Below are positions 1 through 64,000 of a stretch of 64,000 bases of DNA, piece by piece; position 1 is the first letter of the stretch, and every line of letters starts with the position of its first letter. The translations under genes were made by a program, and so were the position numbers. The stretch is from a virus: IMG/VR virus record IMGVR_UViG_3300021963_000124, positions 1-64,000 of that record; one strand, written 5' to 3'. Under the pieces are notes generated by a model, which worked only from the letters and a program-made list of their open reading frames with translations, was not told the DNA's origin and searched no databases.

Positions 1-1677
1 AGAAACATAACTTGCAGTTGATGCATTTGTTGCCCAACTAGCAGTTCCAAATAAACTTGCAGTAACTACACTAGCACTAATATTTCCAGTTACATCAAGT
101 GTATTAACAGGGACAGTCGTACTTCCTATTCTTGTTTTACCCGCAAATATATTTAAATCACCTGTATCAGCTTGATAAATACCCCATCCATTGGTAACAA
201 TATTTGTTGTTTTTTGTTTATTAATATAAACACCATATGAATTAGTAACAGTTATACCACCAGCACCACCGCTGGGAAATGGTGACCCAATTTGATGATT
301 ATATAAATTATTAATACTACCAGTAGAATTTCCTGTAATTATATCAATAAAAGTTCCTGTTCCAGCAATCCAATTAGGAATGCTAAATGTTGGAATATTT
401 GGACTGATTTGATTGGTCAAATATGTGTTTGTTATGTTTCCGCCTGAATCCAATGATGCTGTATTGGATAATAAAGTTCCATTTCTTGATGCTCTATAAC
501 TTCCACTAAAACTTCCACTTCCGGCGATAATTATCTGATCAAAACTTGCTTGATTTTGAATTGCGGTGCTTGAAGTGAAATTATTAACATAATAAGCATT
601 ATTTATACCACTATCATTTGCACTAGTAGCCAATCCTTGGTTTTGATTTTGAACTGTAGTAATAAATAATGATGCTGAACCCAATGATCCATTATGAGTA
701 TCTGCTATATTAAGTCTGTATAATCCACTGGTAGATGTATTTATTGCAACATTACCATTACTATTAATGGACATTCTAGTAGTGCCATTGGTTTCAAGTG
801 CTAATGATTGTGCATCATTTGTTCCTAATAAAGCAGTTGTTCCAAAACTATTTCCGCCTTGAACAAATGCATTTCCACTTGGTGAAACATAACTTGCAGT
901 TAAACTATTATTGGCCCAACTACTTGTAATATTATATGTTCCAACAGGTAAAAATGAAGCAGTTGATGCGTTATTAGCCCAACTAGCAGTTCCAAATAAA
1001 CTTGCAGTAACACTACTTGCCGTAATATTACCAATTACATGTAATGTTCCTTTGGGATCACTAGTTCCAATACCAACTTGACCACTGCCACTAATAGAAA
1101 TACCACCGGCAGTTGCACTCCATGGCGCAATAAAGAAACATTGGCTAGAAGAAATTGAAGAACTTAAAAATATTATACCACTATCACCGCTTGCAACAAT
1201 TGGATTATAAGAACTGCCGGCGGCATTGGTTAAGAACAGAGTTCTTTTTTGATTTGCACTTGCAATTTCTATTTGGTGTGCAGAACTTGGCGTTGTAGAT
1301 CCGGTATAAACGTGTAAATTAGAATTTGGAGAAGTAGTTCCTATACCTACATTTGAACCACTTTCGTATATACTACTCGTTCCAACTGAAGTTGAAGAAA
1401 TAAATTTTGCTATATAATTTGTAGTTCCTGAAACAGTTCCAGAACCTCCGCCTGCATTTAATGCAAATGAAGCAGTTAAAGCATAACTGGAACTTATTGC
1501 ATTTCCTACTGTAAGACTATTTAATGAAGCACTTGTAAGACTGGCACTATTATTAAATAAAATAACACTACTGGTAGCAGCTGATATCTTTGTTTCTAAA
1601 AAAGTATTGCCGGATGAACTAACCGTGCTTAGGATTAGATCCCCTGCATTATAAATTACTTGACTTCCAATAGGCAT
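1..1677 (-). CDS. Tail fibre protein, N-terminal part (runs off left edge)
   Basis: A minus-strand frame starts with ATG at 1677 and stays open to position 1, giving 559 codons of an incomplete gene. The translation begins MPIGSQVIYNAGDL and is rich in Ser, Thr, Ala, Asn and Gly. It carries two copies of the VGIGT(T/S)xPxxxLHV motif typical of trimeric beta-helical phage fibres, and several FGTASWAxNASTAS repeats, one at the left edge. Fibres of this kind often end in an intramolecular chaperone domain (peptidase S74 type); that would lie outside the window and is only a guess. A TATTTATA box lies 4 nt upstream of the ATG, and the preceding gene ends at a terminator. Function inferred: host-recognition fibre. 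Confidence 0.75.
   Translation of the reverse strand, partial: MPIGSQVIYNAGDLILSTVSSSGNTFLETKISAATSSVILFNNSASLTSASLNSLTVGNAISSSYALTASFALNAGGGSGTVSGTTNYIAKFISSTSVGTSSIYESGSNVGIGTTSPNSNLHVYTGSTTPSSAHQIEIASANQKRTLFLTNAAGSSYNPIVASGDSGIIFLSSSISSSQCFFIAPWSATAGGISISGSGQVGIGTSDPKGTLHVIGNITASSVTASLFGTASWANNASTASFLPVGTYNITSSWANNSLTASYVSPSGNAFVQGGNSFGTTALLGTNDAQSLALETNGTTRMSINSNGNVAINTSTSGLYRLNIADTHNGSLGSASLFITTVQNQNQGLATSANDSGINNAYYVNNFTSSTAIQNQASFDQIIIAGSGSFSGSYRASRNGTLLSNTASLDSGGNITNTYLTNQISPNIPTFSIPNWIAGTGTFIDIITGNSTGSINNLYNHQIGSPFPSGGAGGITVTNSYGVYINKQKTTNIVTNGWGIYQADTGDLNIFAGKTRIGSTTVPVNTLDVTGNISASVVTASLFGTASWATNASTASYVS
32..1011. repeat. 35-bp exact direct repeat inside the fibre gene
   Basis: The stretch at 32-66 is repeated exactly at 977-1011, 945 bp away. 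It encodes the (V)TASLFGTASWA part of the fibre repeat, with similar diverged sequence on both sides. This is a protein-repeat signature rather than a mobile element. Confidence 0.8.
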
Positions 1678-1681
1678 ATAT

Positions 1682-1689
1682 TATAAATA
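1682..1689 (-). promoter_or_regulatory. TATTTATA promoter-like box
   Basis: TATTTATA on the minus strand lies 4 nt upstream of the fibre ATG at 1677. It falls between that start and the terminator hairpin at 1735-1764, so the promoter for this gene should lie in this short interval. Confidence 0.5.
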
Positions 1690-1734
1690 GTTATGATAAT
1701 AAATATACGATTGATATAGTATATTACAATATAA

Positions 1735-1764
1735 CAACCCAAGAAACCGAAATTTCTTGGGTTG
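1735..1764 (-). terminator. Rho-independent terminator after the 1034-aa fibre gene
   Basis: A 12-bp perfect stem (1735-1746 pairing with 1753-1764) with a 6-nt loop is followed on the minus strand by a T/A-rich tract. It lies about 30 bp downstream of the stop codon at 1794. Confidence 0.75.
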
Positions 1765-1793
1765 CCAGAAACAACATACTCTTGATTTTTATA

Positions 1794-4700
1794 TTAATTG
1801 AACCACTGTGATAATGGAACTCTCTTCCAAACTTGATTTGTATAAACGTATATAAAATTATTATCTACATTTATTTGACCAGGCATACCACTAGAAGTTG
1901 GTGTATTTGGCACCAAACCAGGTGCATTTCCTGGGAAACTGCCTGTGCTTAATGTCAATGTATTAAATGAACCTGTTATATAAGTAACCAAAACTCCAGT
2001 TGCATATGTTATACTTCCAGTTAATTCAACTCTTAAATTGGATGAACTAATTACGGAACTTGATATGTAATTAGAATAAACATTAGTTAATAATGCGTTT
2101 GAAGCAGTGATTCTTGAACTAGAAACGTTTGTAGAAAATACGTTTGTATATAATGCATTGGAAGAAGTAATTTGAGAAGCACTGATACCTGTTCCTGTGT
2201 ATGACAATGTAGTTCCATTATCACTCAACAAACTGTTTGTTATATTCTTTCCACTTGATTGGACTTTTGGAATTACATTTGTTGTCAATGTAGTTTCACT
2301 GCCAAATTGGCTTAAAGGACCACCAATAATTATGGAACTTGCAGTTGTATATGTTCCAGATCCACTATTTGCACTAAATATAATCCAGTTATCCGTTAAA
2401 GAGTCCCACAAGAAAGAACTAGTAACATTACTTTGTATACCACCGCTTCCGCTATCATATACATCAATACCTGCATATCTCATTATTGGACTAGCAGCAT
2501 TCAATAAAATTCTATTATCACCAATAATAATCGTGCTGCTACTAATATTTACGATTGAACTTGACCCATAAATTGTCAAATCTCCATATAAAAATGTAGA
2601 ACCTGACACATGTAAATCTTTACCAATTCCAACACCGCCATTGACCGTTAATGCGCCTCCATTAGTCCAACTTGTAGCATTTGTCGTATTGCTAAATAAA
2701 ATTTTATTACTTGCAGATACTGGCAGTTCTGTAATAACGCCGGTATTGGCACCTTGGCCAGTAAGCACTCTAAACCCATTAGAGTTTTTTCCAACATACA
2801 ATGATGCTGTTTCATTACTTATTGGTTGACCAATTTGGATTGTGGCACCTCCTGTATCGCTAAATAATGATATATAATTAAGATTTGTGCCATTATCATT
2901 ACTTATCAATAATGACCCACTCGTATCTCCTATTTTTACTGTATTAGTATTTGGATTATAAGACAATACATTACTGTCTGTTAAAATAGACTGAGCGCTT
3001 CCTGTATTTTCAACAAACGCAACATAATACGTAGAATTGGTGTTAGGTATATTTGTTACAACAACCTTACTTGCAGTTTCAACTGTTCCTATTATAGACC
3101 CCACCACAGATAAACTTCCACTAATACTCAAACTTCCAGTTACTTTAACGGAATCACTTGTAGCATCTCCTAAAAGTGTATTTCCAGTAGCGGTAAGATT
3201 TGTAAATGTGGCCGCTGCTGGAACAACTCCACCTATTACGGTGTTATTAATAGTGCCACCGTTTATAGTAGCATTACCAGTAGAAACGCTACTACCACTC
3301 AATGCACCTGTAATTGATGTTATTATTGCATTACCAGTAACATTTATATTACTTGAGGTTATTGCAGTTGCAGATAAAACACTAGTAACAGTTACAGTGC
3401 TTGAGGTTATTGCATTTGCAGATACAATCAAAGCCGCCCCGCTCAATACATTAACACCTGTTATACTCGTAAGTGTAGCATTTCCAGATTGAATGCTACT
3501 ACCGCTCAATGCGCCTGTAATTGATGTTAATGTAGAATTACCAGTGACTGACAAAGACGACCCAGTGAATTGTGTTCCAACAATGATACCTCTACTTGCA
3601 CTAATCGCAAACGCTGTTCCTGATGTGCCGGATACGCTGTCTATCAATAATGCAACCGAACTACCAGTTGATACCAAAGAAGTTATACTAAACACCGTAT
3701 TAGAAGATGTTACGGCTGAAGCACTTATATTAACGCCTACAATTGTACTGCTACCTGTTGACATCAATTCAACAAAATCAACACGGTTAGTAAATAATGC
3801 GGCGCTAGAGGTTATTTGAGATGCAATAAATGCTCCGCTGCTACTCAATGTATTTGTAGTTGCATCCCAAGTTAGTGTTTGACTATCGGTTCTTAACGAT
3901 CTTGCACCTGTTGTGCCATCTACAAAAGTTACATAATAAGGCCCTACTCCTGTAGTTGTATCTGTAAGTATAACCGTGCTTGAAGTAGCTGCGTAACTTG
4001 AACTTATTGCATTACTTGAAGTAGCATTTAATGTTCCAACGATAGATAAACTTCCACTAATACTTGCGCTACCTGTAACTACTATTAAATCACTTGTCGC
4101 ATTTCCTAAAAAGGTATTTCCAGTAGCGGTAAGATTTGTAAATGTGCCTGCGGCAGGTGTTGTTCCACCAATGACAGTATTGTTAATATTACCGCCATTG
4201 ATTGTTGCATTACCGGTGGAGACGCTACTTCCGCTTAATGCGCCCGTGATTGTGGTCAAATTAGAGTTACCAGTGATCGTCAATGATGATCCTGAAATAG
4301 AACCTACTACCGAAAAACTACCTGTTAATGATGCAGATCCTGTAATTTGTAATGTATCAGTTAATGCGTCACCTAAGACTGTATTTCCCAAAACAGTTAA
4401 ACTTCCACCATCAACAATACTTGAACTTACGGTTAGAGTATTTGATCCCAAATTACCTGTGAAATTTGCACCAGATGCACTAATTACAAGATTTGCCCCA
4501 TTCAAATATGATGTAGATCCTGAAAATAACATGTTGCCACTTGCCGTGACATTGGTCAAGTTAGTAGCACCAATTACAGTTAAAATGCCTGAATCATAAA
4601 TTCCACTTGCACTTAACGTAGAACTCATTGATACCGGACCAGTAAACGTTGCTGCTGCGGAAGTCAATGCGGTGCTTGCGCTTATTATACTTGCTGTAAG

Positions 4701-4898
4701 AGTAGTAACAGTTAAATTAGTAATCGTTACACTTGGAAGCGTATTACTGCCGGTAAGATAACCTGACGCATCTGTCAATATAAGAAGGTTACTTCCGCTT
4801 ATAATTCTCTCTGTAAATGGAAATTTTCCAAATCCATCCGCACTTGCACTCGTTTGTGCGATTATTACATTTAATTGATTGTCATTTGGGTAAGGCAT
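1794..4898 (-). CDS. Repetitive tail fibre protein (1034 aa)
   Basis: Low-complexity Ser/Thr/Gly/Asn-rich protein made of beta-strand-like repeats such as NLTATGNT(L/F)LG(D/N)ATSD and SISGSLS(V/I)VG, typical of elongated phage fibres. It starts MPYPNDNQLNVIIAQ. Two units of about 100 residues are near-duplicates, with a 33-bp exact DNA repeat. The C-terminus reads NNFIYVYTNQVWKRVPLSQW and resembles the C-terminus of the adjacent gp15-like protein. It follows the neck gene cluster and is the second-last gene of the visible transcript. Role inferred: tail fibre or whisker-like appendage. Long plus-strand open frames here (for example 3037-3492) are shadows of the biased composition. Confidence 0.75.
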   Translation of the reverse strand: MPYPNDNQLNVIIAQTSASADGFGKFPFTERIISGSNLLILTDASGYLTGSNTLPSVTITNLTVTTLTASIISASTALTSAAATFTGPVSMSSTLSASGIYDSGILTVIGATNLTNVTASGNMLFSGSTSYLNGANLVISASGANFTGNLGSNTLTVSSSIVDGGSLTVLGNTVLGDALTDTLQITGSASLTGSFSVVGSISGSSLTITGNSNLTTITGALSGSSVSTGNATINGGNINNTVIGGTTPAAGTFTNLTATGNTFLGNATSDLIVVTGSASISGSLSIVGTLNATSSNAISSSYAATSSTVILTDTTTGVGPYYVTFVDGTTGARSLRTDSQTLTWDATTNTLSSSGAFIASQITSSAALFTNRVDFVELMSTGSSTIVGVNISASAVTSSNTVFSITSLVSTGSSVALLIDSVSGTSGTAFAISASRGIIVGTQFTGSSLSVTGNSTLTSITGALSGSSIQSGNATLTSITGVNVLSGAALIVSANAITSSTVTVTSVLSATAITSSNINVTGNAIITSITGALSGSSVSTGNATINGGTINNTVIGGVVPAAATFTNLTATGNTLLGDATSDSVKVTGSLSISGSLSVVGSIIGTVETASKVVVTNIPNTNSTYYVAFVENTGSAQSILTDSNVLSYNPNTNTVKIGDTSGSLLISNDNGTNLNYISLFSDTGGATIQIGQPISNETASLYVGKNSNGFRVLTGQGANTGVITELPVSASNKILFSNTTNATSWTNGGALTVNGGVGIGKDLHVSGSTFLYGDLTIYGSSSIVNISSSTIIIGDNRILLNAASPIMRYAGIDVYDSGSGGIQSNVTSSFLWDSLTDNWIIFSANSGSGTYTTASSIIIGGPLSQFGSETTLTTNVIPKVQSSGKNITNSLLSDNGTTLSYTGTGISASQITSSNALYTNVFSTNVSSSRITASNALLTNVYSNYISSSVISSSNLRVELTGSITYATGVLVTYITGSFNTLTLSTGSFPGNAPGLVPNTPTSSGMPGQINVDNNFIYVYTNQVWKRVPLSQWFN
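3178..4146. repeat. 33-bp exact direct repeat within the fibre gene
   Basis: Positions 3178-3210 and 4114-4146 are identical and 936 bp apart. They lie in a longer diverged duplication (about 3169-3340 and 4105-4274) encoding the NATINGGxINNTVIGG...TNLTATGNT unit. This points to internal duplication of a fibre shaft segment. Confidence 0.8.
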
Positions 4899-4924
4899 AC
4901 GTAGATTACATAAAGGTTAATATC

Positions 4925-4932
4925 TATAAATA
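4925..4932 (-). promoter_or_regulatory. TATTTATA promoter-like box
   Basis: Minus-strand TATTTATA lies 26 nt upstream of the ATG at 4898. It is followed by an AACCTTTA element (4911-4918) that also occurs upstream of the genes starting at 53251 and 57864. Confidence 0.45.
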
Positions 4933-4964
4933 TATAAATTTTATATTAAATTATAAATTTTATA

Positions 4965-6149
4965 TTAGGATGTCCATTGTGCGATATCTTGACGTAACCA
5001 TCTTCCGCTGACATAAATATAATGATAGTCTCCGTCATATGCCATCCAACCTTCTTCACCATAATCAGATGGTGTAGATGGAGCTGGATGCCAAATTGGA
5101 CAACATGCTGATCCTGTGCCTGTTCCGCCATTTATCGTTTGTTGAACTATTAATGCAGCATAACTTGCACGTATTTTTTCCAAAATTTCCCCACCTTCTG
5201 TGGTTGATTTTTCTGTTACAATTGTAGGTTTTGGAAATCTCCAAATATCATTATTTGATGATATTGGATTAATATCATAATATGGATTTGCTGGATTACT
5301 ATAACTGTTCTTTTTGATATCTTTTTTGACCGCATTCATTTGAGTGCCAGACACCAATTCAGAAGTTATACTTATTTTTCTTGGAGTTAAATACTTTTGA
5401 ACGGTTTTCTTTCTGTCCTCAAAACTTTCAGGTAACAAATACGCATATACAGTTAAATTAAAAGTAGAGCGTATAATTCTATCTTTTTCAGTTGGACTTT
5501 CAGATGTATTTGTATAATCATTTATACTAACTCTGAATTTAAAATTTTGAGGATCTCCCCAATAATCTTCGCTTGCATAATTAATCTTTTCTAAAACCGC
5601 ATTCATTTGTTCAATATATTCTGTCCATACCATAAATTCATATTCAACCTTAACATGATCAGGCAAAGACAGACTATAGATACTGTTAACTGGAGCAACT
5701 GTTTGATTTAATACACTAAATTTATCATATTTATTTTTTTCACTAAACTTAGTCAAAACAGGATAAGAAAGATATCTATTTAATGTCATCATACTTTCAT
5801 TTTTTGCAAATGAATTTCTTTTGAACATTATTATAGGTAATTGTATTTTTCCTTGGTTATCACGCAGATATCCATCTACTTTAGCAGATTTCCATTTTTC
5901 TGGGTTTCCATAAATTATTGGGACTTTTACATTTTCACCCGCATCAATAATTGTAGGATTTATTACATCTTCAATGTATTTGACAATGGCAGTATCAATA
6001 TCGATTAATGATATTGTAAAATTTTTCTTTGGGTCTTGGTCACGGCGAACATCAAACGCACGATTTGTTGTATTTGTAAAATACTTATTTTCTTGCGTTT
6101 TGTCCTCATTTGTTGGGACTGGATTATTTGTATTGCCTTTCCACGACAT
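4965..6149 (-). CDS. Tail terminator/sheath stabiliser, gp15-like
   Basis: 394 aa starting MSWKGNTNNPVP. The central part matches the T4 gp15 pattern: a VPI(I/T)Y segment near residue 80, a predicted beta region, a (V)EYEFMVWTEYIEQMNAVLEKI segment (gp15 has YELSIFTRYEDDMFQIVEQI), then R(V)SINDYTN and a FNLTVYAYLLPE strand. In T4, gp15 closes the tail tube and sheath and joins the tail to the neck. The protein is longer than T4 gp15 (272 aa). The extra C-terminal 90 residues include a Cys pair and end YHYIYVSGRWLRQDIAQW, like the neighbouring fibre. It sits directly after the gp13- and gp14-like genes, which supports the assignment. Confidence 0.7.
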   Translation of the reverse strand: MSWKGNTNNPVPTNEDKTQENKYFTNTTNRAFDVRRDQDPKKNFTISLIDIDTAIVKYIEDVINPTIIDAGENVKVPIIYGNPEKWKSAKVDGYLRDNQGKIQLPIIMFKRNSFAKNESMMTLNRYLSYPVLTKFSEKNKYDKFSVLNQTVAPVNSIYSLSLPDHVKVEYEFMVWTEYIEQMNAVLEKINYASEDYWGDPQNFKFRVSINDYTNTSESPTEKDRIIRSTFNLTVYAYLLPESFEDRKKTVQKYLTPRKISITSELVSGTQMNAVKKDIKKNSYSNPANPYYDINPISSNNDIWRFPKPTIVTEKSTTEGGEILEKIRASYAALIVQQTINGGTGTGSACCPIWHPAPSTPSDYGEEGWMAYDGDYHYIYVSGRWLRQDIAQWTS

Positions 6150-6151
6150 AA

Positions 6152-6622
6152 TTAATATTGTCTATTTACCAAGTTAATTTTACTCAATCTGCTATAATGT
6201 GTATTGCAAATTATACTAAGTGAATTGTCACTTTGACCACCTAAAAATTGTTCTTGAACTACATTATCAATTTCATGATAACGGTCATTAAAAAATATCA
6301 AATCTCCAACTTCTGGGAAAAAATTAGCTTCTTTCAAATCTAATTCTCTGAACTTATATACAACTGTTTGGTCTCTGTCAGGTCCAAATCCTTCATCGTC
6401 TGTTGTTGGGTCTGTTCTATCAATTAAAGCATTAATTTCAATGCCTGGATAAAAACTTTTACCTTCTGACCCAGCTTCTCCATATACATTTGTATTAGTT
6501 TCAGATGCGGCAATCTTAAATAATACAACAAAAGTTTGGATTAAATCCTCGTTTAATTCACGGTTTATGCCGTTTATATAAGCTAGGTCTCTTGAACTAA
6601 AATATCTTCCGTATAATCCCAT
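6152..6622 (-). CDS. Neck protein, gp14-like
   Basis: 156 aa, MGLYGRYFSSRD. T4 gp14 contains a PKEGDLIYFPxDNSLFEIxxVE segment; here there is FPEVGDLIFFNDRYHEIDNVVQE at about residues 110-132, in the same position relative to the C-terminal third. The length is shorter than T4 gp14 (256 aa). It lies between gp13-like and gp15-like genes with only 2-3 bp spacing, an order seen in T4-type phages. Role from family: gp13/gp14 complete the neck after DNA packaging so the tail can join. Confidence 0.65.
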   Translation of the reverse strand: MGLYGRYFSSRDLAYINGINRELNEDLIQTFVVLFKIAASETNTNVYGEAGSEGKSFYPGIEINALIDRTDPTTDDEGFGPDRDQTVVYKFRELDLKEANFFPEVGDLIFFNDRYHEIDNVVQEQFLGGQSDNSLSIICNTHYSRLSKINLVNRQY

Positions 6623-6625
6623 AAA

Positions 6626-7819
6626 TTATCCTACGTAAATTAAAAGTGGAACGGATCGCAACGTATCTCTCATTTTTTCAGCTTCAGTAGCTTTTGCTTC
6701 CATCAAAGCAGTTCTGCCTGTCGCTTCAAGATTTTCTCTCAATTGAGTAATTAATGCTTCCTTTTCTGTTTGAGCTTCATTTCTCAATTCTCCACCATCT
6801 AAGGTAACTTCTCCGCCGGGTATTGGCACAATATTATATTTTTGTCTTATTGCACCCAATAATTCCTTACATAATGCTAAGAAATACTTTTTAATCCACT
6901 GTTTACCCACAGCATTTAATTTGTTATAAACTACATTTTGATAGGGAGCGTTACTATAATCGCTGACTTCATCATAATTATCCGCAGGTGAAACTGCACT
7001 ATTAAACTTATCTTTTTCTACCACATATTCAACATAAGCATCATGGTCATATGTTGGAATTGGAAAAATTTTTAATTGATTATTTGTTATTTCAAAACTA
7101 TATGCACTCTTACGAACCATGTCGTTAAATTCAATGGCTTGACCACGAAGCAAATCTTCAAAGATTGGAGTCATTAAGAATTGAGTAGCAGGACTATAAC
7201 CAGCAAATCCCATTTCATTTAATATATTACTATAACTCATACCAGTCATACTGAATGGGTCATAAATACGAGCAAACGCTGGAGCTGGTCCGTGAAATAA
7301 TCTTCTAATTTCTACCTTGTTTCCACATTCACGTTCACATTCAATTAACTGATTTAAATCGTAATTTTGTTGACCCTTTTTCAAATGAACAGGAACTCTT
7401 TTTACTGGAACATCTCCGCCTACATCAATTTCGCTTCCATATTGACGAGACAATTTTACAACAAATGGAAGGCCTGATCCTTGTATATTTTTACCTGTAA
7501 TATTTGGATTATCAGTTGTATTTAATCCTTGCAAATTCAACAAATTATTTCTGATATTGAACTGATTTACTTGTGCGCCATATTCGCTGACAGCTTCTTC
7601 AAAACAAGCGTAAAAACTGACATCTTTCAATTCAATGTCAATGATTGGATATCCTAATCTTTTTGCTGCCCATTCTGCACTTTTCTCACAATCATATTCA
7701 AATTTACCAATACTGGCAGTATTGGAAGTTTCACTCAAATAAAATCCAAAGGGAACCGTAGTTAAGTTAACTGCGCTTCCACTGCCGGGCCATCTAATTG
7801 TGGTAGGGTCAAATGCCAT
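6626..7819 (-). CDS. Neck/head-completion protein, gp13-like
   Basis: 397 aa, MAFDPTTIRWPGSG. Near residues 40-80 it has the LG(x)P(I/V)I(D/N)(I/V)ELxD...EEA(V)xEY pattern that marks the N-terminal helical part of gp13-type head-tail connectors. The rest is an alpha/beta region with an IRRLFHGPAPAFARIYDPF segment and a long helical C-terminus. Followed after 3 bp by the gp14-like gene. Longer than T4 gp13 (309 aa). The assignment rests on this motif plus the gp13-gp14-gp15 order. Confidence 0.6.
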   Translation of the reverse strand: MAFDPTTIRWPGSGSAVNLTTVPFGFYLSETSNTASIGKFEYDCEKSAEWAAKRLGYPIIDIELKDVSFYACFEEAVSEYGAQVNQFNIRNNLLNLQGLNTTDNPNITGKNIQGSGLPFVVKLSRQYGSEIDVGGDVPVKRVPVHLKKGQQNYDLNQLIECERECGNKVEIRRLFHGPAPAFARIYDPFSMTGMSYSNILNEMGFAGYSPATQFLMTPIFEDLLRGQAIEFNDMVRKSAYSFEITNNQLKIFPIPTYDHDAYVEYVVEKDKFNSAVSPADNYDEVSDYSNAPYQNVVYNKLNAVGKQWIKKYFLALCKELLGAIRQKYNIVPIPGGEVTLDGGELRNEAQTEKEALITQLRENLEATGRTALMEAKATEAEKMRDTLRSVPLLIYVG

Positions 7820-7855
7820 ATATAATAAATATTAAAACAATTAGATTTATTATAA

Positions 7856-8533
7856 TTATAATCCAAATCTAGATTTAGTTGCATTATAGTTTTGTAATAC
7901 TTCACCGGCAGATAATACTCTGTTATAGATCCTGGCACATCCCATAGTCATGTTTACAAAGTAACTTGCATATGTTAACCTTGCAATCATTAAAGAATTA
8001 CTATTCGCACTTGGTGATAATGCTGTAGTTGCACTTCCAACTTGAACTCCATTGACATATGTTCTCTGAGAACCATTTGTTCCTGTTGCTGCAATATGAT
8101 ACCAAACTCCATTAGTAAAATTAGTATTAAATCCTGCCGCAGCATTGTCACCAACATATCTAAATACCAAATTTGTAGTCGATGCTGTATATGAATCTAC
8201 TCTTATTTCATATCCATCCGCGTTACTCAATGTTTTGCTTATAACTCCACTATATAATTGTGTTTGAGTTCCAAATTTTACGAAACACTCTAATGTTAAA
8301 TTAGTTAAATTTGATAATACATTGCCAAAATCTACATTGCTGTTTGTCCCATTAAACACTAATGTGCCTGTGTTATTACTGCTGAAACTGGGATTGTTTA
8401 TTGTTCCGGTATAACCATTTCCACTCAAATCTCTCAATACCGTTCCCGAACCAGGATAACTCTTAGTATTCGCAGCGTCAACTGCTAAAACTAATCCGTT
8501 TGTTACTATTTTTGGTGAATAATTAAATGCCAT
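7856..8533 (-). CDS. LamG/concanavalin-like virion protein
   Basis: 225 aa starting MAFNYSPKIVTNGLVLAVDAA, the usual opening of phage LamG-fold (Laminin_G_3 type) surface proteins. It contains LRDLSGNGYTGTI, a LECFVKF strand, WYHIAATGTNGSQRTYVNG and the closing ARIYNRVLSAGEVLQNYN. Such jelly-roll domains usually bind carbohydrate or act as capsid or tail decoration. The neighbour at 8685-9404 is a diverged relative with a similar final helix. Inferred role: exposed adhesin. Confidence 0.7.
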   Translation of the reverse strand: MAFNYSPKIVTNGLVLAVDAANTKSYPGSGTVLRDLSGNGYTGTINNPSFSSNNTGTLVFNGTNSNVDFGNVLSNLTNLTLECFVKFGTQTQLYSGVISKTLSNADGYEIRVDSYTASTTNLVFRYVGDNAAAGFNTNFTNGVWYHIAATGTNGSQRTYVNGVQVGSATTALSPSANSNSLMIARLTYASYFVNMTMGCARIYNRVLSAGEVLQNYNATKSRFGL

Positions 8534-8536
8534 AAA

Positions 8537-8683
8537 TTAAAAACACTGTTCGCCAGAGTCAGTTGCACCTACTCTTGTTTTCCATTTTATATAACCTTCA
8601 GCTTCTGCTAAAGTTTTTGCAACATAAAGAATTTCTTCTCCGTTTTTTACTAAAAATTGTCCGTCTTGTTCTGTTATTTCCAT
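8537..8683 (-). CDS. Small unknown protein (48 aa)
   Basis: The open frame extends upstream to 8737, but the internal ATG at 8683 is preferred: it starts MEITEQDGQFLVKNGEE, lies just after the stop of the upstream gene (8685), and the longer version has an unlikely Ile/Tyr-rich leader. Acidic, with LAEAEGYIKWK and a C-terminal Cys (SGEQCF). No family recognised. It lies between two LamG-like virion genes, so a small virion or chaperone role is possible but unproven. Confidence 0.55.
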   Translation of the reverse strand: MEITEQDGQFLVKNGEEILYVAKTLAEAEGYIKWKTRVGATDSGEQCF

Positions 8684-8684
8684 A

Positions 8685-9404
8685 TTATATATATCTAGAT
8701 TTAAATAAATTATAATTATACAATATATCACTTGCACTTAATGCAGAATTAAAACTGTGGATTGGTCCTAAATAACAATTATGCGTTGCAGTTGTTATAC
8801 ACCCAGTAACTCCTCCCAAATGTAAATTTTCATAAGTTCCGTCATTGCACGCTGACGATGTATATCCTTCTTGAACCCCATTTACAAAAATATATAATCC
8901 TGACGGTGATCCATTTTGCCATTTACAACAAATATAATTCCAATTTCCATTGCAAACATTTGTTGTTGAAGTGGTTGTTATATTGCCAGCGCCGCTATTA
9001 TCATATCCTAAAAAAGTAAAAGTGCCATTTGAATTAAGATATGAATTGATTCTATAACATCCAGACGGACCTCTATTTGATTCCGTATAAAAAGAAGTCG
9101 CATTTACTGCACCAATATATCTCATCCACCAACACATTGTCATATTTCCAAACCAACCAGTATTGGTTGTATAAATTCTACCAGAATTTAATCTTAAATC
9201 ACCAGAAACTTTTTGTGTTGTGTCTACTTCATAACCAACAGTTCCTTCAAATGTAAAATTCAAATTAGACACATTAAATTCTGAAAATCCATTTATTTGT
9301 GTAGAAGTAGACGCTCTACTCAATCTATTACGAGGATCGATATAAATTCGAGGAGAACTGCCTCTTAATAATTTTGCATATGTTGGACCACCAGTTAAAC
9401 CCAT
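8685..9404 (-). CDS. Cys-rich LamG-like virion protein
   Basis: 239 aa. Fold signs match the 225-aa neighbour: MTMCWWMRYIG strand, NWNYICCKWQNGSPSGLYIFVNGVQ (the LamG W-x-H/Y-x-x...VNG block), and a C-terminal FNSALSASDILYNYNLFKSR. It has about eight cysteines (MCWW, CYR, VCNGN, ICCKW, ACND, GCITT, NCYLG), unusual in this Cys-poor set of virion proteins. Probably a receptor-binding or decoration protein. The start at 9404 gives MGLTGGPTYAKLLRG and leaves 12 bp to the upstream gene. Confidence 0.6.
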   Translation of the reverse strand: MGLTGGPTYAKLLRGSSPRIYIDPRNRLSRASTSTQINGFSEFNVSNLNFTFEGTVGYEVDTTQKVSGDLRLNSGRIYTTNTGWFGNMTMCWWMRYIGAVNATSFYTESNRGPSGCYRINSYLNSNGTFTFLGYDNSGAGNITTTSTTNVCNGNWNYICCKWQNGSPSGLYIFVNGVQEGYTSSACNDGTYENLHLGGVTGCITTATHNCYLGPIHSFNSALSASDILYNYNLFKSRYI

Positions 9405-9416
9405 ATGTTATATATA

Positions 9417-9635
9417 TCAGTTGCCGCAATTAACGCACGGCATTTGTTGTTCTGTTGTCAATAATAATTGTTTATCGTTTTCTGCAACTGTAATGCTACC
9501 GGAAGGATAATTGTTAATTATATAATTTATTGCAACTTGAGTATCAGTGTTATTTTGTGGCCAATCCCAATTTCTATGCATGACATCACGCCAAAAATTG
9601 TCACGGTCTCTTATCATTATTATTTCTGTAAACAT
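9417..9635 (-). CDS. Small unknown protein (72 aa or 66 aa)
   Basis: Starts either at 9635 (MFTEIIMIRDRD) or at the internal ATG at 9617 (MIRDRDNFWRDVMHRNWDW). The C-terminus holds a CxxC pair (CVNCGN). The middle reads TQVAINYIINNYPSGSITVAENDKQ. No family recognised. It is tightly packed (1 bp) after a Cys-rich virion gene and before a LamG-like one, so it probably belongs to the same surface-protein set. Confidence 0.55.
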   Translation of the reverse strand: MFTEIIMIRDRDNFWRDVMHRNWDWPQNNTDTQVAINYIINNYPSGSITVAENDKQLLLTTEQQMPCVNCGN

Positions 9636-9636
9636 A

Positions 9637-10323
9637 TTATTTAGCCCATACTATTAATTTATTAGCTCTATCAACTGGACATGCACAACAATGATTATAA
9701 GCAGGTCCACCTTCACATCCTGCAAACCAACTTCTTATACAACTTTGTTCATAATAATTACTCCATCCACCTACATAACTACTACATCCGCCAGTAGAAG
9801 ATGTAACCCATGTTGATGGATAATTGGCTTCATTGCCGTCTCTTCTTTTGAAATATCCATTTGTAGTTGTAAAAGCATCACTAGACCACAAAGACGGATC
9901 TAAAAATAAATTATACATAGTGTCACTATTATTTAAAGAACCAGATGCCCAAACACTACCATTTGCTTCAGATATATGCCACCATTGAGTTCTTGTTTCT
10001 TTTGTTCCAGAATTTAAAAATAAACGAATATCTGCATCTGAAAATTTATTCATTGCAGTATCATTTTCAGTTGGTAATGAACCTGCAGTTGCTGATACAG
10101 AACCAGAAATATAAGGACTTGTGCCTCTAAATACAGTAAAAACACAAAACCACGCTGAATTTGCATCATTTTTAATATCAGCCCATACCTTTGTTGCGGG
10201 ATTATTAAGTCCGCCTAATCTAACGCCCACATATCCATTTTGATTTAATCCATTTGAAGTAAATCTTACTTTATTTTTTAAATTGTCTCCGTTTATTGCG
10301 GCTGGTCCTACTTGTGATCCCAT
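9637..10323 (-). CDS. Unknown virion-type protein, Cys-rich C-terminus
   Basis: 228 aa, MGSQVGPAAINGDNLKNKVRF. Predicted mostly beta, with many Ser/Gly/Asn and aromatic residues. The C-terminal third has clustered cysteines (GGCSS, SCIRSWFAGCEGG, HCCACP) that could form disulfides or bind metal. No family recognised. Composition and location among LamG-like proteins suggest a capsid- or tail-surface protein. It may end a fibre or act as adhesin, but nothing in the sequence proves this. Confidence 0.5.
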   Translation of the reverse strand: MGSQVGPAAINGDNLKNKVRFTSNGLNQNGYVGVRLGGLNNPATKVWADIKNDANSAWFCVFTVFRGTSPYISGSVSATAGSLPTENDTAMNKFSDADIRLFLNSGTKETRTQWWHISEANGSVWASGSLNNSDTMYNLFLDPSLWSSDAFTTTNGYFKRRDGNEANYPSTWVTSSTGGCSSYVGGWSNYYEQSCIRSWFAGCEGGPAYNHCCACPVDRANKLIVWAK

Positions 10324-10327
10324 AAAA

Positions 10328-10594
10328 TTATAATTTTGTTATTTTAATTTTTAATTCACCTGTCCCTTTTATAACTCTATGCCAAGTTTCTTTTGGTATA
10401 AAAAATTTACCAGACATATTTTTCGGCAACTCATTATCCATTTGAAGTTTCCAATCAGTATCGCCAATTACCTCAACGATTCTGTCTTCTCTATCTCTGT
10501 GCCATTCAAGATCATCCACATCTACAGATTCTTCAAACTCTCTGAGATATAAATTATCTTTAACGTGAGATTCTTTAAATGGAAAGTCAGACAT
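10328..10594 (-). CDS. Cupin-like conserved phage protein (88 aa)
   Basis: MSDFPFKESHVKDNLYLREF, then VDDLEWHRDREDRIVEVIG, DWKLQMDNELPK and FFIPKETWHRVIKGTGELKIKI. The WHRDxED...WHRVIKGTG arrangement resembles small single-domain cupin/JmjC-like proteins seen in T4-type phages (from memory). His and Glu/Asp residues suitable for metal binding are present, but no activity can be assigned. It overlaps nothing and has 1-4 bp gaps to both neighbours. Confidence 0.55.
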   Translation of the reverse strand: MSDFPFKESHVKDNLYLREFEESVDVDDLEWHRDREDRIVEVIGDTDWKLQMDNELPKNMSGKFFIPKETWHRVIKGTGELKIKITKL

Positions 10595-10595
10595 A

Positions 10596-11207
10596 TTACC
10601 AATATTTACCTTTACTTTTTGTTCCTAAACTACGAATTCTATGACTACGACAACTCCAATAACCGGCTGTTGTGCGATCTTTCTTTTGAGCACATCTGTG
10701 TCTTGCTCTAAAACTTTTTCTACGAGCCGCACTGCTCGCACGTATTCTCATTTTTGGGTCGCCAAACGATACCTTTTTAATTCTACCACCTTTACTCTTT
10801 ACATAAACTGCAAATTTTTTTGGTCCGCCCGGAGTTCTAAACGGTCTATTTAATTTAACATTACGTCCTCTGTGTTTTACTTCATTTATTAATTCTTCGT
10901 CATCTTCTTCTTCAATAGGAGCATCTAAATAAACTTCTCTACCTTCATAAATTGCAGTTTCTCCGATATCACTTTCAACTAAATCTGCATCTTCATCATT
11001 CAACTCAATTAAATCTTGTTCATATAATTTACGAACTTCTTTTATTAATTCAAAATACGCATCACTATATGTTCTGAATACATTTCCTTCAAGAGTAAGA
11101 TTATGATCCAAATGATATCTCAGATTAGAAGTAATTGCCGCATCTTGGACCAATTTCATTGGTGCAGGTGGATTTTGCAATTCGTTTAAAATTTCTTTCA
11201 GTTTCAT
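10596..11207 (-). CDS. Head-region protein with possible capsid-targeting N-terminus
   Basis: Start chosen at 11207 (MKLKEILNELQNPPAP) rather than the upstream ATG at 11228, because a TATTTATA box lies 6 nt upstream of 11207 and the longer version only adds MKIFIYY. The first nine residues end in LNE, matching the gp21 cleavage rule (L/I)xE and resembling the T4 capsid-targeting peptide MKTYQEFIAE. The middle is acidic (IEEEDDEEL). The C-terminal 75 residues are very basic with a conserved KKFAVYVKSKGGRIKKVSFG...RKSFRARHRC...YWSCR pattern that I recall from T4-like cyanophages. DNA binding or a head-internal role is plausible but inferred. Confidence 0.6.
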   Translation of the reverse strand: MKLKEILNELQNPPAPMKLVQDAAITSNLRYHLDHNLTLEGNVFRTYSDAYFELIKEVRKLYEQDLIELNDEDADLVESDIGETAIYEGREVYLDAPIEEEDDEELINEVKHRGRNVKLNRPFRTPGGPKKFAVYVKSKGGRIKKVSFGDPKMRIRASSAARRKSFRARHRCAQKKDRTTAGYWSCRSHRIRSLGTKSKGKYW

Positions 11208-11213
11208 ATAATA

Positions 11214-11221
11214 TATAAATA
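11214..11221 (-). promoter_or_regulatory. TATTTATA promoter-like box
   Basis: Lies 6 nt upstream of the ATG at 11207 and downstream of the capsid terminator at 11249-11276. A separate promoter is therefore needed in this short gap. Confidence 0.55.
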
Positions 11222-11248
11222 TCTTCAAAATATTATTGACCGCAAAAA

Positions 11249-11276
11249 AAACTCCCAGTATTTCTACTGGGAGTTT
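11249..11276 (-). terminator. Rho-independent terminator after the major capsid gene
   Basis: 12-bp perfect GC-containing stem (11249-11260 with 11265-11276), 4-nt loop, followed on the minus strand by a run of T residues. It lies 24 bp after the capsid stop codon. Confidence 0.9.
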
Positions 11277-11299
11277 CGATTAATTATTTAAATCAAATA

Positions 11300-13000
11300 T
11301 TATACTTGATCCAAATCGGCAACATAAATCTTGCCGTAGAATTCAGGACGTACTACCTTCTTGGCATAACGTGTCATCACACCACGGCGTGGAGTGAAGT
11401 TCACTGGGTCATAGACCAATGGGGTTTGAACGAGTGGGATGTATGGGGCATACACAGCACCGGTTTCGAGGAAGTTATTTCCACGGAAACCAACCAAGAT
11501 GACGTTTTCAGTCATGTATGGGTTCTTGTAGACTTGGAAGCGACTTGCGAAGCTACCAACACGACTTACACCCATTGCAAACTTAGCACTGTCACCATCG
11601 GTGTTAACAACATATCCTGGGATTGATTCCAAGATGGTTGCTACGTCTGGGGAACAAACCAAGAAGTTTGCACCACCACGGAGAGTCAATTGGTGAATCT
11701 TGTTAGATACACGTTGAATCTTGTTACCCAAGGTTTGGAACCAGGTGCTCTTTACGTAAGCAGTGCGGTTTGTGGTATCGGTTGTGCGATTGAAGGTGAC
11801 TGAACCATTGCTGTTTACAGTCTTACCAACGAATTCGGTTCCGATAGCAGCAGACCAAGCTTCAGTGGTTGAGCCTGGAGCAGCATTGATCAACATGTCA
11901 AGGATTTCGAGATCGATTTCCATTGATACGTATTCGCTCAAGAGAGCAGTCAATTCGGCTTCGGCATCAATGCTGTGGTAAGCATTCAAGTCTTGAGCCA
12001 ATTCTGGGGTCCAGACTGCCTTTAACTTACGAGTCTTAGCAACGATTGGTTCGCTCTTAAGTTCCAAGTTAACTTCTGGAATACCAATATTATCGACCAA
12101 TCCGGTTCCTGCACCTGTTCCGGTAGCAGTGGTGGTAAACTTATCTTCGAAATCACCACGGGTTGAATCAGTTGGTTGCTTGTCATAATACAAGAATACG
12201 CTCTTGGTAGCACCTGCGGTTGTATTAGAACCACTTGCTACGAATACGATAGAATAAACTGGAGATGCAAGAGTTCCAGTATTAATTACCTTGGTAAATT
12301 CACCCAAAACGTTTGTTGCGGTCAAGTTTGATCCAGTAAGAGTGAATGAACGAACTGCATTCAAATCGATACTTGCACTTGCATCATTTGCACCAATTGG
12401 GACGGTGAGAGTAAAATAATTACCTCCGCCTACCAATGTGCTTGAAGTATAAGCCGAATCCCATTGGAGATCATTTGCAGAAGCAGTTGCGACAGTGGCA
12501 GTAAAGCCTAATCCAATTTGCTTTGCGCTATATCCATAACGGTTGTTACCGTAGAGACCGTTTACAGCTTCATCGGTAGAACCGAGTTTAGCATTACCTG
12601 TTCCACCAAACAATGAACCGCTATAAGCATTATCATTGCCAGATGCTGGAACGTTGGTGCCATACTTGAAATCAAGATAGAAGATAAGACCGCTTGGGAG
12701 ATTCATTGGTTGAACACTAACGAATTCCTTTGCACTGATTTCAGCGAATACACGACGAACTAATGGAAGAGCTACGCCAGCCCATTGTTCGCTGTTTGCT
12801 GAAGTACCAGTTGAGGTAGCTTCATCAAGAAGTTGTTTTGCTTGGTTTTCCAAAAGAATGGACATGTTGGCTTTTTCTACGCCGTTAAGACCTTCGAGCA
12901 AGCCTGTCTTGTCCCACTTTTGTTGCAATCCACGGGTTTCAGCCATCAATTTGGCTTGTGGATTCATGTTGTTTGTCAATAGACCTTTAATATCACTCAT
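11300..13000 (-). CDS. Major capsid protein, gp23-like
   Basis: 566 aa (T4 gp23 is 521). The N-terminal part includes VALPLVRRVFAEISAKEFVSVQPMNLPSG, equivalent to the T4 gp23 segment around (V)GVQPMxGPTG. Later parts show LELKSEPIVAKTRKLKAVWTPELAQDLNAYH and a C-terminal YAPYIPLVQTPLVYDP...RRGVMTRYAKKVVRPEFY, both characteristic of the HK97-fold capsid of T4-type phages. A gp21-type site (LDE|A) at residues 58-60 is a likely maturation cleavage point (T4 cuts after 65). The gene is visibly richer in G+C and C-ending codons than its neighbours, as expected for the most highly translated phage gene. Flanked by gp22-like scaffold and a strong terminator. Confidence 0.95.
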   Translation of the reverse strand: MSDIKGLLTNNMNPQAKLMAETRGLQQKWDKTGLLEGLNGVEKANMSILLENQAKQLLDEATSTGTSANSEQWAGVALPLVRRVFAEISAKEFVSVQPMNLPSGLIFYLDFKYGTNVPASGNDNAYSGSLFGGTGNAKLGSTDEAVNGLYGNNRYGYSAKQIGLGFTATVATASANDLQWDSAYTSSTLVGGGNYFTLTVPIGANDASASIDLNAVRSFTLTGSNLTATNVLGEFTKVINTGTLASPVYSIVFVASGSNTTAGATKSVFLYYDKQPTDSTRGDFEDKFTTTATGTGAGTGLVDNIGIPEVNLELKSEPIVAKTRKLKAVWTPELAQDLNAYHSIDAEAELTALLSEYVSMEIDLEILDMLINAAPGSTTEAWSAAIGTEFVGKTVNSNGSVTFNRTTDTTNRTAYVKSTWFQTLGNKIQRVSNKIHQLTLRGGANFLVCSPDVATILESIPGYVVNTDGDSAKFAMGVSRVGSFASRFQVYKNPYMTENVILVGFRGNNFLETGAVYAPYIPLVQTPLVYDPVNFTPRRGVMTRYAKKVVRPEFYGKIYVADLDQV

Positions 13001-13050
13001 ATATTTCTGTTTATTAGTTGTTTTTGTTTACTATTACTCACCTGTTAAAA

Positions 13051-14094
13051 TTACTTCTTGATTCCGGCGAGTTTTTGGAATCTTGAAGCCATCACGTTGC
13101 TGTTTTCAACAATAACTTCCTTTGCAGGAGCGGTTGAAGCAACTGGTTTACTTGCCAAACCTTCGGTGATAGTTTTTGCAGTTGTATTAGTCTTTTTGAC
13201 AACTGATCCACCGGAACTATATGATTCGGACAAAATTGCATAACTCAACTTGACTTCGCGGATGGACTTAGCCAAGTCGAATGTTTCAACTACCTTGGTC
13301 TTTTGTTCCTTGGTTAAGCTGAAAGTATTAAACAACTTGTTGGTATAAAGCAACTTGCTGTTCAATAAATTGATTTCGTTAATTTGAGTGCGAAGATATT
13401 CGATTACCTTATAAGCTTCTTGTAATTCTGTTTGAACAGATTCATAAGCTTCTTCTTTCTTTTCATCATCTTTACCTTCTTCTCCTTCTTCGCCCTTACC
13501 TTCTTCAATTTCACCTTCTTCAAGTGATGCAAGAAGTTCGTTCAAATCGATTTCTTCTTCCATTGATTCTTCGGCTACAGGAGCTTCTGGAGTTTCTGGA
13601 GCAGCAGGAGCTACTGGAGCTTCTGGTGCGGCTGGAGCCATAGGAGCTTCTGGTGCAGCAGCTACTGGAGCAGCTGGTGCTTCTGGAGCAGCAGGAGATG
13701 CTGGAGCGGATGGTTGTTCTTCGCCGTCTTCTTTTAATTCGCTTTCCAATTCTCTCAAAATTTCTTCAATTTCTTCATTGGTCACGGTTTCTTCTTCCAT
13801 TGTTTCGCCAGCAACTTCTTCACCTTCTTCGAAGGCAACAGTCTTTGGACCACCTTGAGGATCTTGATGAGTTACTGCACCCTTATCAGGAGCATGTGAT
13901 GCACCAACACCACCTGAACCAATATCTGAAGAACTTACAGCTTCATCAGCTGCGATTTCTTGTTTTAATTTTTCGGCCAACATTGCTTCTGCCTTTGTAT
14001 TAAAGGCTTCTTCCAATGCGGCTTTTGCATTTGCGAGTGCAGTGGCACGCACAGCCTTCGCGTCAGCAATAGCTTCTTTTAGTAAGTTTGACAT
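13051..14094 (-). CDS. Prohead scaffold/core protein, gp22-like
   Basis: 347 aa, MSNLLKEAIADAKAVRATALANAKAALEEAF. Highly charged, with an Ala/Pro/Glu low-complexity linker of APEAP-type repeats (roughly residues 125-175), Glu-rich stretches and a helical C-terminal half. The position between protease and major capsid and the helical, acidic composition match T4 gp22, the main core protein that is degraded by gp21. Several (L/I)xE sites are present, including LKE|A at the N-terminus. Assignment by location and composition; sequence identity to T4 gp22 is not obvious. Confidence 0.75.
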   Translation of the reverse strand: MSNLLKEAIADAKAVRATALANAKAALEEAFNTKAEAMLAEKLKQEIAADEAVSSSDIGSGGVGASHAPDKGAVTHQDPQGGPKTVAFEEGEEVAGETMEEETVTNEEIEEILRELESELKEDGEEQPSAPASPAAPEAPAAPVAAAPEAPMAPAAPEAPVAPAAPETPEAPVAEESMEEEIDLNELLASLEEGEIEEGKGEEGEEGKDDEKKEEAYESVQTELQEAYKVIEYLRTQINEINLLNSKLLYTNKLFNTFSLTKEQKTKVVETFDLAKSIREVKLSYAILSESYSSGGSVVKKTNTTAKTITEGLASKPVASTAPAKEVIVENSNVMASRFQKLAGIKK

Positions 14095-14112
14095 AATGTT
14101 ATTTGAATTTTC

Positions 14113-14136
14113 TGAAGTTATTGAGGATAAACTTCA
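14113..14136 (-). promoter_or_regulatory. Hairpin in the scaffold mRNA leader
   Basis: 7-bp stem (14113-14119 with 14130-14136, 10-nt loop) lies in the about 90-nt interval between the TATTTATA box at 14186-14193 and the ATG at 14094. A second short stem (14160-14163 with 14172-14175) precedes it. If the box is the promoter, this gene has a structured leader, unlike the near-leaderless neighbours. Confidence 0.3.
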
Positions 14137-14185
14137 ATACGGATTTATTTAATCTTGAGCGGCAAAGGAAAGCCGTAATATTGTA

Positions 14186-14193
14186 TATAAATA
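14186..14193 (-). promoter_or_regulatory. TATTTATA promoter-like box for scaffold gene
   Basis: Minus-strand TATTTATA in the divergent intergenic region, 91 nt upstream of the scaffold ATG at 14094. Confidence 0.45.
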
Positions 14194-14227
14194 TGAATAA
14201 AAAAATGAAAATAGCAAAATAATTAGA

Positions 14228-14235
14228 TATTTATA
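14228..14235 (+). promoter_or_regulatory. TATTTATA promoter-like box, plus strand
   Basis: The same octamer, now on the plus strand, 5 nt upstream of the ATG at 14241. This is the only visible promoter candidate for the plus-strand cassette and shows that the box follows gene orientation. Confidence 0.55.
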
Positions 14236-14240
14236 ATATT

Positions 14241-14894
14241 ATGCCGTATTATTACAAAAAAGTAGATGATAAATACTGTGTCTACAAAAAGTCTAACAAT
14301 GAAAAAGTTGGATGCACAGATGGTGATAAAGAGAGTTTAAATAAGTATTTAGCCGCGTTAGCAATTGCGCACAAACGCAAACGTAGAAAGAAAATAAAAG
14401 AACAACTCAAAGAAACTTTCCGTAAAATAGTATTAAAAGAAACATTATTAAATGAATTAACCGACAATCATAAAGATAATGTTTCAATTGAAACTGAATT
14501 AACAAATAATAAGGGATTGGATTTTACTCCAGAAGAAATTAAATTTGTAACTGATGTTTTGAAATCAAAAGACCCTACTTTACATTTAAATGATGAAAAA
14601 CCTATAACAAGAGGTCATGAATTAAGTTTTCAAAAAGAAATAAATACCAATAATTTTTATTTTATAGTAAAAAAATTAGCAAACAAATCCGACAGTAGTG
14701 GACAATCTATTAAATACGGAATATGGTATATTACATATTCGAATGAAGAAGATTTGAAAAAACCAACCACGGTATATTATAAACTTTCAAATGCGGTAAA
14801 TTTAAAAGATAAAAATGGAAAACCAAATCAAATGGAAATTGAAAAAACATTAACTGATTTAGTATCTACTACTATTAACAAAGTAAATCTATGA
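14241..14894 (+). CDS. Unknown protein of plus-strand cassette (217 aa)
   Basis: MPYYYKKVDDKYCVYKKSNNEKVGCTDGDKESLNKYLAALAIA, followed by a strongly basic segment (HKRKRRKKIKE) and an amphipathic helix ending LKETLLNE, then an acidic alpha/beta region and a beta-rich C-terminus. The opening YCVYKK...KVGCT...LNKYLAAL looks like a short conserved phage module; no function is known to me. An LNE tripeptide after the helix could be a gp21 site. The next gene overlaps it by 4 bp (ATGA), so the two are translationally coupled. They are the only two plus-strand genes in the window. Confidence 0.7.
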   Translation: MPYYYKKVDDKYCVYKKSNNEKVGCTDGDKESLNKYLAALAIAHKRKRRKKIKEQLKETFRKIVLKETLLNELTDNHKDNVSIETELTNNKGLDFTPEEIKFVTDVLKSKDPTLHLNDEKPITRGHELSFQKEINTNNFYFIVKKLANKSDSSGQSIKYGIWYITYSNEEDLKKPTTVYYKLSNAVNLKDKNGKPNQMEIEKTLTDLVSTTINKVNL

Positions 14895-15235
14895 CACATT
14901 TAAAATCTTTTATTAAAAAAGAATATTCCGAAATGGAAGAGTCGTTTGAATATAATATTAACGATATTGATAATCCAAATGGATGGAACTGGAAAGAAAT
15001 TGATTGGTTGGCCAACATGGGATTTGAACCAGAAGGTGAAACTCGTTTAACATATACTGATAAAGATACTGCAAAAAATGTTAATCATAGTGATTTAAGA
15101 AAAGACCCATTGAAAGTAACTGTGTATAAAAATAAACAAGGTTATTGGTTATTGATTAATAATAGAAAACATGTGTTTAGAACATTTACACAAATGATGA
15201 ATTTCATTGATGACCGAGGATCTGTTCCTTTATAA
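14891..15235 (+). CDS. Unknown protein of plus-strand cassette (114 aa)
   Basis: MTHLKSFIKKEYSEMEESFEYNINDIDNP, then WNWKEIDWLANMGFEPEGETRLTY and a beta-rich C-terminus (KVTVYKNKQGYWLLINNRKHVFRTFTQMMNFID). No family recognised. Start overlaps the stop of the previous gene (ATGA). It ends 6 bp before a bidirectional terminator. Small, soluble, no membrane segment. Confidence 0.7.
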   Translation: MTHLKSFIKKEYSEMEESFEYNINDIDNPNGWNWKEIDWLANMGFEPEGETRLTYTDKDTAKNVNHSDLRKDPLKVTVYKNKQGYWLLINNRKHVFRTFTQMMNFIDDRGSVPL

Positions 15236-15240
15236 AAAAT

Positions 15241-15268
15241 AAAACCCACCAATTTCTTGGTGGGTTTT
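15241..15268. terminator. Bidirectional rho-independent terminator
   Basis: 12-bp perfect stem (15241-15252 with 15257-15268), 4-nt loop, with A-rich tract before and T-rich tract after, so it can work for both the plus-strand cassette and the convergent minus-strand gene ending at 15288. Confidence 0.9.
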
Positions 15269-15287
15269 TTATTGCGTTTAACTGAAA

Positions 15288-15692
15288 TTATTGTTTATCT
15301 GAATCTTTGATTTCAAAATATTTTTCCAAGATACCGCCCATATCTTCATACAATGAAGTCATATGAATATTCTTTTCATGTGCTTCTTTTGCCATTTTCT
15401 TAAAAGCTTCTGCATGTTTCTTGATTTCAGCAAAATGACGTTTTGCTACATTTGCTTGTGTCCAATCGTTACATTCATTTACAACATATGTTTCTGCGTA
15501 TTCAGAAATCTTCTTAAGAGTATCTGCTACTTCCATGATTTTACCATATTCATGAAGTGACTTACCATATTCGTTGTAATTATGAACCAATTCCGCCAAT
15601 GCTTTCTTTTCTTCTTTTGACAACTTACGAGGAGCATCATCTGCGGTTGGAAGATTTACTGTTGATTCTACTAGATTCTTTAATTTAATCAT
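15288..15692 (-). CDS. Small helical head-region protein (134 aa)
   Basis: MIKLKNLVESTVNLPTADDAPRKLSKEEKKALAELVHNYNEY; almost entirely charged helix afterwards. The first nine residues, ending LVE, fit a gp21-cleavable capsid-targeting peptide like T4 MKTYQEFIAE, so an internal head protein is a reasonable guess. It has its own TATTTATA box 4 nt upstream and a terminator directly downstream. No known family. Confidence 0.6.
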   Translation of the reverse strand: MIKLKNLVESTVNLPTADDAPRKLSKEEKKALAELVHNYNEYGKSLHEYGKIMEVADTLKKISEYAETYVVNECNDWTQANVAKRHFAEIKKHAEAFKKMAKEAHEKNIHMTSLYEDMGGILEKYFEIKDSDKQ

Positions 15693-15696
15693 ATGT

Positions 15697-15704
15697 TATA
15701 AATA
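15697..15704 (-). promoter_or_regulatory. TATTTATA promoter-like box
   Basis: 4 nt upstream of the ATG at 15692, in the 31-bp gap after the protease gene. No Shine-Dalgarno sequence fits between box and start. Confidence 0.5.
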
Positions 15705-15723
15705 TAAATCGTATAGGTTAAAA

Positions 15724-16344
15724 TTATTTAATTTCGCCTAAAATATCACGAATAATATTTTCGACCTTTTCCCATTTATTTGTTTCTGGGTTTTTCACAA
15801 CGCCTTCTTGAAGACTTACTTGTTCTTCTGGATACATAAATGCACCTCTGGTTGAAGGATTGCTTACGAAATCAAATGCAATAAGTTCGAAGTCATCTTG
15901 AACTTCATCAGCGGCTTCGTGGACATTTTTACGAACACTGCCCATGCCTCTTGAACTAATACCAAGTCTGATACCAGATGCAAATAATTCTTTCAAGATA
16001 TTTCCGCTTGGTGTAGGAAGAACTTCAACTTCTCCTACTAAATTATCACCATCCCAAGACATTCTGGTAACATTGTGACTTACATTCTTTAAGTTTACAA
16101 CGCTACTTTCTGGATGGTCTAATTCACCAAGAGCACGACGTTCTTTGATAAAATTTTGTTCATATTTCTTTGATTCTCTTTCCAAAATTTCTCTTGGATA
16201 AATACGTCCATTTTGGTTTTTTGCATTTGCACGTTGAAGAACACCTTTTACCAAGAAAGGTCCGTTTGTCTTCATAGCCTCACTAATTACTTCTCGGCTA
16301 ATTTCAAATGACATGCAATCTACAATTAATCTTTTTTCATTCAT
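15724..16344 (-). CDS. Prohead core protease, gp21-like
   Basis: 206 aa (T4 gp21 is 212). Contains the family landmarks NQNGRIYPREIL (about 44-54), GELDHPES with the candidate catalytic His 77, and LGISSRGMGS with the candidate catalytic Ser 130/131, as in the U9/herpesvirus-assemblin-like protease fold. In T4 this enzyme degrades the core, trims gp23 and removes capsid-targeting peptides after (L/I)xE. An AAAGGAA Shine-Dalgarno sequence at 16351-16357 (6-nt spacing) supports the start MNEKRLIVDC. Confidence 0.92.
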   Translation of the reverse strand: MNEKRLIVDCMSFEISREVISEAMKTNGPFLVKGVLQRANAKNQNGRIYPREILERESKKYEQNFIKERRALGELDHPESSVVNLKNVSHNVTRMSWDGDNLVGEVEVLPTPSGNILKELFASGIRLGISSRGMGSVRKNVHEAADEVQDDFELIAFDFVSNPSTRGAFMYPEEQVSLQEGVVKNPETNKWEKVENIIRDILGEIK

Positions 16345-16345
16345 A

Positions 16346-16903
16346 TTAAATTCCTTTAGTTGCTACATTTTGTGTAGATGTCGGAACCGGTGCAGTAGGA
16401 GCAACTGTATCTTTTTTCTTTGATGGAACAGTTGCCGCACCTAACTTCTTAATCGTATATGGATATTTAATAAAATATTCACTTTGTTTTTGTTTGTTAG
16501 GTTCACGACCTTTGATAACAACTACATAATTTTCGTAATAAAAATCAATGCTAACGTCATCTACGTTAACGATATAATCCTTCTCAGGTTGACCATATCC
16601 CTTTGAAGCACGAAATTGTATTTTTTGATTTGCAATTTGACTTAAAATTTTTTCTTTAAATTCATTTTTTACAGTCTCAGTTGCTTGTGACAATTTCTTT
16701 TGAAAATCTTCTAAATCAAATCCTAAATTATAAGTATTACCTTGACCAGAAGATTGTTTTTGGTCTTGTTTAGGAGATTCTTGAGGAGGTTGTTGAGGAG
16801 TAGTAGGTGCAGCAGCGGGTGCGCCTTGTGATGGAGGATTAACTCCTTTGCCGGCTGGTTGAGGTTGGTCTGCTTCTAAAAATCTCTTCAAAAAGATAGG
16901 CAT
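16346..16903 (-). CDS. Probable prohead/core protein (185 aa)
   Basis: MPIFLKRFLEADQPQP, then a disordered Pro/Gln/Ala-rich stretch (about 12-55), then an alpha/beta segment (LGFDLEDFQKKLSQATETVKNEFKEKIL; FRASKGYGQPEKDYIVNVDDVSIDFYYENYVVVIKG) and a Pro/Thr tail. It lies in the portal-protease interval where T4 has core genes 67 and 68. No sequence match recognised. One base pair from both neighbours. Confidence 0.55.
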   Translation of the reverse strand: MPIFLKRFLEADQPQPAGKGVNPPSQGAPAAAPTTPQQPPQESPKQDQKQSSGQGNTYNLGFDLEDFQKKLSQATETVKNEFKEKILSQIANQKIQFRASKGYGQPEKDYIVNVDDVSIDFYYENYVVVIKGREPNKQKQSEYFIKYPYTIKKLGAATVPSKKKDTVAPTAPVPTSTQNVATKGI

Positions 16904-16904
16904 A

Positions 16905-17483
16905 TTACTTCTTGTTTTTATTTTTTGCGTCTTTAGCAGCTTGTTTCATTGGTTCCGTCTTATTACCGTCACCGTCTAAATCTAGGAAATCTGGTTTTGC
17001 ACCTTCTTCCCAACATTCATCACATTGCATTTCTTCCATCATCTTTTCAACATCGGCTTCTTCTAATGTTCTACCAACATTTCTGCTAAGTAAATTTTTT
17101 AAACGGCCGAGCAAATTTACATCTTTGTCATCGCCCTTAAATTTGTTTTCTCTTTCACGACTTGAAATTTTATCAATGAGACCAGTTGTAATTTTAGTAT
17201 CATCTTGTTTCTTTGGTGCAGCTGGTGCAGCTTTCTTTGCTACTGGAGCAGGTTCTGATTTTTTTGCTGGTTTCTTTTCAGCTTTTTTACCTTCTTTTAC
17301 AAGTTCATAATCAGTTGAGGCAGTAGCAGCACGTTCATTGCCTTTGCCTGATTTAGCAAAAGCATATGGTGTTGATGGAGCAGCAACTGCGCCAGTGCCT
17401 GTTCCTTCTTCCATTTCTTTTTTGATAATTTCCTTAAGTTTTTCCTTAAGTCTGCCGATGAGAAGTCTCTTTTTTTCGTTCAT
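16905..17483 (-). CDS. Probable prohead core protein with DxDGDG motif (192 aa)
   Basis: MNEKKRLLIGRLKEKLKEIIKKEMEEG, a Lys/Ala-rich disordered centre (KKAEKKPAKKSEPAPVAKK), a helical segment and the C-terminus CDECWEEGAKPDFLDLDGDGNK followed by EPMKQAAKDAKNKNKK. The DLDGDGN loop resembles a single EF-hand-like calcium site; the FLDLDGDGxxxEPMKxAAKD ending is one I recall from other T4-like phages. A CxxC pair precedes it. Place and composition suggest a gp67/gp68-like core role; inferred. Confidence 0.55.
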   Translation of the reverse strand: MNEKKRLLIGRLKEKLKEIIKKEMEEGTGTGAVAAPSTPYAFAKSGKGNERAATASTDYELVKEGKKAEKKPAKKSEPAPVAKKAAPAAPKKQDDTKITTGLIDKISSRERENKFKGDDKDVNLLGRLKNLLSRNVGRTLEEADVEKMMEEMQCDECWEEGAKPDFLDLDGDGNKTEPMKQAAKDAKNKNKK

Positions 17484-17484
17484 A

Positions 17485-18354
17485 TTATTGAATTTTATTT
17501 TGAAGTTCTTTAATTAATTCGTAGGAAAGCAACAACACTGTAATTTGATTATCTTTCACTGACTTTTTACAATTAATGGTATCAATTTGCTTTGTTACTT
17601 CATTAATTTTAATTTTAATTACATTATCATTGATAGAATTAACAAATTTTGATAATGTTTCTTTAATATTAACAATTTCTTTTTGAACAAATTCATTCAA
17701 TGAATTGGTATTGCTAATATTGTTGATGTATTCCTTTAACAATCTCTTTTGATTGTTATCTAAATCTTTATACTTTTCGTTTAATGATTCGACGAGTAAT
17801 TTATAGCTAAGTAAACGAACTTCTTCATTTTGTTGTTTATAAAAATTAATCAAATCGTCTTCGGATTCATTAACAGCAACCTTTTTACCGCACAAATTTT
17901 CAGTAATTGTATTTGTTGATTGAAGAATTTCTTTTACATCAAATTTGATTGAATTGTTTATATGATTTTCAAACAATTTGTAAATAGAAGCGTGAATCTT
18001 ATAATTCTTGATGCTTGACTTTAACAAATCATCAATTGGATAATTTTCTCTAATTTCTTTGATTAGGTTGTATTTTTGTTCTGTTAATTTCTTTGAATCT
18101 AATTTTTCTCTTTGCTTCAAAATTACGTTTATATATTTCTGAGATTGCAATTCATCTTTTGCTTTTTCATTAAGCAAGAAATTATATAATTGCCACTCTT
18201 TTCCTAATTCTTTGTTTTCGGTGAAATATTTAAATAGTAAATCCTTAGCAATGGATTCATCCTTACCTGCCAAAATATCTGCAGTTACTTGACGAGTAAG
18301 TAGTTCAAATAATATTCCTGTGTTTTTAAACTTGGAATGTTTAGCTTTTTGCAT
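17485..18354 (-). CDS. Unknown helical protein downstream of portal (289 aa)
   Basis: MQKAKHSKFKNTGILFELLTRQVTADILAG; nearly all alpha-helical, Lys/Asn/Glu-rich, no membrane segment. Lies directly after the portal gene in the core-protein interval. A TATTTATA box lies 22 nt upstream. Probably a prohead assembly factor by location; no recognised family. Confidence 0.6.
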   Translation of the reverse strand: MQKAKHSKFKNTGILFELLTRQVTADILAGKDESIAKDLLFKYFTENKELGKEWQLYNFLLNEKAKDELQSQKYINVILKQREKLDSKKLTEQKYNLIKEIRENYPIDDLLKSSIKNYKIHASIYKLFENHINNSIKFDVKEILQSTNTITENLCGKKVAVNESEDDLINFYKQQNEEVRLLSYKLLVESLNEKYKDLDNNQKRLLKEYINNISNTNSLNEFVQKEIVNIKETLSKFVNSINDNVIKIKINEVTKQIDTINCKKSVKDNQITVLLLSYELIKELQNKIQ

Positions 18355-18376
18355 ATACTAGTATAATGTCTCAATT

Positions 18377-18384
18377 TATAAATA
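18377..18384 (-). promoter_or_regulatory. TATTTATA promoter-like box
   Basis: In the 67-bp gap after the portal gene, 22 nt upstream of the ATG at 18354. Confidence 0.4.
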
Positions 18385-18421
18385 TAATAAATTATAGATA
18401 AAATTCATTTAATTATAATAT

Positions 18422-20335
18422 TTATTCCTCAATTATGTTGCTTTCATCAAGCATTGATTTTGAATTTACTTCCTTAAGCAAATCCCGTTTAACATCTTGA
18501 TGTGTTTGTAAAAATTGTTTTAATCCTTCAAGATGTTCCATGCTTAACGCAGATTTTATTTTTGTTTTACTTCTGAGAGGATCTGTTTGTGATATACGTG
18601 TATTTTCTTTATTTCCCATTGGGTCATATCCAAATGTGGAATCTTTTCTATACTTATGTTCACCTGCTTGTGACGCTCTTTTTGATTTTTCCGTCAATGA
18701 TGGAGGAGTTTCCGCACCTGCGCCAGGTTCACCGACTGGACTTGGTTCACTTCCACCGCCGCTTGGTGGAGTTCCTTCTGGCGAAGGTGGTTCACCTGAT
18801 GGAGCGCCGCCACTATCACCGGATGATTCTGGTGGTTTAATCTTATTAAATGGCTTAGCAGGATCAATACCTTCTTCTTCAATTTGTTTAAATCTATAAT
18901 TGTCTTTTGCATCTTCAACGATGTCGTTCTTTTGTAAGTCAACATCTTCATCTGACAATTTAAATACGTTATTATAAATCCATTTTCTGCTGAACATTTT
19001 TTGTTCAACCATATCTTTCGCCAAAGTAACTTTATCTGACCAAATTTTAACCTTTTCAGTCTCTAAAATTACAGATGGATTAGTTAATTCTAAGTCAAAA
19101 TTTACTAATTGGTCATCAGTATATCCTTGTGAATATAAATGGACAATTGCAATCTTTTTAAGTTCGCTTACTAATATTTTTTGAATACGATTGATTGTTT
19201 TTGCGAATCTAACATCTTCACTTGCAAGAGTTGCTTTGCCACTCAAATCTTCTTCATAACCCAAAAATGCTTTTGGAATTTTTAATGCGGCCAACATCTT
19301 ATTTTTTAGATAATTGATATCATCAATACCAGTAAATTCCATGCCACTTAATGGTTCGATGCTAGTTCCACTATCACTGCCACGAACTGGCAAATAGAAA
19401 TCTTCTACCATGTTTTGAAGATTGAATCTCAAATTATAATCGCCAGTATTTGGGTCAAGATATGGAATTTTCTTGGTCTTATTCATCAATTTTTCCATGT
19501 ATTGATCGACCTCTTGAGGCGGAATATTACCAACGTCTACTTTAAATACTCTCTTTTCAGGAGCACGCATTACACGATGAATTAACATTGCGTCTTCCAT
19601 CAAACTCAACTGTTTCCATACTCTTCTACCACCTTCAATCATGCTTTTGCCATATGGCAAGAAGTTACTATCACTCAACAAACGGAAATGTGCTACTTGA
19701 TAATTTTCTAATTCTTCAATCTTACCACCCTCAGGCAAATTGATTTGGAACTTGGTATAATTCTTATTATTTAAATCACTGTTTTCTACACGGGTAACAT
19801 TATAAGAACTAATTGGTTCAATCATGTATACACCGTATTCTGGACTAATATACATTTTTAAATAGAAATCTCCATATTTTACAAGATTTCTAGTCCAACT
19901 CCACATGTTAAATTCGATATTAAGAATATCATAAAACAAATTTTCTAGGATTTGTTTAATATTTGTATCATTAGTATGGACCGTTAAAATTTTACCCATT
20001 TCATTCTTAGTGACACATTCGTCTGCGTAAATATCTAATGCAGATGAAATAATTGGGTCCATATCCATCGTATCATAATCTCTAAACAATTCAATACGAG
20101 CTGCTTGATAACTAAGTGTAAAATCTCTACTATATTGATTATATGCACTTGTGCGTATTCTATTAAATCTGTCACGTAATGTATTTCTATCAGTAGCATA
20201 CATTACTTCGTCTGTATCTACTACCTTTAATTTTTTGCCACCAATATTACGAACTATTACATCGGTGGAAAACAACCGTTTCAACCTTGAATACAAGGAA
20301 CGTTGTTTTAATATTTGAAATTCTTCTGATGGCAT
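18422..20335 (-). CDS. Portal vertex protein, gp20-like
   Basis: 637 aa (T4 gp20 is 524). Has the family pattern: DPIISSALDIYADECV near residue 95, FKVDVGNIPPQEVDQYMEKLMNKTKK, DPNTGDYNLRFNLQNMVEDFYLPVRG, and IDDINYLKNKMLAALKIPKAFLGYEEDLSGKATLASEDVRFAKTI, all typical of T4-type portals. An extra C-terminal Gly/Pro/Ser-rich linker (about 505-555) and a charged tail account for the greater length. Forms the dodecameric DNA gateway and nucleates the prohead. Placed 24 bp after the terminase gene. Confidence 0.93.
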   Translation of the reverse strand: MPSEEFQILKQRSLYSRLKRLFSTDVIVRNIGGKKLKVVDTDEVMYATDRNTLRDRFNRIRTSAYNQYSRDFTLSYQAARIELFRDYDTMDMDPIISSALDIYADECVTKNEMGKILTVHTNDTNIKQILENLFYDILNIEFNMWSWTRNLVKYGDFYLKMYISPEYGVYMIEPISSYNVTRVENSDLNNKNYTKFQINLPEGGKIEELENYQVAHFRLLSDSNFLPYGKSMIEGGRRVWKQLSLMEDAMLIHRVMRAPEKRVFKVDVGNIPPQEVDQYMEKLMNKTKKIPYLDPNTGDYNLRFNLQNMVEDFYLPVRGSDSGTSIEPLSGMEFTGIDDINYLKNKMLAALKIPKAFLGYEEDLSGKATLASEDVRFAKTINRIQKILVSELKKIAIVHLYSQGYTDDQLVNFDLELTNPSVILETEKVKIWSDKVTLAKDMVEQKMFSRKWIYNNVFKLSDEDVDLQKNDIVEDAKDNYRFKQIEEEGIDPAKPFNKIKPPESSGDSGGAPSGEPPSPEGTPPSGGGSEPSPVGEPGAGAETPPSLTEKSKRASQAGEHKYRKDSTFGYDPMGNKENTRISQTDPLRSKTKIKSALSMEHLEGLKQFLQTHQDVKRDLLKEVNSKSMLDESNIIEE

Positions 20336-20343
20336 ATATAATG

Positions 20344-20351
20344 TATAAATA
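20344..20351 (-). promoter_or_regulatory. TATTTATA promoter-like box
   Basis: 8 nt upstream of the portal ATG at 20335, within the 24-bp gap after the terminase stop. Confidence 0.5.
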
Positions 20352-20359
20352 TAAAGTGG

Positions 20360-21949
20360 TTACAATAACCACGTAAGATTTTCTGATTTATCGTTGAATT
20401 GTCCCGTTTTCATAATCCATGCATCATGTGCGGAAATTGATTTTGGAGTATAAACTTTATCATTTGCAACTCTAGAAATACCTCCTAACATTGATTTATT
20501 CAAATCCATAGTTTGTTGTCTGAGTCTCAATGCGGTATCTCTCACCCACAATCCAATACAAAAAGACATAACTAAATCGTCATTATATCCTTTCATTGCA
20601 ACCGCTTTATTACCGTCCCAAATAAATACTGATAGTTCATCTAATAGTCTTTTTGAATAAATAACCAACGATTGTTCTCTGAAATATGTATCCAATTTAG
20701 ATATTAATAACGGTCTTGTTTTCTGACTATTTGTGAAGCCAGGAACCATTCTTTTATCTTCACGATTGTATTTGTTTGTCAATTGACGTTCAACATCAAC
20801 GTATTGTAAATCTGCACTACTATAAAATGTATTGGGATATTGTCTATCAATTATCTGTTGTAATACTGCCCATCCAATATTATTGTTTTCTACTATCAAT
20901 AAAGCATTGTTATATTCAGTCGCAACACTGACTAACATATTACCATAATCTTTAGTGTTTATTTGACCTCTATACTCGGCCACTTGTGTCAATGATTCTA
21001 CATCAATTACATGAAATGCACTATAATCGGTGCTATCACCTCTTGCAACGTCTGCTGCCACAATATAATTTCTACTATAATCTGGGTATTCCCATATCCA
21101 ATAACCATGGTCTACTCCACGCATTTCAACTGGGTCTTTTGCTTTGGTTTGTTTATAAAATTCAACTAAATGTGACTCAATTACAGTATTTCCTGATGAC
21201 AAAAATTCAGTGTCACATTCTTGTGCTGCTCTTTTTGGACCTAATTCATCAGTTTGTCTGTTTCTCCAAGACTGGTCTCTTTCTGGATGTCTATCCCACT
21301 TTAAACGTATTGTTTTGAACGTATTTTTCTTGGCTTCTGCGTCAACCCACATTTGATGGAAGAAATTACCAACACCATTTGGTGTAGAAAGAAGAATTGC
21401 ACGACCACCGGTTGCCATTGTCTGTTGAGCAGATGTCCAAACTTCTTCTGCGTTATCAATAAACGCACATTCATCCATTACAAGTAAATATGAACTGAAA
21501 CCACGAGCACTATCAGCGGCAGAAGAAGCTGCCAAAACTCTAGATTCGTTTTTAAATTTAAGAGAAAGTCTATTATCTTCTACTGTTGGGACTTTTAACC
21601 AACTTGGCAAACTATTATTTGCTAATCTAATTTTTGATACGATTTCTTTTGATGTATTTTGAACTGTAGATAATATTAAAACGTTTTTGCCTGGATTAAA
21701 TATCATAGTCCACAATGCATATGCGGAAACCAATGTAGATATACCCATCTGGCGTGATTTTAAAACTATATTTCTGTCATTATCAATGAAATCTTGAAGA
21801 GTTTCTTCTTGAAATTCATATAATTCAAATGGAATGATGCCTCTTGTTTGATGTTGAATTTTTACGTATTTCTTCATGAAATACATGGGATCAACCAAAC
21901 ACTTTTTATACTCTTCTTTGATTATTTCTTTAAGTGTTTTTTCACTCAT
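20360..21949 (-). CDS. Terminase large subunit, gp17-like
   Basis: 529 aa (T4 gp17 is 610). Packaging ATPase: Walker A-type SRQMGIST at 65-72, Walker B LLVMDE at 155-160 with catalytic Glu 160, and coupling motif LLSTPNG at 187-193. RNase H-like nuclease: AADVARGDSTDYSAF from 298 with Asp 300, then VENNNIGWAV and a C-terminal YNDDLVMSFCIGLW segment with the final acidic pair. Pumps DNA into the prohead through the portal and cuts concatemers. The start overlaps the upstream zinc-finger gene by 4 bp (ATGA), so the two are coupled. Confidence 0.95.
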   Translation of the reverse strand: MSEKTLKEIIKEEYKKCLVDPMYFMKKYVKIQHQTRGIIPFELYEFQEETLQDFIDNDRNIVLKSRQMGISTLVSAYALWTMIFNPGKNVLILSTVQNTSKEIVSKIRLANNSLPSWLKVPTVEDNRLSLKFKNESRVLAASSAADSARGFSSYLLVMDECAFIDNAEEVWTSAQQTMATGGRAILLSTPNGVGNFFHQMWVDAEAKKNTFKTIRLKWDRHPERDQSWRNRQTDELGPKRAAQECDTEFLSSGNTVIESHLVEFYKQTKAKDPVEMRGVDHGYWIWEYPDYSRNYIVAADVARGDSTDYSAFHVIDVESLTQVAEYRGQINTKDYGNMLVSVATEYNNALLIVENNNIGWAVLQQIIDRQYPNTFYSSADLQYVDVERQLTNKYNREDKRMVPGFTNSQKTRPLLISKLDTYFREQSLVIYSKRLLDELSVFIWDGNKAVAMKGYNDDLVMSFCIGLWVRDTALRLRQQTMDLNKSMLGGISRVANDKVYTPKSISAHDAWIMKTGQFNDKSENLTWLL

Positions 21950-22626
21950 ACATCAAATTTACGATCTTCTCTATTTTTTATAAATTCCAACGTCATTTCT
22001 CTTGCCTTTTTTTCTATAGAAGAATCATATTCTATTTTTTTAAGTTCGTCCTCACATTCTAATATTTCTTTTTCTACATTAATGATGTCTTTTTTTAAGT
22101 CTTCTAATACTTTTAATCGTGTATCGGTATCATCTGTCCAAGTTTCATATGAACCATCTTCATTAAAATATTTTAATTTTGAATCATAATTTTCAAGATA
22201 CTCAATACTTTCTAAAATTTTTGTTTTAAAATCTTTTAATTGAGAATGTCTTGTAGAAAACACGACATATTTTGCATATTCATTAAATTTCCCCAGTATT
22301 TTTAATCTACTATCAAATACTATACTACAGTCATAACATTTTCCACATCTACTATAAACCCTTTGATCTAAATAATTTCCAAATTTAACATCGCCATTAC
22401 AAATAGAACATTTCTGTTCATTTTTAATTTGTGTAACTTTTGATACTCTTTTTTTGACTCCGTTTTGTTTTTTCCATTTATTTCCCTGACTATCTTCCCA
22501 TTCTTCACCTTCTTTTCTGTTTAATAATTCCGTATTTGAATCGTAACCTACTTGAATAAATGGTCTACTTCCATCTAAATAATCTTTTATGATGGATAAA
22601 TTGCTTTTATCAGATGCTCTTTTCAT
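21946..22626 (-). CDS. Zinc-finger/coiled-coil protein, possible small terminase
   Basis: 226 aa, MKRASDKSNLSIIKDYLDGSRPF. A four-Cys ribbon (CSIC at about 76-79, then CGKCYDC) is followed by a long charged helical region with strong coiled-coil character (LEDLKKDIINVEKEILECEDELKK). It is coupled by a 4-bp overlap to the large terminase, the place where T4 has gene 16. Small terminases are coiled-coil DNA-binding rings, so that role is possible, but no sequence match to gp16 is visible. Confidence 0.5.
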   Translation of the reverse strand: MKRASDKSNLSIIKDYLDGSRPFIQVGYDSNTELLNRKEGEEWEDSQGNKWKKQNGVKKRVSKVTQIKNEQKCSICNGDVKFGNYLDQRVYSRCGKCYDCSIVFDSRLKILGKFNEYAKYVVFSTRHSQLKDFKTKILESIEYLENYDSKLKYFNEDGSYETWTDDTDTRLKVLEDLKKDIINVEKEILECEDELKKIEYDSSIEKKAREMTLEFIKNREDRKFDV

Positions 22627-22660
22627 ATAACATTAACTATTTTTAATAGCATTAAATAAT

Positions 22661-23416
22661 TTATTTTAAAAATGTATTATCAAAAACTTTAATTGACTTT
22701 TTATATGAACTTAAAGTTTCATCATTTGAATTGTCTGTAAATTGCCAATTCCAAAATAATTCGTTCGGAGTATTAAATCCAAAAAACTGAAGCACTTCTT
22801 TTTGTGTTTGTGTAACATCTTTACCGTTCCAATTTTGTCCCGTCGCAATAAATCCAGAATCAATATCTTTTATAATATTACTTTCTCCTAAACTTGAATG
22901 TCTATTTTCAATCCAAGTTAGTCTTTCTATTAATTTTTGATAATATCCATTGGCTTGACCCCATCTTATACTTGCAAAAAACACCACACAATCACTTTCA
23001 AATAAATCTTTACTTACTTTCCACAATTCGTCATTCTTATTATTAATACTAGCCCAACAACGATGGTATCCACTTGGATTTTTTTCTTTATCCTTCAACA
23101 CAGAATCTTTTGTTCCACAGTGATTTCCCCACTTAGAAGATACATTACCTTCACATGGAAAAATATTTAACTTTGTAGTATCAATAATTGTTACTTTTTC
23201 TTTTCCTAACATTTCTTGAATCTTAAACGCTAATTGTGTGCTTTTGGCACTATCATCTTTGTGACCACTCCATCTATTGCTAGTAGTCAATAACAATACT
23301 TTATTTTTACCACGAAGATAATCTATAGTTTTTTTATACTTACGAGCATACATATCCATCTCAGATTCACTGGATGGAATTTTAGCTTCATTTAATAAAT
23401 CAATTAGACTAATCAT
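22661..23416 (-). CDS. Flavodoxin/NADPH-dependent FMN reductase-like protein
   Basis: 251 aa. After an N-terminal MISLIDLLNEAKIPSS there is a Rossmann-like flavodoxin pattern: KVLLLTTSNRW(S)G near residues 38-51 (beta-1 plus phosphate loop), KVTIIDTTKLNIFPCEG, a CVVFFASIRWGQANGYYQKLIERLTW segment (the P-x-x-W/Y-G-x-P-x-x-x-K-x-x-x-D/E-R region of FMN reductases), and DSGFIATGQNWNG. Redox activity with FMN is inferred from fold, not shown. The first ten residues end LLNE, matching the gp21 (L/I)xE site and the length of the T4 capsid-targeting peptide, so the protein may be packaged in the head. It has its own TATTTATA box and follows the sheath terminator: an independent unit. Confidence 0.6.
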   Translation of the reverse strand: MISLIDLLNEAKIPSSESEMDMYARKYKKTIDYLRGKNKVLLLTTSNRWSGHKDDSAKSTQLAFKIQEMLGKEKVTIIDTTKLNIFPCEGNVSSKWGNHCGTKDSVLKDKEKNPSGYHRCWASINNKNDELWKVSKDLFESDCVVFFASIRWGQANGYYQKLIERLTWIENRHSSLGESNIIKDIDSGFIATGQNWNGKDVTQTQKEVLQFFGFNTPNELFWNWQFTDNSNDETLSSYKKSIKVFDNTFLK

Positions 23417-23420
23417 CTTA

Positions 23421-23428
23421 TATAAATA
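23421..23428 (-). promoter_or_regulatory. TATTTATA promoter-like box
   Basis: 4 nt upstream of the ATG at 23416 and downstream of the sheath terminator at 23444-23467; only 27 bp separate terminator and start, so this box is the only obvious promoter candidate. Confidence 0.6.
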
Positions 23429-23443
23429 TGTTTAATAATAAAA

Positions 23444-23467
23444 AACCCCACATTTTACTGTGGGGTT
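23444..23467 (-). terminator. Rho-independent terminator after tail sheath
   Basis: 9-bp perfect stem (23444-23452 with 23459-23467), 6-nt loop, followed by a T-run on the minus strand; 21 bp after the sheath stop. Confidence 0.9.
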
Positions 23468-23488
23468 CTGTTTTTATTTTAATTCTTA

Positions 23489-26400
23489 TTAAGCTCCTGG
23501 GAATTGAGCACCAGTTGGCAACACATTGAAATCAAGAACAATGAATTCTGCTGTTCTGGTTGGTTGGATATAGATTTGTCCATAGAGGATGTTTCTATCA
23601 ATAATGTCTGGGGTATTATTGGTTTCATCCATCTTAACTTGGAAGGCATACAATCCACTACGTTGTTGAACAGATTCTAAGTATGGGTTGACAATACTCA
23701 AGAAACGGTTTCTTGTAGCAGCAATGTTTTGTTCGAATACCAAATATCTACTTGTGCTTGCGATGAATTTCTTCAAGGCAATCAACAATCTACGAACATT
23801 GACTCTATCAAGAGCACTTGACTTTTGTTGAAGTGTCTTTTGACCCCATACACAGATACCTTGACCAGGAAATGCTGCGATTGGATTTACACGACCTTCA
23901 TAGAGTGTATCACGTTCACCGTGTGTAGTTCTATCAAGAACTTGAACTGCTTGTGGGATACCACCACGATTCAAACCGGCAGGAGCAAACCATTCAGCAG
24001 CAACATTGTCATTAGCAGCATATACTGAAGGTAATACAACTGAAGGAGGAACACTTATAATCTTATTAGTGTTTGTATCCAAAATACGAACCCAAGGATA
24101 ATAGGTTGCCACATAGTTACTATCGATTGTAGATATATCACTTACAGCAGCATCAATCAATCCAACAGATTGTCCACTATTTGGGAACACTACGTTATCC
24201 ATTATGTAGAAACAATCTCCACGGGATTCACACATATCGATTGTCAAATCGGCAACATAACTATGTTGTTGATGTAAAATGCCAGGTGTCACAATCAAAT
24301 TGATATCGAATTCATCAGCATTTCCGAGAGCCCCAATTGATTGTTTATAAGCAACTGAACCTGCACTTGAAATGTTTGTACAATCCAATCCTTGTGTATT
24401 GCCTGCTACGATATCACCTCCCAAGTTTATCTTAACGGCTGGTGATTGACCGTCAAATCCACCTTGGAATCCGAATATAAACTTACGCATCTTGGCATAT
24501 GATGTTTCGTTCACATCATCAGGATTTGTAGAAGGTATACTTCCACTCAAACTTGCGGCCAAGAATGATCCTGTATTTGAACCTACAATTACATTATCCA
24601 AAGCAAATCCGACATTTACGCCTGATGATGGATTACTTGGAATTGGAGCAAAATATTGAGCATTATCATTATATACTGGAACACCAGTTGATACTGTTGG
24701 ATATAATCCTACAAGTTCAGTATCAGTTGAAGGAACATCATTAAATACTACACCTGAAGCGTATCTTCCCAAAGCTTGTCCATACAACGAAGCATTACTA
24801 TATTTCATTGTTGGGGCAACTTTAGCAATATCACCTGAGAGAGGAGTATAATATGCTTGGAATCCGTATGGAACAGATGCCACAGGATATTCATTTGTGG
24901 ACATTTCGATTCTAATATATTTACTTACATTAGAATAAATTCCATATTCAACAATCTTGCCAGAATAAGTTATAAAATTATATCTATCACCGATTCTGCG
25001 AGCAATAAAGTTTGCACTATCTGGATCTAAACTTAAATTGGTGAATGTTTCAAGATACTTAGGACGTTTGTCTGTATCATTATAATCACGAACAGAAAGT
25101 GTGAAAGATCCCCAATCACTTCCTGGCACTGAACCTGCCAATTTAACGTCGCTGATTTCAATCTTATACAATTTATTAGCATTTGTTCCATCAGTTAATG
25201 TATGGATTTTAAATAAATCGTGTCTTGTTGTTGTGCCATCAACAGCTGCAATCTTTTGAGAAACAACATATGGTGTATAAGCATTAGTCAAACTGAATTG
25301 ACTATCACCATCAGCAGGATTAAACGAATTTGCATCAGTGAAATTTAATGGATTTCCACCACCAAACGTATTGGAATTTGGAAGAACTGCAATTTTAATT
25401 CCATATTTTGTTGGATTTGCAGCAACTTTTGCCATCGAATCTTCAAATGCTTTATAAAGATATGCATTTACAGTGGAATCAGTGGTTTTTGCTGATTTTT
25501 GGAATACATTTGTAATATATTTTTGGTTTGCCTTATCCAATGAGAATTCATAGATACCGTATCTACCAGCAGAACTACCGCTCAAATTTAAATAATAATT
25601 TGATTGTATGCTTGAACTGTTAGAACTCAAAATCGAAGTCAAACTTAAACTTGAACCACTAAATCCAGGAGATTGTAAATCGGTTCCTGGTGAATGATTT
25701 GTTGTATCAGCCAAAACTGCCAACAAAATTTGATTTGCATTTGATTGTGAAGTCCAATTTCCACAACTATCTACACTTGATGATCCAGCAGAAGTAAATG
25801 CACCGGTGAATTTACCAAATGATCCTGATACTAAACCTTCCAATCTAAATACTGGATCTACGCAGTTATCTTTATATGAAATAAATTTTGCAGATTTTAA
25901 TGTTACACTAGTAAATGGTTCATCGGTTCCATATACAATTTTTTCAGTCAAAGATCCTGTGACTGAAAAGTTTTGTAAACCGTAATTCAATAATTCGGCT
26001 GCAGTCATTGATGATGCTGTAGGAAGTGTGGTTGATCCTGCCCAACTCATTGTAATGCTTGTATAACCATATCCAAAAGATGGAATATTTATAGATGATC
26101 CTGCAAAAAGTTGACTGCCACTTGGAGATGTCGCTGATGTAGCAGTTCCTGAACCAGCTGCAAATGTAAATATAAATGAAGAAGTAGGAATGTTCGCAGT
26201 GAATGTTACACTATCTATATAAGTTGCGCCAGTAGCAGTTGCTGTCAACGAAGAGAATCCAGCAAAAAATGAACCACTTGATAATGATCCTGATGGAATA
26301 AAGAAAGAAGACCCGGTAACTAACGCACCAGCGTCAATATTTCTAGTATAACTTCCTGATTCTGCATAAATTGCAATTGGATATCTTTGATCGTAACCAG

Positions 26401-26692
26401 TTAAACCGCCAACGCGGCAAACAGTTACGAATCCTTTTTCGTTAAGATATTCTTTGGCGGTGTATGGTCCATAATAAGTTCCATCAGCAATACCAAACTT
26501 TTCTTCTAAATCAGCAGTGTTGGTAACCAAAGTTGGGCTAAATCCTGGACCTTTTGCGAACGGTGCAACGACTACGGCTCCAATATCAGCTACACCTTGA
26601 ACAATGCCTGATAAATCATTTTCTCTTGTAAAGACTCCTGGGCTAACAATAGTGTTAACAGGACTAAATCTTCCACCTTCTTGTATTGGCAT
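23489..26692 (-). CDS. Tail sheath protein, gp18-like
   Basis: 1067 aa, much longer than T4 gp18 (659). The N-terminus VNTIVSPGVFTRENDLSG...GAVVVAPFAKGPGFSPTLVTNTADLEEKFG and the YTAKEYLNEKGFVTVCRVGG segment are typical of contractile sheaths. The C-terminus has the conserved core: GRVNPIAAFPGQGICVWGQKTL, VNVRRLLIALKKFI, FEQN and a GQIYIQPTRTAEFIVLDF strand. The central 600 residues hold Ser/Gly/Thr-rich inserted beta domains, probably exposed on the sheath surface. A strong AAAGGAAA Shine-Dalgarno sequence (26701-26708, 8-nt spacing) and a TATTTATA box further upstream fit high late expression. Confidence 0.93.
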   Translation of the reverse strand: MPIQEGGRFSPVNTIVSPGVFTRENDLSGIVQGVADIGAVVVAPFAKGPGFSPTLVTNTADLEEKFGIADGTYYGPYTAKEYLNEKGFVTVCRVGGLTGYDQRYPIAIYAESGSYTRNIDAGALVTGSSFFIPSGSLSSGSFFAGFSSLTATATGATYIDSVTFTANIPTSSFIFTFAAGSGTATSATSPSGSQLFAGSSINIPSFGYGYTSITMSWAGSTTLPTASSMTAAELLNYGLQNFSVTGSLTEKIVYGTDEPFTSVTLKSAKFISYKDNCVDPVFRLEGLVSGSFGKFTGAFTSAGSSSVDSCGNWTSQSNANQILLAVLADTTNHSPGTDLQSPGFSGSSLSLTSILSSNSSSIQSNYYLNLSGSSAGRYGIYEFSLDKANQKYITNVFQKSAKTTDSTVNAYLYKAFEDSMAKVAANPTKYGIKIAVLPNSNTFGGGNPLNFTDANSFNPADGDSQFSLTNAYTPYVVSQKIAAVDGTTTRHDLFKIHTLTDGTNANKLYKIEISDVKLAGSVPGSDWGSFTLSVRDYNDTDKRPKYLETFTNLSLDPDSANFIARRIGDRYNFITYSGKIVEYGIYSNVSKYIRIEMSTNEYPVASVPYGFQAYYTPLSGDIAKVAPTMKYSNASLYGQALGRYASGVVFNDVPSTDTELVGLYPTVSTGVPVYNDNAQYFAPIPSNPSSGVNVGFALDNVIVGSNTGSFLAASLSGSIPSTNPDDVNETSYAKMRKFIFGFQGGFDGQSPAVKINLGGDIVAGNTQGLDCTNISSAGSVAYKQSIGALGNADEFDINLIVTPGILHQQHSYVADLTIDMCESRGDCFYIMDNVVFPNSGQSVGLIDAAVSDISTIDSNYVATYYPWVRILDTNTNKIISVPPSVVLPSVYAANDNVAAEWFAPAGLNRGGIPQAVQVLDRTTHGERDTLYEGRVNPIAAFPGQGICVWGQKTLQQKSSALDRVNVRRLLIALKKFIASTSRYLVFEQNIAATRNRFLSIVNPYLESVQQRSGLYAFQVKMDETNNTPDIIDRNILYGQIYIQPTRTAEFIVLDFNVLPTGAQFPGA

Positions 26693-26700
26693 ATAATATA

Positions 26701-26708
26701 TTTCCTTT
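26701..26708 (-). promoter_or_regulatory. Strong Shine-Dalgarno of the sheath gene
   Basis: AAAGGAAA on the minus strand, 8 nt before the ATG. It contrasts with the many genes here that lack any visible Shine-Dalgarno sequence. Confidence 0.75.
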
Positions 26709-26731
26709 CAAATTTTATAAAAAATCTTAAA

Positions 26732-26739
26732 TATAAATA
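26732..26739 (-). promoter_or_regulatory. TATTTATA promoter-like box
   Basis: 39 nt upstream of the sheath ATG at 26692, giving room for a leader with a Shine-Dalgarno sequence. Confidence 0.5.
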
Positions 26740-26778
26740 TTCCCAAAAATTTGAAGATGTCAATATTTATAACTTTTT

Positions 26779-29700
26779 TTAAATAAAGGAAACCTTACTA
26801 AACCCATTTTCTTTACGAATTTCTATTCTACTATCAACCATATCTTTCATGCTATCCAAATGACTTACAATCCATACAAAGTCAAAGTTTGTCTTCAAAA
26901 AGGCAAACAAAGTGCTCATAGATGATAAATTATCGGCATCAGCGCAGCCAAATCCTTCATCTATAGCGATAAAGTTAGGTCTAGGCAGATTGCTAATATT
27001 GATTAATGCGACTCTTATAGCCAACGAACTTACAAATTTTTCTAAACCACTTGATAATTCCAATGGCCATTTTTTGTCTTCATAGTTAATAAAAGTGCTT
27101 ACATTTTTACCATCTGTTTGTAAAGATATATTAAATTCTACTATTTGATTCAAGATATTATTAACTTCTTTTTCAATAGTAGGTAGTGCTTGACTAATCA
27201 ATTCGTATGGAATACCGTCTCTACCTATAGCTGAGTTATACAATTCGTATGCTTCAGAGACGGTTTCCAACGATTTTGTTTCTTCAATAGTCTTTTCAAT
27301 CTGAGACTTTTGGTCAATGGAAGAGTTAAGATTAGACTTTAAATTTATAATTTCCGTATTCTTTTGTTTAATTTTACTGTCAATCAATTTAATACTTGAT
27401 TTTATAGTTTCAATAGTTGATTTAACAATATTATTACTTTCGATATTATCTTTTTGTTTATTAAATCTATCAATCTTTTCCACGATTGTATTTAATTTAG
27501 TTTCTTCTTGTGAAATTTTATTTTCAGTCGAAACAATTGAATTATTAAACTTGTTTAACTTATTTTCGATATTAGTTTTATTAATTTTAATATCTGTATA
27601 CTTTTTATATTCGACTTCAATATTGCCATATCCATTAATTTTGTTTTTCAATTCATTGTATTTTTGAAAAACAATTAACGCATTTGATTTGTCTTTTTCT
27701 AAATCTTCTTTGGTTTTTATGGCATCTTTTACAAACACATTGTTTGTGCAATATTCACAATTTGGGTCATATTTGTGTTGTTCAAGAGTCTTTAATTTTT
27801 CTAATTTGGTATTGACAATGATTTTGAAACGTTCTATTTCATTTTCTTTGGCAGTAAATTCTTTTTTAACCAAAACATATTCATCATATTTGTCGCTGAT
27901 ATTATCAATCAGATATGATTTTTCTAAATCTATAGAACTAGACAATTCAGTCTCTATTTTTTTAGATTCGTCTTTGAAATAATCAAGTTCTTTTACCAAT
28001 TTCTGTATAGTATTCTTACAAGAAATTTCAGCTTGAGTCAAAACCGTCAAATCTCCAATATCATTATCAACTGAGATAAGTTTTTTTGTTTCTTCGAGCA
28101 AAGAATTGTTTTTAATGTCTCTATCAGACATTAATTGTTCTAAATTTTCACTTTCATTCTTTATTAGACTTGATGAAACTTCAATTATATTTGTCAACTC
28201 ATTCAATTTCTGAGTATAATCATTTTTCTTGAAATTTCTGAGTAAAACATTAATTTCTTTGATTTTTTCTTGTGATGTAGATGACAATTTATCAAAAATA
28301 TCAAGTCCCATAAATTGTGCCAACAGTTCTTTTCTTTCTGTTTGACCCATGTCAATAAAGGAGCCGGTTTTATTATTTTGAATACTCAAAACTGTCAAAA
28401 TAAAATCATCATAGGTGCCTACATAATCTCTGATAATGTCATTTGTGCTTCTACGAGCCTCACCGTTGAGTTCAATTACTTTACCACCCTCTTCTTTCCA
28501 GAATTTAACATCAACTTTAACATTACCTTTTTTATCGGCATTTCCTACTCTTTCGATGAAGAAGTCTACACCATTCACTTCAAAATTAAATTTACATCTA
28601 AATGTCATTTTTTGAGTATTCAAAACATGAGATGCTTTAAATGCCCGGTCACATTTATCAAAAATACAAAATGATAATGCGGATAAAATACTTGATTTTC
28701 CTGCTGCATTTGACGCAAATAATCCAATAACATTATGCATCTTGGTAAAATCTATAACGTTACCTTCACCATAACTAAACATATTGTCAAATTCAAAAAT
28801 CTTTGGTTTCCATCTAATATTTTTGACAATTTGTTCTTTGCCTAAAGACGCATTCAATTCTTTATTGATGGTATAAACTTTTTCTAACACTTCTTTATCA
28901 TCAATATCAAATTTATGTTTGATATAATCCGTGATAAGTTTATTTTGATAGTCTACATCAACGATGCTATTAATATTGAGATTAGTATTGTCAATAATAT
29001 TTTTACTTTGAGTAACTAAACTATCAACCCTAACATATGAAATATCCACCACTTCAGATATTTCTCTGATTTTAGACAATACGGATTTAACTTCTGTGGC
29101 AACACTCTCACAACACTTCATTCTAAGTCTGACCTTCTTAGGAATGTCAGAAATATCAGTTGCAAGTTTGCCTTTATTTACATCTACAGTATAAAATCCA
29201 TAATCATTAGGAACTTCAAAGTGCTTGAATGCCTTTGTTTTCAAATCCCAATATACAAATCCATGTCCTTTTAGTTCTTCACCATGAGATTGTTGGATTG
29301 TAGACCCTGCATACACAATCACAGGTTTTTCTTCAATATTGTTGTATTGTTGAAGTATTTGATAACGGTGAATATCACCAAGAAGAGCGATTTGATGACC
29401 ATCAAACAATTCGTTTGTAATTGTTCTATTAGACACTTTGTAACCAACATCAGTAATTGCGTCATTTACAGCGCCATGAAACAATACAACATTATAACGT
29501 GTTTCATTTAGATAGTTTTTGGGAATATCTTTGAACTTTACATATTTTTCATGTTCATCAAATATAGAAAAATGATTGAAAAGAATATCACCGAGTATAA
29601 AAATGCCAGATTCTTTTAGATAGAAGAGGTTTTCGTGATTTAATGCGTCTACAATTGGTGTTAGACTGTCCAATCTATTTTTATTCGCCAAAGTTGCATC

Positions 29701-29979
29701 ATGATTACCCGCAATCAATACAGTAGGTCTTCTATCTGCAAGATTTTGAAGAAAATCAGAAGCAGTTTTGACACATTCTGGACTCAAATCACTTTTACTA
29801 TGAAACAAATCACCCAATACGGCAACCACAGTTGACTCTGGTGTTTTTTCTATTGCTTTATAGAGCTTCTGAAATACTTCATTATATTCATCATGTCTTT
29901 TTGTAAGACGAATATGAACATCTGCGATATGAAATATGTTTGTAAACTCCTTTACACTACATGATAATTTTGTTGCCAT
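26779..29979 (-). CDS. Fused Mre11-Rad50 (gp47-gp46 / SbcD-SbcC) protein
   Basis: 1066 aa single frame. Mre11-type phosphoesterase: ADVHIRL (about 19), VLGDLFHSK (56), AGNHDAT (90), a LFHGAV block and LLGDIHRYQ. Rad50-type ATPase: FDNMFSYGEGN then Walker A ASNAAGKSS near residue 428, long coiled coils, a zinc-hook CEYC near 743, signature ELSSGLEKFVSSLA near 976 and Walker B FIAIDEGFG near 1008. In T4, gp47 and gp46 are separate subunits that process DNA ends for recombination-dependent replication. Here both are in one chain. In the usual Mre11 GHxH motif the first His is Asp (GDIH). Followed by 86 bp without a gene before the sheath start. Confidence 0.93.
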   Translation of the reverse strand: MATKLSCSVKEFTNIFHIADVHIRLTKRHDEYNEVFQKLYKAIEKTPESTVVAVLGDLFHSKSDLSPECVKTASDFLQNLADRRPTVLIAGNHDATLANKNRLDSLTPIVDALNHENLFYLKESGIFILGDILFNHFSIFDEHEKYVKFKDIPKNYLNETRYNVVLFHGAVNDAITDVGYKVSNRTITNELFDGHQIALLGDIHRYQILQQYNNIEEKPVIVYAGSTIQQSHGEELKGHGFVYWDLKTKAFKHFEVPNDYGFYTVDVNKGKLATDISDIPKKVRLRMKCCESVATEVKSVLSKIREISEVVDISYVRVDSLVTQSKNIIDNTNLNINSIVDVDYQNKLITDYIKHKFDIDDKEVLEKVYTINKELNASLGKEQIVKNIRWKPKIFEFDNMFSYGEGNVIDFTKMHNVIGLFASNAAGKSSILSALSFCIFDKCDRAFKASHVLNTQKMTFRCKFNFEVNGVDFFIERVGNADKKGNVKVDVKFWKEEGGKVIELNGEARRSTNDIIRDYVGTYDDFILTVLSIQNNKTGSFIDMGQTERKELLAQFMGLDIFDKLSSTSQEKIKEINVLLRNFKKNDYTQKLNELTNIIEVSSSLIKNESENLEQLMSDRDIKNNSLLEETKKLISVDNDIGDLTVLTQAEISCKNTIQKLVKELDYFKDESKKIETELSSSIDLEKSYLIDNISDKYDEYVLVKKEFTAKENEIERFKIIVNTKLEKLKTLEQHKYDPNCEYCTNNVFVKDAIKTKEDLEKDKSNALIVFQKYNELKNKINGYGNIEVEYKKYTDIKINKTNIENKLNKFNNSIVSTENKISQEETKLNTIVEKIDRFNKQKDNIESNNIVKSTIETIKSSIKLIDSKIKQKNTEIINLKSNLNSSIDQKSQIEKTIEETKSLETVSEAYELYNSAIGRDGIPYELISQALPTIEKEVNNILNQIVEFNISLQTDGKNVSTFINYEDKKWPLELSSGLEKFVSSLAIRVALINISNLPRPNFIAIDEGFGCADADNLSSMSTLFAFLKTNFDFVWIVSHLDSMKDMVDSRIEIRKENGFSKVSFI

Positions 29980-29980
29980 A

Positions 29981-30925
29981 TTAAACTGTAACTTTTAACT
30001 TAAATAGTTTCTCAAAGTCTATAGTATCACAACTATCTATCAAATCCCAAGTTTTTTCAAAACCCATCACACTAGGATCTTTGTCGTTCAATACTACAAG
30101 TCTTGTTTTAATGTTGTTTTTTATCAAAAATTCACAGATTTTTATAGAATCTGTAATTGCATCATTGTCTAATAATACATTTACCATAGGAACGTCATAT
30201 TCCAACAGTTTCATTTTTAATTTATTACTAAGAGTTTTGCCAAAAAGAGGAATTGTATTTGTTCTTAGACTAATTGCATCAAATGGACCTTCTACTAAAG
30301 TAATGGGTTCTTCAAAATTAACAAGTAATTCAAAGCCAATTATATTTTTTGAAAAAGCACAACTGACATATTTCAGTCCTTTGGTATCATAAAAACTTCT
30401 AGCAGTATAAAAATTTAACATTCCACTTTCATCATATGATGGAATAATTATTCTATTCTTCAAATCTCCCTCAGTTGCATATCCTATACAATAACGCAGA
30501 ATATCTTCTTTATTTATACCTCTATTTTTCAGATAAACCAATGCGTGTCTATATTCCAATTCTGAAGATGGTTCCCACATTGGTTTGAATTCTTTTGGTA
30601 ATTGTAAAATTTGATGACACTGTTCTTCTGGTTCATCGAATGATATTTCGAATTCTTTATTTTGTTTAAAACTCTTGCTCTCATTTAAAAAAGTATAATA
30701 TGAAGCAGGTGCTCCTAACTTTTTAAACAAAGTTTTGAAATTTAAACCACCAAATCCACATACCCAACAATGATACTTTCCAGTCAATATGTTTACTTCC
30801 AATTTTCTTTTATAATGTTTACATATTGGACAAAAATAAACCGCATCAGTTCCCTTTCTAATCTTGGGAGTCTGATTTAAAAGTTTATTTAAGTTACTTA
30901 TTATATTTTCTTGGTATAATAACAT
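29981..30925 (-). CDS. DNA primase, gp61/DnaG-type
   Basis: 314 aa (T4 gp61 is 342). N-terminal zinc ribbon CPIC at 32-35 and CWVC at 53-56; TOPRIM domain with ITLVEGPFDAISL (Glu 211) and LLDNDAI (Asp 252/254). Makes RNA primers for lagging-strand synthesis and normally works with a gp41-type helicase, which is not in this window. Tightly packed: 3 bp after the upstream gene and 1 bp before the Mre11-Rad50 gene. Confidence 0.88.
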   Translation of the reverse strand: MLLYQENIISNLNKLLNQTPKIRKGTDAVYFCPICKHYKRKLEVNILTGKYHCWVCGFGGLNFKTLFKKLGAPASYYTFLNESKSFKQNKEFEISFDEPEEQCHQILQLPKEFKPMWEPSSELEYRHALVYLKNRGINKEDILRYCIGYATEGDLKNRIIIPSYDESGMLNFYTARSFYDTKGLKYVSCAFSKNIIGFELLVNFEEPITLVEGPFDAISLRTNTIPLFGKTLSNKLKMKLLEYDVPMVNVLLDNDAITDSIKICEFLIKNNIKTRLVVLNDKDPSVMGFEKTWDLIDSCDTIDFEKLFKLKVTV

Positions 30926-30928
30926 TTA

Positions 30929-31627
30929 TTATAGTATATCACCACTATCTTCGTCTATCAATTTTTTATTACGGTCAACTTTTACCCATGGGTTTTTTTC
31001 TAATGCAACCGCAATCTTCATTAATTTAATTGGGTCTATCGGTTTTTCGACATCTTCGTTTTTACGTTTAGATTTTTTGTTATCTTTTGAATCTTTATCG
31101 TTAACTCCACCAAAAGTCTCAGATTTATTATCTTCGGAAACATCTTCGGATTGTTCAGATTCTTCTGGTTGTGGAGGAACTGGAATATCCGGTTGAACAA
31201 CATTTTCTTGGGTGTATGTTTGTTGTTTGGGTATATAACATATGGAATTTCGGGCAATTATCCCCTGTATAATATATCTTTTATAGTCATCATACATCGT
31301 TTGATAATAAGAAAATGCACCATTAATATCATTGAATTGAGTTTCTGTTAATGAAATTTTGACGCAGTTATTTCTTTCTTTCCATTTTGTTACAGGAACA
31401 TCCAATACCATACAAACGATATTTGTCAATAAATCCCGTTCATTTCTATCTCGTAATATAAAGAAATAATCTCGTTGTTCTTCTATCTCTAGTTCTTTTT
31501 CGTCAATGTTATACTTCTCACAAAGAATTCTAAGTTTTTCTTTTGCAGATATAGATTCGCCACCCACCCCTTTATCGGCTAGAGCTTTTACTTTTTTTAT
31601 TAATTCCCGTATCTTTTCTGGTGTCAT
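30929..31627 (-). CDS. Unknown protein, DUF2786-like N-terminus
   Basis: 232 aa. MTPEKIRELIKKVKALADKG...SAKEKLRILCEKYNIDEKELE resembles the helical DUF2786 module found in phage and bacterial proteins of unknown role. The next segment (LLTNIVCMVLDVPVTKWKERN) is alpha/beta. A disordered acidic and lysine-rich linker (about 135-195) leads to a short C-terminal helix. Its first 56 bases overlap the end of the RuvC-like gene in another frame. Location in the replication/recombination block suggests a DNA-metabolism role; unproven. Confidence 0.6.
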   Translation of the reverse strand: MTPEKIRELIKKVKALADKGVGGESISAKEKLRILCEKYNIDEKELEIEEQRDYFFILRDRNERDLLTNIVCMVLDVPVTKWKERNNCVKISLTETQFNDINGAFSYYQTMYDDYKRYIIQGIIARNSICYIPKQQTYTQENVVQPDIPVPPQPEESEQSEDVSEDNKSETFGGVNDKDSKDNKKSKRKNEDVEKPIDPIKLMKIAVALEKNPWVKVDRNKKLIDEDSGDIL

Positions 31628-32126
31628 ATAATGAGCAAACTATACCATCATACATATCACCATTTCTCTCATCCCAATTACCCTTTTTATTAAGAATGGA
31701 AAATTTAATTACATCAGGATACAATGACTCCAATTCTGATTTTACAAATTCTTTAGATTTTACGCCTTTGATTCTACATTTACCAAACAATTGTTTACGC
31801 ATTGTATTTACAGATAATAAATTGACTTTTTTCTTATAATGTTCTTCTAAAATATACGCAAAAACTGCATTGTGACGGGCCAATGTTATAATTGTTTGTT
31901 GACTTGTAAAACCACCTGCAAAACCACTTAATGCAGCTTCAAGATTAATATGTTCAAACGTATCTATGTAACAATTTTTTGATAATTCTGATATAACGTG
32001 ATATGTTTTTTCTTTGGTGGTTTCAAATTTTTTTGTATCTATAAACCCTGCATCAAGAATTTTATTATCTTCACTAAATGCCCATCCTGTTACGGATGTT
32101 GATGAATCCAATCCTAATATAACCAT
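31572..32126 (-). CDS. RuvC-like Holliday junction resolvase
   Basis: 184 aa. RNase H-fold with the resolvase acidic quartet: MVILGLDSSTSVTGWA (Asp 7), INLEAALSG (Glu 63), and DERNGDMYDGI (Asp 157 and Asp 160), plus the FTSQQTIITLARHNAVFAYIL helix. Would resolve recombination or replication junctions before packaging. T4 uses the unrelated endonuclease VII (gp49) for this. The C-terminal tail is basic and Ser-rich and overlaps the next gene by 56 bp. Confidence 0.8.
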   Translation of the reverse strand: MVILGLDSSTSVTGWAFSEDNKILDAGFIDTKKFETTKEKTYHVISELSKNCYIDTFEHINLEAALSGFAGGFTSQQTIITLARHNAVFAYILEEHYKKKVNLLSVNTMRKQLFGKCRIKGVKSKEFVKSELESLYPDVIKFSILNKKGNWDERNGDMYDGIVCSLYDTRKDTGINKKSKSSSR

Positions 32127-32158
32127 ATACTATTATATAGTATACTTATTATTAAAGA

Positions 32159-32455
32159 TTATTTATATTTCTTTGTATTCAAACCTTTAACTAATGCAGA
32201 TGTCATTTTAGAAGAACTGTTTAATCTATCAGGAACATCTTTATAATTTGAAAGACCGACTGGTTGTTTAACTCTAAATCCACCTTTATCAATGGTATAT
32301 TGTTGACCGTTATATGATGGTTCTGACTGAATTGAAATAGTATCTTGAGTGGTGTTGATTTTTCTAGCATTAAAAGCACCACCTACAGATTGTGTTTTGT
32401 ATCTGTCTTCAAGTGTTTTGACTAAAGATTCTCTAGAAATTGTGTTATTAGGCAT
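32159..32455 (-). CDS. Unknown small protein (98 aa)
   Basis: MPNNTISRESLVKTLEDRYKTQSVGGAFNARKIN; hydrophilic, no transmembrane segment, ends SALVKGLNTKKYK. No family recognised. Preceded by a TATTTATA box 15 nt upstream and followed by a 32-bp gap before the RuvC-like gene. It may be the first gene of the recombination/replication unit. Confidence 0.55.
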   Translation of the reverse strand: MPNNTISRESLVKTLEDRYKTQSVGGAFNARKINTTQDTISIQSEPSYNGQQYTIDKGGFRVKQPVGLSNYKDVPDRLNSSSKMTSALVKGLNTKKYK

Positions 32456-32470
32456 ATATTATTCTTTTTT

Positions 32471-32478
32471 TATAAATA
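32471..32478 (-). promoter_or_regulatory. TATTTATA promoter-like box
   Basis: 15 nt upstream of the ATG at 32455, in the 26-bp gap after the 778-aa virion gene. Confidence 0.45.
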
Positions 32479-32481
32479 TCA

Positions 32482-34818
32482 TCAGATATCCCATTTTACT
32501 AAAATATTTAATGGGAACTCTCCGCCATTTTTAATAGGAGTTCCTAACTTTCCTATTGCAACTAAGTCTGTTCCATTATATAATCCAACTGTTGTTATAT
32601 AAGGTGCAAGATACGATCCCGTATTATCAATTGAAGAGCTATATTGATACTTAAAGAATTCTGGTTTGATATATGACGGATTTATTTTATTAGTTTTAAC
32701 GTCCAAAAATTTAACCAAATCAGAATATTTCGATCTCTTGGATTTTATGGTAGTATATTTTTTATATAAATTGTCAGTCAATTGATTTGAGAAATATTTC
32801 CACAAAATAAACATGTCATTTATATCAATATTGCCAGCATTATCAAAATCAAACAAAAATTTGTTTTGATTGAAATATGTAGTGTAATCAGTTGTTAATA
32901 AAGAACCACTGAAATAATTTAAAGTGTATGCAGATACATTTGACTTGTATACATCTCTTTGAAGGCCAGTATAATAATTAAATAGACTGGTTTCATAATT
33001 GTTTTCAATAATTACTGTCCACCATTTTTCATGTCCTAAATTTAATTTGCAAATATATCTCAAAATTAAATCTACATCTATAAAATCAAAATGTTGGTCT
33101 CCATTTATATCATAGTCAAATGGTAATTTATATGTTGCAGTTGGGTTTGTGCTTACATTAAATTCCCCTGGTTCTACTGTGCAAAATATCTGATTTTCAT
33201 AAAGTGTTATTCTAGAATCAAAATTAATATCATAATAAGGTATAGGATCTGAATATAATCCTCTTCTTACAGACAGATCATTGAAAATTGATTCTGTTGT
33301 TTTTAAGATAATATCGCCTGTTCTATAAAATACGTTTCCAATTTGTATATTATCACTAAATTCATTAAAATCATATACGTATGAATATCCTCTAATATTT
33401 CTATAATTTGAAATAGATTGACTTACTGTTCTATTTGAATCTAAAAATAAACACGGAGATCCTACAACCAATGATTGTGTTGACAATGCAACAGAATTTC
33501 CAAACACGGAATATGGATATCCGTATTCTTTTCTTCTATAGAGATTTTTCAATAAGCTCCAAGTCCCTTCCGTGTTTTTATAAATGTAAACATATCCAAG
33601 TGTATTATTTAAATCTTTGTAAGATTCATCGAACAATACAGAATTTAATGTTCCGGTTATATAACTTGAACTGAATGGGAAATTATATTTTAATGATGAT
33701 GCTACTATATAATCTCCAAATATATCTACACTATATCCAAATTTGTTATCTTTGAAAAATGTACCTGATTCATCTAATTCTCCATCATATATTTTTTGAA
33801 TTTGATTCCATTCATTTTTTGAATCACATCGTTGATATATAAAAATACATCCTCTTTTTCTTAAATTTGATCCATTATATTCATAATACTGTGATTCATT
33901 TGGACATCCAATCACTAGATAATTACCATAAATTGATAAACTTTTTCCAAAATTATCATAACTTTGAGGTGAGGATGAACTTGGATAAAAATCTAAATAT
34001 TGTAAATTATAATTGTAATTATTATCTCCAACAAATTTTTCTATTTCAATCCATCCTACAGAAGATGATTCAAACAAATACACAGTTCCATAAGTTGAAT
34101 TTGAAGAACTATTTGCAACTATCAATCGGGTGCTGCCACTTACATCAATTTTAACACTTGTTCCAAAATAATCACCGGCAATACTATCACTTCCTGTCAA
34201 TGATGTAAGATATGACCAAGTATTATTTATTTTTGTATATAAAAATACCTCTCCTTTGTTATTAAAAGATTTATTAGCTCCTATTGCAATTATATTGTTA
34301 CCTAATGAAACATCGCATCCAAAACTACCACTTTCTCTTTTAAATGAACTAGTTATGGTATAATAAGGGATTATATTTGTAGTGGATATATCATATATAT
34401 CGACATTTGAACCTGTTATTAATGTAGCAGGATTTGGTGCATAAACAGAACAGCTAAAAAATCTAGTAGCGACTGCCAAGTCTGTTCCATAAATAGATAA
34501 TGCATTTCCATATTCATTTTCTATTTTATTTACACCAAAATTATCTGTAAAATCATAAAAAAGAAATTGTGATGTCTCTGTAAGAAGATCGTCTGCTTGA
34601 GATAAATTAAATGCTGTAGAATTATCTTGATCCAATGTTTTTTGAAGAGTCAAATAAAATTCATAATCGTTTGTAGTATAACTATATTTTTTTACAGAAA
34701 CTTCTCCAAGACTAAATCCCGACCCAGATCTAAACGATGGTGGCGAACCTATAGCGATATAATCACCATAAGCAGCGACTTTGTATCCATAATTTTCATT
34801 TCTGATATTAAAATTCAT
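32482..34818 (-). CDS. Virion protein with FG-GAP beta-propeller and dockerin-like motifs
   Basis: 778 aa. Residues 1 to about 480 contain seven repeats of the integrin-type pattern (Y/F)G-x-(A/S)-(L/V)-x...(D/N)-x-(I/L)-(A/V)-(I/V)-(G/A): for example YGKSLSIYG-like DNFGKSLSIYGNYLVIGCP, NKFGYSVDIFGDYIVASS and SVFGNSVALSTQSLVVGSP. Seven repeats would make a full beta-propeller. Downstream are two dockerin-type calcium loops with helix, DINGDQHFDFIDVDLILRYI (about 571) and DFDNAGNIDINDMFILWKYF (about 656), and a weaker DINFDSRITLYE (about 528). The C-terminus (YITTVGLYNGTDLVAIG...) matches that of the 346-aa protein at 38820-39860. Presumed tail or baseplate surface protein. Confidence 0.75.
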   Translation of the reverse strand: MNFNIRNENYGYKVAAYGDYIAIGSPPSFRSGSGFSLGEVSVKKYSYTTNDYEFYLTLQKTLDQDNSTAFNLSQADDLLTETSQFLFYDFTDNFGVNKIENEYGNALSIYGTDLAVATRFFSCSVYAPNPATLITGSNVDIYDISTTNIIPYYTITSSFKRESGSFGCDVSLGNNIIAIGANKSFNNKGEVFLYTKINNTWSYLTSLTGSDSIAGDYFGTSVKIDVSGSTRLIVANSSSNSTYGTVYLFESSSVGWIEIEKFVGDNNYNYNLQYLDFYPSSSSPQSYDNFGKSLSIYGNYLVIGCPNESQYYEYNGSNLRKRGCIFIYQRCDSKNEWNQIQKIYDGELDESGTFFKDNKFGYSVDIFGDYIVASSLKYNFPFSSSYITGTLNSVLFDESYKDLNNTLGYVYIYKNTEGTWSLLKNLYRRKEYGYPYSVFGNSVALSTQSLVVGSPCLFLDSNRTVSQSISNYRNIRGYSYVYDFNEFSDNIQIGNVFYRTGDIILKTTESIFNDLSVRRGLYSDPIPYYDINFDSRITLYENQIFCTVEPGEFNVSTNPTATYKLPFDYDINGDQHFDFIDVDLILRYICKLNLGHEKWWTVIIENNYETSLFNYYTGLQRDVYKSNVSAYTLNYFSGSLLTTDYTTYFNQNKFLFDFDNAGNIDINDMFILWKYFSNQLTDNLYKKYTTIKSKRSKYSDLVKFLDVKTNKINPSYIKPEFFKYQYSSSIDNTGSYLAPYITTVGLYNGTDLVAIGKLGTPIKNGGEFPLNILVKWDI

Positions 34819-34819
34819 A

Positions 34820-37800
34820 TTATGTTATTGTATCAACATTATATATTGAAGATCCATTTAAATAAATTTCGTATAACAAATTTGATCCTGTTATAACGTA
34901 ATTGCCTCTCATTCCGTTTGGATTAGTATTATCTCCACCACGGCCATATTTTTTAAAAAATACATCTGACACAGATAAATCTACAGAAGATCCCCCAACA
35001 GGATCATCATTCGTATACAGTCCTGATTTTCCATTTATCGCATCATTATATCCAATAGGAATATTATTTCCATAATTTCCTGCAAATATATTTGGATTTG
35101 AAGGATAAAATTGTCTCTGATATATGTCCCAGATGTTACTTGTCACATAATAAGGTTTTGGATTTTGAAATATATTATAATAGTCACGTTGTATGTCTGT
35201 ATAAGTTCCAGTTGTAGTGAACAATTTACCTTCATAACTAGTATCTAATATGGATGCGGTTCCATAATTATCATACGTTGGAATACCGGAACTATCCATA
35301 TTTATCGATTCTCCACCGCCTGCAATCATGTCTAAGAAAGAATATTGTGGAGTAGTAAACGAACCGGTAATCATATAAGTATTACCACCATTATCAATTG
35401 AACTATTAACGGTCTGATATATTTCTACAGTATTATTAAAAGTAGTTGGGAAAATGAATTTTATCTTACATTCCGCATCTGAACCATTAGGCTTTTTTAA
35501 CACTTCATAATATAATTGTTTATCCCATCCGTTAGTTTCAACTGTGATTACATTATTATCACTCTTAACCGTTCCTCCATTGGCTACACTTGCATTTGAA
35601 ATTATTGAAGAATCTATACCACTTGCTTGAGTTCCATTCAAAACAAATTGCATTTCTTTTGAGGGAGTGTTATTTGTTATATTAAATGAATAAACTAATG
35701 TTTTTTTGATAGGATCTGGAATATTACCCTTGCCAGATTTTCCTACCACAAATTTTACATTTTGTAAATCTTTATCAATAATATATTGAGATGGGAGAAT
35801 AAATCCGATTGATGCTCCTGATCCACCTCCAATATTTGGTGTTGAATTACTTACCCATTCAATTCCAAGTGTATTTAATAATCTGTCAACCAAAATATTA
35901 TATGAAGAATATGGTGATCTCTTTTCAAAACTAAATTCAAATTTATGATATCCATGATCTAAAGTTAAAGTCACTTCATCTGATTTTACATTAGGCGTTA
36001 CGCTAGTATAATTACCAGGCCCTTGTTTTCTATCAGTTTCAACTGTAGTATCATCTACTTCCGATGCAAATACCTCACCTTCATTAATATATAATATCAA
36101 TGTAGTAAGTCTAATATTCGTAAATTTAAATTTAAATGTATAACTATCAGTAGGAACGTAAAATATTCCACGTTGAATTACTTTATTGGTACTAGCAAGA
36201 TTGCCTGCAAATGATAATAGATTTGAATTTTTAGGAGCAAAAGAATATTGTTTAGGAGATAATAAACTATCTACATTATAATATGCAATTTCTATATTTT
36301 TTTCAGTAGATGTATAATTATTAAACTTTAAAGATCCGCCGCCAGCACCTGTTAAATTAATACCCAAATAATTTTTATTATATTGATTTAAATAATTATT
36401 AAATTTATCTTTTATTAAATTTGCACTTGATCCAGCAACAGTAGTCCATGTTGGAAGAGTATATGGATCAAAATATTTTCTCAAATTGTATTTAGAACTT
36501 ACTGTATTTGATTCTAAAACATCAGATAACGGCGAAGTTTCATTTACATCTTTAACTATGATATAAATAAAATCTCCAATTTTCCAATTTGAATTATTAT
36601 CATTATAATACAAATTTTGACTTTCAATCTTAGTTATAAGTTTATATACGCCAGAAACTGTAGGTTTTATAGTTGGAAAACTGTATTCCGTAGCAGGAGA
36701 TCCACTTATGAAAGAAAATTTTACAAGATTATTATAATTATAATGTTTATTTATAACACCATTTCTATTTCTGAAAGAAATATATGAAACTACAGGCGAA
36801 CTAATTTCATCTTCAAACGATTTTACAGTATTAGTTTTGTCTTTAAATAAAATAATCTCATTTTTAAATTGAGTATAAAATTTATCAGGATTTTCTAAAG
36901 TAACTGAACTTACATGATTTTGTATTATTTGAACAGTAAATGATTGATTAGGTAATGCTCCAACTCCATTACTATTATCTGTAATTGTTAATTGGTATGT
37001 GCCTACGTCTTTAGGGAAATTCCCATCGGCGTATTTCTGTGTTCTATTTATATATTTTTCACTAGCAATTTTATTACCTGATTTATACCAATCAACTGTA
37101 AAATTGTTTGGTAAATTTGATAAATTTTGAAAATCTGATATAAAATAAAAATTTCCATCAAACGTTCCATTGGTTCCTATTAATGAAATGTTGTTAAATA
37201 TTTCAACGGTTATAAGTGGTTGAACCAATTGATATTTTGAAGAATTTGTTCCCGTTAACGCATATGATGTAAATGTCACCGTTTTTTTAGTTCCGATAGA
37301 ATCATCTGACATTGTTGCGGTTGATGGGCCTGTTATATTAACGAAAGGTATATCCTCTACAACTATACCTAAATTAGATTTCAATGAAAGATTTTCATTA
37401 TTTATATTTACGGTTGTATTGGCTGCTTGATAATTTCTATTTGTTGCTGATACTACTCCGTTTAAATTGATTTTCTTTGGAGATATAGTAAATGTTCTTG
37501 AAACAGGAGTTGAAGAAGGAACGGTATCTGCTGTAACTATTACTGATCCTAAAGACGTTGCAACTTTACTTGGATTTAAATCAATGGTTTGATTTCCAGG
37601 AATACCTTTTATTTTTGCGAATTCGTTGCCGGATGTAATAGATAATTTTATAGGTTTATTATTAATTATATCTTTTACAATTGGAGTTATTTCCCATACA
37701 TCTCCATATGTTAAATCATTTATATTATTAAAAGAAATATTAGAAACGGGTGCAGTAATTGTAGATGTTCCAGTAGATGTTCCAAAATAATTTGAATCAT

Positions 37801-38818
37801 TTATAGTAACCGTAGCAAGATAAACTCCCACACCAATAGGATCGGAAATAGATAGACCATCTTTTCTATAAATTATATTATAATTTAATCCTGACGGTGT
37901 TGTAGATACTGATACATCGTGACGATTTCCATCATATACATTGCTTACGGATGTAACAATTAATGATGCTTGTATTTTGTTAATCGTAAATATATCGGTT
38001 TTTGTTCCGCAATAATATCCATCAGATATTTCTGAAAATACATTATATGTTCCTACATTTGTTGGAGGATTAGGACTTCCATTATACGTAGTTGATACGT
38101 TTAAATTATAAGGAACAGTTGAAACTGATGCGCTTCGTGGATTGCCGTTATAAGTTTGTGTTAATTTATCATGTAATATACTAGCAGATACACAATTATA
38201 ATTTGCGGTTTGAATAGATGCAAATGAACTTCCACTTACTTTTAAATTATTATTCCCATCATCAATTATACTTACATGTCCAATTGGCAAATCATGATTT
38301 ATTTTAACACTATTTGGTTCAATTTTTTCACCAAATTTATTAATTGGAACATTAAATACAGAAATTTGTTTTGGTAATGTTCTATTGACTTTACTTGGGT
38401 CTAATGATTCTAATCCAAATATTTGTGTAGGATTTTCACTTTCTTTATAATATAAATTTTTGGAAGTATTATATACAAGTGATTGATAACTGTCGTCGAT
38501 ATTTACAGGATTGTTTTCTGAATTATAATATTGACTTCCCAATGAATAAAAAGTTGACCCTGTTATTTCTTTTCCAATTCTAAATTTTAAAAAATCTGCA
38601 TCTTGTTGTTGATATGCAATTGCGGATGAAAATGCCGATGATACTGCCGACATTTGTGTTCCGTCGCCGTAATCGAAGAAGGTTAAAAATAATGATCCAC
38701 TTTCACTTCCACTTTGCCAACTTATTAAATCTTCGAATCTTTGATTTTGAGAATTCCAGGATTTATTGGCAATAAATGGTGTGTATCGGATATCATTTCT
38801 CTTTAACGATTTAATCAT
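34820..38818 (-). CDS. Giant virion surface protein with MBG/Ig-like repeats
   Basis: 1332 aa. The N-terminal 200 residues (MIKSLKRNDIRYTPFIANKSW) look like a virion attachment region. Residues about 205-560 contain two clear MBG-type repeats (QTYNGNPRSASVSTVP...GTYNVFSEI; NVYDGNRHDVSVSTTPSGLNY...GVYLATV) and two more diverged ones (LTYGDVWEI; NYQAANTTV), then an Ig-like segment (VDWYKSGNKIA...GTYQLTITD). A PA14-like stretch (GIFYVPTDSYTFKFKF...LILYINEGEVF) lies near 885-910. MBG and Ig-like repeats are common in bacterial adhesins. No enzyme motif seen. Role inferred: adhesive baseplate or tail decoration. Confidence 0.65.
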   Translation of the reverse strand: MIKSLKRNDIRYTPFIANKSWNSQNQRFEDLISWQSGSESGSLFLTFFDYGDGTQMSAVSSAFSSAIAYQQQDADFLKFRIGKEITGSTFYSLGSQYYNSENNPVNIDDSYQSLVYNTSKNLYYKESENPTQIFGLESLDPSKVNRTLPKQISVFNVPINKFGEKIEPNSVKINHDLPIGHVSIIDDGNNNLKVSGSSFASIQTANYNCVSASILHDKLTQTYNGNPRSASVSTVPYNLNVSTTYNGSPNPPTNVGTYNVFSEISDGYYCGTKTDIFTINKIQASLIVTSVSNVYDGNRHDVSVSTTPSGLNYNIIYRKDGLSISDPIGVGVYLATVTINDSNYFGTSTGTSTITAPVSNISFNNINDLTYGDVWEITPIVKDIINNKPIKLSITSGNEFAKIKGIPGNQTIDLNPSKVATSLGSVIVTADTVPSSTPVSRTFTISPKKINLNGVVSATNRNYQAANTTVNINNENLSLKSNLGIVVEDIPFVNITGPSTATMSDDSIGTKKTVTFTSYALTGTNSSKYQLVQPLITVEIFNNISLIGTNGTFDGNFYFISDFQNLSNLPNNFTVDWYKSGNKIASEKYINRTQKYADGNFPKDVGTYQLTITDNSNGVGALPNQSFTVQIIQNHVSSVTLENPDKFYTQFKNEIILFKDKTNTVKSFEDEISSPVVSYISFRNRNGVINKHYNYNNLVKFSFISGSPATEYSFPTIKPTVSGVYKLITKIESQNLYYNDNNSNWKIGDFIYIIVKDVNETSPLSDVLESNTVSSKYNLRKYFDPYTLPTWTTVAGSSANLIKDKFNNYLNQYNKNYLGINLTGAGGGSLKFNNYTSTEKNIEIAYYNVDSLLSPKQYSFAPKNSNLLSFAGNLASTNKVIQRGIFYVPTDSYTFKFKFTNIRLTTLILYINEGEVFASEVDDTTVETDRKQGPGNYTSVTPNVKSDEVTLTLDHGYHKFEFSFEKRSPYSSYNILVDRLLNTLGIEWVSNSTPNIGGGSGASIGFILPSQYIIDKDLQNVKFVVGKSGKGNIPDPIKKTLVYSFNITNNTPSKEMQFVLNGTQASGIDSSIISNASVANGGTVKSDNNVITVETNGWDKQLYYEVLKKPNGSDAECKIKFIFPTTFNNTVEIYQTVNSSIDNGGNTYMITGSFTTPQYSFLDMIAGGGESINMDSSGIPTYDNYGTASILDTSYEGKLFTTTGTYTDIQRDYYNIFQNPKPYYVTSNIWDIYQRQFYPSNPNIFAGNYGNNIPIGYNDAINGKSGLYTNDDPVGGSSVDLSVSDVFFKKYGRGGDNTNPNGMRGNYVITGSNLLYEIYLNGSSIYNVDTIT

Positions 38819-38819
38819 T

Positions 38820-39860
38820 TTAGAAATCTAGTCTAACTTTTATCAAACATTCATTATCAAACTTCTTAAGAATAGGTTGACTAGTTTTTGCTACTGCAAC
38901 TAAATCATTATTTTCATTATACAATCCAATTGTAGTAATATATGTTCGTGGATCTGTATAAAACTCGGTAAATCTCAACTTTCCAGTAGTTAATGACAAT
39001 ACAAATGTAGGATTGTTCGAATAATTAAATTCTTGATTTTTAACTCTTACGAAATAATATTTTGAAGGCAAATATTCAGATTTTCTTGATTGAAAATAAC
39101 TATTGGAACAAACTTTAATAGAATTATATATTTTTTGTTGATTTAGTTGATAACTTGAACCTGTCATTTCTAATAAAGGAGTAAGATTGGAACCAACCAA
39201 TTGTGAAAGTTTATCTGCGTTTAATATAATTATTCCGTTTTTTGGATAAATCCTTCCTAAACCACGATATTCGGTAGATCCATTTAATTTATATGTAACC
39301 GCGACACCATTTTGAATACTTCCGCTTACAATATTATAACTATCCAATACAGTATCAGATGAAGAGTCATCAACAAAATTAAATACCCCATTACTTCCAC
39401 TTAAAGAAAACTGTATGTGTCCTTCATCTAATCTATCTTTAAATTTATTTGTTGTAAATGACATTACATAAACATTTGAAGAACTTATATAATTTGTAGC
39501 AGATGATGATGCAAATGTAAATGATTTATCTGTAGAATTTAACAATATGTTTTTATATTGTGAATATATGACTTTACTTGGATAAGCTTTTACAGTGCTT
39601 ACATCAGTTGCTGAACTGCCACTCCCAAATTGATTTCCGAATGCAACTGAAAATACGGGTTCGCCTGCATAATATACATCAGTATAATATAATCCATTTT
39701 TCAAATCGTTTATATTTGATCCTGTAGTAACCGTTTGGTATGGATTTGTGTAAAAAGAGGATTGAAGAACACTTACATCTCCAGCAGGCCATAGAGGAGA
39801 TGATATTCTATTGATTTTTCCATCAATTTTATCGGTTGATTCGAATTTTTTGAATATCAT
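38820..39860 (-). CDS. Virion/baseplate-associated protein (346 aa)
   Basis: MIFKKFESTDKIDGKINRISSPLWPAGDVSVLQSSFYT; mostly beta-rich, Ser/Tyr/Asn-rich. The last 45 residues (YITTIGLYNENNDLVAVAK...IKVRLDF) are shared with the 778-aa FG-GAP protein, suggesting a common attachment or folding module. No T4 counterpart recognised. It lies in the baseplate block, with 1 bp to the next gene. Confidence 0.6.
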   Translation of the reverse strand: MIFKKFESTDKIDGKINRISSPLWPAGDVSVLQSSFYTNPYQTVTTGSNINDLKNGLYYTDVYYAGEPVFSVAFGNQFGSGSSATDVSTVKAYPSKVIYSQYKNILLNSTDKSFTFASSSATNYISSSNVYVMSFTTNKFKDRLDEGHIQFSLSGSNGVFNFVDDSSSDTVLDSYNIVSGSIQNGVAVTYKLNGSTEYRGLGRIYPKNGIIILNADKLSQLVGSNLTPLLEMTGSSYQLNQQKIYNSIKVCSNSYFQSRKSEYLPSKYYFVRVKNQEFNYSNNPTFVLSLTTGKLRFTEFYTDPRTYITTIGLYNENNDLVAVAKTSQPILKKFDNECLIKVRLDF

Positions 39861-39865
39861 AAAAA

Positions 39866-40492
39866 TTAAACAGTTACGGTTACTGGGATTGTTACACTTC
39901 CACCACTTTCATTTCCAATTATAGTTAATGAAGTGGTAGTCGTCTCTCCAACACCTGGATTTACCAAAAATTTAAACTGCAATCCTATTACTACTTGAGA
40001 AGTTTCTACTGAAACGCCTGTAAAAGATGTAATTGTATTAGATACTGTATTTGCAGATACGTTGATTGTAGGGACAATCGTGCCAACATTTTTATTTGCT
40101 AATATAGCAGTATATCCCAAGGTGGTATTGTATGTTGGAGTAGTGCTTGGTGAGATTATAGAATCGCCGGTGAATGTAGAAGGCACATTTATATTAGTAA
40201 CGTTAAGAGAAATTACTGGTATTGTAGTTACACCTTGATTTAATGTAACCAATTTATATTTCATTACTTGAGTTTCATCAAAAAATGCCTCTAATATAGG
40301 AGTCTTCCTGATGGCGAAATCATTAAAATTAGATCCTTGAGGATGATTTGGGTCATATAGACTATAATCAATTTCATCATCTGCCAATGCAAATGAAGTT
40401 ATGTTCAAATTTCCATTTTGTGCCAATAACTCTCTCCCCTTTTTAGTCAAGGTAGCATCGACTATAATTGTTTTGTTATCTAAGTATGCCAT
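39866..40492 (-). CDS. Conserved tail/baseplate-type protein (208 aa)
   Basis: MAYLDNKTIIVDATLTKKGRELLAQNGNLNITSFALADDEIDYSLYD is a module I recall from several distantly T4-like phages, of unknown function. After residue 100 the chain is Thr/Val/Ser-rich and Ig-like (beta). A TATTTATA box lies 5 nt upstream of the ATG. Likely structural. Confidence 0.6.
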   Translation of the reverse strand: MAYLDNKTIIVDATLTKKGRELLAQNGNLNITSFALADDEIDYSLYDPNHPQGSNFNDFAIRKTPILEAFFDETQVMKYKLVTLNQGVTTIPVISLNVTNINVPSTFTGDSIISPSTTPTYNTTLGYTAILANKNVGTIVPTINVSANTVSNTITSFTGVSVETSQVVIGLQFKFLVNPGVGETTTTSLTIIGNESGGSVTIPVTVTV

Positions 40493-40497
40493 ATGTA

Positions 40498-40505
40498 TAT
40501 AAATA
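40498..40505 (-). promoter_or_regulatory. TATTTATA promoter-like box
   Basis: 5 nt upstream of the ATG at 40492, within the 38-bp gap after the 1399-aa baseplate gene. Confidence 0.5.
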
Positions 40506-40530
40506 GTTTAAATTTATGTTTTTTATTATT

Positions 40531-43500
40531 TTATATAATGAAAATACTTTGACTCAAAGATAAACTCTGAGTTAAAACAGGTAAATATGATAATGAACTC
40601 GTATTGGTTGACGATGTTATTTCATATGAACTTATAATGTTTGTAAGTGAAGTATTTCTAGATTTTATAAAAATTTGATCTTCATTAACATTTAAAGTTG
40701 AAAGAGAAGATTGGGTTATATAATTTAATTTTGTATTATCTGTCAAAAATTGAGTCGAATCAGCGTTTAAAGATTCAACTGTATTTAAATAAATTTGAAA
40801 TTTTTGTAATGGCTTATTTTTGTAAGATAAATGTTGAAATGGATATATATTCGTTATTGATAAATCGTCGTCAGTAGTAACGTGATAATTTTCTCCGACT
40901 TGATGTATAAAAGATGAAGATGGGACTGAAATCACTCTTGATAATGTAATTTTTACAGGATTTGACTGTTTGTCATTGCTATAAATTTCTTGAATCTCTT
41001 CAATTTTTCTTAAATAACATATTTTTTTCTGGTTGTAATCATAAAATGGTTGGTTTTTTTGAATATATTCATTGAAATAATATTCATTTCCATCATTCGA
41101 AATATAACCATTATTAAGATTTGTTGATTTACCAAACAATGATTGTTCTGATATATTTATTTTTGTATTGTAGTCTGACGTAGGAAATATATATGCTTCA
41201 AAATTATCATAAAGATTTATATTTCCATCATACGAAAGTAATTCTTCTTTAACAATTGGTTTTACTGATATTCTTGGTCTTTCTAATACAGAAGGTTCTA
41301 CTAAAATTCCTCCTATAAATTTTGTTCTGGCTGGAATTATATTTTTAATAGTATCAAATATAGAATTGTCTATATAATTCTTATATATTGTTATAAATTC
41401 TTGATATAACACTTGTTCTCCGTCAAATTTATAATAATTTTCACGTAAGGTTTCCAATGATTTATATTTGGGTTCAAATATATTGCCTGGATCTCCTATA
41501 TCATCCATTAAATTTAAATCTCCATAAAAATTAATTATATCATCGTCTTTAGATTTAAATGGTGAAACGTACACACCCAATATATTCGAATCAGGAGACA
41601 TTTGATCTAAATTAACTGCAACACTTTGAACAGGTGAAGGAAATGCGGTCAATTGTTGTTCTATTTTTCTTATTTTGTTATTTTTTAATTTATTTGGTCC
41701 ATATTGAGATACAATTACATTTTGTGGTATCTCAACAATCTCAAATTGATATGGATATATTGATTGAGAATAAGGCACACAATTAGATGATTGAGTAACC
41801 GAATTATAAGAAAAATTATATGCGGATGCAGTAGGAGTAGGATATGATTTGCCCTCAGGAAAATCAGGATAAATAGCAACTACACTTGATGAATTTTGTA
41901 AATTGACTGGATAATCATAACTATACTTATAATACAAATTTTCCCAAGTTTGTAGAGTTTCATCGTTTCCGTAGTAACTAAAATTCTTACAATATTGGTC
42001 AAAATCATAATCCGAAACTGAATTTTTTATTATATTTATTTTATCAAGCAATCCTGTGAATTTATTTTGAGAATCATAATTTCCAAAATATAAAAATCCG
42101 TTTGAAGAATAAATTTCGTTATAAGTTCTTGTCAAAACTATGCTCGATGAATGATTAAATGCCAATCTTTCACCATCGTATGATTTTAACACCAAATCAT
42201 ATTTGATAGGAACATAATTTTCATCATTTGAAGGATCTAATAAAGATGATGTTTCATTTCTACGGAGTAAAATATTGAAAAATGAATCGACATTAAAAAC
42301 AGGAACGTCAGTAATTAATAATTTTTTATCTTGTATTTCAAAAATTACATCTCCATATTTGTCTTTTTTTCCTTTTGTAAGATATAACTTCCATCCATTT
42401 ATATCTTTACTTGCTAGTTCAATTGATTCATTTTGAATATAACTCTTGTTTAATTTAAATGTAAATTCTAGTGATTTTGAACCAGAGTAAGGGATTTTTA
42501 TAAATTCGTTGTTAGATGAAAATTTTGTAAAGTAATATTTTTGATTATATACATAACTAGTTTTTTTATTTTTATATAAATCGTTATTTCCAAATTCTCT
42601 AATTGTAAGAATATTTAATGGTATTCCATGACATGCCAATATTAAATTAATACATTCTTGTGTTCCTTTTGTTTTATAAATTTGAGGTAAAGTATCTAAT
42701 ATTCTCTTCCAAATTGTTTCTGTCTTATCCTTATATGACATTACATTTGAAAGATACGCATCTATTTCATTTTTATTAGCATAATCTGTAGATGTATCCC
42801 ATCCAAATGTCTTTAACATATAATACACAAAATCAGAAACATAACTATCGTTTGATTCTGATGCATTTAATATTGGAAACGCCTTTATATAAGAATATAT
42901 GTTATCGAAATGATGACCTATCATTGTTAAAAACAACAAATAATCAGAATTGTTTTCATCATTTTTAATATTTTCAGGAGTATTGTTAGTCAAACTATCG
43001 ATATTTTGAATGTCATATTCTTCGGCATTTAAAACATAATTGTAATAATTTGAATTTACATCATTAAGATTGCCACTGATAAGATTTTGATTATTATATA
43101 AATAAGATTCAAACCCATCGAATGAATTTAAAATTTGATCAATTGATTTTTTATAATTTTCTATTTGAGATGTATATGAAGATGATACTACAAGATTTGT
43201 CGAACTATTCGACGAAGAAACAGAACTGCTAATATTTGAATCTAGTGTATTAATTAATTCTAATTTATTTTTTAATATTTTTGTTCTAACTGCAGCAGAG
43301 GAAAACACTATAAAATTAGAAAAATCTGAATAATCTATATTTAAAGTTTTTAATTTTTTGGTAACGTTAATCAACGACAAATCTCTTTCTGTAACGTTGT
43401 CACCTAATGAGGAAACATTTTTAATTGAATTTTTTTCAGAATTCAACATTGGAATTGAAAAATCAGGACCAGATATTTTAAAATTTCTAACTTCTGTTTT

Positions 43501-44730
43501 TCCAATTAAGATTACATTTTGAACAATAGGGGCAATACTAACATTTGAAATCCAACATAATGTTTTAACATCAAATTCACTTGGGAGAGGTGAATCAAGT
43601 TTTATTAACAATTCAATATGTTTATCATCAGATTCATTTTGATTAGTATAAGAATGATCCAAATATCTTATAATAATTCCGTTTCCAAAATTCAATGCAT
43701 TTTTATAATAAGAATAAAACTTATTTATGAATACATTTCGAACTATTGTCAATGCTTGTTTTACAAATAATTCGTATACAATATTAGATACTATTTGTAA
43801 ATTTAATGCTAAATTTGAATTAAAAATATTAATAGAACTCAATTGAGTAAGATATTCACGTTCAATGATGTATTTTATTTGTTGAAATAATTCATCAAAT
43901 GTTATTATATTTTTTGAATATGTATATAACCAATATTTTATATAATTATTTATACCAAATAAATTTTTAATTGTTATTTGATTTGTAAGATTTAATTTTA
44001 ATTCTTTTGCTCCATTATATACATTATTTATAAAATTTATAGCGTCTTCATCACTTTTAAATCCAAAAGAATTTTTGAAATACTTTATTTGATCTGGAAA
44101 TTGTATTGCGTAATTTTTGTAAGTTTGATCGCAATTATATTTTGATGTTGATGTTATTAATAATTCTGTTATATCTTCAACCAATACTAACTTTCTTGAA
44201 AATGATTCATATGATAAATTTTCATAAAAAATGTTATTGTCATTTGATCTTTTAACGAAAGAAGGTATAAGTTTTAATTCTGTTCTTGATGGTGATATAT
44301 CTGAAATTATCAAGGGATAATCTTGACTACCTGCCACATTTCTTAAAAAGTTGTAAGATACTACATGTTGTCCATTAAAAATGTTTGAAGACGACAAATC
44401 AGATTGAATATCTATCAAAATATTATTATTATAAGTGATATAATCAGTATTTACTTTTCTATAGTTATAAGTTATTGAATTGCTATCAACGTCTTTATAT
44501 ATTCCGATTTCAGATAAATATTTTATTGATGGTTTTTTGTAAACCCAACCATTTTGTTCTCCTATAGTATTATAATATGAAAATTCAGTTAAATCTCTTG
44601 CGGATTTTCCAAAAAATAAATCTGGAAAATTTGTATTTTGGTTATATATAATCACATCCGATTCTGAAAAATAAGATGCGGTATTATAACTACTCGTAAA
44701 ATTACTTACTAATGGATACGGAAAAGTCAT
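40531..44730 (-). CDS. Large baseplate wedge protein (gp7/gpI-like) with LamG insert
   Basis: 1399 aa (T4 gp7 is 1032). The middle carries WKRILDTLPQIYKTKGTQECINLILACHGIPL (about 672-705), the hallmark of the phage tail protein I / gp7-type wedge (LP-x-(L/I)-x-KTKGT-x...I-x-C-x-GIP). Directly after it comes a LamG/concanavalin-like domain (FIKIPYSGSKSLEFTFKL ... SYDGERLAFNHSSSIVL...GFLYFGNYDS). Very Asn/Tyr/Ser/Ile-rich with low G+C. Position between gp6-like and surface proteins agrees with a wedge component. Confidence 0.7.
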   Translation of the reverse strand: MTFPYPLVSNFTSSYNTASYFSESDVIIYNQNTNFPDLFFGKSARDLTEFSYYNTIGEQNGWVYKKPSIKYLSEIGIYKDVDSNSITYNYRKVNTDYITYNNNILIDIQSDLSSSNIFNGQHVVSYNFLRNVAGSQDYPLIISDISPSRTELKLIPSFVKRSNDNNIFYENLSYESFSRKLVLVEDITELLITSTSKYNCDQTYKNYAIQFPDQIKYFKNSFGFKSDEDAINFINNVYNGAKELKLNLTNQITIKNLFGINNYIKYWLYTYSKNIITFDELFQQIKYIIEREYLTQLSSINIFNSNLALNLQIVSNIVYELFVKQALTIVRNVFINKFYSYYKNALNFGNGIIIRYLDHSYTNQNESDDKHIELLIKLDSPLPSEFDVKTLCWISNVSIAPIVQNVILIGKTEVRNFKISGPDFSIPMLNSEKNSIKNVSSLGDNVTERDLSLINVTKKLKTLNIDYSDFSNFIVFSSAAVRTKILKNKLELINTLDSNISSSVSSSNSSTNLVVSSSYTSQIENYKKSIDQILNSFDGFESYLYNNQNLISGNLNDVNSNYYNYVLNAEEYDIQNIDSLTNNTPENIKNDENNSDYLLFLTMIGHHFDNIYSYIKAFPILNASESNDSYVSDFVYYMLKTFGWDTSTDYANKNEIDAYLSNVMSYKDKTETIWKRILDTLPQIYKTKGTQECINLILACHGIPLNILTIREFGNNDLYKNKKTSYVYNQKYYFTKFSSNNEFIKIPYSGSKSLEFTFKLNKSYIQNESIELASKDINGWKLYLTKGKKDKYGDVIFEIQDKKLLITDVPVFNVDSFFNILLRRNETSSLLDPSNDENYVPIKYDLVLKSYDGERLAFNHSSSIVLTRTYNEIYSSNGFLYFGNYDSQNKFTGLLDKINIIKNSVSDYDFDQYCKNFSYYGNDETLQTWENLYYKYSYDYPVNLQNSSSVVAIYPDFPEGKSYPTPTASAYNFSYNSVTQSSNCVPYSQSIYPYQFEIVEIPQNVIVSQYGPNKLKNNKIRKIEQQLTAFPSPVQSVAVNLDQMSPDSNILGVYVSPFKSKDDDIINFYGDLNLMDDIGDPGNIFEPKYKSLETLRENYYKFDGEQVLYQEFITIYKNYIDNSIFDTIKNIIPARTKFIGGILVEPSVLERPRISVKPIVKEELLSYDGNINLYDNFEAYIFPTSDYNTKINISEQSLFGKSTNLNNGYISNDGNEYYFNEYIQKNQPFYDYNQKKICYLRKIEEIQEIYSNDKQSNPVKITLSRVISVPSSSFIHQVGENYHVTTDDDLSITNIYPFQHLSYKNKPLQKFQIYLNTVESLNADSTQFLTDNTKLNYITQSSLSTLNVNEDQIFIKSRNTSLTNIISSYEITSSTNTSSLSYLPVLTQSLSLSQSIFII

Positions 44731-44731
44731 A

Positions 44732-45151
44732 TTATGATGATGGGGTCAATTGAGAAACGATATTGTTAAGTTTTGTATTAGCATCATCTCTCTCAGCTTT
44801 GAGTTGTAATATTGCATATTCTAGTTCGGCAAGAGCATCAGGTGTAATTGTAATACCATTAGCAGATATATTCAAACTGCCACTTGCTCTTAATATAGAT
44901 TCGACAAAATTTGTTGAAGTATTCACATTCGTATCAATAGGAACATTTATAATTGGAGAAAATTCTTCAAATACAGTAGAATTTACGGCTTCTACTTTAT
45001 TAATGTCATATGAATAATCATATAAACCTACCTTTAGGTATTTAGTTTCGAAACTCGGTTTATTTTCATCAATAACAAGGTTACCTACATTATCCAATTG
45101 ATATGTATATGTTCCATTTAAAATAAATTGATTTAATTTTTTTTGATACAT
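44732..45151 (-). CDS. Small baseplate-block protein (139 aa)
   Basis: MYQKKLNQFILNGTYTYQLDNVGNLVI; the N-terminal half is beta-rich (ETKYLKVGLYDYSYDI), the C-terminal 40 residues form a predicted coiled coil (LAELEYAILQLKAERDDANTKLNNIVSQL). No family recognised. Tightly packed (1 and 3 bp) between two large baseplate genes, so probably co-assembled with them. Confidence 0.6.
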   Translation of the reverse strand: MYQKKLNQFILNGTYTYQLDNVGNLVIDENKPSFETKYLKVGLYDYSYDINKVEAVNSTVFEEFSPIINVPIDTNVNTSTNFVESILRASGSLNISANGITITPDALAELEYAILQLKAERDDANTKLNNIVSQLTPSS

Positions 45152-45154
45152 AAA

Positions 45155-47575
45155 TTATCTTGTTATGGTAAATATATTTCCATTATCAAAAATTTTAGTT
45201 TCACCATCAATTATAGTTTTTATTAAAATTCTATAATATCTTTCAACTGGCAATGTAGTAGTATCTAAATTGAAATAATGAATAGTTCCGTCACAACTTA
45301 ATTTTGTATATTCGTCAAAATCAAGAATCGTGTTTTCACTATTATTATCTTTTATTGCAAAATAAGTTTCTTCGGGTAACAAACTAGAACTAATATATTG
45401 ATTTTGTTGATAACCTTTTACAAAATTTTTCAATGGAAATTTTTCTCTCGCAAATACATTTATTCTTACCACTGATCCAAATTTATAAGATCTGTTTAAA
45501 TTTTTGACAATTATTGTATATGGATTAAATGTATTAATTGATGTTAAATTTCCTATAATATATTCACTATCATCATAAGCAACATCTAAACACGGAGAAT
45601 ATATTGTATTACTTTCTTTACTGAAGAATTTTATTGTTCCATTAACATTATCAATTCCAGATAATTCTAACGAAGTCAATAAGATAAATCCGTCGTTTGG
45701 AACACACCCGCATATCCATCCTTTGACTATATCAGTTACATCCATATTAATATCTGATGTTTGATAATTAAATGATTGTGAACAAATCAAAGAGCTGCCT
45801 GTATTGATGTTACAAAACTTTGATTTGAAAGTTTGAGTCAAACTTGAAGCTACACTTGCAGATGTAGATAATTTTATGGTTTCAATTTGATTATTTATAT
45901 ATGAAATTACACTTGAAGAAAAATAATTCAAAATACTTGAAGAAAATGAATTATTTGTCACCACAAGTGAACTTGATATCAATGATGACGATACACTTGA
46001 ACTTAAATAAGACAAAAATTCTGAATTTAATATACTTGCAGAAAAACTAGATGATTGTTCAGTCAATGAACACGAACATTCACTTGAACTATACCAATAA
46101 TTTGAAGATAATGCAGATACTAAATTTGTATAAAATCCATCATAAATATTATAATTATTTGATGATGATATACTTGCGGAAATACTTGCAGTAACTAAAT
46201 TACTAATATTAGTGTATAATTCAGAATAAATCGTTGATGACGCAACGCTACTGGATAATGATAATATGTAATCATAAGATTGACTTGTATATGTAATTAG
46301 AGATGAAGAACTTTCCAATAAACCTTGAATACTAGATGATAGACTTCCTAAAAACAATATACTTGAGGAATAGTCAGTATTGTATTGTTCGTTAGTAATC
46401 TCATTTGTTAATAACGATACATATAACGATGATAACGAAGAAGAAATACTTGCAGATGTAGTATTATATGCAGTTGTAGCAAAACTATTTATAAAAATAT
46501 AATTTTTATACGCATTTGAATTTGAATTCAATGATGATGATACAACTGAATTTAAACTGCCAGATAATAATGCTGGAAAACTGGAGGTTAAATTTGTCTG
46601 TAAACTCGTTGTATATTGAGATTCAAACGTAGGAGTCGAACTAGCAGTATTAAAAAATTGTGTTTTAATACTTGAAGATGGTTGGACATATGTGTTTGGA
46701 ACCGAATAATACCATGTTCCTCCTTGATTTTGAAATGATGCAGAAGATACACCGGATGATATCAAATAATTACTTGATGTAACGTAATATGATGTAGATC
46801 CTGTTCCATACCATAAATCTTTAGTATATATTGAATCCGTTTTATAGTTCCAACTTACGCCGACATCATCGCCACCATATGCATATCTGCCGACACCCAT
46901 AATCCAACTGTGACTCACAGGATATGCATATATTTGATAATTTAATGGAACCTGAGAAGTCTCTGTAGCTTTTAATTTTAAATTAAATTTTATATTATCT
47001 GTATTTATATCACCATTTATAATTGATTTTGAAATAGATGTTAAATCAAATTTTAATAAAATTCTACTTAAATCTGGATTGTTTACATAACCATAGTATG
47101 GTTGGTAAACGTCAGCAGTTCCACTCAACTGTCCATGTAATGATCCATTAAATTTATATAAAGTTCCACTTGCATAACAAAACGATCCTGTAAATGAACC
47201 TGTTATGCTGCCCGTAACTGATCCTGAAAAATGTCCATTTGCATCTGAAAAATTAGTGTAAGCTACAGTAGCGCCATTATAAGATCCTGATAATCCTCCA
47301 TTAAATCGTGACGAACTAAAATATGATGAGCCGGATACATAAATCGATGCATAACTGTCTCTACCAGTTACATCGCCAACTATTGATCCTGAATAATTAA
47401 TTAAAGATTGACTATAGTAACCAATAAAAGGTAAGGATACATATGAATTTAAAACTCTTGTAAGTTGTGGAATTGATTTTAATTCTAGAATCTCATCGAT
47501 TCCAAAATTTTTATTAACATACATGGTTTCATTCGTAATATATGTATCTTTTTCTGGATATACAAATATGTGCAT
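45155..47575 (-). CDS. Baseplate-block protein with DNRLRE-like N-terminus
   Basis: 806 aa. MHIFVYPEKDTYITNETMYVNKNFGIDEILELK...LSRILLKFDLTSI resembles the DNRLRE/disaggregatase-related beta-sandwich (x-D-T-Y-(I/V)...NFG...L-x-V...R-(S/A)-L-(L/I)-(K/R)-FD). A long Ser-rich low-complexity section (about 300-600, many SSSxSS) is probably extended or coiled. The C-terminal part contains CSQSFNYQTSDINMDVTDIVKGW and KFFSKESNTIYSPCLDVAYDD. A related architecture is known to me from other T4-like phages, with unknown function. Placed immediately after gp6-like. Confidence 0.55.
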   Translation of the reverse strand: MHIFVYPEKDTYITNETMYVNKNFGIDEILELKSIPQLTRVLNSYVSLPFIGYYSQSLINYSGSIVGDVTGRDSYASIYVSGSSYFSSSRFNGGLSGSYNGATVAYTNFSDANGHFSGSVTGSITGSFTGSFCYASGTLYKFNGSLHGQLSGTADVYQPYYGYVNNPDLSRILLKFDLTSISKSIINGDINTDNIKFNLKLKATETSQVPLNYQIYAYPVSHSWIMGVGRYAYGGDDVGVSWNYKTDSIYTKDLWYGTGSTSYYVTSSNYLISSGVSSASFQNQGGTWYYSVPNTYVQPSSSIKTQFFNTASSTPTFESQYTTSLQTNLTSSFPALLSGSLNSVVSSSLNSNSNAYKNYIFINSFATTAYNTTSASISSSLSSLYVSLLTNEITNEQYNTDYSSSILFLGSLSSSIQGLLESSSSLITYTSQSYDYILSLSSSVASSTIYSELYTNISNLVTASISASISSSNNYNIYDGFYTNLVSALSSNYWYSSSECSCSLTEQSSSFSASILNSEFLSYLSSSVSSSLISSSLVVTNNSFSSSILNYFSSSVISYINNQIETIKLSTSASVASSLTQTFKSKFCNINTGSSLICSQSFNYQTSDINMDVTDIVKGWICGCVPNDGFILLTSLELSGIDNVNGTIKFFSKESNTIYSPCLDVAYDDSEYIIGNLTSINTFNPYTIIVKNLNRSYKFGSVVRINVFAREKFPLKNFVKGYQQNQYISSSLLPEETYFAIKDNNSENTILDFDEYTKLSCDGTIHYFNLDTTTLPVERYYRILIKTIIDGETKIFDNGNIFTITR

Positions 47576-47576
47576 A

Positions 47577-49556
47577 TTACATTACATCTCCTTTAATATC
47601 GGTTTCTGGATATTTCACTTCAAATATACACGGATCTAATGAAGGATATATTATTTTGTTTTTTGTCGCTGCATTTATATCATATTGATGTGGAGAATAA
47701 TTTCCATCATTAATATTAAGATTATATATCATCAATTCAGCAACAGATTGAACTCCATCGACTTTTGCGATTTCTAATTCCAATTGACTTAAATTAATTG
47801 GTTGTGAAAACCCCCATTTTTCAATATCAAAAAATTCTCTAACTTTTTGATTGCAATTATTCAATACATCTCTCTTATTATAATTGTTATATATTACAAT
47901 TTTGTAATTAACTCCTATGTTTATTATATATCCGTCTATAATATTTACACCATCAGTCAATAATCTATATTTTGATAAATATTGTTTTAAATTGTATGTT
48001 AATGCTTCATTTATTTGAGTCAAATGTTTTTGAGAATCGTATGACAAAACATACAAATTTATTGAAAATGGATTACTGATATCATAATTTATTTTTCTGA
48101 AATAATTTTCAACTGCGTCAGTTATTCCAGTTGCATTGTTATTATTATCCACAAATCCACTTACATTTTTTTGTAAATTGAAACTTAAATCCACATCTGA
48201 TTTTACGTATGCCTTTGCTACACTTCCAAATCTAGAAGGCATGGATAATGATCTAACTACGTAATCATCCTTAGTCACTGCTCTATTTTGAGAAACAAAC
48301 AAAGATATAGCATTTTGTCTTATTTCTTCAACGCTTTCTTCATCTTTGCCACCAACCGCTGCTACAAAATTGTTTACTCTCAAAGATTGAATTACCGTAT
48401 TAAACAAATTTTGTTCAATTGGATTAAATGAGGTTGCATCATTTAATAATTCATAAGAATTTATTCGTATAATTTCATTGACATTGCAATTAGATAATAA
48501 TCCGCCACCAACTATATAAGTTATTGTCAACGTTGTATTATATGGCGAAACTCCATATGTATTTGTTTTTAAAAAATTACTACTATCCAATGAAATGTCA
48601 ATGTTTGAAATATTTGAAAGTCCAATTCCAATAATGTTAGAGTTTGGATATATAATTTCATCTGCGGAATTATCTAAATTGGCACCAAATTCTAAATATG
48701 TAGTATTGTTGGCAGTGACGTTTCTTGTAAATTTTCTTGAAGTTTTCAATGACTTCATTATTTTAGGAACTTCTGTTTTATAAATGTAAAAAGATCCATC
48801 GTTAGTTTGAATATTATCAATATCCGTAAATATTACATCTTGAGCAAGATAATCTACCTCATACCATTTATTATTGTTATCATCCTTTACTTCTACAATT
48901 TCCAAAACATTTGTTTCATCAAATTCGATTTTGTAAAATGGAGTAGGATTTCCAACCGAAACCGTTTTTACAACCAATTCGCCCGCAAATGCATTCACCA
49001 CTTTTCTCAATAAAAAGAATTGAGGAACTCCTAATGAGTCTCTAGAATATACAGTAACTTCTCTAGGCGAAAATTTTGTATCAACAGAAAAATCGACAGA
49101 TTCATTTGTCAAAAATCTTTGACCTGATATATTTTCAAACTGTGCATATTGTTTTATTGATAATGAATACTTATCGTCAGGAATGTAATTTCCATCATTG
49201 TCTATTTTTGAAGGAACTAATTGAAAAAGTTCTAATTGAGTAGTAGCCGATTTAGTAGCAGATGGTCTATAACCAAGATATTTAGCTAAGGTTAATACGT
49301 TTTTCCGTTCTTCGGCATATGGCATCAAACTTTCTTTAAATTGATAATCTATATAATATGAAAGAACATCACCAACATAAGATGCTTGTTCTATAAACAT
49401 CGTTCCTGGGGACGCATCACTAAAATCTTGATAACTTCTAGGATAGTAATTTTTTGCAAAATCAATTAATCCTTGTTTAAAAGAGTTAAAATCTCTATTA
49501 AGATATTTAACATCTTTATTTAAAGGTTGAAATGATTTTTGTATATTGTCAGGCAT
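47577..49556 (-). CDS. Baseplate wedge protein, gp6-like
   Basis: 659 aa, almost the length of T4 gp6 (660). Family signs: KYLNRDFNSFKQGLIDFAKNYYPRSYQDFSDASPGTMFIEQASYVGDVLSYYIDYQF at the N-terminus, and the gpJ-like core GGKDEESVEEIRQNAISLFVSQNRAVTKDDYVVRSLSMP near 410-450. Baseplate_J family proteins form the dimeric wedge ring that holds the baseplate together. Five bp after gp25, the usual gp25-gp6 pairing. Confidence 0.92.
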   Translation of the reverse strand: MPDNIQKSFQPLNKDVKYLNRDFNSFKQGLIDFAKNYYPRSYQDFSDASPGTMFIEQASYVGDVLSYYIDYQFKESLMPYAEERKNVLTLAKYLGYRPSATKSATTQLELFQLVPSKIDNDGNYIPDDKYSLSIKQYAQFENISGQRFLTNESVDFSVDTKFSPREVTVYSRDSLGVPQFFLLRKVVNAFAGELVVKTVSVGNPTPFYKIEFDETNVLEIVEVKDDNNNKWYEVDYLAQDVIFTDIDNIQTNDGSFYIYKTEVPKIMKSLKTSRKFTRNVTANNTTYLEFGANLDNSADEIIYPNSNIIGIGLSNISNIDISLDSSNFLKTNTYGVSPYNTTLTITYIVGGGLLSNCNVNEIIRINSYELLNDATSFNPIEQNLFNTVIQSLRVNNFVAAVGGKDEESVEEIRQNAISLFVSQNRAVTKDDYVVRSLSMPSRFGSVAKAYVKSDVDLSFNLQKNVSGFVDNNNNATGITDAVENYFRKINYDISNPFSINLYVLSYDSQKHLTQINEALTYNLKQYLSKYRLLTDGVNIIDGYIINIGVNYKIVIYNNYNKRDVLNNCNQKVREFFDIEKWGFSQPINLSQLELEIAKVDGVQSVAELMIYNLNINDGNYSPHQYDINAATKNKIIYPSLDPCIFEVKYPETDIKGDVM

Positions 49557-49561
49557 ATAAA

Positions 49562-49957
49562 TTATATATTAGTAGTAGTAGTCACAAATGAAAAACTGCT
49601 GGTTTCTTTATTATATGTAAATTGAACTTTCACTCTTATTATATAATTATTAATATCATTGTTTTTTTCAGCAGAAGAAATTTCCAAAAACACTTGATTT
49701 ACAAAAACATTGGGAAACCAAATATTAATATCTTCTTTTATAATATTTTTTAATATATCTTCAAAATCATCCGTTTGTTGTTCGAATAAAAAATTATATA
49801 AACGTGTTCCGAATTTGGGATTAAATCTACGTTCAAGTGGACGGGTATTGAAGAAATTTAATAAATTCGAACGAATCTGTGTAAGAGAATCATAAGATTG
49901 TTGAAAATATCCACTATTTCCCCTTTGCAACGGCAACGTTAATCCTATAGTAGTCAT
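49562..49957 (-). CDS. Baseplate wedge protein, gp25-like
   Basis: 131 aa (T4 gp25 is 132). Contains SLTQIRSNLLNFFNTRPLERRFNPKFGTRLYNFLFEQ, the conserved core of the GPW/gp25 family, where the EhR-type motif nucleates sheath assembly. Adjacent to gp6-like as in many contractile tails and T6SS. Confidence 0.92.
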   Translation of the reverse strand: MTTIGLTLPLQRGNSGYFQQSYDSLTQIRSNLLNFFNTRPLERRFNPKFGTRLYNFLFEQQTDDFEDILKNIIKEDINIWFPNVFVNQVFLEISSAEKNNDINNYIIRVKVQFTYNKETSSFSFVTTTTNI

Positions 49958-49959
49958 AA

Positions 49960-50451
49960 TTATTCAGCGTTAACCATTCCGGATGAAATATTTCCTTCTT
50001 TTTTCTTTTTATCCACTGCTTTCATCAAAGATCTAAAATCTCTATTCATTATATTCATTACTTTTGACTGTTCTTTATTTACAGGAGCAGAATGCTGTTC
50101 AAAAGATTCATTCAAATTTGAATTTTTAGATTCAAATGACGACAAACTATCAGTATTCATCAGAGGACTAGAATATCCTACGAAAGATCCTTCTTTTGGA
50201 ACTCCACCGACAGTCTCATTTAAAACTTTATTTAACATTTCATTATTTGTATATTTTTTAAATGATTTTACAGCCGGCGATTCAACTGAAGACTGTAAAA
50301 TATCTTCAGATTTAGAATTTTCACGGATATTATTCTTGACATTACTCGACAATATCTCAGTCAATATTTGTGGTATCATAGTAGGTAATATTGTCTTTAA
50401 TTCTTCTTGAATAATACCTCTTATTATAGATTTTAATTCGTTGGTCTTCAT
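49960..50451 (-). CDS. Unknown baseplate-block protein (163 aa)
   Basis: MKTNELKSIIRGIIQEELKTILPTMIPQILTEIL: amphipathic N-terminal helix, then a Ser/Asn-rich probably disordered middle and a charged helical C-terminus (NIMNRDFRSLMKAVDKKKKEG). No family recognised. Lies between a Pro-rich protein and gp25-like in the same operon. Confidence 0.6.
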   Translation of the reverse strand: MKTNELKSIIRGIIQEELKTILPTMIPQILTEILSSNVKNNIRENSKSEDILQSSVESPAVKSFKKYTNNEMLNKVLNETVGGVPKEGSFVGYSSPLMNTDSLSSFESKNSNLNESFEQHSAPVNKEQSKVMNIMNRDFRSLMKAVDKKKKEGNISSGMVNAE

Positions 50452-50494
50452 ATAGTATAATTATCAAATGAAATTAGATTAATTGATATGTAAT

Positions 50495-51064
50495 TTAAAC
50501 ATTTGCAGATGGGGTATTTGGTTGACAAGGCAAAGTAAAATATGGTGGTTTTGGTATATTTGGTAAATTTGGCAATAAATCTTTAATATTTGGTAAGGTT
50601 ATAGGTTCATTTAACCACAATTTTACTTGTTCTTTATAACCAGGAATTGGATTCAACGCATCTAATGTAGGAACTGATGGACACGGAACTAATCCAAGTT
50701 TGTCTATTTCATTTTTTACAACATTACTAGGGTCAATATCAGGCAAACTTGGAACTCCAGGCAAAGATAAATCTGATGATTTGGGAATAAATTGTGTAAT
50801 TCTGTCTACAAGTTCTTGTTTGCTTGGAAGACCAACCGAAGGTCTGTCAGGTAATGGAGGACAAGGAATAGTATCTGTCGATAATAATGGAAATTTGACG
50901 CAATCAATAACAGGTTTTTGATATTTTAAACCAGAAACCGACTTTGTAGGATCTGATTTTATAGGACTTCTAGTATTAATATTAGTAAATGAATTTGCAG
51001 TATTAGATACTCCACTTAATGGATTTGTTGCATTTGGCAAAGTAGGTTTAGATAATATTGACAT
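50495..51064 (-). CDS. Pro-rich protein between spike and gp25 genes (189 aa)
   Basis: MSILSKPTLPNATNPLSGVSN. About one residue in six is Pro. Four Cys-containing units recur with similar context (IDCVKFP, IPCPPLPDRP, LVPCPSVP, TLPCQPN). No catalytic motif or membrane segment. It directly follows the spike gene (4 bp). A spike-tip or hub accessory is possible by position only. Confidence 0.55.
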   Translation of the reverse strand: MSILSKPTLPNATNPLSGVSNTANSFTNINTRSPIKSDPTKSVSGLKYQKPVIDCVKFPLLSTDTIPCPPLPDRPSVGLPSKQELVDRITQFIPKSSDLSLPGVPSLPDIDPSNVVKNEIDKLGLVPCPSVPTLDALNPIPGYKEQVKLWLNEPITLPNIKDLLPNLPNIPKPPYFTLPCQPNTPSANV

Positions 51065-51068
51065 ATAT

Positions 51069-52871
51069 TTATTCCATTTCTATTAAATTTTTACCAAAAA
51101 ACTTTTCATGTATTTCTAAAGGATTTGGTCCTCTAACGTTTCCAAATGGTGCGGATTTATATCCTCCTGGAACACCTTCTCCTGTATATGGATTTATGAC
51201 AGTATTAGTCAATACCGATGGATATAGACCAGGAGCATATCCTCCGCCTGTTAAAAATACTCTTTTACTTAAAATTATACCAAGAGAATCCCTCAATTGT
51301 CGTAATCGCATTTGATCAGGAGAAACTTCTGTAACTGTAGGAACTGCGTTTAATGTGTTAACTGGAACTGCATTTAATGTAGGTTCTGTCCCTAAGGTTT
51401 TTGTAGTGTCTATACTAGTTGGACTTGATATACTTGCTAATGCAGCCGTTGTTCCCTCATCAGCAACTAATGTAAGTCCCTCTTCGGTTAACGATGGAAT
51501 AGGTGGTCCGCTTACACCTGATCCGCCACCGCCTTCGTGAACATGAGGATTTGGATGAATGTGTGGATGAGTATGAACATGCGGGTGTGGATGTAAATGA
51601 TTATTTCCATGTTTATGTTCCAACAACCAATTGCATAGATCATATAACCAATCTACCAAAGTTTGTCCTAAAACAGCAGGTTCATTGGTTTGATTATATT
51701 CTCCCAAATAAATTACCGGAGAATTTAATACTGTTTTAGTGTTAGAAGTTATTACAACTTGATTTTCAGCATCGACTGTATATTCGTCATCTGTAGCTAT
51801 AGCATATCTTTTTTTGCTAAAATGAAAAGTTTCTTCGTTTTTACTACTAAATATAAGTCTATCTGAATTTATAACTATTTGATCTCCTATTAATTTACTT
51901 GGAAATATAAATTTGGTTGATCCATTTGGTGAAAATGCCGGATTTTCTAACGGAGATACATCAGGAGATTGAAATATTCTTTTTTTAACTGTAGTTACAA
52001 ATGGTGATTGAGTTAATCCTGATGTTATATGAATCGAAGATCCATCATTATTTATATCTTCTGAAATAAATCCTCCAGGATTGGATTCGGTATCAATATT
52101 TTGAATAGGTCTCTGTCTATTTCGAATCAAAATCATTGGGTTTCCGCCACCAGATGGTTTATTTGTATATGGATTTTTAACTTTATTGTAGTAATCTCTA
52201 TATTTTTTCTCACCTACATCATTGTCTCTATTTGAGTCATATGCTGAAAATCTTATTGATTGTCCAAATCTACTTTCAATTACAGTGTCTCCTTCATATT
52301 TTTTAATGGTTCTAATGTTTTTATTTGCAACGAAATATCTTCCCAATGCACCTTTATCATCATTTGTCGCATATTTAGTTGAAACCAATATTGACTCAGG
52401 ACCTTGATATTTTTTTGCTACATCATTTGGATTTGTTCTTTTTTCTAAATTAAACTTTGCAGGACCAGCAGATCTTTCTTTAGAAAAGTCGGCATTATTG
52501 TTCAAAAATCCATTAGGGATATTTAATTTTCTAAAATAATACAACTTTTTAAAATATCTACCTACTATTACTACTTCATTTACTAATGGATATTCGACAA
52601 TACCAGTATTTTCCATAGGTATTGCCCAATCATTAATGTCATCTTTATCAATATTATATAAAGAGACTAACGGTCTTACCAAAATTCTTCCAATCCAGGA
52701 ATAATCAATCGAATCACTAAGTGCGGGCTTATTTTCAAAATTGTCAGGAACAGATGTATAATCTAACTTAACAGTTTTAGTCTTAAATATAGGATGATTT
52801 TCGTCAAGTATTACATCTAATACGACCGCTGGCTCCAATTCATAAAAATGCTTATTTTCGTCAGTATACAT
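51069..52871 (-). CDS. Baseplate central spike/hub protein (gp5/gpV-like), His-rich
   Basis: 600 aa. The N-terminal region (ELEPAVVLDVILDENHP...YSWIGRILVRPLVSLYN...NTGIVEYPLVNEVVIVGRYFKKLYY) has the OB-fold pattern of gp5/gpV-type spikes (residues 10-115). A beta-rich section (KFIFPSKLIGDQIVINSDRLIFSSKNEETFHFS... TVDAENQVVITSNTKTVLNSPVIYLG) suits a spike stem. Then comes WLLEHKHGN and a 21-residue His-x-His tract (about 422-442, ten His) followed by SGVSGPPIP, the HxH...SGPP ending seen in metal-tipped spikes. No lysozyme domain is present, unlike T4 gp5. The last 140 residues are linker-like. Confidence 0.7.
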   Translation of the reverse strand: MYTDENKHFYELEPAVVLDVILDENHPIFKTKTVKLDYTSVPDNFENKPALSDSIDYSWIGRILVRPLVSLYNIDKDDINDWAIPMENTGIVEYPLVNEVVIVGRYFKKLYYFRKLNIPNGFLNNNADFSKERSAGPAKFNLEKRTNPNDVAKKYQGPESILVSTKYATNDDKGALGRYFVANKNIRTIKKYEGDTVIESRFGQSIRFSAYDSNRDNDVGEKKYRDYYNKVKNPYTNKPSGGGNPMILIRNRQRPIQNIDTESNPGGFISEDINNDGSSIHITSGLTQSPFVTTVKKRIFQSPDVSPLENPAFSPNGSTKFIFPSKLIGDQIVINSDRLIFSSKNEETFHFSKKRYAIATDDEYTVDAENQVVITSNTKTVLNSPVIYLGEYNQTNEPAVLGQTLVDWLYDLCNWLLEHKHGNNHLHPHPHVHTHPHIHPNPHVHEGGGGSGVSGPPIPSLTEEGLTLVADEGTTAALASISSPTSIDTTKTLGTEPTLNAVPVNTLNAVPTVTEVSPDQMRLRQLRDSLGIILSKRVFLTGGGYAPGLYPSVLTNTVINPYTGEGVPGGYKSAPFGNVRGPNPLEIHEKFFGKNLIEME

Positions 52872-52873
52872 AT

Positions 52874-53251
52874 TTATTTTTTAGTAAATTCTATTGGAGT
52901 GTGTAACTCTTTGGTTATTTTTTCTGCTTCTTCCATTAATTGTTTACGTTCTTCATCAGATAATGCAAACCCAGATTGATTTTCTCCAGGTTGCGCATTC
53001 GCACTAATTAATCTTTGAACAATAGCTGCCAATTTAACTAGTTGTTCATCATTTCTTACACCAACATCCAAATAATCTTTGATTAGTGGAACGATTACAA
53101 TAGCATCATTGGCAGTTTTTATCATACTTCTGAGATCTGAAATCAAAATATCTATTTGATTTCGTTTATCGTCAGAATTGATTACAATATCCTTTAATAC
53201 CGAGGAATATTTTTTACCTTTATATAATTCGAAGTCAAGATCCATATACAT
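52874..53251 (-). CDS. Unknown helical protein (125 aa)
   Basis: MYMDLDFELYKGKKYSSVLKDIVINSDDKRNQIDILISDLRSM; a second in-frame ATG at 53245 is equally possible. All-helical, acidic, ends EAEKITKELHTPIEFTKK. No known family. Lies between the late sigma factor and the spike gene. An AACCTTTA element occurs 12 nt upstream, shared with two other gene starts. Confidence 0.6.
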   Translation of the reverse strand: MYMDLDFELYKGKKYSSVLKDIVINSDDKRNQIDILISDLRSMIKTANDAIVIVPLIKDYLDVGVRNDEQLVKLAAIVQRLISANAQPGENQSGFALSDEERKQLMEEAEKITKELHTPIEFTKK

Positions 53252-53263
53252 TATATATATGGT

Positions 53264-53271
53264 TAAAGGTT
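53264..53271 (-). promoter_or_regulatory. AACCTTTA upstream element
   Basis: The octamer AACCTTTA (minus strand) lies 12 nt before the first ATG of the gene at 53251. The same octamer lies 12 nt before the ATG at 4898 (4911-4918) and 15 nt before the ATG at 57864 (57880-57887). It may be part of a second promoter class or a translation signal. Confidence 0.25.
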
Positions 53272-53275
53272 GATT

Positions 53276-54151
53276 TTATCTGTATAAATCAGTTTGTAGA
53301 GACCCTTTATCTAAATAAGCTTTAGTTATAATACTCTGATAATGTTTCATTTTATTTATAACCTTAGTTATTTGTTGTGTTTTACAAGAACTAATTTCAC
53401 GGATATACAAATAAAGAGACTTTTTATTGAAACAATCAATACGATTTCCATTTCTAAATAGTTCAATTACCGCATTTGCAATACCTAAATCTCTCTTTTT
53501 TGTAAAAATTTTATGAATATTCTTTTCCCAATATGTAATCATAATTTTCATAAATTCCGACATTTCCGTATTTTTATGATGAGCATCTTCTACTTGTAAA
53601 CACACAGTAGATTCATCTGGAGTATCTGAAATACTTACATGTTGGTTAAATTTTTTATAGTTACCATTGTTATGAAAAATTAAATAATTTTTGGCAACAA
53701 TGCTAAAGTAACTGAATGCCTTTCCTTTACCTTTTTCGAATTTGTGCATATTTGCCACCAAATGTGCAACAGTCTCCTTTTTAATTTCAGAAGGGCTATT
53801 ATCAAAATAAGTAAATTTAAAAGTATTAAAAATATTTTCTACCAATTTATCAAATGCATTTTTAATGTAACCTTCATATATCTCATTACGAATAAACTGA
53901 TCCTCGGTCTCGTTGTATAAAATGATATATTTTTCCGTTTCTTCAGTAAAATACATCTTAGTTACAGATGGTTTTCTTTTTTTTCTTTTCTTAACTGGTT
54001 TAGTTTCTTCAACTAATTTAGTTACTGGGTTATTTTCTTTTTTTAGAACAATAGGTAATTTATTCTTTTTTCTTACTTTTTTAATCTTTCTAGATTTAGG
54101 CAATAATTTTCCTATTTTTTTGGATTTTTTTAACTTTTTAATTTTTTTCAT
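53276..54151 (-). CDS. Late-transcription sigma factor, gp55-like
   Basis: 291 aa (T4 gp55 is 185). The core has sigma region-2 character: NEIYEGYIKNAFDKLVENIF, then HKFEKGKGKAFSYFSIVAKNYLIFHNN (the T4 gp55 FD-x-x-K...AFAYF-type segment) and YKKFNQHVSISD. The first 60 residues are a highly basic Lys-rich tail absent from T4 gp55. In T4, gp55 with gp33 and the gp45 clamp directs host RNA polymerase to TATAAATA late promoters. Here it is the obvious candidate reader of the TATTTATA boxes. Overlaps the upstream small membrane gene by 4 bp. Confidence 0.78.
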   Translation of the reverse strand: MKKIKKLKKSKKIGKLLPKSRKIKKVRKKNKLPIVLKKENNPVTKLVEETKPVKKRKKRKPSVTKMYFTEETEKYIILYNETEDQFIRNEIYEGYIKNAFDKLVENIFNTFKFTYFDNSPSEIKKETVAHLVANMHKFEKGKGKAFSYFSIVAKNYLIFHNNGNYKKFNQHVSISDTPDESTVCLQVEDAHHKNTEMSEFMKIMITYWEKNIHKIFTKKRDLGIANAVIELFRNGNRIDCFNKKSLYLYIREISSCKTQQITKVINKMKHYQSIITKAYLDKGSLQTDLYR

Positions 54152-54405
54152 TCAGTTCTTTTGTTGAGTTTTTCTATCAACTTTACAATTTCTGAAAAAA
54201 CAAAACCTACATCATCATCTTTCTGAAAAATTTGTCTGTCATCTATCTCTTTTAACTTCTGAAACGTATTTTCAGTTGTTTGTTTAAATTCTGATATCCA
54301 ATTAGATAGTGTATCTATCTTTTCGTATAATCTATCGATTGACATCGCAAAGTATATATTTGCGCATATTGATACTGTCAGTAACACACTTAATATTATT
54401 ATCAT
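54148..54405 (-). CDS. Small membrane-anchored coiled-coil protein (85 aa)
   Basis: MIIILSVLLTVSICANIYFAM is an N-terminal transmembrane helix; the remainder is a charged coiled coil (IDRLYEKIDTLSNWISEFKQ...) ending in a helix. A GAGGAA Shine-Dalgarno sequence precedes the ATG, inside the end of the upstream 47-aa gene. The stop overlaps the sigma gene start by 4 bp (ATGA). Function unknown. Confidence 0.65.
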   Translation of the reverse strand: MIIILSVLLTVSICANIYFAMSIDRLYEKIDTLSNWISEFKQTTENTFQKLKEIDDRQIFQKDDDVGFVFSEIVKLIEKLNKRTE

Positions 54406-54408
54406 AAA

Positions 54409-54552
54409 CTATTCCTCGTCGTAATCATCATACTCGGATTCGTCTAAATATTCTTCTAAATAAGATATTGATTCCTCGACTAAATCCCAGTCCTCAGTTT
54501 TGTGTGACGATTTTAACAAATTCAAAATTTCTTTTATATCAGCTTGGTCCAT
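54409..54552 (-). CDS. Small acidic protein (47 aa)
   Basis: ATG at 54552, TAG at 54409. Begins MDQADIKEILNLLKSSHKTE; the second half is strongly acidic with Tyr (YLEEYLDESEYDDYDEE at the end). It fits exactly between two genes (3 bp before the membrane-anchored gene) and its tail supplies the downstream Shine-Dalgarno sequence. No family recognised. Small acidic proteins next to transcription genes sometimes modulate polymerase, but that is only a possibility. Confidence 0.6.
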   Translation of the reverse strand: MDQADIKEILNLLKSSHKTEDWDLVEESISYLEEYLDESEYDDYDEE

Positions 54553-54616
54553 AATTGTGTCGATATCTAAATATAGTATTTAAAAAGAAAAAAACAATAA
54601 AATATTTAATTTTAAT

Positions 54617-55612
54617 TTAAAAAGAAAAATATCCTTTCAATCCATCCGATGATGTAGTAACTTCTTTTATAACTTCTTTTTCAACTGGCACTTCTTTTAT
54701 AACTTCTCTATCTACAGGAATTTCTACGTTTTTAATTATTTCTTTTTCAACTGGCACTTCTTTTATAATCTCTTTGACGGTTTCCTTATTTGATTCCTTT
54801 TCAGAAAAATTATTTTTAATCTCATCGTTTTTTTGATATAAAGTAGTATTATATGCCAACAATAAACATATTGCAAGAGGATCAAAAACAGAAATTAATG
54901 CTATAATGAACCATTTTACTACTTTATTCAAATCTACACCAAATTCATCTGCAATGAATTGAAAAGTTTGAATATCTTTTTTTGAACCGTTTTGAATCTT
55001 TAAATCGGTTATTTGTTTATCAAATGATTGTAATTCATCAATTCCTTTTTGTATCTTTTGATTTTCAGATTCGATATCTTTCTGACTTTGTTCAATAAAA
55101 TCAGCAGTTTGTTGTTGAATCTGACGTAATTGTATAGGATTTCTCGCAATCAAACTATTAGTCATACTCTCATTTAATCTAGATTCTTGACTATTACGAA
55201 GAGATATAACATTTTCAATTCTCTTTTTAGATGCGTCAATTTTATCTTGTGAATATTTTTTCTGACTTTCAATTATTTCTATTTTTTGATTTGAAATTTT
55301 CATTTCAAGTGCAGATTGTTGATATGCACCTGTCAAATAACCAAATATTCCTGCACTAGTAATTAACATCAAAACTAAAACAGAAATAACTAAATAACTC
55401 TTTAATAAAAATTGAGATTTCTGCCAGTATCTATACAAAAAACTTGTAGCCACAAGTTTTCCTATTTCCAAAGAACTTGCCATTATCATTGCGGCGATAG
55501 ATGACCCACTAAATAACATTCCGATACCTATAATACTAAAGAAAGCTGCGCAACTTGCAATGAATAATGATGATAATCCTACAAGTTTTTCAAAATTAAA
55601 TAAATTTTTCAT
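54617..55612 (-). CDS. Multi-pass membrane protein with coiled coil (331 aa)
   Basis: Three hydrophobic segments near residues 12-35, 38-60 and 70-93, a long periplasmic- or cytoplasm-facing coiled coil (about 95-215, rich in Lys/Gln/Glu/Ser), a fourth membrane segment at 232-255 (VKWFIIALISVFDPLAICLLLAY), and a C-terminal tail made of KEVPVEKE(I/V)IK-type repeats, coded by a near-exact DNA repeat at 54674-54702 and 54741-54768. No holin or lysis motif recognised. Located between Hsp20 and the sigma gene. Could affect the host envelope or phage membrane localisation; unknown. Confidence 0.65.
   Translation of the reverse strand: MKNLFNFEKLVGLSSLFIASCAAFFSIIGIGMLFSGSSIAAMIMASSLEIGKLVATSFLYRYWQKSQFLLKSYLVISVLVLMLITSAGIFGYLTGAYQQSALEMKISNQKIEIIESQKKYSQDKIDASKKRIENVISLRNSQESRLNESMTNSLIARNPIQLRQIQQQTADFIEQSQKDIESENQKIQKGIDELQSFDKQITDLKIQNGSKKDIQTFQFIADEFGVDLNKVVKWFIIALISVFDPLAICLLLAYNTTLYQKNDEIKNNFSEKESNKETVKEIIKEVPVEKEIIKNVEIPVDREVIKEVPVEKEVIKEVTTSSDGLKGYFSF
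54674..54768. repeat. Short direct repeat encoding VPVEKE units
   Basis: About 28 bp at 54674-54702 recur at 54741-54768, 66 bp apart (22 codons), giving the repeated EVPVEKE segments of the membrane protein tail. Confidence 0.7.
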
Positions 55613-55638
55613 ATTTCATATATATGGACAAAAAAGAA

Positions 55639-55669
55639 AACCCTCTCATGTTTGTAACACAAGAGGGTT
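55639..55669 (-). terminator. Rho-independent terminator after Hsp20 gene
   Basis: 8-bp stem (55639-55646 with 55662-55669) extended by an internal-loop stem (49-52 with 56-59 of the same block), followed on the minus strand by a T-rich tract (TTTTCTTTTTTG). It lies 22 bp after the Hsp20 stop. Confidence 0.8.
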
Positions 55670-55673
55670 ATTA

Positions 55674-55681
55674 TATAAATA
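55674..55681 (-). promoter_or_regulatory. TATTTATA box between Hsp20 and its terminator
   Basis: TATTTATA in the minus-strand orientation lies just upstream of the terminator hairpin rather than after it, 61 nt from the next ATG at 55612. If used, transcription would start at the base of the hairpin. It may serve the membrane-protein gene or be chance in AT-rich DNA. Confidence 0.3.
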
Positions 55682-55690
55682 TATAACCAA

Positions 55691-56173
55691 TTATTTAATT
55701 GTAACCTTTCTTACTTCAGGAACCACAGGTTTTACTTTGTTGAGAGTAATTTGAAGGATTCCATTTTCAAATGTAGCAGAAACGGTATCTTTTTCAATAT
55801 TGTCTCCCAATGTAAATGACCTGCGGAAATTAGAACGTTTCAATTCTCTTCTAATATACCTACCACCCTCAGTGTCTGTAACATTTTTACTTTTTCCACC
55901 AATAACAGTGAGAACATTTTGTTGAACTTCAACATTTACGTCGGCTTTTGTTAATCCTGGAACTTCTGCCTCTATAACAACTTTATCATTAAAATCAATT
56001 ACATCAACTCTTGGATAAGACCCCTTTTCGAAAAAATCTATACCAAATTCTTGTGTAAATGAAGGGACATTTGCTTTGAAAAATTCATCGAAAATTTGAT
56101 CAAACGGAGTCAAAAATTCCTCACGATGAATTGCATGAGATAACGGATTAGTTCTATATTTTACTACTGACAT
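55691..56173 (-). CDS. Small heat-shock protein, Hsp20 family
   Basis: 160 aa. Alpha-crystallin domain from YPRVDVIDFNDKVVIEAEVPGL (about 54-75) through LTVIGGKSKN, YIRRELKRSNFRRSFTLGD to the conserved GILQITLNK, with a C-terminal VRKVTIK (I-x-I type) tail. An ATP-independent chaperone that keeps proteins from aggregating; related genes occur in T4-like cyanophages. A strong AAAGGAAA Shine-Dalgarno sequence (56180-56187) lies 6 nt upstream, with a hairpin directly before it. Confidence 0.93.
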   Translation of the reverse strand: MSVVKYRTNPLSHAIHREEFLTPFDQIFDEFFKANVPSFTQEFGIDFFEKGSYPRVDVIDFNDKVVIEAEVPGLTKADVNVEVQQNVLTVIGGKSKNVTDTEGGRYIRRELKRSNFRRSFTLGDNIEKDTVSATFENGILQITLNKVKPVVPEVRKVTIK

Positions 56174-56190
56174 ATATATTTTCCTTTCTT

Positions 56191-56213
56191 AAATGGTCTA
56201 TTTAGACCCATTT
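56191..56213 (-). promoter_or_regulatory. Hairpin upstream of the Hsp20 ribosome binding site
   Basis: On the minus strand AAATGGGTCT pairs with AGACCATTT (one bulged G, 4-nt loop), ending about 4 nt before the Shine-Dalgarno sequence. The 128-bp gap 56174-56301 also holds a second stem (56241-56246 with 56254-56259). The first could be a leader structure; the second could end the fibre transcript weakly. Confidence 0.35.
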
Positions 56214-56301
56214 TCATGTATTCTTTTAGGGACATACAAGGATGACAACTTTAGTCATCTAACTTATATATATCAATTTTTCAGAAAAAATTCAATTTTT
56301 T

Positions 56302-57864
56302 TTATTGCCATTCAATTATGACTTGACCGTTTCCACCTATTCCTCCATCAATGGATGTAGATGTTGCAAAAGAACTTGCTCCACCACCTCCGCCTCCTGG
56401 TAATTCTCCGGCATTTCCAAACCAAGAAGATGTAGATACTCCTGAAGCAGAAATACTGGTATTCATTAAACCACCAGCACCGCCAAAATAACAAGATCCA
56501 CCGGCTGAACCTGAAATTGTTGTAGAAATATATCCATCTTCACCACTAATTATGATGCTTCCAGAACATAATGATCCCTTACCTCCAGAACCACTATTTG
56601 GAGTTGTAACCCCACCTTCGGCACCATATCCACCATCTGCCAATACAATTAATGTGCTTCCCGTTAAATATACATATGAATCTCCACCATCAATTCCTTT
56701 GCTTCCAAATACAGAAGGAACTCCTAAAGAACCTGTTCCACCAAGGCCTCCAGATCCTACAACAACAGTTAAAATATCTGATGATGCGGTCGGTAAAGTA
56801 TAATATGATTGAACATATGCACCACCTCCACCACCTGAGGCTCCAACTGCACTTCCTATTGAAGTTGCTCCTCCGCCTCCTCCACCTGCTCCAATTGCAG
56901 TGATTCTGAGTAACAACGATGATGATGTCGGAGATGCGCCGTATGGATTACCAGAATCTACTGAAGGATTTTTAAATCTAAAATAATGAACTCCGGGAGA
57001 AGAATATGTAACTTTTCTAGTAGGATTAAACGTCAATGCACTAGATGTCACTGAATATGAAGATGAAACAGATTGATTAGAAAATTGAGATATACTACTT
57101 GTGTAAGAATATAATGAATTATTGGAATAATCAGTTAAACTTGATGTGAGTGAATATGATGATGAAACTGAATAACTAGAACTTATTCCATTAAACGAAT
57201 AACTTGAAGTTATTGAATTACTTGAAGTTATTGAAATTGAGCTAGTTAATGAGTAACTCGCTGTAAAAATACAATACGAAGATGTGGATGATAATGTTGA
57301 GAACAAAGAATTATCAGAATATGACGATGTTACAGAATAACTTGATGATGGAGAAAATGCAGAACTTAATGCCGTAGAAGTATATAAAGAATATGATGAT
57401 GTATTTGATGATTCGGATAATAAAGAATAACTGCTACTCACGGAATTAGATGATGTAACTGATAAACTGGAAGAATTACTAAATACAGAAACTATAGAAT
57501 ATGACGATGTAGAACTATTTGGATATGAAAGTGATTGAGCAGTTGATGAAATACTTGAAGTATCTGCATTTACAGAAAATATAGAATAAGATGAAGTAGA
57601 ATTATTTGGATATTGTAATTCTTGAGCAATCAATGATACGGAAGAAGTGGTTGATATTCCGTCTAAATTTCCATAAATTGATCCTGTGACATTTCCTACA
57701 ACATTTCCTACAAAAGATCCTGTAAAGCTACCAGTAGATACAGATAGTGATATGTCAGAAATGGATACTCGGTAAGTATCTAATGAACTGCTTTGGACAA
57801 TTGGAAAAAAGTCACTTCCCGTAACTTGTCCTGGATATTGTAATAATTCGCTTATTCTTGGCAT
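56302..57864 (-). CDS. Tail fibre/adhesin with Gly-rich C-terminal domain
   Basis: 520 aa. N-terminal module MPRISELLQYPGQVTGSDFFPIVQSSSLDTY...SISDI...STGSFTGSFVGN is shared with the next three fibre genes upstream. Residues about 60-280 are (S)SSYS(L/V/I)TSS repeats. The C-terminal 220 residues are a glycine-rich domain (GAGGGGGGA, GASGGGGGA, LPGGGGGGAS, IDGGIGGNGQVIIEW) like receptor-binding Gly-rich domains of phage adhesins. Probably the host-binding member of the fibre set. Confidence 0.75.
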   Translation of the reverse strand: MPRISELLQYPGQVTGSDFFPIVQSSSLDTYRVSISDISLSVSTGSFTGSFVGNVVGNVTGSIYGNLDGISTTSSVSLIAQELQYPNNSTSSYSIFSVNADTSSISSTAQSLSYPNSSTSSYSIVSVFSNSSSLSVTSSNSVSSSYSLLSESSNTSSYSLYTSTALSSAFSPSSSYSVTSSYSDNSLFSTLSSTSSYCIFTASYSLTSSISITSSNSITSSYSFNGISSSYSVSSSYSLTSSLTDYSNNSLYSYTSSISQFSNQSVSSSYSVTSSALTFNPTRKVTYSSPGVHYFRFKNPSVDSGNPYGASPTSSSLLLRITAIGAGGGGGGATSIGSAVGASGGGGGAYVQSYYTLPTASSDILTVVVGSGGLGGTGSLGVPSVFGSKGIDGGDSYVYLTGSTLIVLADGGYGAEGGVTTPNSGSGGKGSLCSGSIIISGEDGYISTTISGSAGGSCYFGGAGGLMNTSISASGVSTSSWFGNAGELPGGGGGGASSFATSTSIDGGIGGNGQVIIEWQ

Positions 57865-57897
57865 ACTTATATATATATTTAAAGGTTGATAAAATCA

Positions 57898-59085
57898 TTA
57901 ACAATTACTTGAATTGGTTGTAGGAGGTGCTTCATCGTTTGATCCTGACGAATTTGATTGAATTGTAAATGCTGCAAATGAAAATATAGAACCTGATAAA
58001 ATCGGAGTAGGTGTCGTAGCGTTCAAATATCGATGTTCTTCCCAGAATCCCCCATCCCAATCTGTTTTTCCATATTGAACTCTGTGAACATATATAATTC
58101 CACTTGTTCTTGAACAATTTGCTGCCCAACAAACAGTATTATTTTTTATATCATTATTTAACGCACCTCCTAATGGAGAACTGTCTGCTTTTACAATTAA
58201 TGATTGATTTCTATTAGGCGGAGTGTCATATGATATTATGAATTGACATCCACTAAAATTTACTGGTGTAGTCACAAAACTAATTTTTGAAACATTATAC
58301 CAGCAAAGAGGAATTAATTTATTGTTATTTCCTACTTGAAATGAACAATATGCAAATGCATCATTATTTCCCGATAAAACTTTTTTACTCCTATTCGATA
58401 TATTTGCGTAGGATGAATAATTACTAACCGAAGCAGTTATTGCATTATAAGATTGTTCACTTTCATATGCATATTTCATCTTAGTTTTATTTGCAGAAGA
58501 GATTTCATCTGCAAAATCAGATTTTACACTTTTATCACTGTGTATAGACCGTCTCACAATTCCATTATTATTAGAAGGAATTATATATTTTGTTTTTTGA
58601 GATATACTTGATGAAATAGATGAATCTGATTTATAAGATGTTTTTGTAAAATTAACATCTTGATTGACGAATACGTAAGAGGATGTATTTGAAAATGAAG
58701 AAATATCAGTAAACGAAGAACTTAAAGAAAAAGATGAATATTTAGATTTACTTGAAGATAAAGAATTTACAGAATATGACGCGGTTCCATTTGTAGCAGA
58801 ATAATTTAAATGATTTGAAAATAAACTTTTGCTACTTGTAATTGAAAATGATGAGGAATCAACTGATCCTGAAAAAATTCCATAGAAAATTCCATCATAT
58901 GATCCTGTTCTGAATATATTTGATATGTTGGATGACGTATAATAATATTTTGTAAATTCGCTTAATTCAATCGCTTTTGTCTCTATTTTTCCTAAACTAT
59001 TTGTGACTTCTGTAACAACAATACGATCTCCTCCTGAAATAAGAGAATATAATAATTTCTTAAGATTAGTAATTTGATAAGACAT
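57898..59085 (-). CDS. Tail fibre-like protein, paralogue 2
   Basis: 395 aa. Starts MSYQITNLKKLLYSLISGGDRIVVTEVTNSLGKIETKAIELSEF, then FRTGSYDGIFYGIFSGS, the same attachment module as its neighbours, followed by a shorter SSS/SY repeat section (about 75-165) and a C-terminal domain of about 170 residues (KVLSGNNDAFAYCSFQVGNNNKLIPLCWYNVSKI...CWAANCSRTSGIIYVHRV) that resembles the C-terminal domain of the 425-aa protein upstream. Fibre or adhesin role inferred. Confidence 0.7.
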   Translation of the reverse strand: MSYQITNLKKLLYSLISGGDRIVVTEVTNSLGKIETKAIELSEFTKYYYTSSNISNIFRTGSYDGIFYGIFSGSVDSSSFSITSSKSLFSNHLNYSATNGTASYSVNSLSSSKSKYSSFSLSSSFTDISSFSNTSSYVFVNQDVNFTKTSYKSDSSISSSISQKTKYIIPSNNNGIVRRSIHSDKSVKSDFADEISSANKTKMKYAYESEQSYNAITASVSNYSSYANISNRSKKVLSGNNDAFAYCSFQVGNNNKLIPLCWYNVSKISFVTTPVNFSGCQFIISYDTPPNRNQSLIVKADSSPLGGALNNDIKNNTVCWAANCSRTSGIIYVHRVQYGKTDWDGGFWEEHRYLNATTPTPILSGSIFSFAAFTIQSNSSGSNDEAPPTTNSSNC

Positions 59086-59089
59086 AATA

Positions 59090-60367
59090 TTACACTTTTG
59101 AACATCCGGCTATTAAATTAGATACCGTAACAGTTTCAACTGAACATGAAAATGGATTTTTTGTTCCTGATGAATTGGAATACATTACTACAGATACATT
59201 TGATCCCGCAGAACCTCCACGCCAATTATTGGTTGGATTTCCATCTGCGGATGAACCAAAGAATATTGCAACGGCAAATTTATTTGCAGATATAGGCCAT
59301 CCATATGTTCTATAAAAAAACGATACGGGAGTTTGTATCGGAAATGATCCAACACCAATATCAGATAAAACAACTGTAGAAGGAACTTCTTGATTTGGTG
59401 GAACTTCATATGACCCAGTAAAAACTGCCATATAATTAGTATTATACCAAAATCCTACACCGGGTTCTGCAATATTTTTATATTGATCAACATTATATCT
59501 AAAAACAAAGTCAGAATTATTGGCATCAGGCGTGGTTCCTTCTGGAATTCCAGGTTTTAATTGAACATCCAAAATTAATTTAAAATTAATATAAGCGAAA
59601 ACAATATTGTCAGAGTTCTCAGTAAATGTAGATTTTGCAGAATTTAATGATCTCTTTATATATTCGGATTGTGTTGAAATTTTAGAAATCGAAGATGATA
59701 TAGCAGCAGAAGATGTAGAATTATTTACTAAAACTCCATTATATGATACTGCGGGATCTATTAAGTATTCACTTGTAGTTTTTTTAATTATTTTGTTTTT
59801 TGAAAGTTCATTACAAAATGAAGACGAATATGAATAATCTGATATTATAGATTTATATACTTGTCCATTATATTTTCCATCATAGATTAAATAATCTGAG
59901 GAATTTGAATAAATAGACACTTCAGATAATGAAGATGTATTGCATTTAAATGATGAAGAATAAATTAATACATCCACATGAGATGATGTTAAACTTATAT
60001 TTGAGTTATATGAATATGAAGATGACAGTGATTGGACTGTAGATGATGCATAAGATGCAGATATAGATAATATCGAAAATGATGATGTAGAATTGTTAGG
60101 ATAATTTAAAAAATTTGTAATTTCAGAATGAGACGATACAATTGAACTTGTTGCATTTGTAGATTTTCCATAATTATTTCCCACAAACTCTCCCAAATAA
60201 CTTCCTGTTTTCAATGAATTATTTAAATTTGATGAAGTTATTATGTAGGCAGATAAATCTTCTATGAGTAAAGCTTTTGTTTCAGACTCACTCATATCTT
60301 GAACAAAAATCAAATCCTTATTTGAAATTTCATTCTTTTTTAATTTTTTTAAGCCAGACAGTTCCAT
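59090..60367 (-). CDS. Tail fibre-like protein, paralogue 3
   Basis: 425 aa. N-terminal module MELSGLKKLKKNEISNKDLIFVQDMSESETKALLIEDLSAY...LKTGSYLGEFVGNNYG, then Ser/Tyr repeats and a beta-rich C-terminal domain (SDNIVFAYINFKLILDVQLKPGIP...WYNTNYMAVFTGSYEVPPNQ...NKFAVAIFFGSS) partly similar to paralogue 2 (shared FAY(C/I)xF and PPNQ/PPNR features). Located 4 bp before paralogue 2. Probably part of a mixed fibre bundle. Confidence 0.7.
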   Translation of the reverse strand: MELSGLKKLKKNEISNKDLIFVQDMSESETKALLIEDLSAYIITSSNLNNSLKTGSYLGEFVGNNYGKSTNATSSIVSSHSEITNFLNYPNNSTSSFSILSISASYASSTVQSLSSSYSYNSNISLTSSHVDVLIYSSSFKCNTSSLSEVSIYSNSSDYLIYDGKYNGQVYKSIISDYSYSSSFCNELSKNKIIKKTTSEYLIDPAVSYNGVLVNNSTSSAAISSSISKISTQSEYIKRSLNSAKSTFTENSDNIVFAYINFKLILDVQLKPGIPEGTTPDANNSDFVFRYNVDQYKNIAEPGVGFWYNTNYMAVFTGSYEVPPNQEVPSTVVLSDIGVGSFPIQTPVSFFYRTYGWPISANKFAVAIFFGSSADGNPTNNWRGGSAGSNVSVVMYSNSSGTKNPFSCSVETVTVSNLIAGCSKV

Positions 60368-60382
60368 ATTTTTTAATAAAAA

Positions 60383-63199
60383 TTATTGTTGTTGATAAAT
60401 TGATAAGAATGCGGTTTGATTTGCAGCAGGAGTCCCAGTATATCCTCCTAATAAAAATCGATTGTTATCAATTTTTTCACAACAATTTATTTGTAAACTT
60501 GCACTGACATCACCAGGAACATAATTATTATAATAATAAGATCCGTTTGTATTTAAATTATAACCAGCAATTAAGAAATTTGTTTCGTTTGTGCAAATAT
60601 CTTTGAACGAACTATTTTTGCTTACTATAGTTGATGGATTTTTACTATCTCTTTCGACTTGATTCCATAAAAATGTTGTCCAATCCCACATATTTGGATT
60701 ATTTCTTATTGTTGGCAATTTGCATTGTAATGTTACACCGAATCTGCGAGTGCTATCAGAAACATCATTATCTCTAGAATCTCCTACTATTATTACCGTA
60801 TCATCTGTTAAGATTTTAACACTATATTGATTTAATGGATAATTTATTAATTTTTTAATTTGAGCAGATTTATTTGGATCAGTATTCATCAAATAATCTA
60901 CACGTAACCATGTCCAATTGCCACCATTTATATATCCATATACAACTACTGCATTAGTTCCTACCAAAATTACTTCAGTATCACTTATTTTTGTAATATC
61001 ATAGAATTTACAAGTATTATCAGTCAGTGTCTTTTGATATCTGGTTTTTGGTCCAAAATCAATTCCGTTTTGAAGTGCTATATTTTTCTTTTCATTGTAT
61101 TCTTGATCCGATAGTCCTATAATAGCAGCAGATGGATTCAAAATTGAATTTTGTTGGGATATAGGAGATGATAAATTAGTTATATCATCTACTATATAAA
61201 TTGGTAAAGATGTTGCTGTTGTAGAACTTAAAGTTGCAGTTTGATCTGTCACCAATATATATTTCTTTTCAGTCAATCCTATTGCGGATATGATATTTTT
61301 ATCAATTAAACTGCTATGAGTATATGTATTCCATAAAGGAACCGATCTCCAAGTCCCCCAATCGTTCTGATTATAATTTGTGTTTGTTGGTGTATTATAA
61401 GAATCCACTGGATATTGGTTTATATAAGACGATCCCGTATAAATTAATTTTCCTGGTTTGTTAGATACACCATAATAAACTGAAGACGATGAATTATATT
61501 TAATTTTATTTAAATTATTTACCGAATCATTATTTACTGATCCTGTTCTTGGAGAATATTTAAATACCAAATTTTCACCGGAATTATCTGTTACAGAAAT
61601 AAAATTTTGTTGAGTGTTAGTATTTGTTACAGAATTACTTTCTAATAATACTAAATTATAATTCCCAGTTGAATGTGCAATTGATTTTACATTATCAAAT
61701 TTTTTATTCTGGACGCCAACGTAATTGATATTCGTTATTTGTAAAGGTTTTAAAAATTTTAATTTTGTAATTGCAGTATTTACTGCATTTGATACAATAG
61801 TTTTAACTTTATTTACATACTGTGATAGATTAGAAACAGGACCTTGATCTAAAAAGTTATTAACATTACAAAATACTGCCGTAGAAATCAATCTTCCATT
61901 TAAATACTGTTTAAGCGGAATTACATTATAATTTATAACTTTTGAATCATCAGATCCTAATAATAAATTTATTAAAAATCCAAGAGCAGAAGCAGATAAT
62001 AAAGCACCTGCAATAACTTGAGTTGTTGCAAATGTTAAAGCAGGAATAAGTCCACCTGCTATAATAAGTGGACCTAAAATAGCTGCTCCTGCTAAAATAC
62101 CAACAACGGCAACAACAATTTGAAGCCAACCTGGTTTCGATTCTTCTTTATAAACAGTATAATTACTAAATCTGATTACAAATCCTTCCAAACCACAAGG
62201 AAATACAGAGGAATGATATATAGGAACGTTTTGATCATAATATGTATTAAAACCTGCTTCTGTTAATTGAACACCACCAACCGAACTCAATGTTAATTTT
62301 GAAGCTTCTTCTATACTATTCAATGGATAATCTGGCTGTTTTTTATATTTTACTATAAAATCTGTATAATATGTACCTACTTTTTTTGGAGGAGCGATAT
62401 TATCAATATTTTTCCAACTTATAGGTGTTATTTGAATATTATCTTTATCATCAAAATCTACTCTAAATTCAACTGCTGCAAATAATCTGTCCAATGCGTA
62501 ATCTGATTCTTCTGCCAATTCAGTATATGAAGCAGTAACAGATTGAACCGCTTGATAACATGATAAAGCGTAATCAGATTGTAATGTATATGCGACAGGC
62601 AATTCTGAAATTAATGCAAGATCAGGATCAAAATTTTCAGCAATCTTGGAATATAAAGATCTTTCTGATATACTTGAACTAATTGATGTTCCATTATCTT
62701 GTCCATAATAATTCAAATAAGATGAACTGATCGATATATCAGAATTAAAAGAACTAGATGCATCCAATGAATATAAAGAATGATTTGAACTAGAATTTAA
62801 TGCGTATGAAGATGTAACAGAAAAGGATGATGTAATTGAAAAAGATGAAGATATACAATTAGAAGATGTAATTGATATATTAGTATCTGAATTATTGATT
62901 GAATATGATGAAGTTCCGTTTACATCGCCATTAAACAATAACACACTAGATGTATAAGATAAATTAGAAATTATGGAAAATGAAGATGTATTTGAGAATC
63001 CTTTCAAATTTCCATAAAAACTGCCACTGAGAGACCCAGTAGAAAGTGCGTTAAGTATAGCATTATTATAAGAGACAAATTCCGATATTTCAGTATTTTT
63101 TGTCTCTTTTTTACTTACATCAGTTATAAGCATCAAATCATTTTCTGATAAAGATGCACTATTAAGTAAATTTAAATCCGCTATAGTCTTTGAACCCAT
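60383..63199 (-). CDS. Large tail fibre-like protein with hydrophobic segment and propeller-like C-terminus
   Basis: 938 aa. Same N-terminal module (MGSKTIADLNLLNSASLSENDLMLITDVSKKETKNTEISEF...LSTGSLSGSFYGN) and Ser/Tyr repeats to about 200, then a domain beginning LDRLFAAVEFRVDFDDKDNI like the C-terminal domains of paralogues 2 and 3. Residues about 357-420 are strongly hydrophobic (IVVAVVGILAGAAILGPLIIAGGLIPALTF... LLSASALGFLINLLLG split by a short polar stretch). The C-terminal half has repeated (x)ILVGTN/ILVTD/IIVGD/FLIAGYN/FLLGGYT strands, suggesting a beta-propeller. Role inferred: main shaft or tip of the fibre complex. Confidence 0.7.
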   Translation of the reverse strand: MGSKTIADLNLLNSASLSENDLMLITDVSKKETKNTEISEFVSYNNAILNALSTGSLSGSFYGNLKGFSNTSSFSIISNLSYTSSVLLFNGDVNGTSSYSINNSDTNISITSSNCISSSFSITSSFSVTSSYALNSSSNHSLYSLDASSSFNSDISISSSYLNYYGQDNGTSISSSISERSLYSKIAENFDPDLALISELPVAYTLQSDYALSCYQAVQSVTASYTELAEESDYALDRLFAAVEFRVDFDDKDNIQITPISWKNIDNIAPPKKVGTYYTDFIVKYKKQPDYPLNSIEEASKLTLSSVGGVQLTEAGFNTYYDQNVPIYHSSVFPCGLEGFVIRFSNYTVYKEESKPGWLQIVVAVVGILAGAAILGPLIIAGGLIPALTFATTQVIAGALLSASALGFLINLLLGSDDSKVINYNVIPLKQYLNGRLISTAVFCNVNNFLDQGPVSNLSQYVNKVKTIVSNAVNTAITKLKFLKPLQITNINYVGVQNKKFDNVKSIAHSTGNYNLVLLESNSVTNTNTQQNFISVTDNSGENLVFKYSPRTGSVNNDSVNNLNKIKYNSSSSVYYGVSNKPGKLIYTGSSYINQYPVDSYNTPTNTNYNQNDWGTWRSVPLWNTYTHSSLIDKNIISAIGLTEKKYILVTDQTATLSSTTATSLPIYIVDDITNLSSPISQQNSILNPSAAIIGLSDQEYNEKKNIALQNGIDFGPKTRYQKTLTDNTCKFYDITKISDTEVILVGTNAVVVYGYINGGNWTWLRVDYLMNTDPNKSAQIKKLINYPLNQYSVKILTDDTVIIVGDSRDNDVSDSTRRFGVTLQCKLPTIRNNPNMWDWTTFLWNQVERDSKNPSTIVSKNSSFKDICTNETNFLIAGYNLNTNGSYYYNNYVPGDVSASLQINCCEKIDNNRFLLGGYTGTPAANQTAFLSIYQQQ

Positions 63200-63227
63200 A
63201 TAATGTATATTTATAAATATACATTAT
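63200..63227. repeat. 28-bp perfect AT palindrome
   Basis: Positions 63200-63227 form a perfect inverted repeat with no spacer, containing TATTTATA on both strands. It covers the phoH stop codon and abuts the next ATG. It may act as a symmetric promoter or as a weak hairpin. Confidence 0.7.
63212..63219 (-). promoter_or_regulatory. TATTTATA promoter-like box
   Basis: 12 nt upstream of the ATG at 63199, inside the 28-bp palindrome, at the head of the fibre gene array. Confidence 0.45.
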
Positions 63228-63976
63228 GCCAACTTTTTTATTTTTTTAATAATGTAAGCTACTAATCCGCTTCTAACTACATCGTCTTCTGTAAATTTAA
63301 ATACATGAATTCCATTATCTTTGCTTTCTTGGTCATCAAATAGATTCATTACTTTTACAAATCCACTCTTACCATTGATGTCACTTTGGTCAGGATCCCC
63401 CAAAATAAATACTCTACTAAATTCTCCGATTCTTGTTATTAATGTAATTAATTCTTTTTGAGTCATGTTTTGAGACTCATCTGCAACAATTACTTTTGCA
63501 TTCCAATTTAATCCACGTAAAAATCCAATCGGAATACTATCAATACGTTCTTCTTTTTCTAAAAGATCTATGTTGTTTTTAGGCAATAATTCCGATAGTT
63601 TTTCTAATAATGGTTGAATATAAGGAGCCATTTTTTCATTTGCTTCTCCTGGCAAGAATCCAATTTTGTTTTCAGAACTTTCTACTGCACTTCTTAAATA
63701 TAATAAATCACTTACCTTTTTAAGATTCATTAATTTTAAAGCTGAATATATTGATATATAAGTTTTGCTTGTGCCTGCTGGGCCACTTACAAATATCATT
63801 TTTGTATTTTTATCTAATGCTATATTTAAAAATTCTTTTTGTTTTTCTGTTAATTCTCTTTCAATAATGTTTAGTTCGTGTTTTAATTTTGATCTTTGCG
63901 GTATTTTTGGACTTGTATCATTGTTGGTGTCTTGGGTTGTATGATTTTCCGTTTTTGGTTTTTTATCTTTTTTCAT
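63224..63976 (-). CDS. phoH: PhoH-like ATPase
   Basis: 250 aa, MKKDKKPKTENHTTQD. ATPase core of the PhoH family: Walker A GPAGTSKT at 65-72 (the usual GPAGTGKT has Gly in place of Ser 70), Walker B VIVADE at 162-167 and GDPDQSD at 193-199, SIPIGFLRGLNWNAKVI before Walker B. The first 35 residues are a polar, probably disordered extension. PhoH-type genes are frequent in marine T4-like phages; the biological role is still uncertain (ATPase, possibly RNA-related). Start at 63976 leaves 24 bp to the window edge, so its promoter is outside. Confidence 0.88.
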   Translation of the reverse strand: MKKDKKPKTENHTTQDTNNDTSPKIPQRSKLKHELNIIERELTEKQKEFLNIALDKNTKMIFVSGPAGTSKTYISIYSALKLMNLKKVSDLLYLRSAVESSENKIGFLPGEANEKMAPYIQPLLEKLSELLPKNNIDLLEKEERIDSIPIGFLRGLNWNAKVIVADESQNMTQKELITLITRIGEFSRVFILGDPDQSDINGKSGFVKVMNLFDDQESKDNGIHVFKFTEDDVVRSGLVAYIIKKIKKLA

Positions 63977-64000
63977 GCAGATTTTTTTTGAGAGCTTTTT

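Follow-up and report, generated by a model that had tools for sequence, protein, structure and literature searches.

A graded, in-register series of HxH motifs in a candidate central spike protein of a contractile-tailed phage

We found that a 600-residue phage protein carries five HxH motifs at a strict six-residue period, and that its relatives carry between one and five copies of the motif. We think it somewhat more probable than not that this protein makes up the self-tipped, trimeric central spike of a contractile tail, and that its residues 419-445 form a distal, metal-holding needle which grows by hexapeptide units. The first-pass annotation of this DNA had proposed a spike holding several metal ions; this interpretation is partly supported: it is plausible though unproven, and the in-register series described below adds to its strength.

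The His ladder and the protein that carries it

The window, by which we mean the whole stretch of viral DNA that was analyzed (64,000 nucleotides), encodes a tail sheath, a portal, a terminase, and a major head protein as well as gp25-like and gp6-like baseplate wedge proteins, and its source is a contractile-tail phage. The features used in this article are the following, with positions in the window.

51069..52871, (-): candidate central spike protein, 600 aa (ORF; gene order upstream of gp25)
51669..51914, (-): strand-like stretch before helix 1, residues 320-401, which we take to be a beta-helix
51615..51668, (-): predicted helix 1, residues 402-419, GQTLVDWLYDLCNWLLEH (AlphaFold2, block pLDDT 68-89; conserved in alignment A2)
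51537..51617, (-): His ladder, residues 419-445, five HxH plus spacer His 429 and 435
51501..51515, (-): VSGPP, residues 453-457, after a Gly-rich linker
51264..51320, (-): predicted helix 2, residues 518-536 (AlphaFold2, block pLDDT 56-89; conservation)
49562..49957, (-): gp25/gpW-like baseplate wedge protein (Pfam PF04965, 4.5e-09; phrog_261, 2.4e-10)
47577..49556, (-): gp6/gpJ-like baseplate wedge protein (phrog_219, 1.9e-15)

The tract, HKHGNNHLHPHPHVHTHPHIHPNPHVH, has 12 His among its 27 residues and consists of the motifs HKH, HLH, HVH, HIH, and HVH, which start at residues 419, 425, 431, 437, and 443 and are separated by the spacers GNN, PHP, THP, and PNP. A His-rich tract had been noticed before, with ten His in 21 residues. 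That count is right, but the 21 residues are 425-445, three later than had been given, and the first pair (H419/H421) had been missed, so that the tract runs over 419-445. The His had also been described as alternating, and ten of the eleven slots are indeed filled, with Asn in slot 441; what recurs among relatives, however, is one HxH per six residues.

The first 6 relatives, which are 78-85% identical, have all 12 ladder His without exception, and conservation of H419 and H421 reaches at least 90% across the 93 rows of alignment A3. Spacer His come and go among other relatives, as in HTHGMNHTHPHPHVHPNPHIHPDPHIH of L015 and with an extra one in L019, but the HxH persist, and alternating His is therefore not a conserved feature. 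Judging from these comparisons, the conserved unit is one HxH per six residues rather than an unbroken alternation of His. Recent slippage of a repeat at the DNA level was considered as a cause of the tract and rejected, as the 21 pairs formed by seven sequences share 9-12 His, 2-8 of which are written with different synonymous codons, and Tandem Repeats Finder reported no DNA tandem repeat in the tract. When the inner residues of the window tract were shuffled, all HxH stayed in register in 9 of 200000 shuffles. The register was kept in 1439-9812 of 200000 such shuffles for six tracts with three HxH, and the argument from a single tract is therefore strong for long tracts only. Taken at the sequence level, the His tract is a real feature that selection maintains, beyond what chance or recent repeat slippage would leave.

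The ladder is not a C-terminal apex. It lies inside the chain between two predicted helices, 155 residues from the C-terminus, and set as it is between helix 1 and the linker with helix 2, it is best described as a hairpin-like insertion. Helix 1, which also appears in the weak full-length AlphaFold2 model (403-419), runs straight into the ladder, and a family motif, SxRVF (535-539), overlaps the end of helix 2. The AlphaFold2 models were monomers, with a mean pLDDT of 39.7 for the full length (25 sequences) and 60.4 for the C-terminal part (93 sequences). Even in the better model, the ladder blocks have a pLDDT of 50-59, too weak to place the tract, and a Foldseek search of this model against the PDB gave no match. 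Residues 330-389 have a block pLDDT of 69-85, and no secondary structure is assigned to them in the monomer.

Two smaller features lie close to the ladder. Cys413 (window 51633-51635, (-)), a helix 1 residue, precedes the first His by six positions. Its invariance in A3 follows in part from the way those rows were picked, by a motif that includes this Cys. All 25 rows of A2, which were not picked by that motif, have it as well, but two relatives, L007 and immuto, lack it, and we did not use it as evidence. A short direct repeat, TLNAVPVNTLNAVP (window 51339-51380, (-)), is found between the ladder and helix 2, and the six A1 relatives have it too, slightly altered.

The assignment as a central spike comes from gene order and layout. 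Two ORFs lie between the candidate spike gene and the gp25 gene downstream on the same strand. In 16 of 16 chosen records, for which gp25 only was checked, a single gp25 homologue lay 0.57-2.55 kb downstream of the family gene, again in the same orientation. The window's order of spike candidate, gp25, and gp6 resembles the V-W-J order of P2, although V and W are adjacent there and other genes intervene here.

Homology searches did not identify the protein. Pfam gave no significant match for the window protein, for any of 25 family members (0/25), or for distant members. PHROGs gave nothing significant for the window protein, the 25 members, or the relative L052, with weak matches at 0.06 (a baseplate protein) and 0.033 (L052). 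Alignments A2 and A3 had no hhalign match to a 6-sequence gpV alignment, sequence and profile searches of the PDB returned nothing significant (best E-values 0.39, 1.6, and 0.6), and the annotated relatives are labeled hypothetical protein. Because the gpV, Pfam, PHROGs, and PDB searches were negative, we call the protein a candidate central spike by its position and layout, not by descent. No Phage_base_V domain (PF04717) was found in its own record (0/1), a weak absence given that these 64974 bases may be a fragment. A PAAR domain was likewise found in neither this record (0/1) nor 12 others (0/12), among which Mel-JY01 is a complete genome and the rest are virus contigs that may be fragments. 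The probable function of this tail protein is to pierce the host cell.

Elsewhere in the window, the tail sheath protein (23489-26692, (-)) has 1067 aa, and its best sheath-family stretch covers residues 731-1064 only. Its gene is adjoined within the structural block by an SbcC-like gene (26779-29979, (-); phrog_77, 3.8e-47), the product of which also matches an SbcD-like family (1.5e-25). An Hsp20/alpha-crystallin gene (55691-56173, (-); PF00011, 1.4e-22) is located near the baseplate genes.

Ladder length and register among relatives

We searched IMG/VR with the window protein, with a profile (best 80 of 185 relatives), with His patterns, and with a pattern that describes the helix ahead of the ladder. 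A 25-member profile applied to the collected loci at E <= 1e-10 yielded at least 208 family ORFs; the immuto protein (L009, from Flavobacterium phages) missed this limit and is outside the set. The helix motif is present in 204 of the 208 listed ORFs, which gave 94 distinct 50-residue segments including that of the window. The four uncounted ORFs either end before the motif (L068 and L087) or have a different helix (L007 and L008).

Among the matches listed, the 94 distinct segments contain one HxH (19 segments), two (39), three (26), four (3), or five (7); as these matches were also partly His-selected, the counts are not frequencies. Three of the viral scans selected His patterns, and 87 of the 94 segments were also found without His selection, while the seven segments from His-selecting scans alone are members with three HxH. 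For measuring lengths, a tract was extended by any HxH within eight residues in any phase; it ends in HxH by construction, and the steps between are not forced to 6. The resulting lengths, again among the matches listed, were 3 residues (19 segments), 9 (37), 11 (2), 15 (26), 21 (3), and 27 (7), which is to say that 92 of the 94 listed segments have a length of 3, 9, 15, 21, or 27, and two a length of 11.

The register is equally strict. Across the 75 tracts of at least nine residues, His occupies phase 0 in 203/203 cases and phase 2 in 203/203, and phase 1 in 0/203. At the remaining phases it is found in 2/130 (phase 3), 63/130 (phase 4), and 33/128 (phase 5). As a background, we took contigs that were not His-chosen and their 1497 distinct ORFs (100 aa or longer) outside the family, where HxH starts 3-12 residues apart occurred as three pairs (spaced 10, 11, and 11) and none at 6. 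The other phases also have a recognizable composition. The 24 distinct tracts with two HxH have Y, H, or F at phase 4 in 24/24 (Y16, H7, F1) and T, S, V, or I at phase 1 in 44/48, phase 4 of the tracts with four or five HxH is mostly polar (H, N, or D in 26/30), and long ladders often have Pro at phases 3 and 5. Such a graded, in-register series fits several stacked sites.

The end of the ladder varies with its length. The SGPP that follows the window's tract (residues 454-457) had been called usual for such spikes; it is present, and SGPP, TGPP, TGPN, or VGPP follows the tract in most members with five HxH, but not in those with two or three. The stretch separating SxRVF, an anchor that two of the 94 segments do not have, from the final His of the ladder has a median of 27 residues with one HxH (27-45, k=18) and 31 with two (31-41, k=39). 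It is 39 with three HxH (all 25) and 90 with four (all 3), and has a median of 91 with five (55-91, k=7). This order is broken by members with one HxH and long helices (43-45) and by one member with five HxH at 55. The growing distance fits a return path beside a longer needle, though the number of independent events behind it is small.

A tree was built from the region upstream of the helix for 81 of the 94 distinct rows, leaving out rows in which the helix is preceded by fewer than 250 or more than 600 residues. Rows with three HxH (24) group together in a single clade (100/100), as do, in a second one, those with four or five (ten rows; 100/98). The five HxH classes require 7 changes on this tree, compared to a mean of 37.4 in shuffles, and the state of at least three HxH requires two changes by parsimony. 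Two separate lengthenings of the ladder would thus be the simpler reading, though not a proven one. Forcing all 34 rows with at least three HxH into one clade was not rejected by the AU test (p-AU 0.094), and we therefore do not claim convergence of the long ladders.

The most distant relatives, which come from named phage records, carry one HxH or none. Mel-JY01 (L008, a Microcystis phage) and immuto, both cultured phages, have proteins that are detectably related to the window protein and share its gene order, yet have no HxH in the matching tip segment. A single HxH, HTHPSPVGPTGPP, is present in L007, from a 484-kb uncultured phage record. By eye, a further branch of the family (most of L072-L090) has several hundred additional residues that separate its N-terminal part from the helix, and it ends in a single HxH.

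Comparison with known metal tips

The parallel with known spikes that had been drawn at first reading is supported for the motif: the unit of the tract is HxH, from which known spike trimers build their His6 iron sites. Those of P2 gpV, phi92, and R2 pyocin are described as holding one iron caged by six His from three HxH (PMC6116203, PMC10715212). The same His6 iron cage has been modeled for a Bacillus phage spike (PMC11448403), and a C. difficile phage needle is reported to have a hexahistidine site with putative iron (PMC11948020). The arrangement in our protein differs, in that the trimers of P2 gpV, phi92, and R2 pyocin PA0616 each hold a single iron, at the C-terminal apex, whereas the window protein has five internal HxH with period 6. 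The tip end of P2 gpV, HTHKHPGDSGGTTGSPL, has His pairs followed by G-rich and TG-P residues, like the window protein; its HxH is invariant in the 6-sequence gpV alignment, compared to five in register here. Zinc tips of the PAAR/gp5.4 type also place a metal-stabilised sharp tip at the spike end (PMC10715212). That tip is a separate protein, while the window's ladder lies within the spike candidate itself and no PAAR domain was found in the 13 records.

Several HxH along one trimeric needle are known from tail fibres. The T4 gp37 needle holds seven irons, as reviewed in PMC11705849, and its HxH likewise make His6 iron sites (PMC6116203). A podovirus tail fibre has six HxH (PMC11705849), and HxH tips are described in other tail fibres (PMC11990801). 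Domain D11 of gp37 resembles the window chain in carrying several HxH, and it is an insertion into another domain (PMC6957217), so that its chain presumably goes out and back. Replacing H929 or H931, which form an HxH, with alanine abolishes plaques, and F970 lies in the hydrophobic core of the trimer (PMC6957217). This Phe is four residues after the start of an HxH (H966, H968), the same offset as phase 4 in the window family. On the other hand, phase 4 is mostly polar in tracts with four or five HxH, which speaks against the gp37 core being simply reproduced here. We also considered whether the ladder has the period of gp37 and rejected this, as the spacings in gp37 are 32, 14, 37, 14, 9, and 9 from residue 883. 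gp37 is a fibre tip with a collar-fold domain, while 25 members of the window family gave no collar-type Pfam match, and no sequence homology between the family and gp37 was found using Pfam (25 members) or the family profile against the PDB.

Based on these comparisons, it is plausible that several HxH at a six-residue period in a central spike candidate extend the known HxH metal tip. We found no report of several HxH in a central spike in the open-access literature; subscription papers were mostly outside this scope, which makes the absence a weak one.

A putative polymetallic needle and its alternatives

An extended strand turns its phases 0, 2, and 4 to one side. We propose that three chains would leave the end of helix 1 as parallel, extended strands, with each unit, H-x-H-x-z-x, directing the His at phases 0 and 2 and residue z at phase 4 toward the threefold axis. 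The six His of each layer pair would cage one metal in octahedral geometry, probably Fe(II), and five units would give five metals in a row per trimer. Each chain would then turn back through the Gly/Pro-rich linker to helix 2. The needle could lengthen or shorten by whole hexapeptide units, as the one to five units of the relatives suggest, and strand geometry would allow a rise of up to ~20 angstroms per unit if fully extended. Held together by metals, the three thin strands would become a stiff needle, and the metals may also fix the register during folding.

More broadly, and as a tentative idea that we hold with clearly less confidence than the needle itself, a polymetallic needle of six-residue modules with one octahedral His6 site each may end the membrane-piercing spike, with evolution adding or removing whole modules and so setting how long the needle is and how many metals (one to five) it holds. 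The number of modules is perhaps matched to the depth of the host envelope, or perhaps nucleates a longer trimer.

Some observations speak against a spike needle of this kind. The searches gave no homology to gpV, Phage_base_V, or a solved protein, the HxH of known tips are near the C-terminus, the monomer models are weak, Pro occurs at phases 3 and 5 of long ladders, and the distant relatives Mel-JY01 and immuto do without a ladder, while L007 has one HxH. Low AlphaFold2 confidence over the tract and its Gly/Pro-rich flanks would also be expected of a flexible His-rich loop between the helices, which would chelate metal loosely without an ordered on-axis stack. His-rich linkers occur in bacterial metal-handling proteins, and such tracts are common: among the matches listed, period-6 matches in genome contigs (frames of at least 200 aa) were largely rich in H together with D, G, or E, although these stretches were read by eye and some are frame artefacts. 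The ladder, in contrast, is composed of V, I, T, P, W, and Y rather than D, G, and E, as compared by eye, and its register is not loose. The strict six-residue register, the quantised lengths, the complete absence of His from phase 1 (0/203), and the retention of HxH where spacer His are lost all count against a flexible loop, and we consider it unlikely.

The protein might alternatively be another axial or baseplate part, such as a hub or a fibre-like component, in which case the ladder may still bind metal. Such a part would agree with the lack of profile similarity to gpV or Phage_base_V, the lack of a PDB match, and the hypothetical-protein labels of the relatives. Its probability is low in our estimation, since the gene lies shortly upstream of gp25 in 16/16 records; no Phage_base_V was found elsewhere in its own record, which weighs little as the record may be a fragment. 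We give slightly less credence still to a purely structural role, in which stacked layers of His and aromatic residues, perhaps pH-sensitive, would set the folding register of a trimeric needle with few or no metals in the virion. The aromatic residue or His at phase 4 in 24/24 distinct tracts with two HxH suggests layer packing of this sort. The authors of PMC6116203 think that buried ions most likely serve folding, a view they describe as without experimental support yet, and we counted it in favor of this alternative. Packing alone, however, would not demand His at phases 0 and 2 in 203/203 cases each, and the HxH sites of the phage trimers solved in the cited work hold metal.

If the metal-holding needle is correct, these natural homologues, with one to five HxH in one register, would make metal stoichiometry, trimer stability, and piercing comparable by motif number. 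For fibre iron, stiffness and folding nucleation have been discussed as roles (PMC6116203), as has an iron-mimicry (Ferrojan or Trojan Horse) idea (PMC11705849). A needle with several irons would add to the iron that phage particles possibly carry in water.

The same period also occurred in two other proteins on viral contigs, a collar-domain protein (L242, 3100-4482; HTHDLTHKHNMAHTHGISHNH) and a collagen-like protein (L182, 2-1279; HTHGTSHTHGMSHTHGMSHIH), both classified by Pfam. Each has four successive HxH at a spacing of 6, along with other HxH at other spacings, and both were among the matches listed for patterns that asked for such His spacing. These may be fibre needles with the same period.
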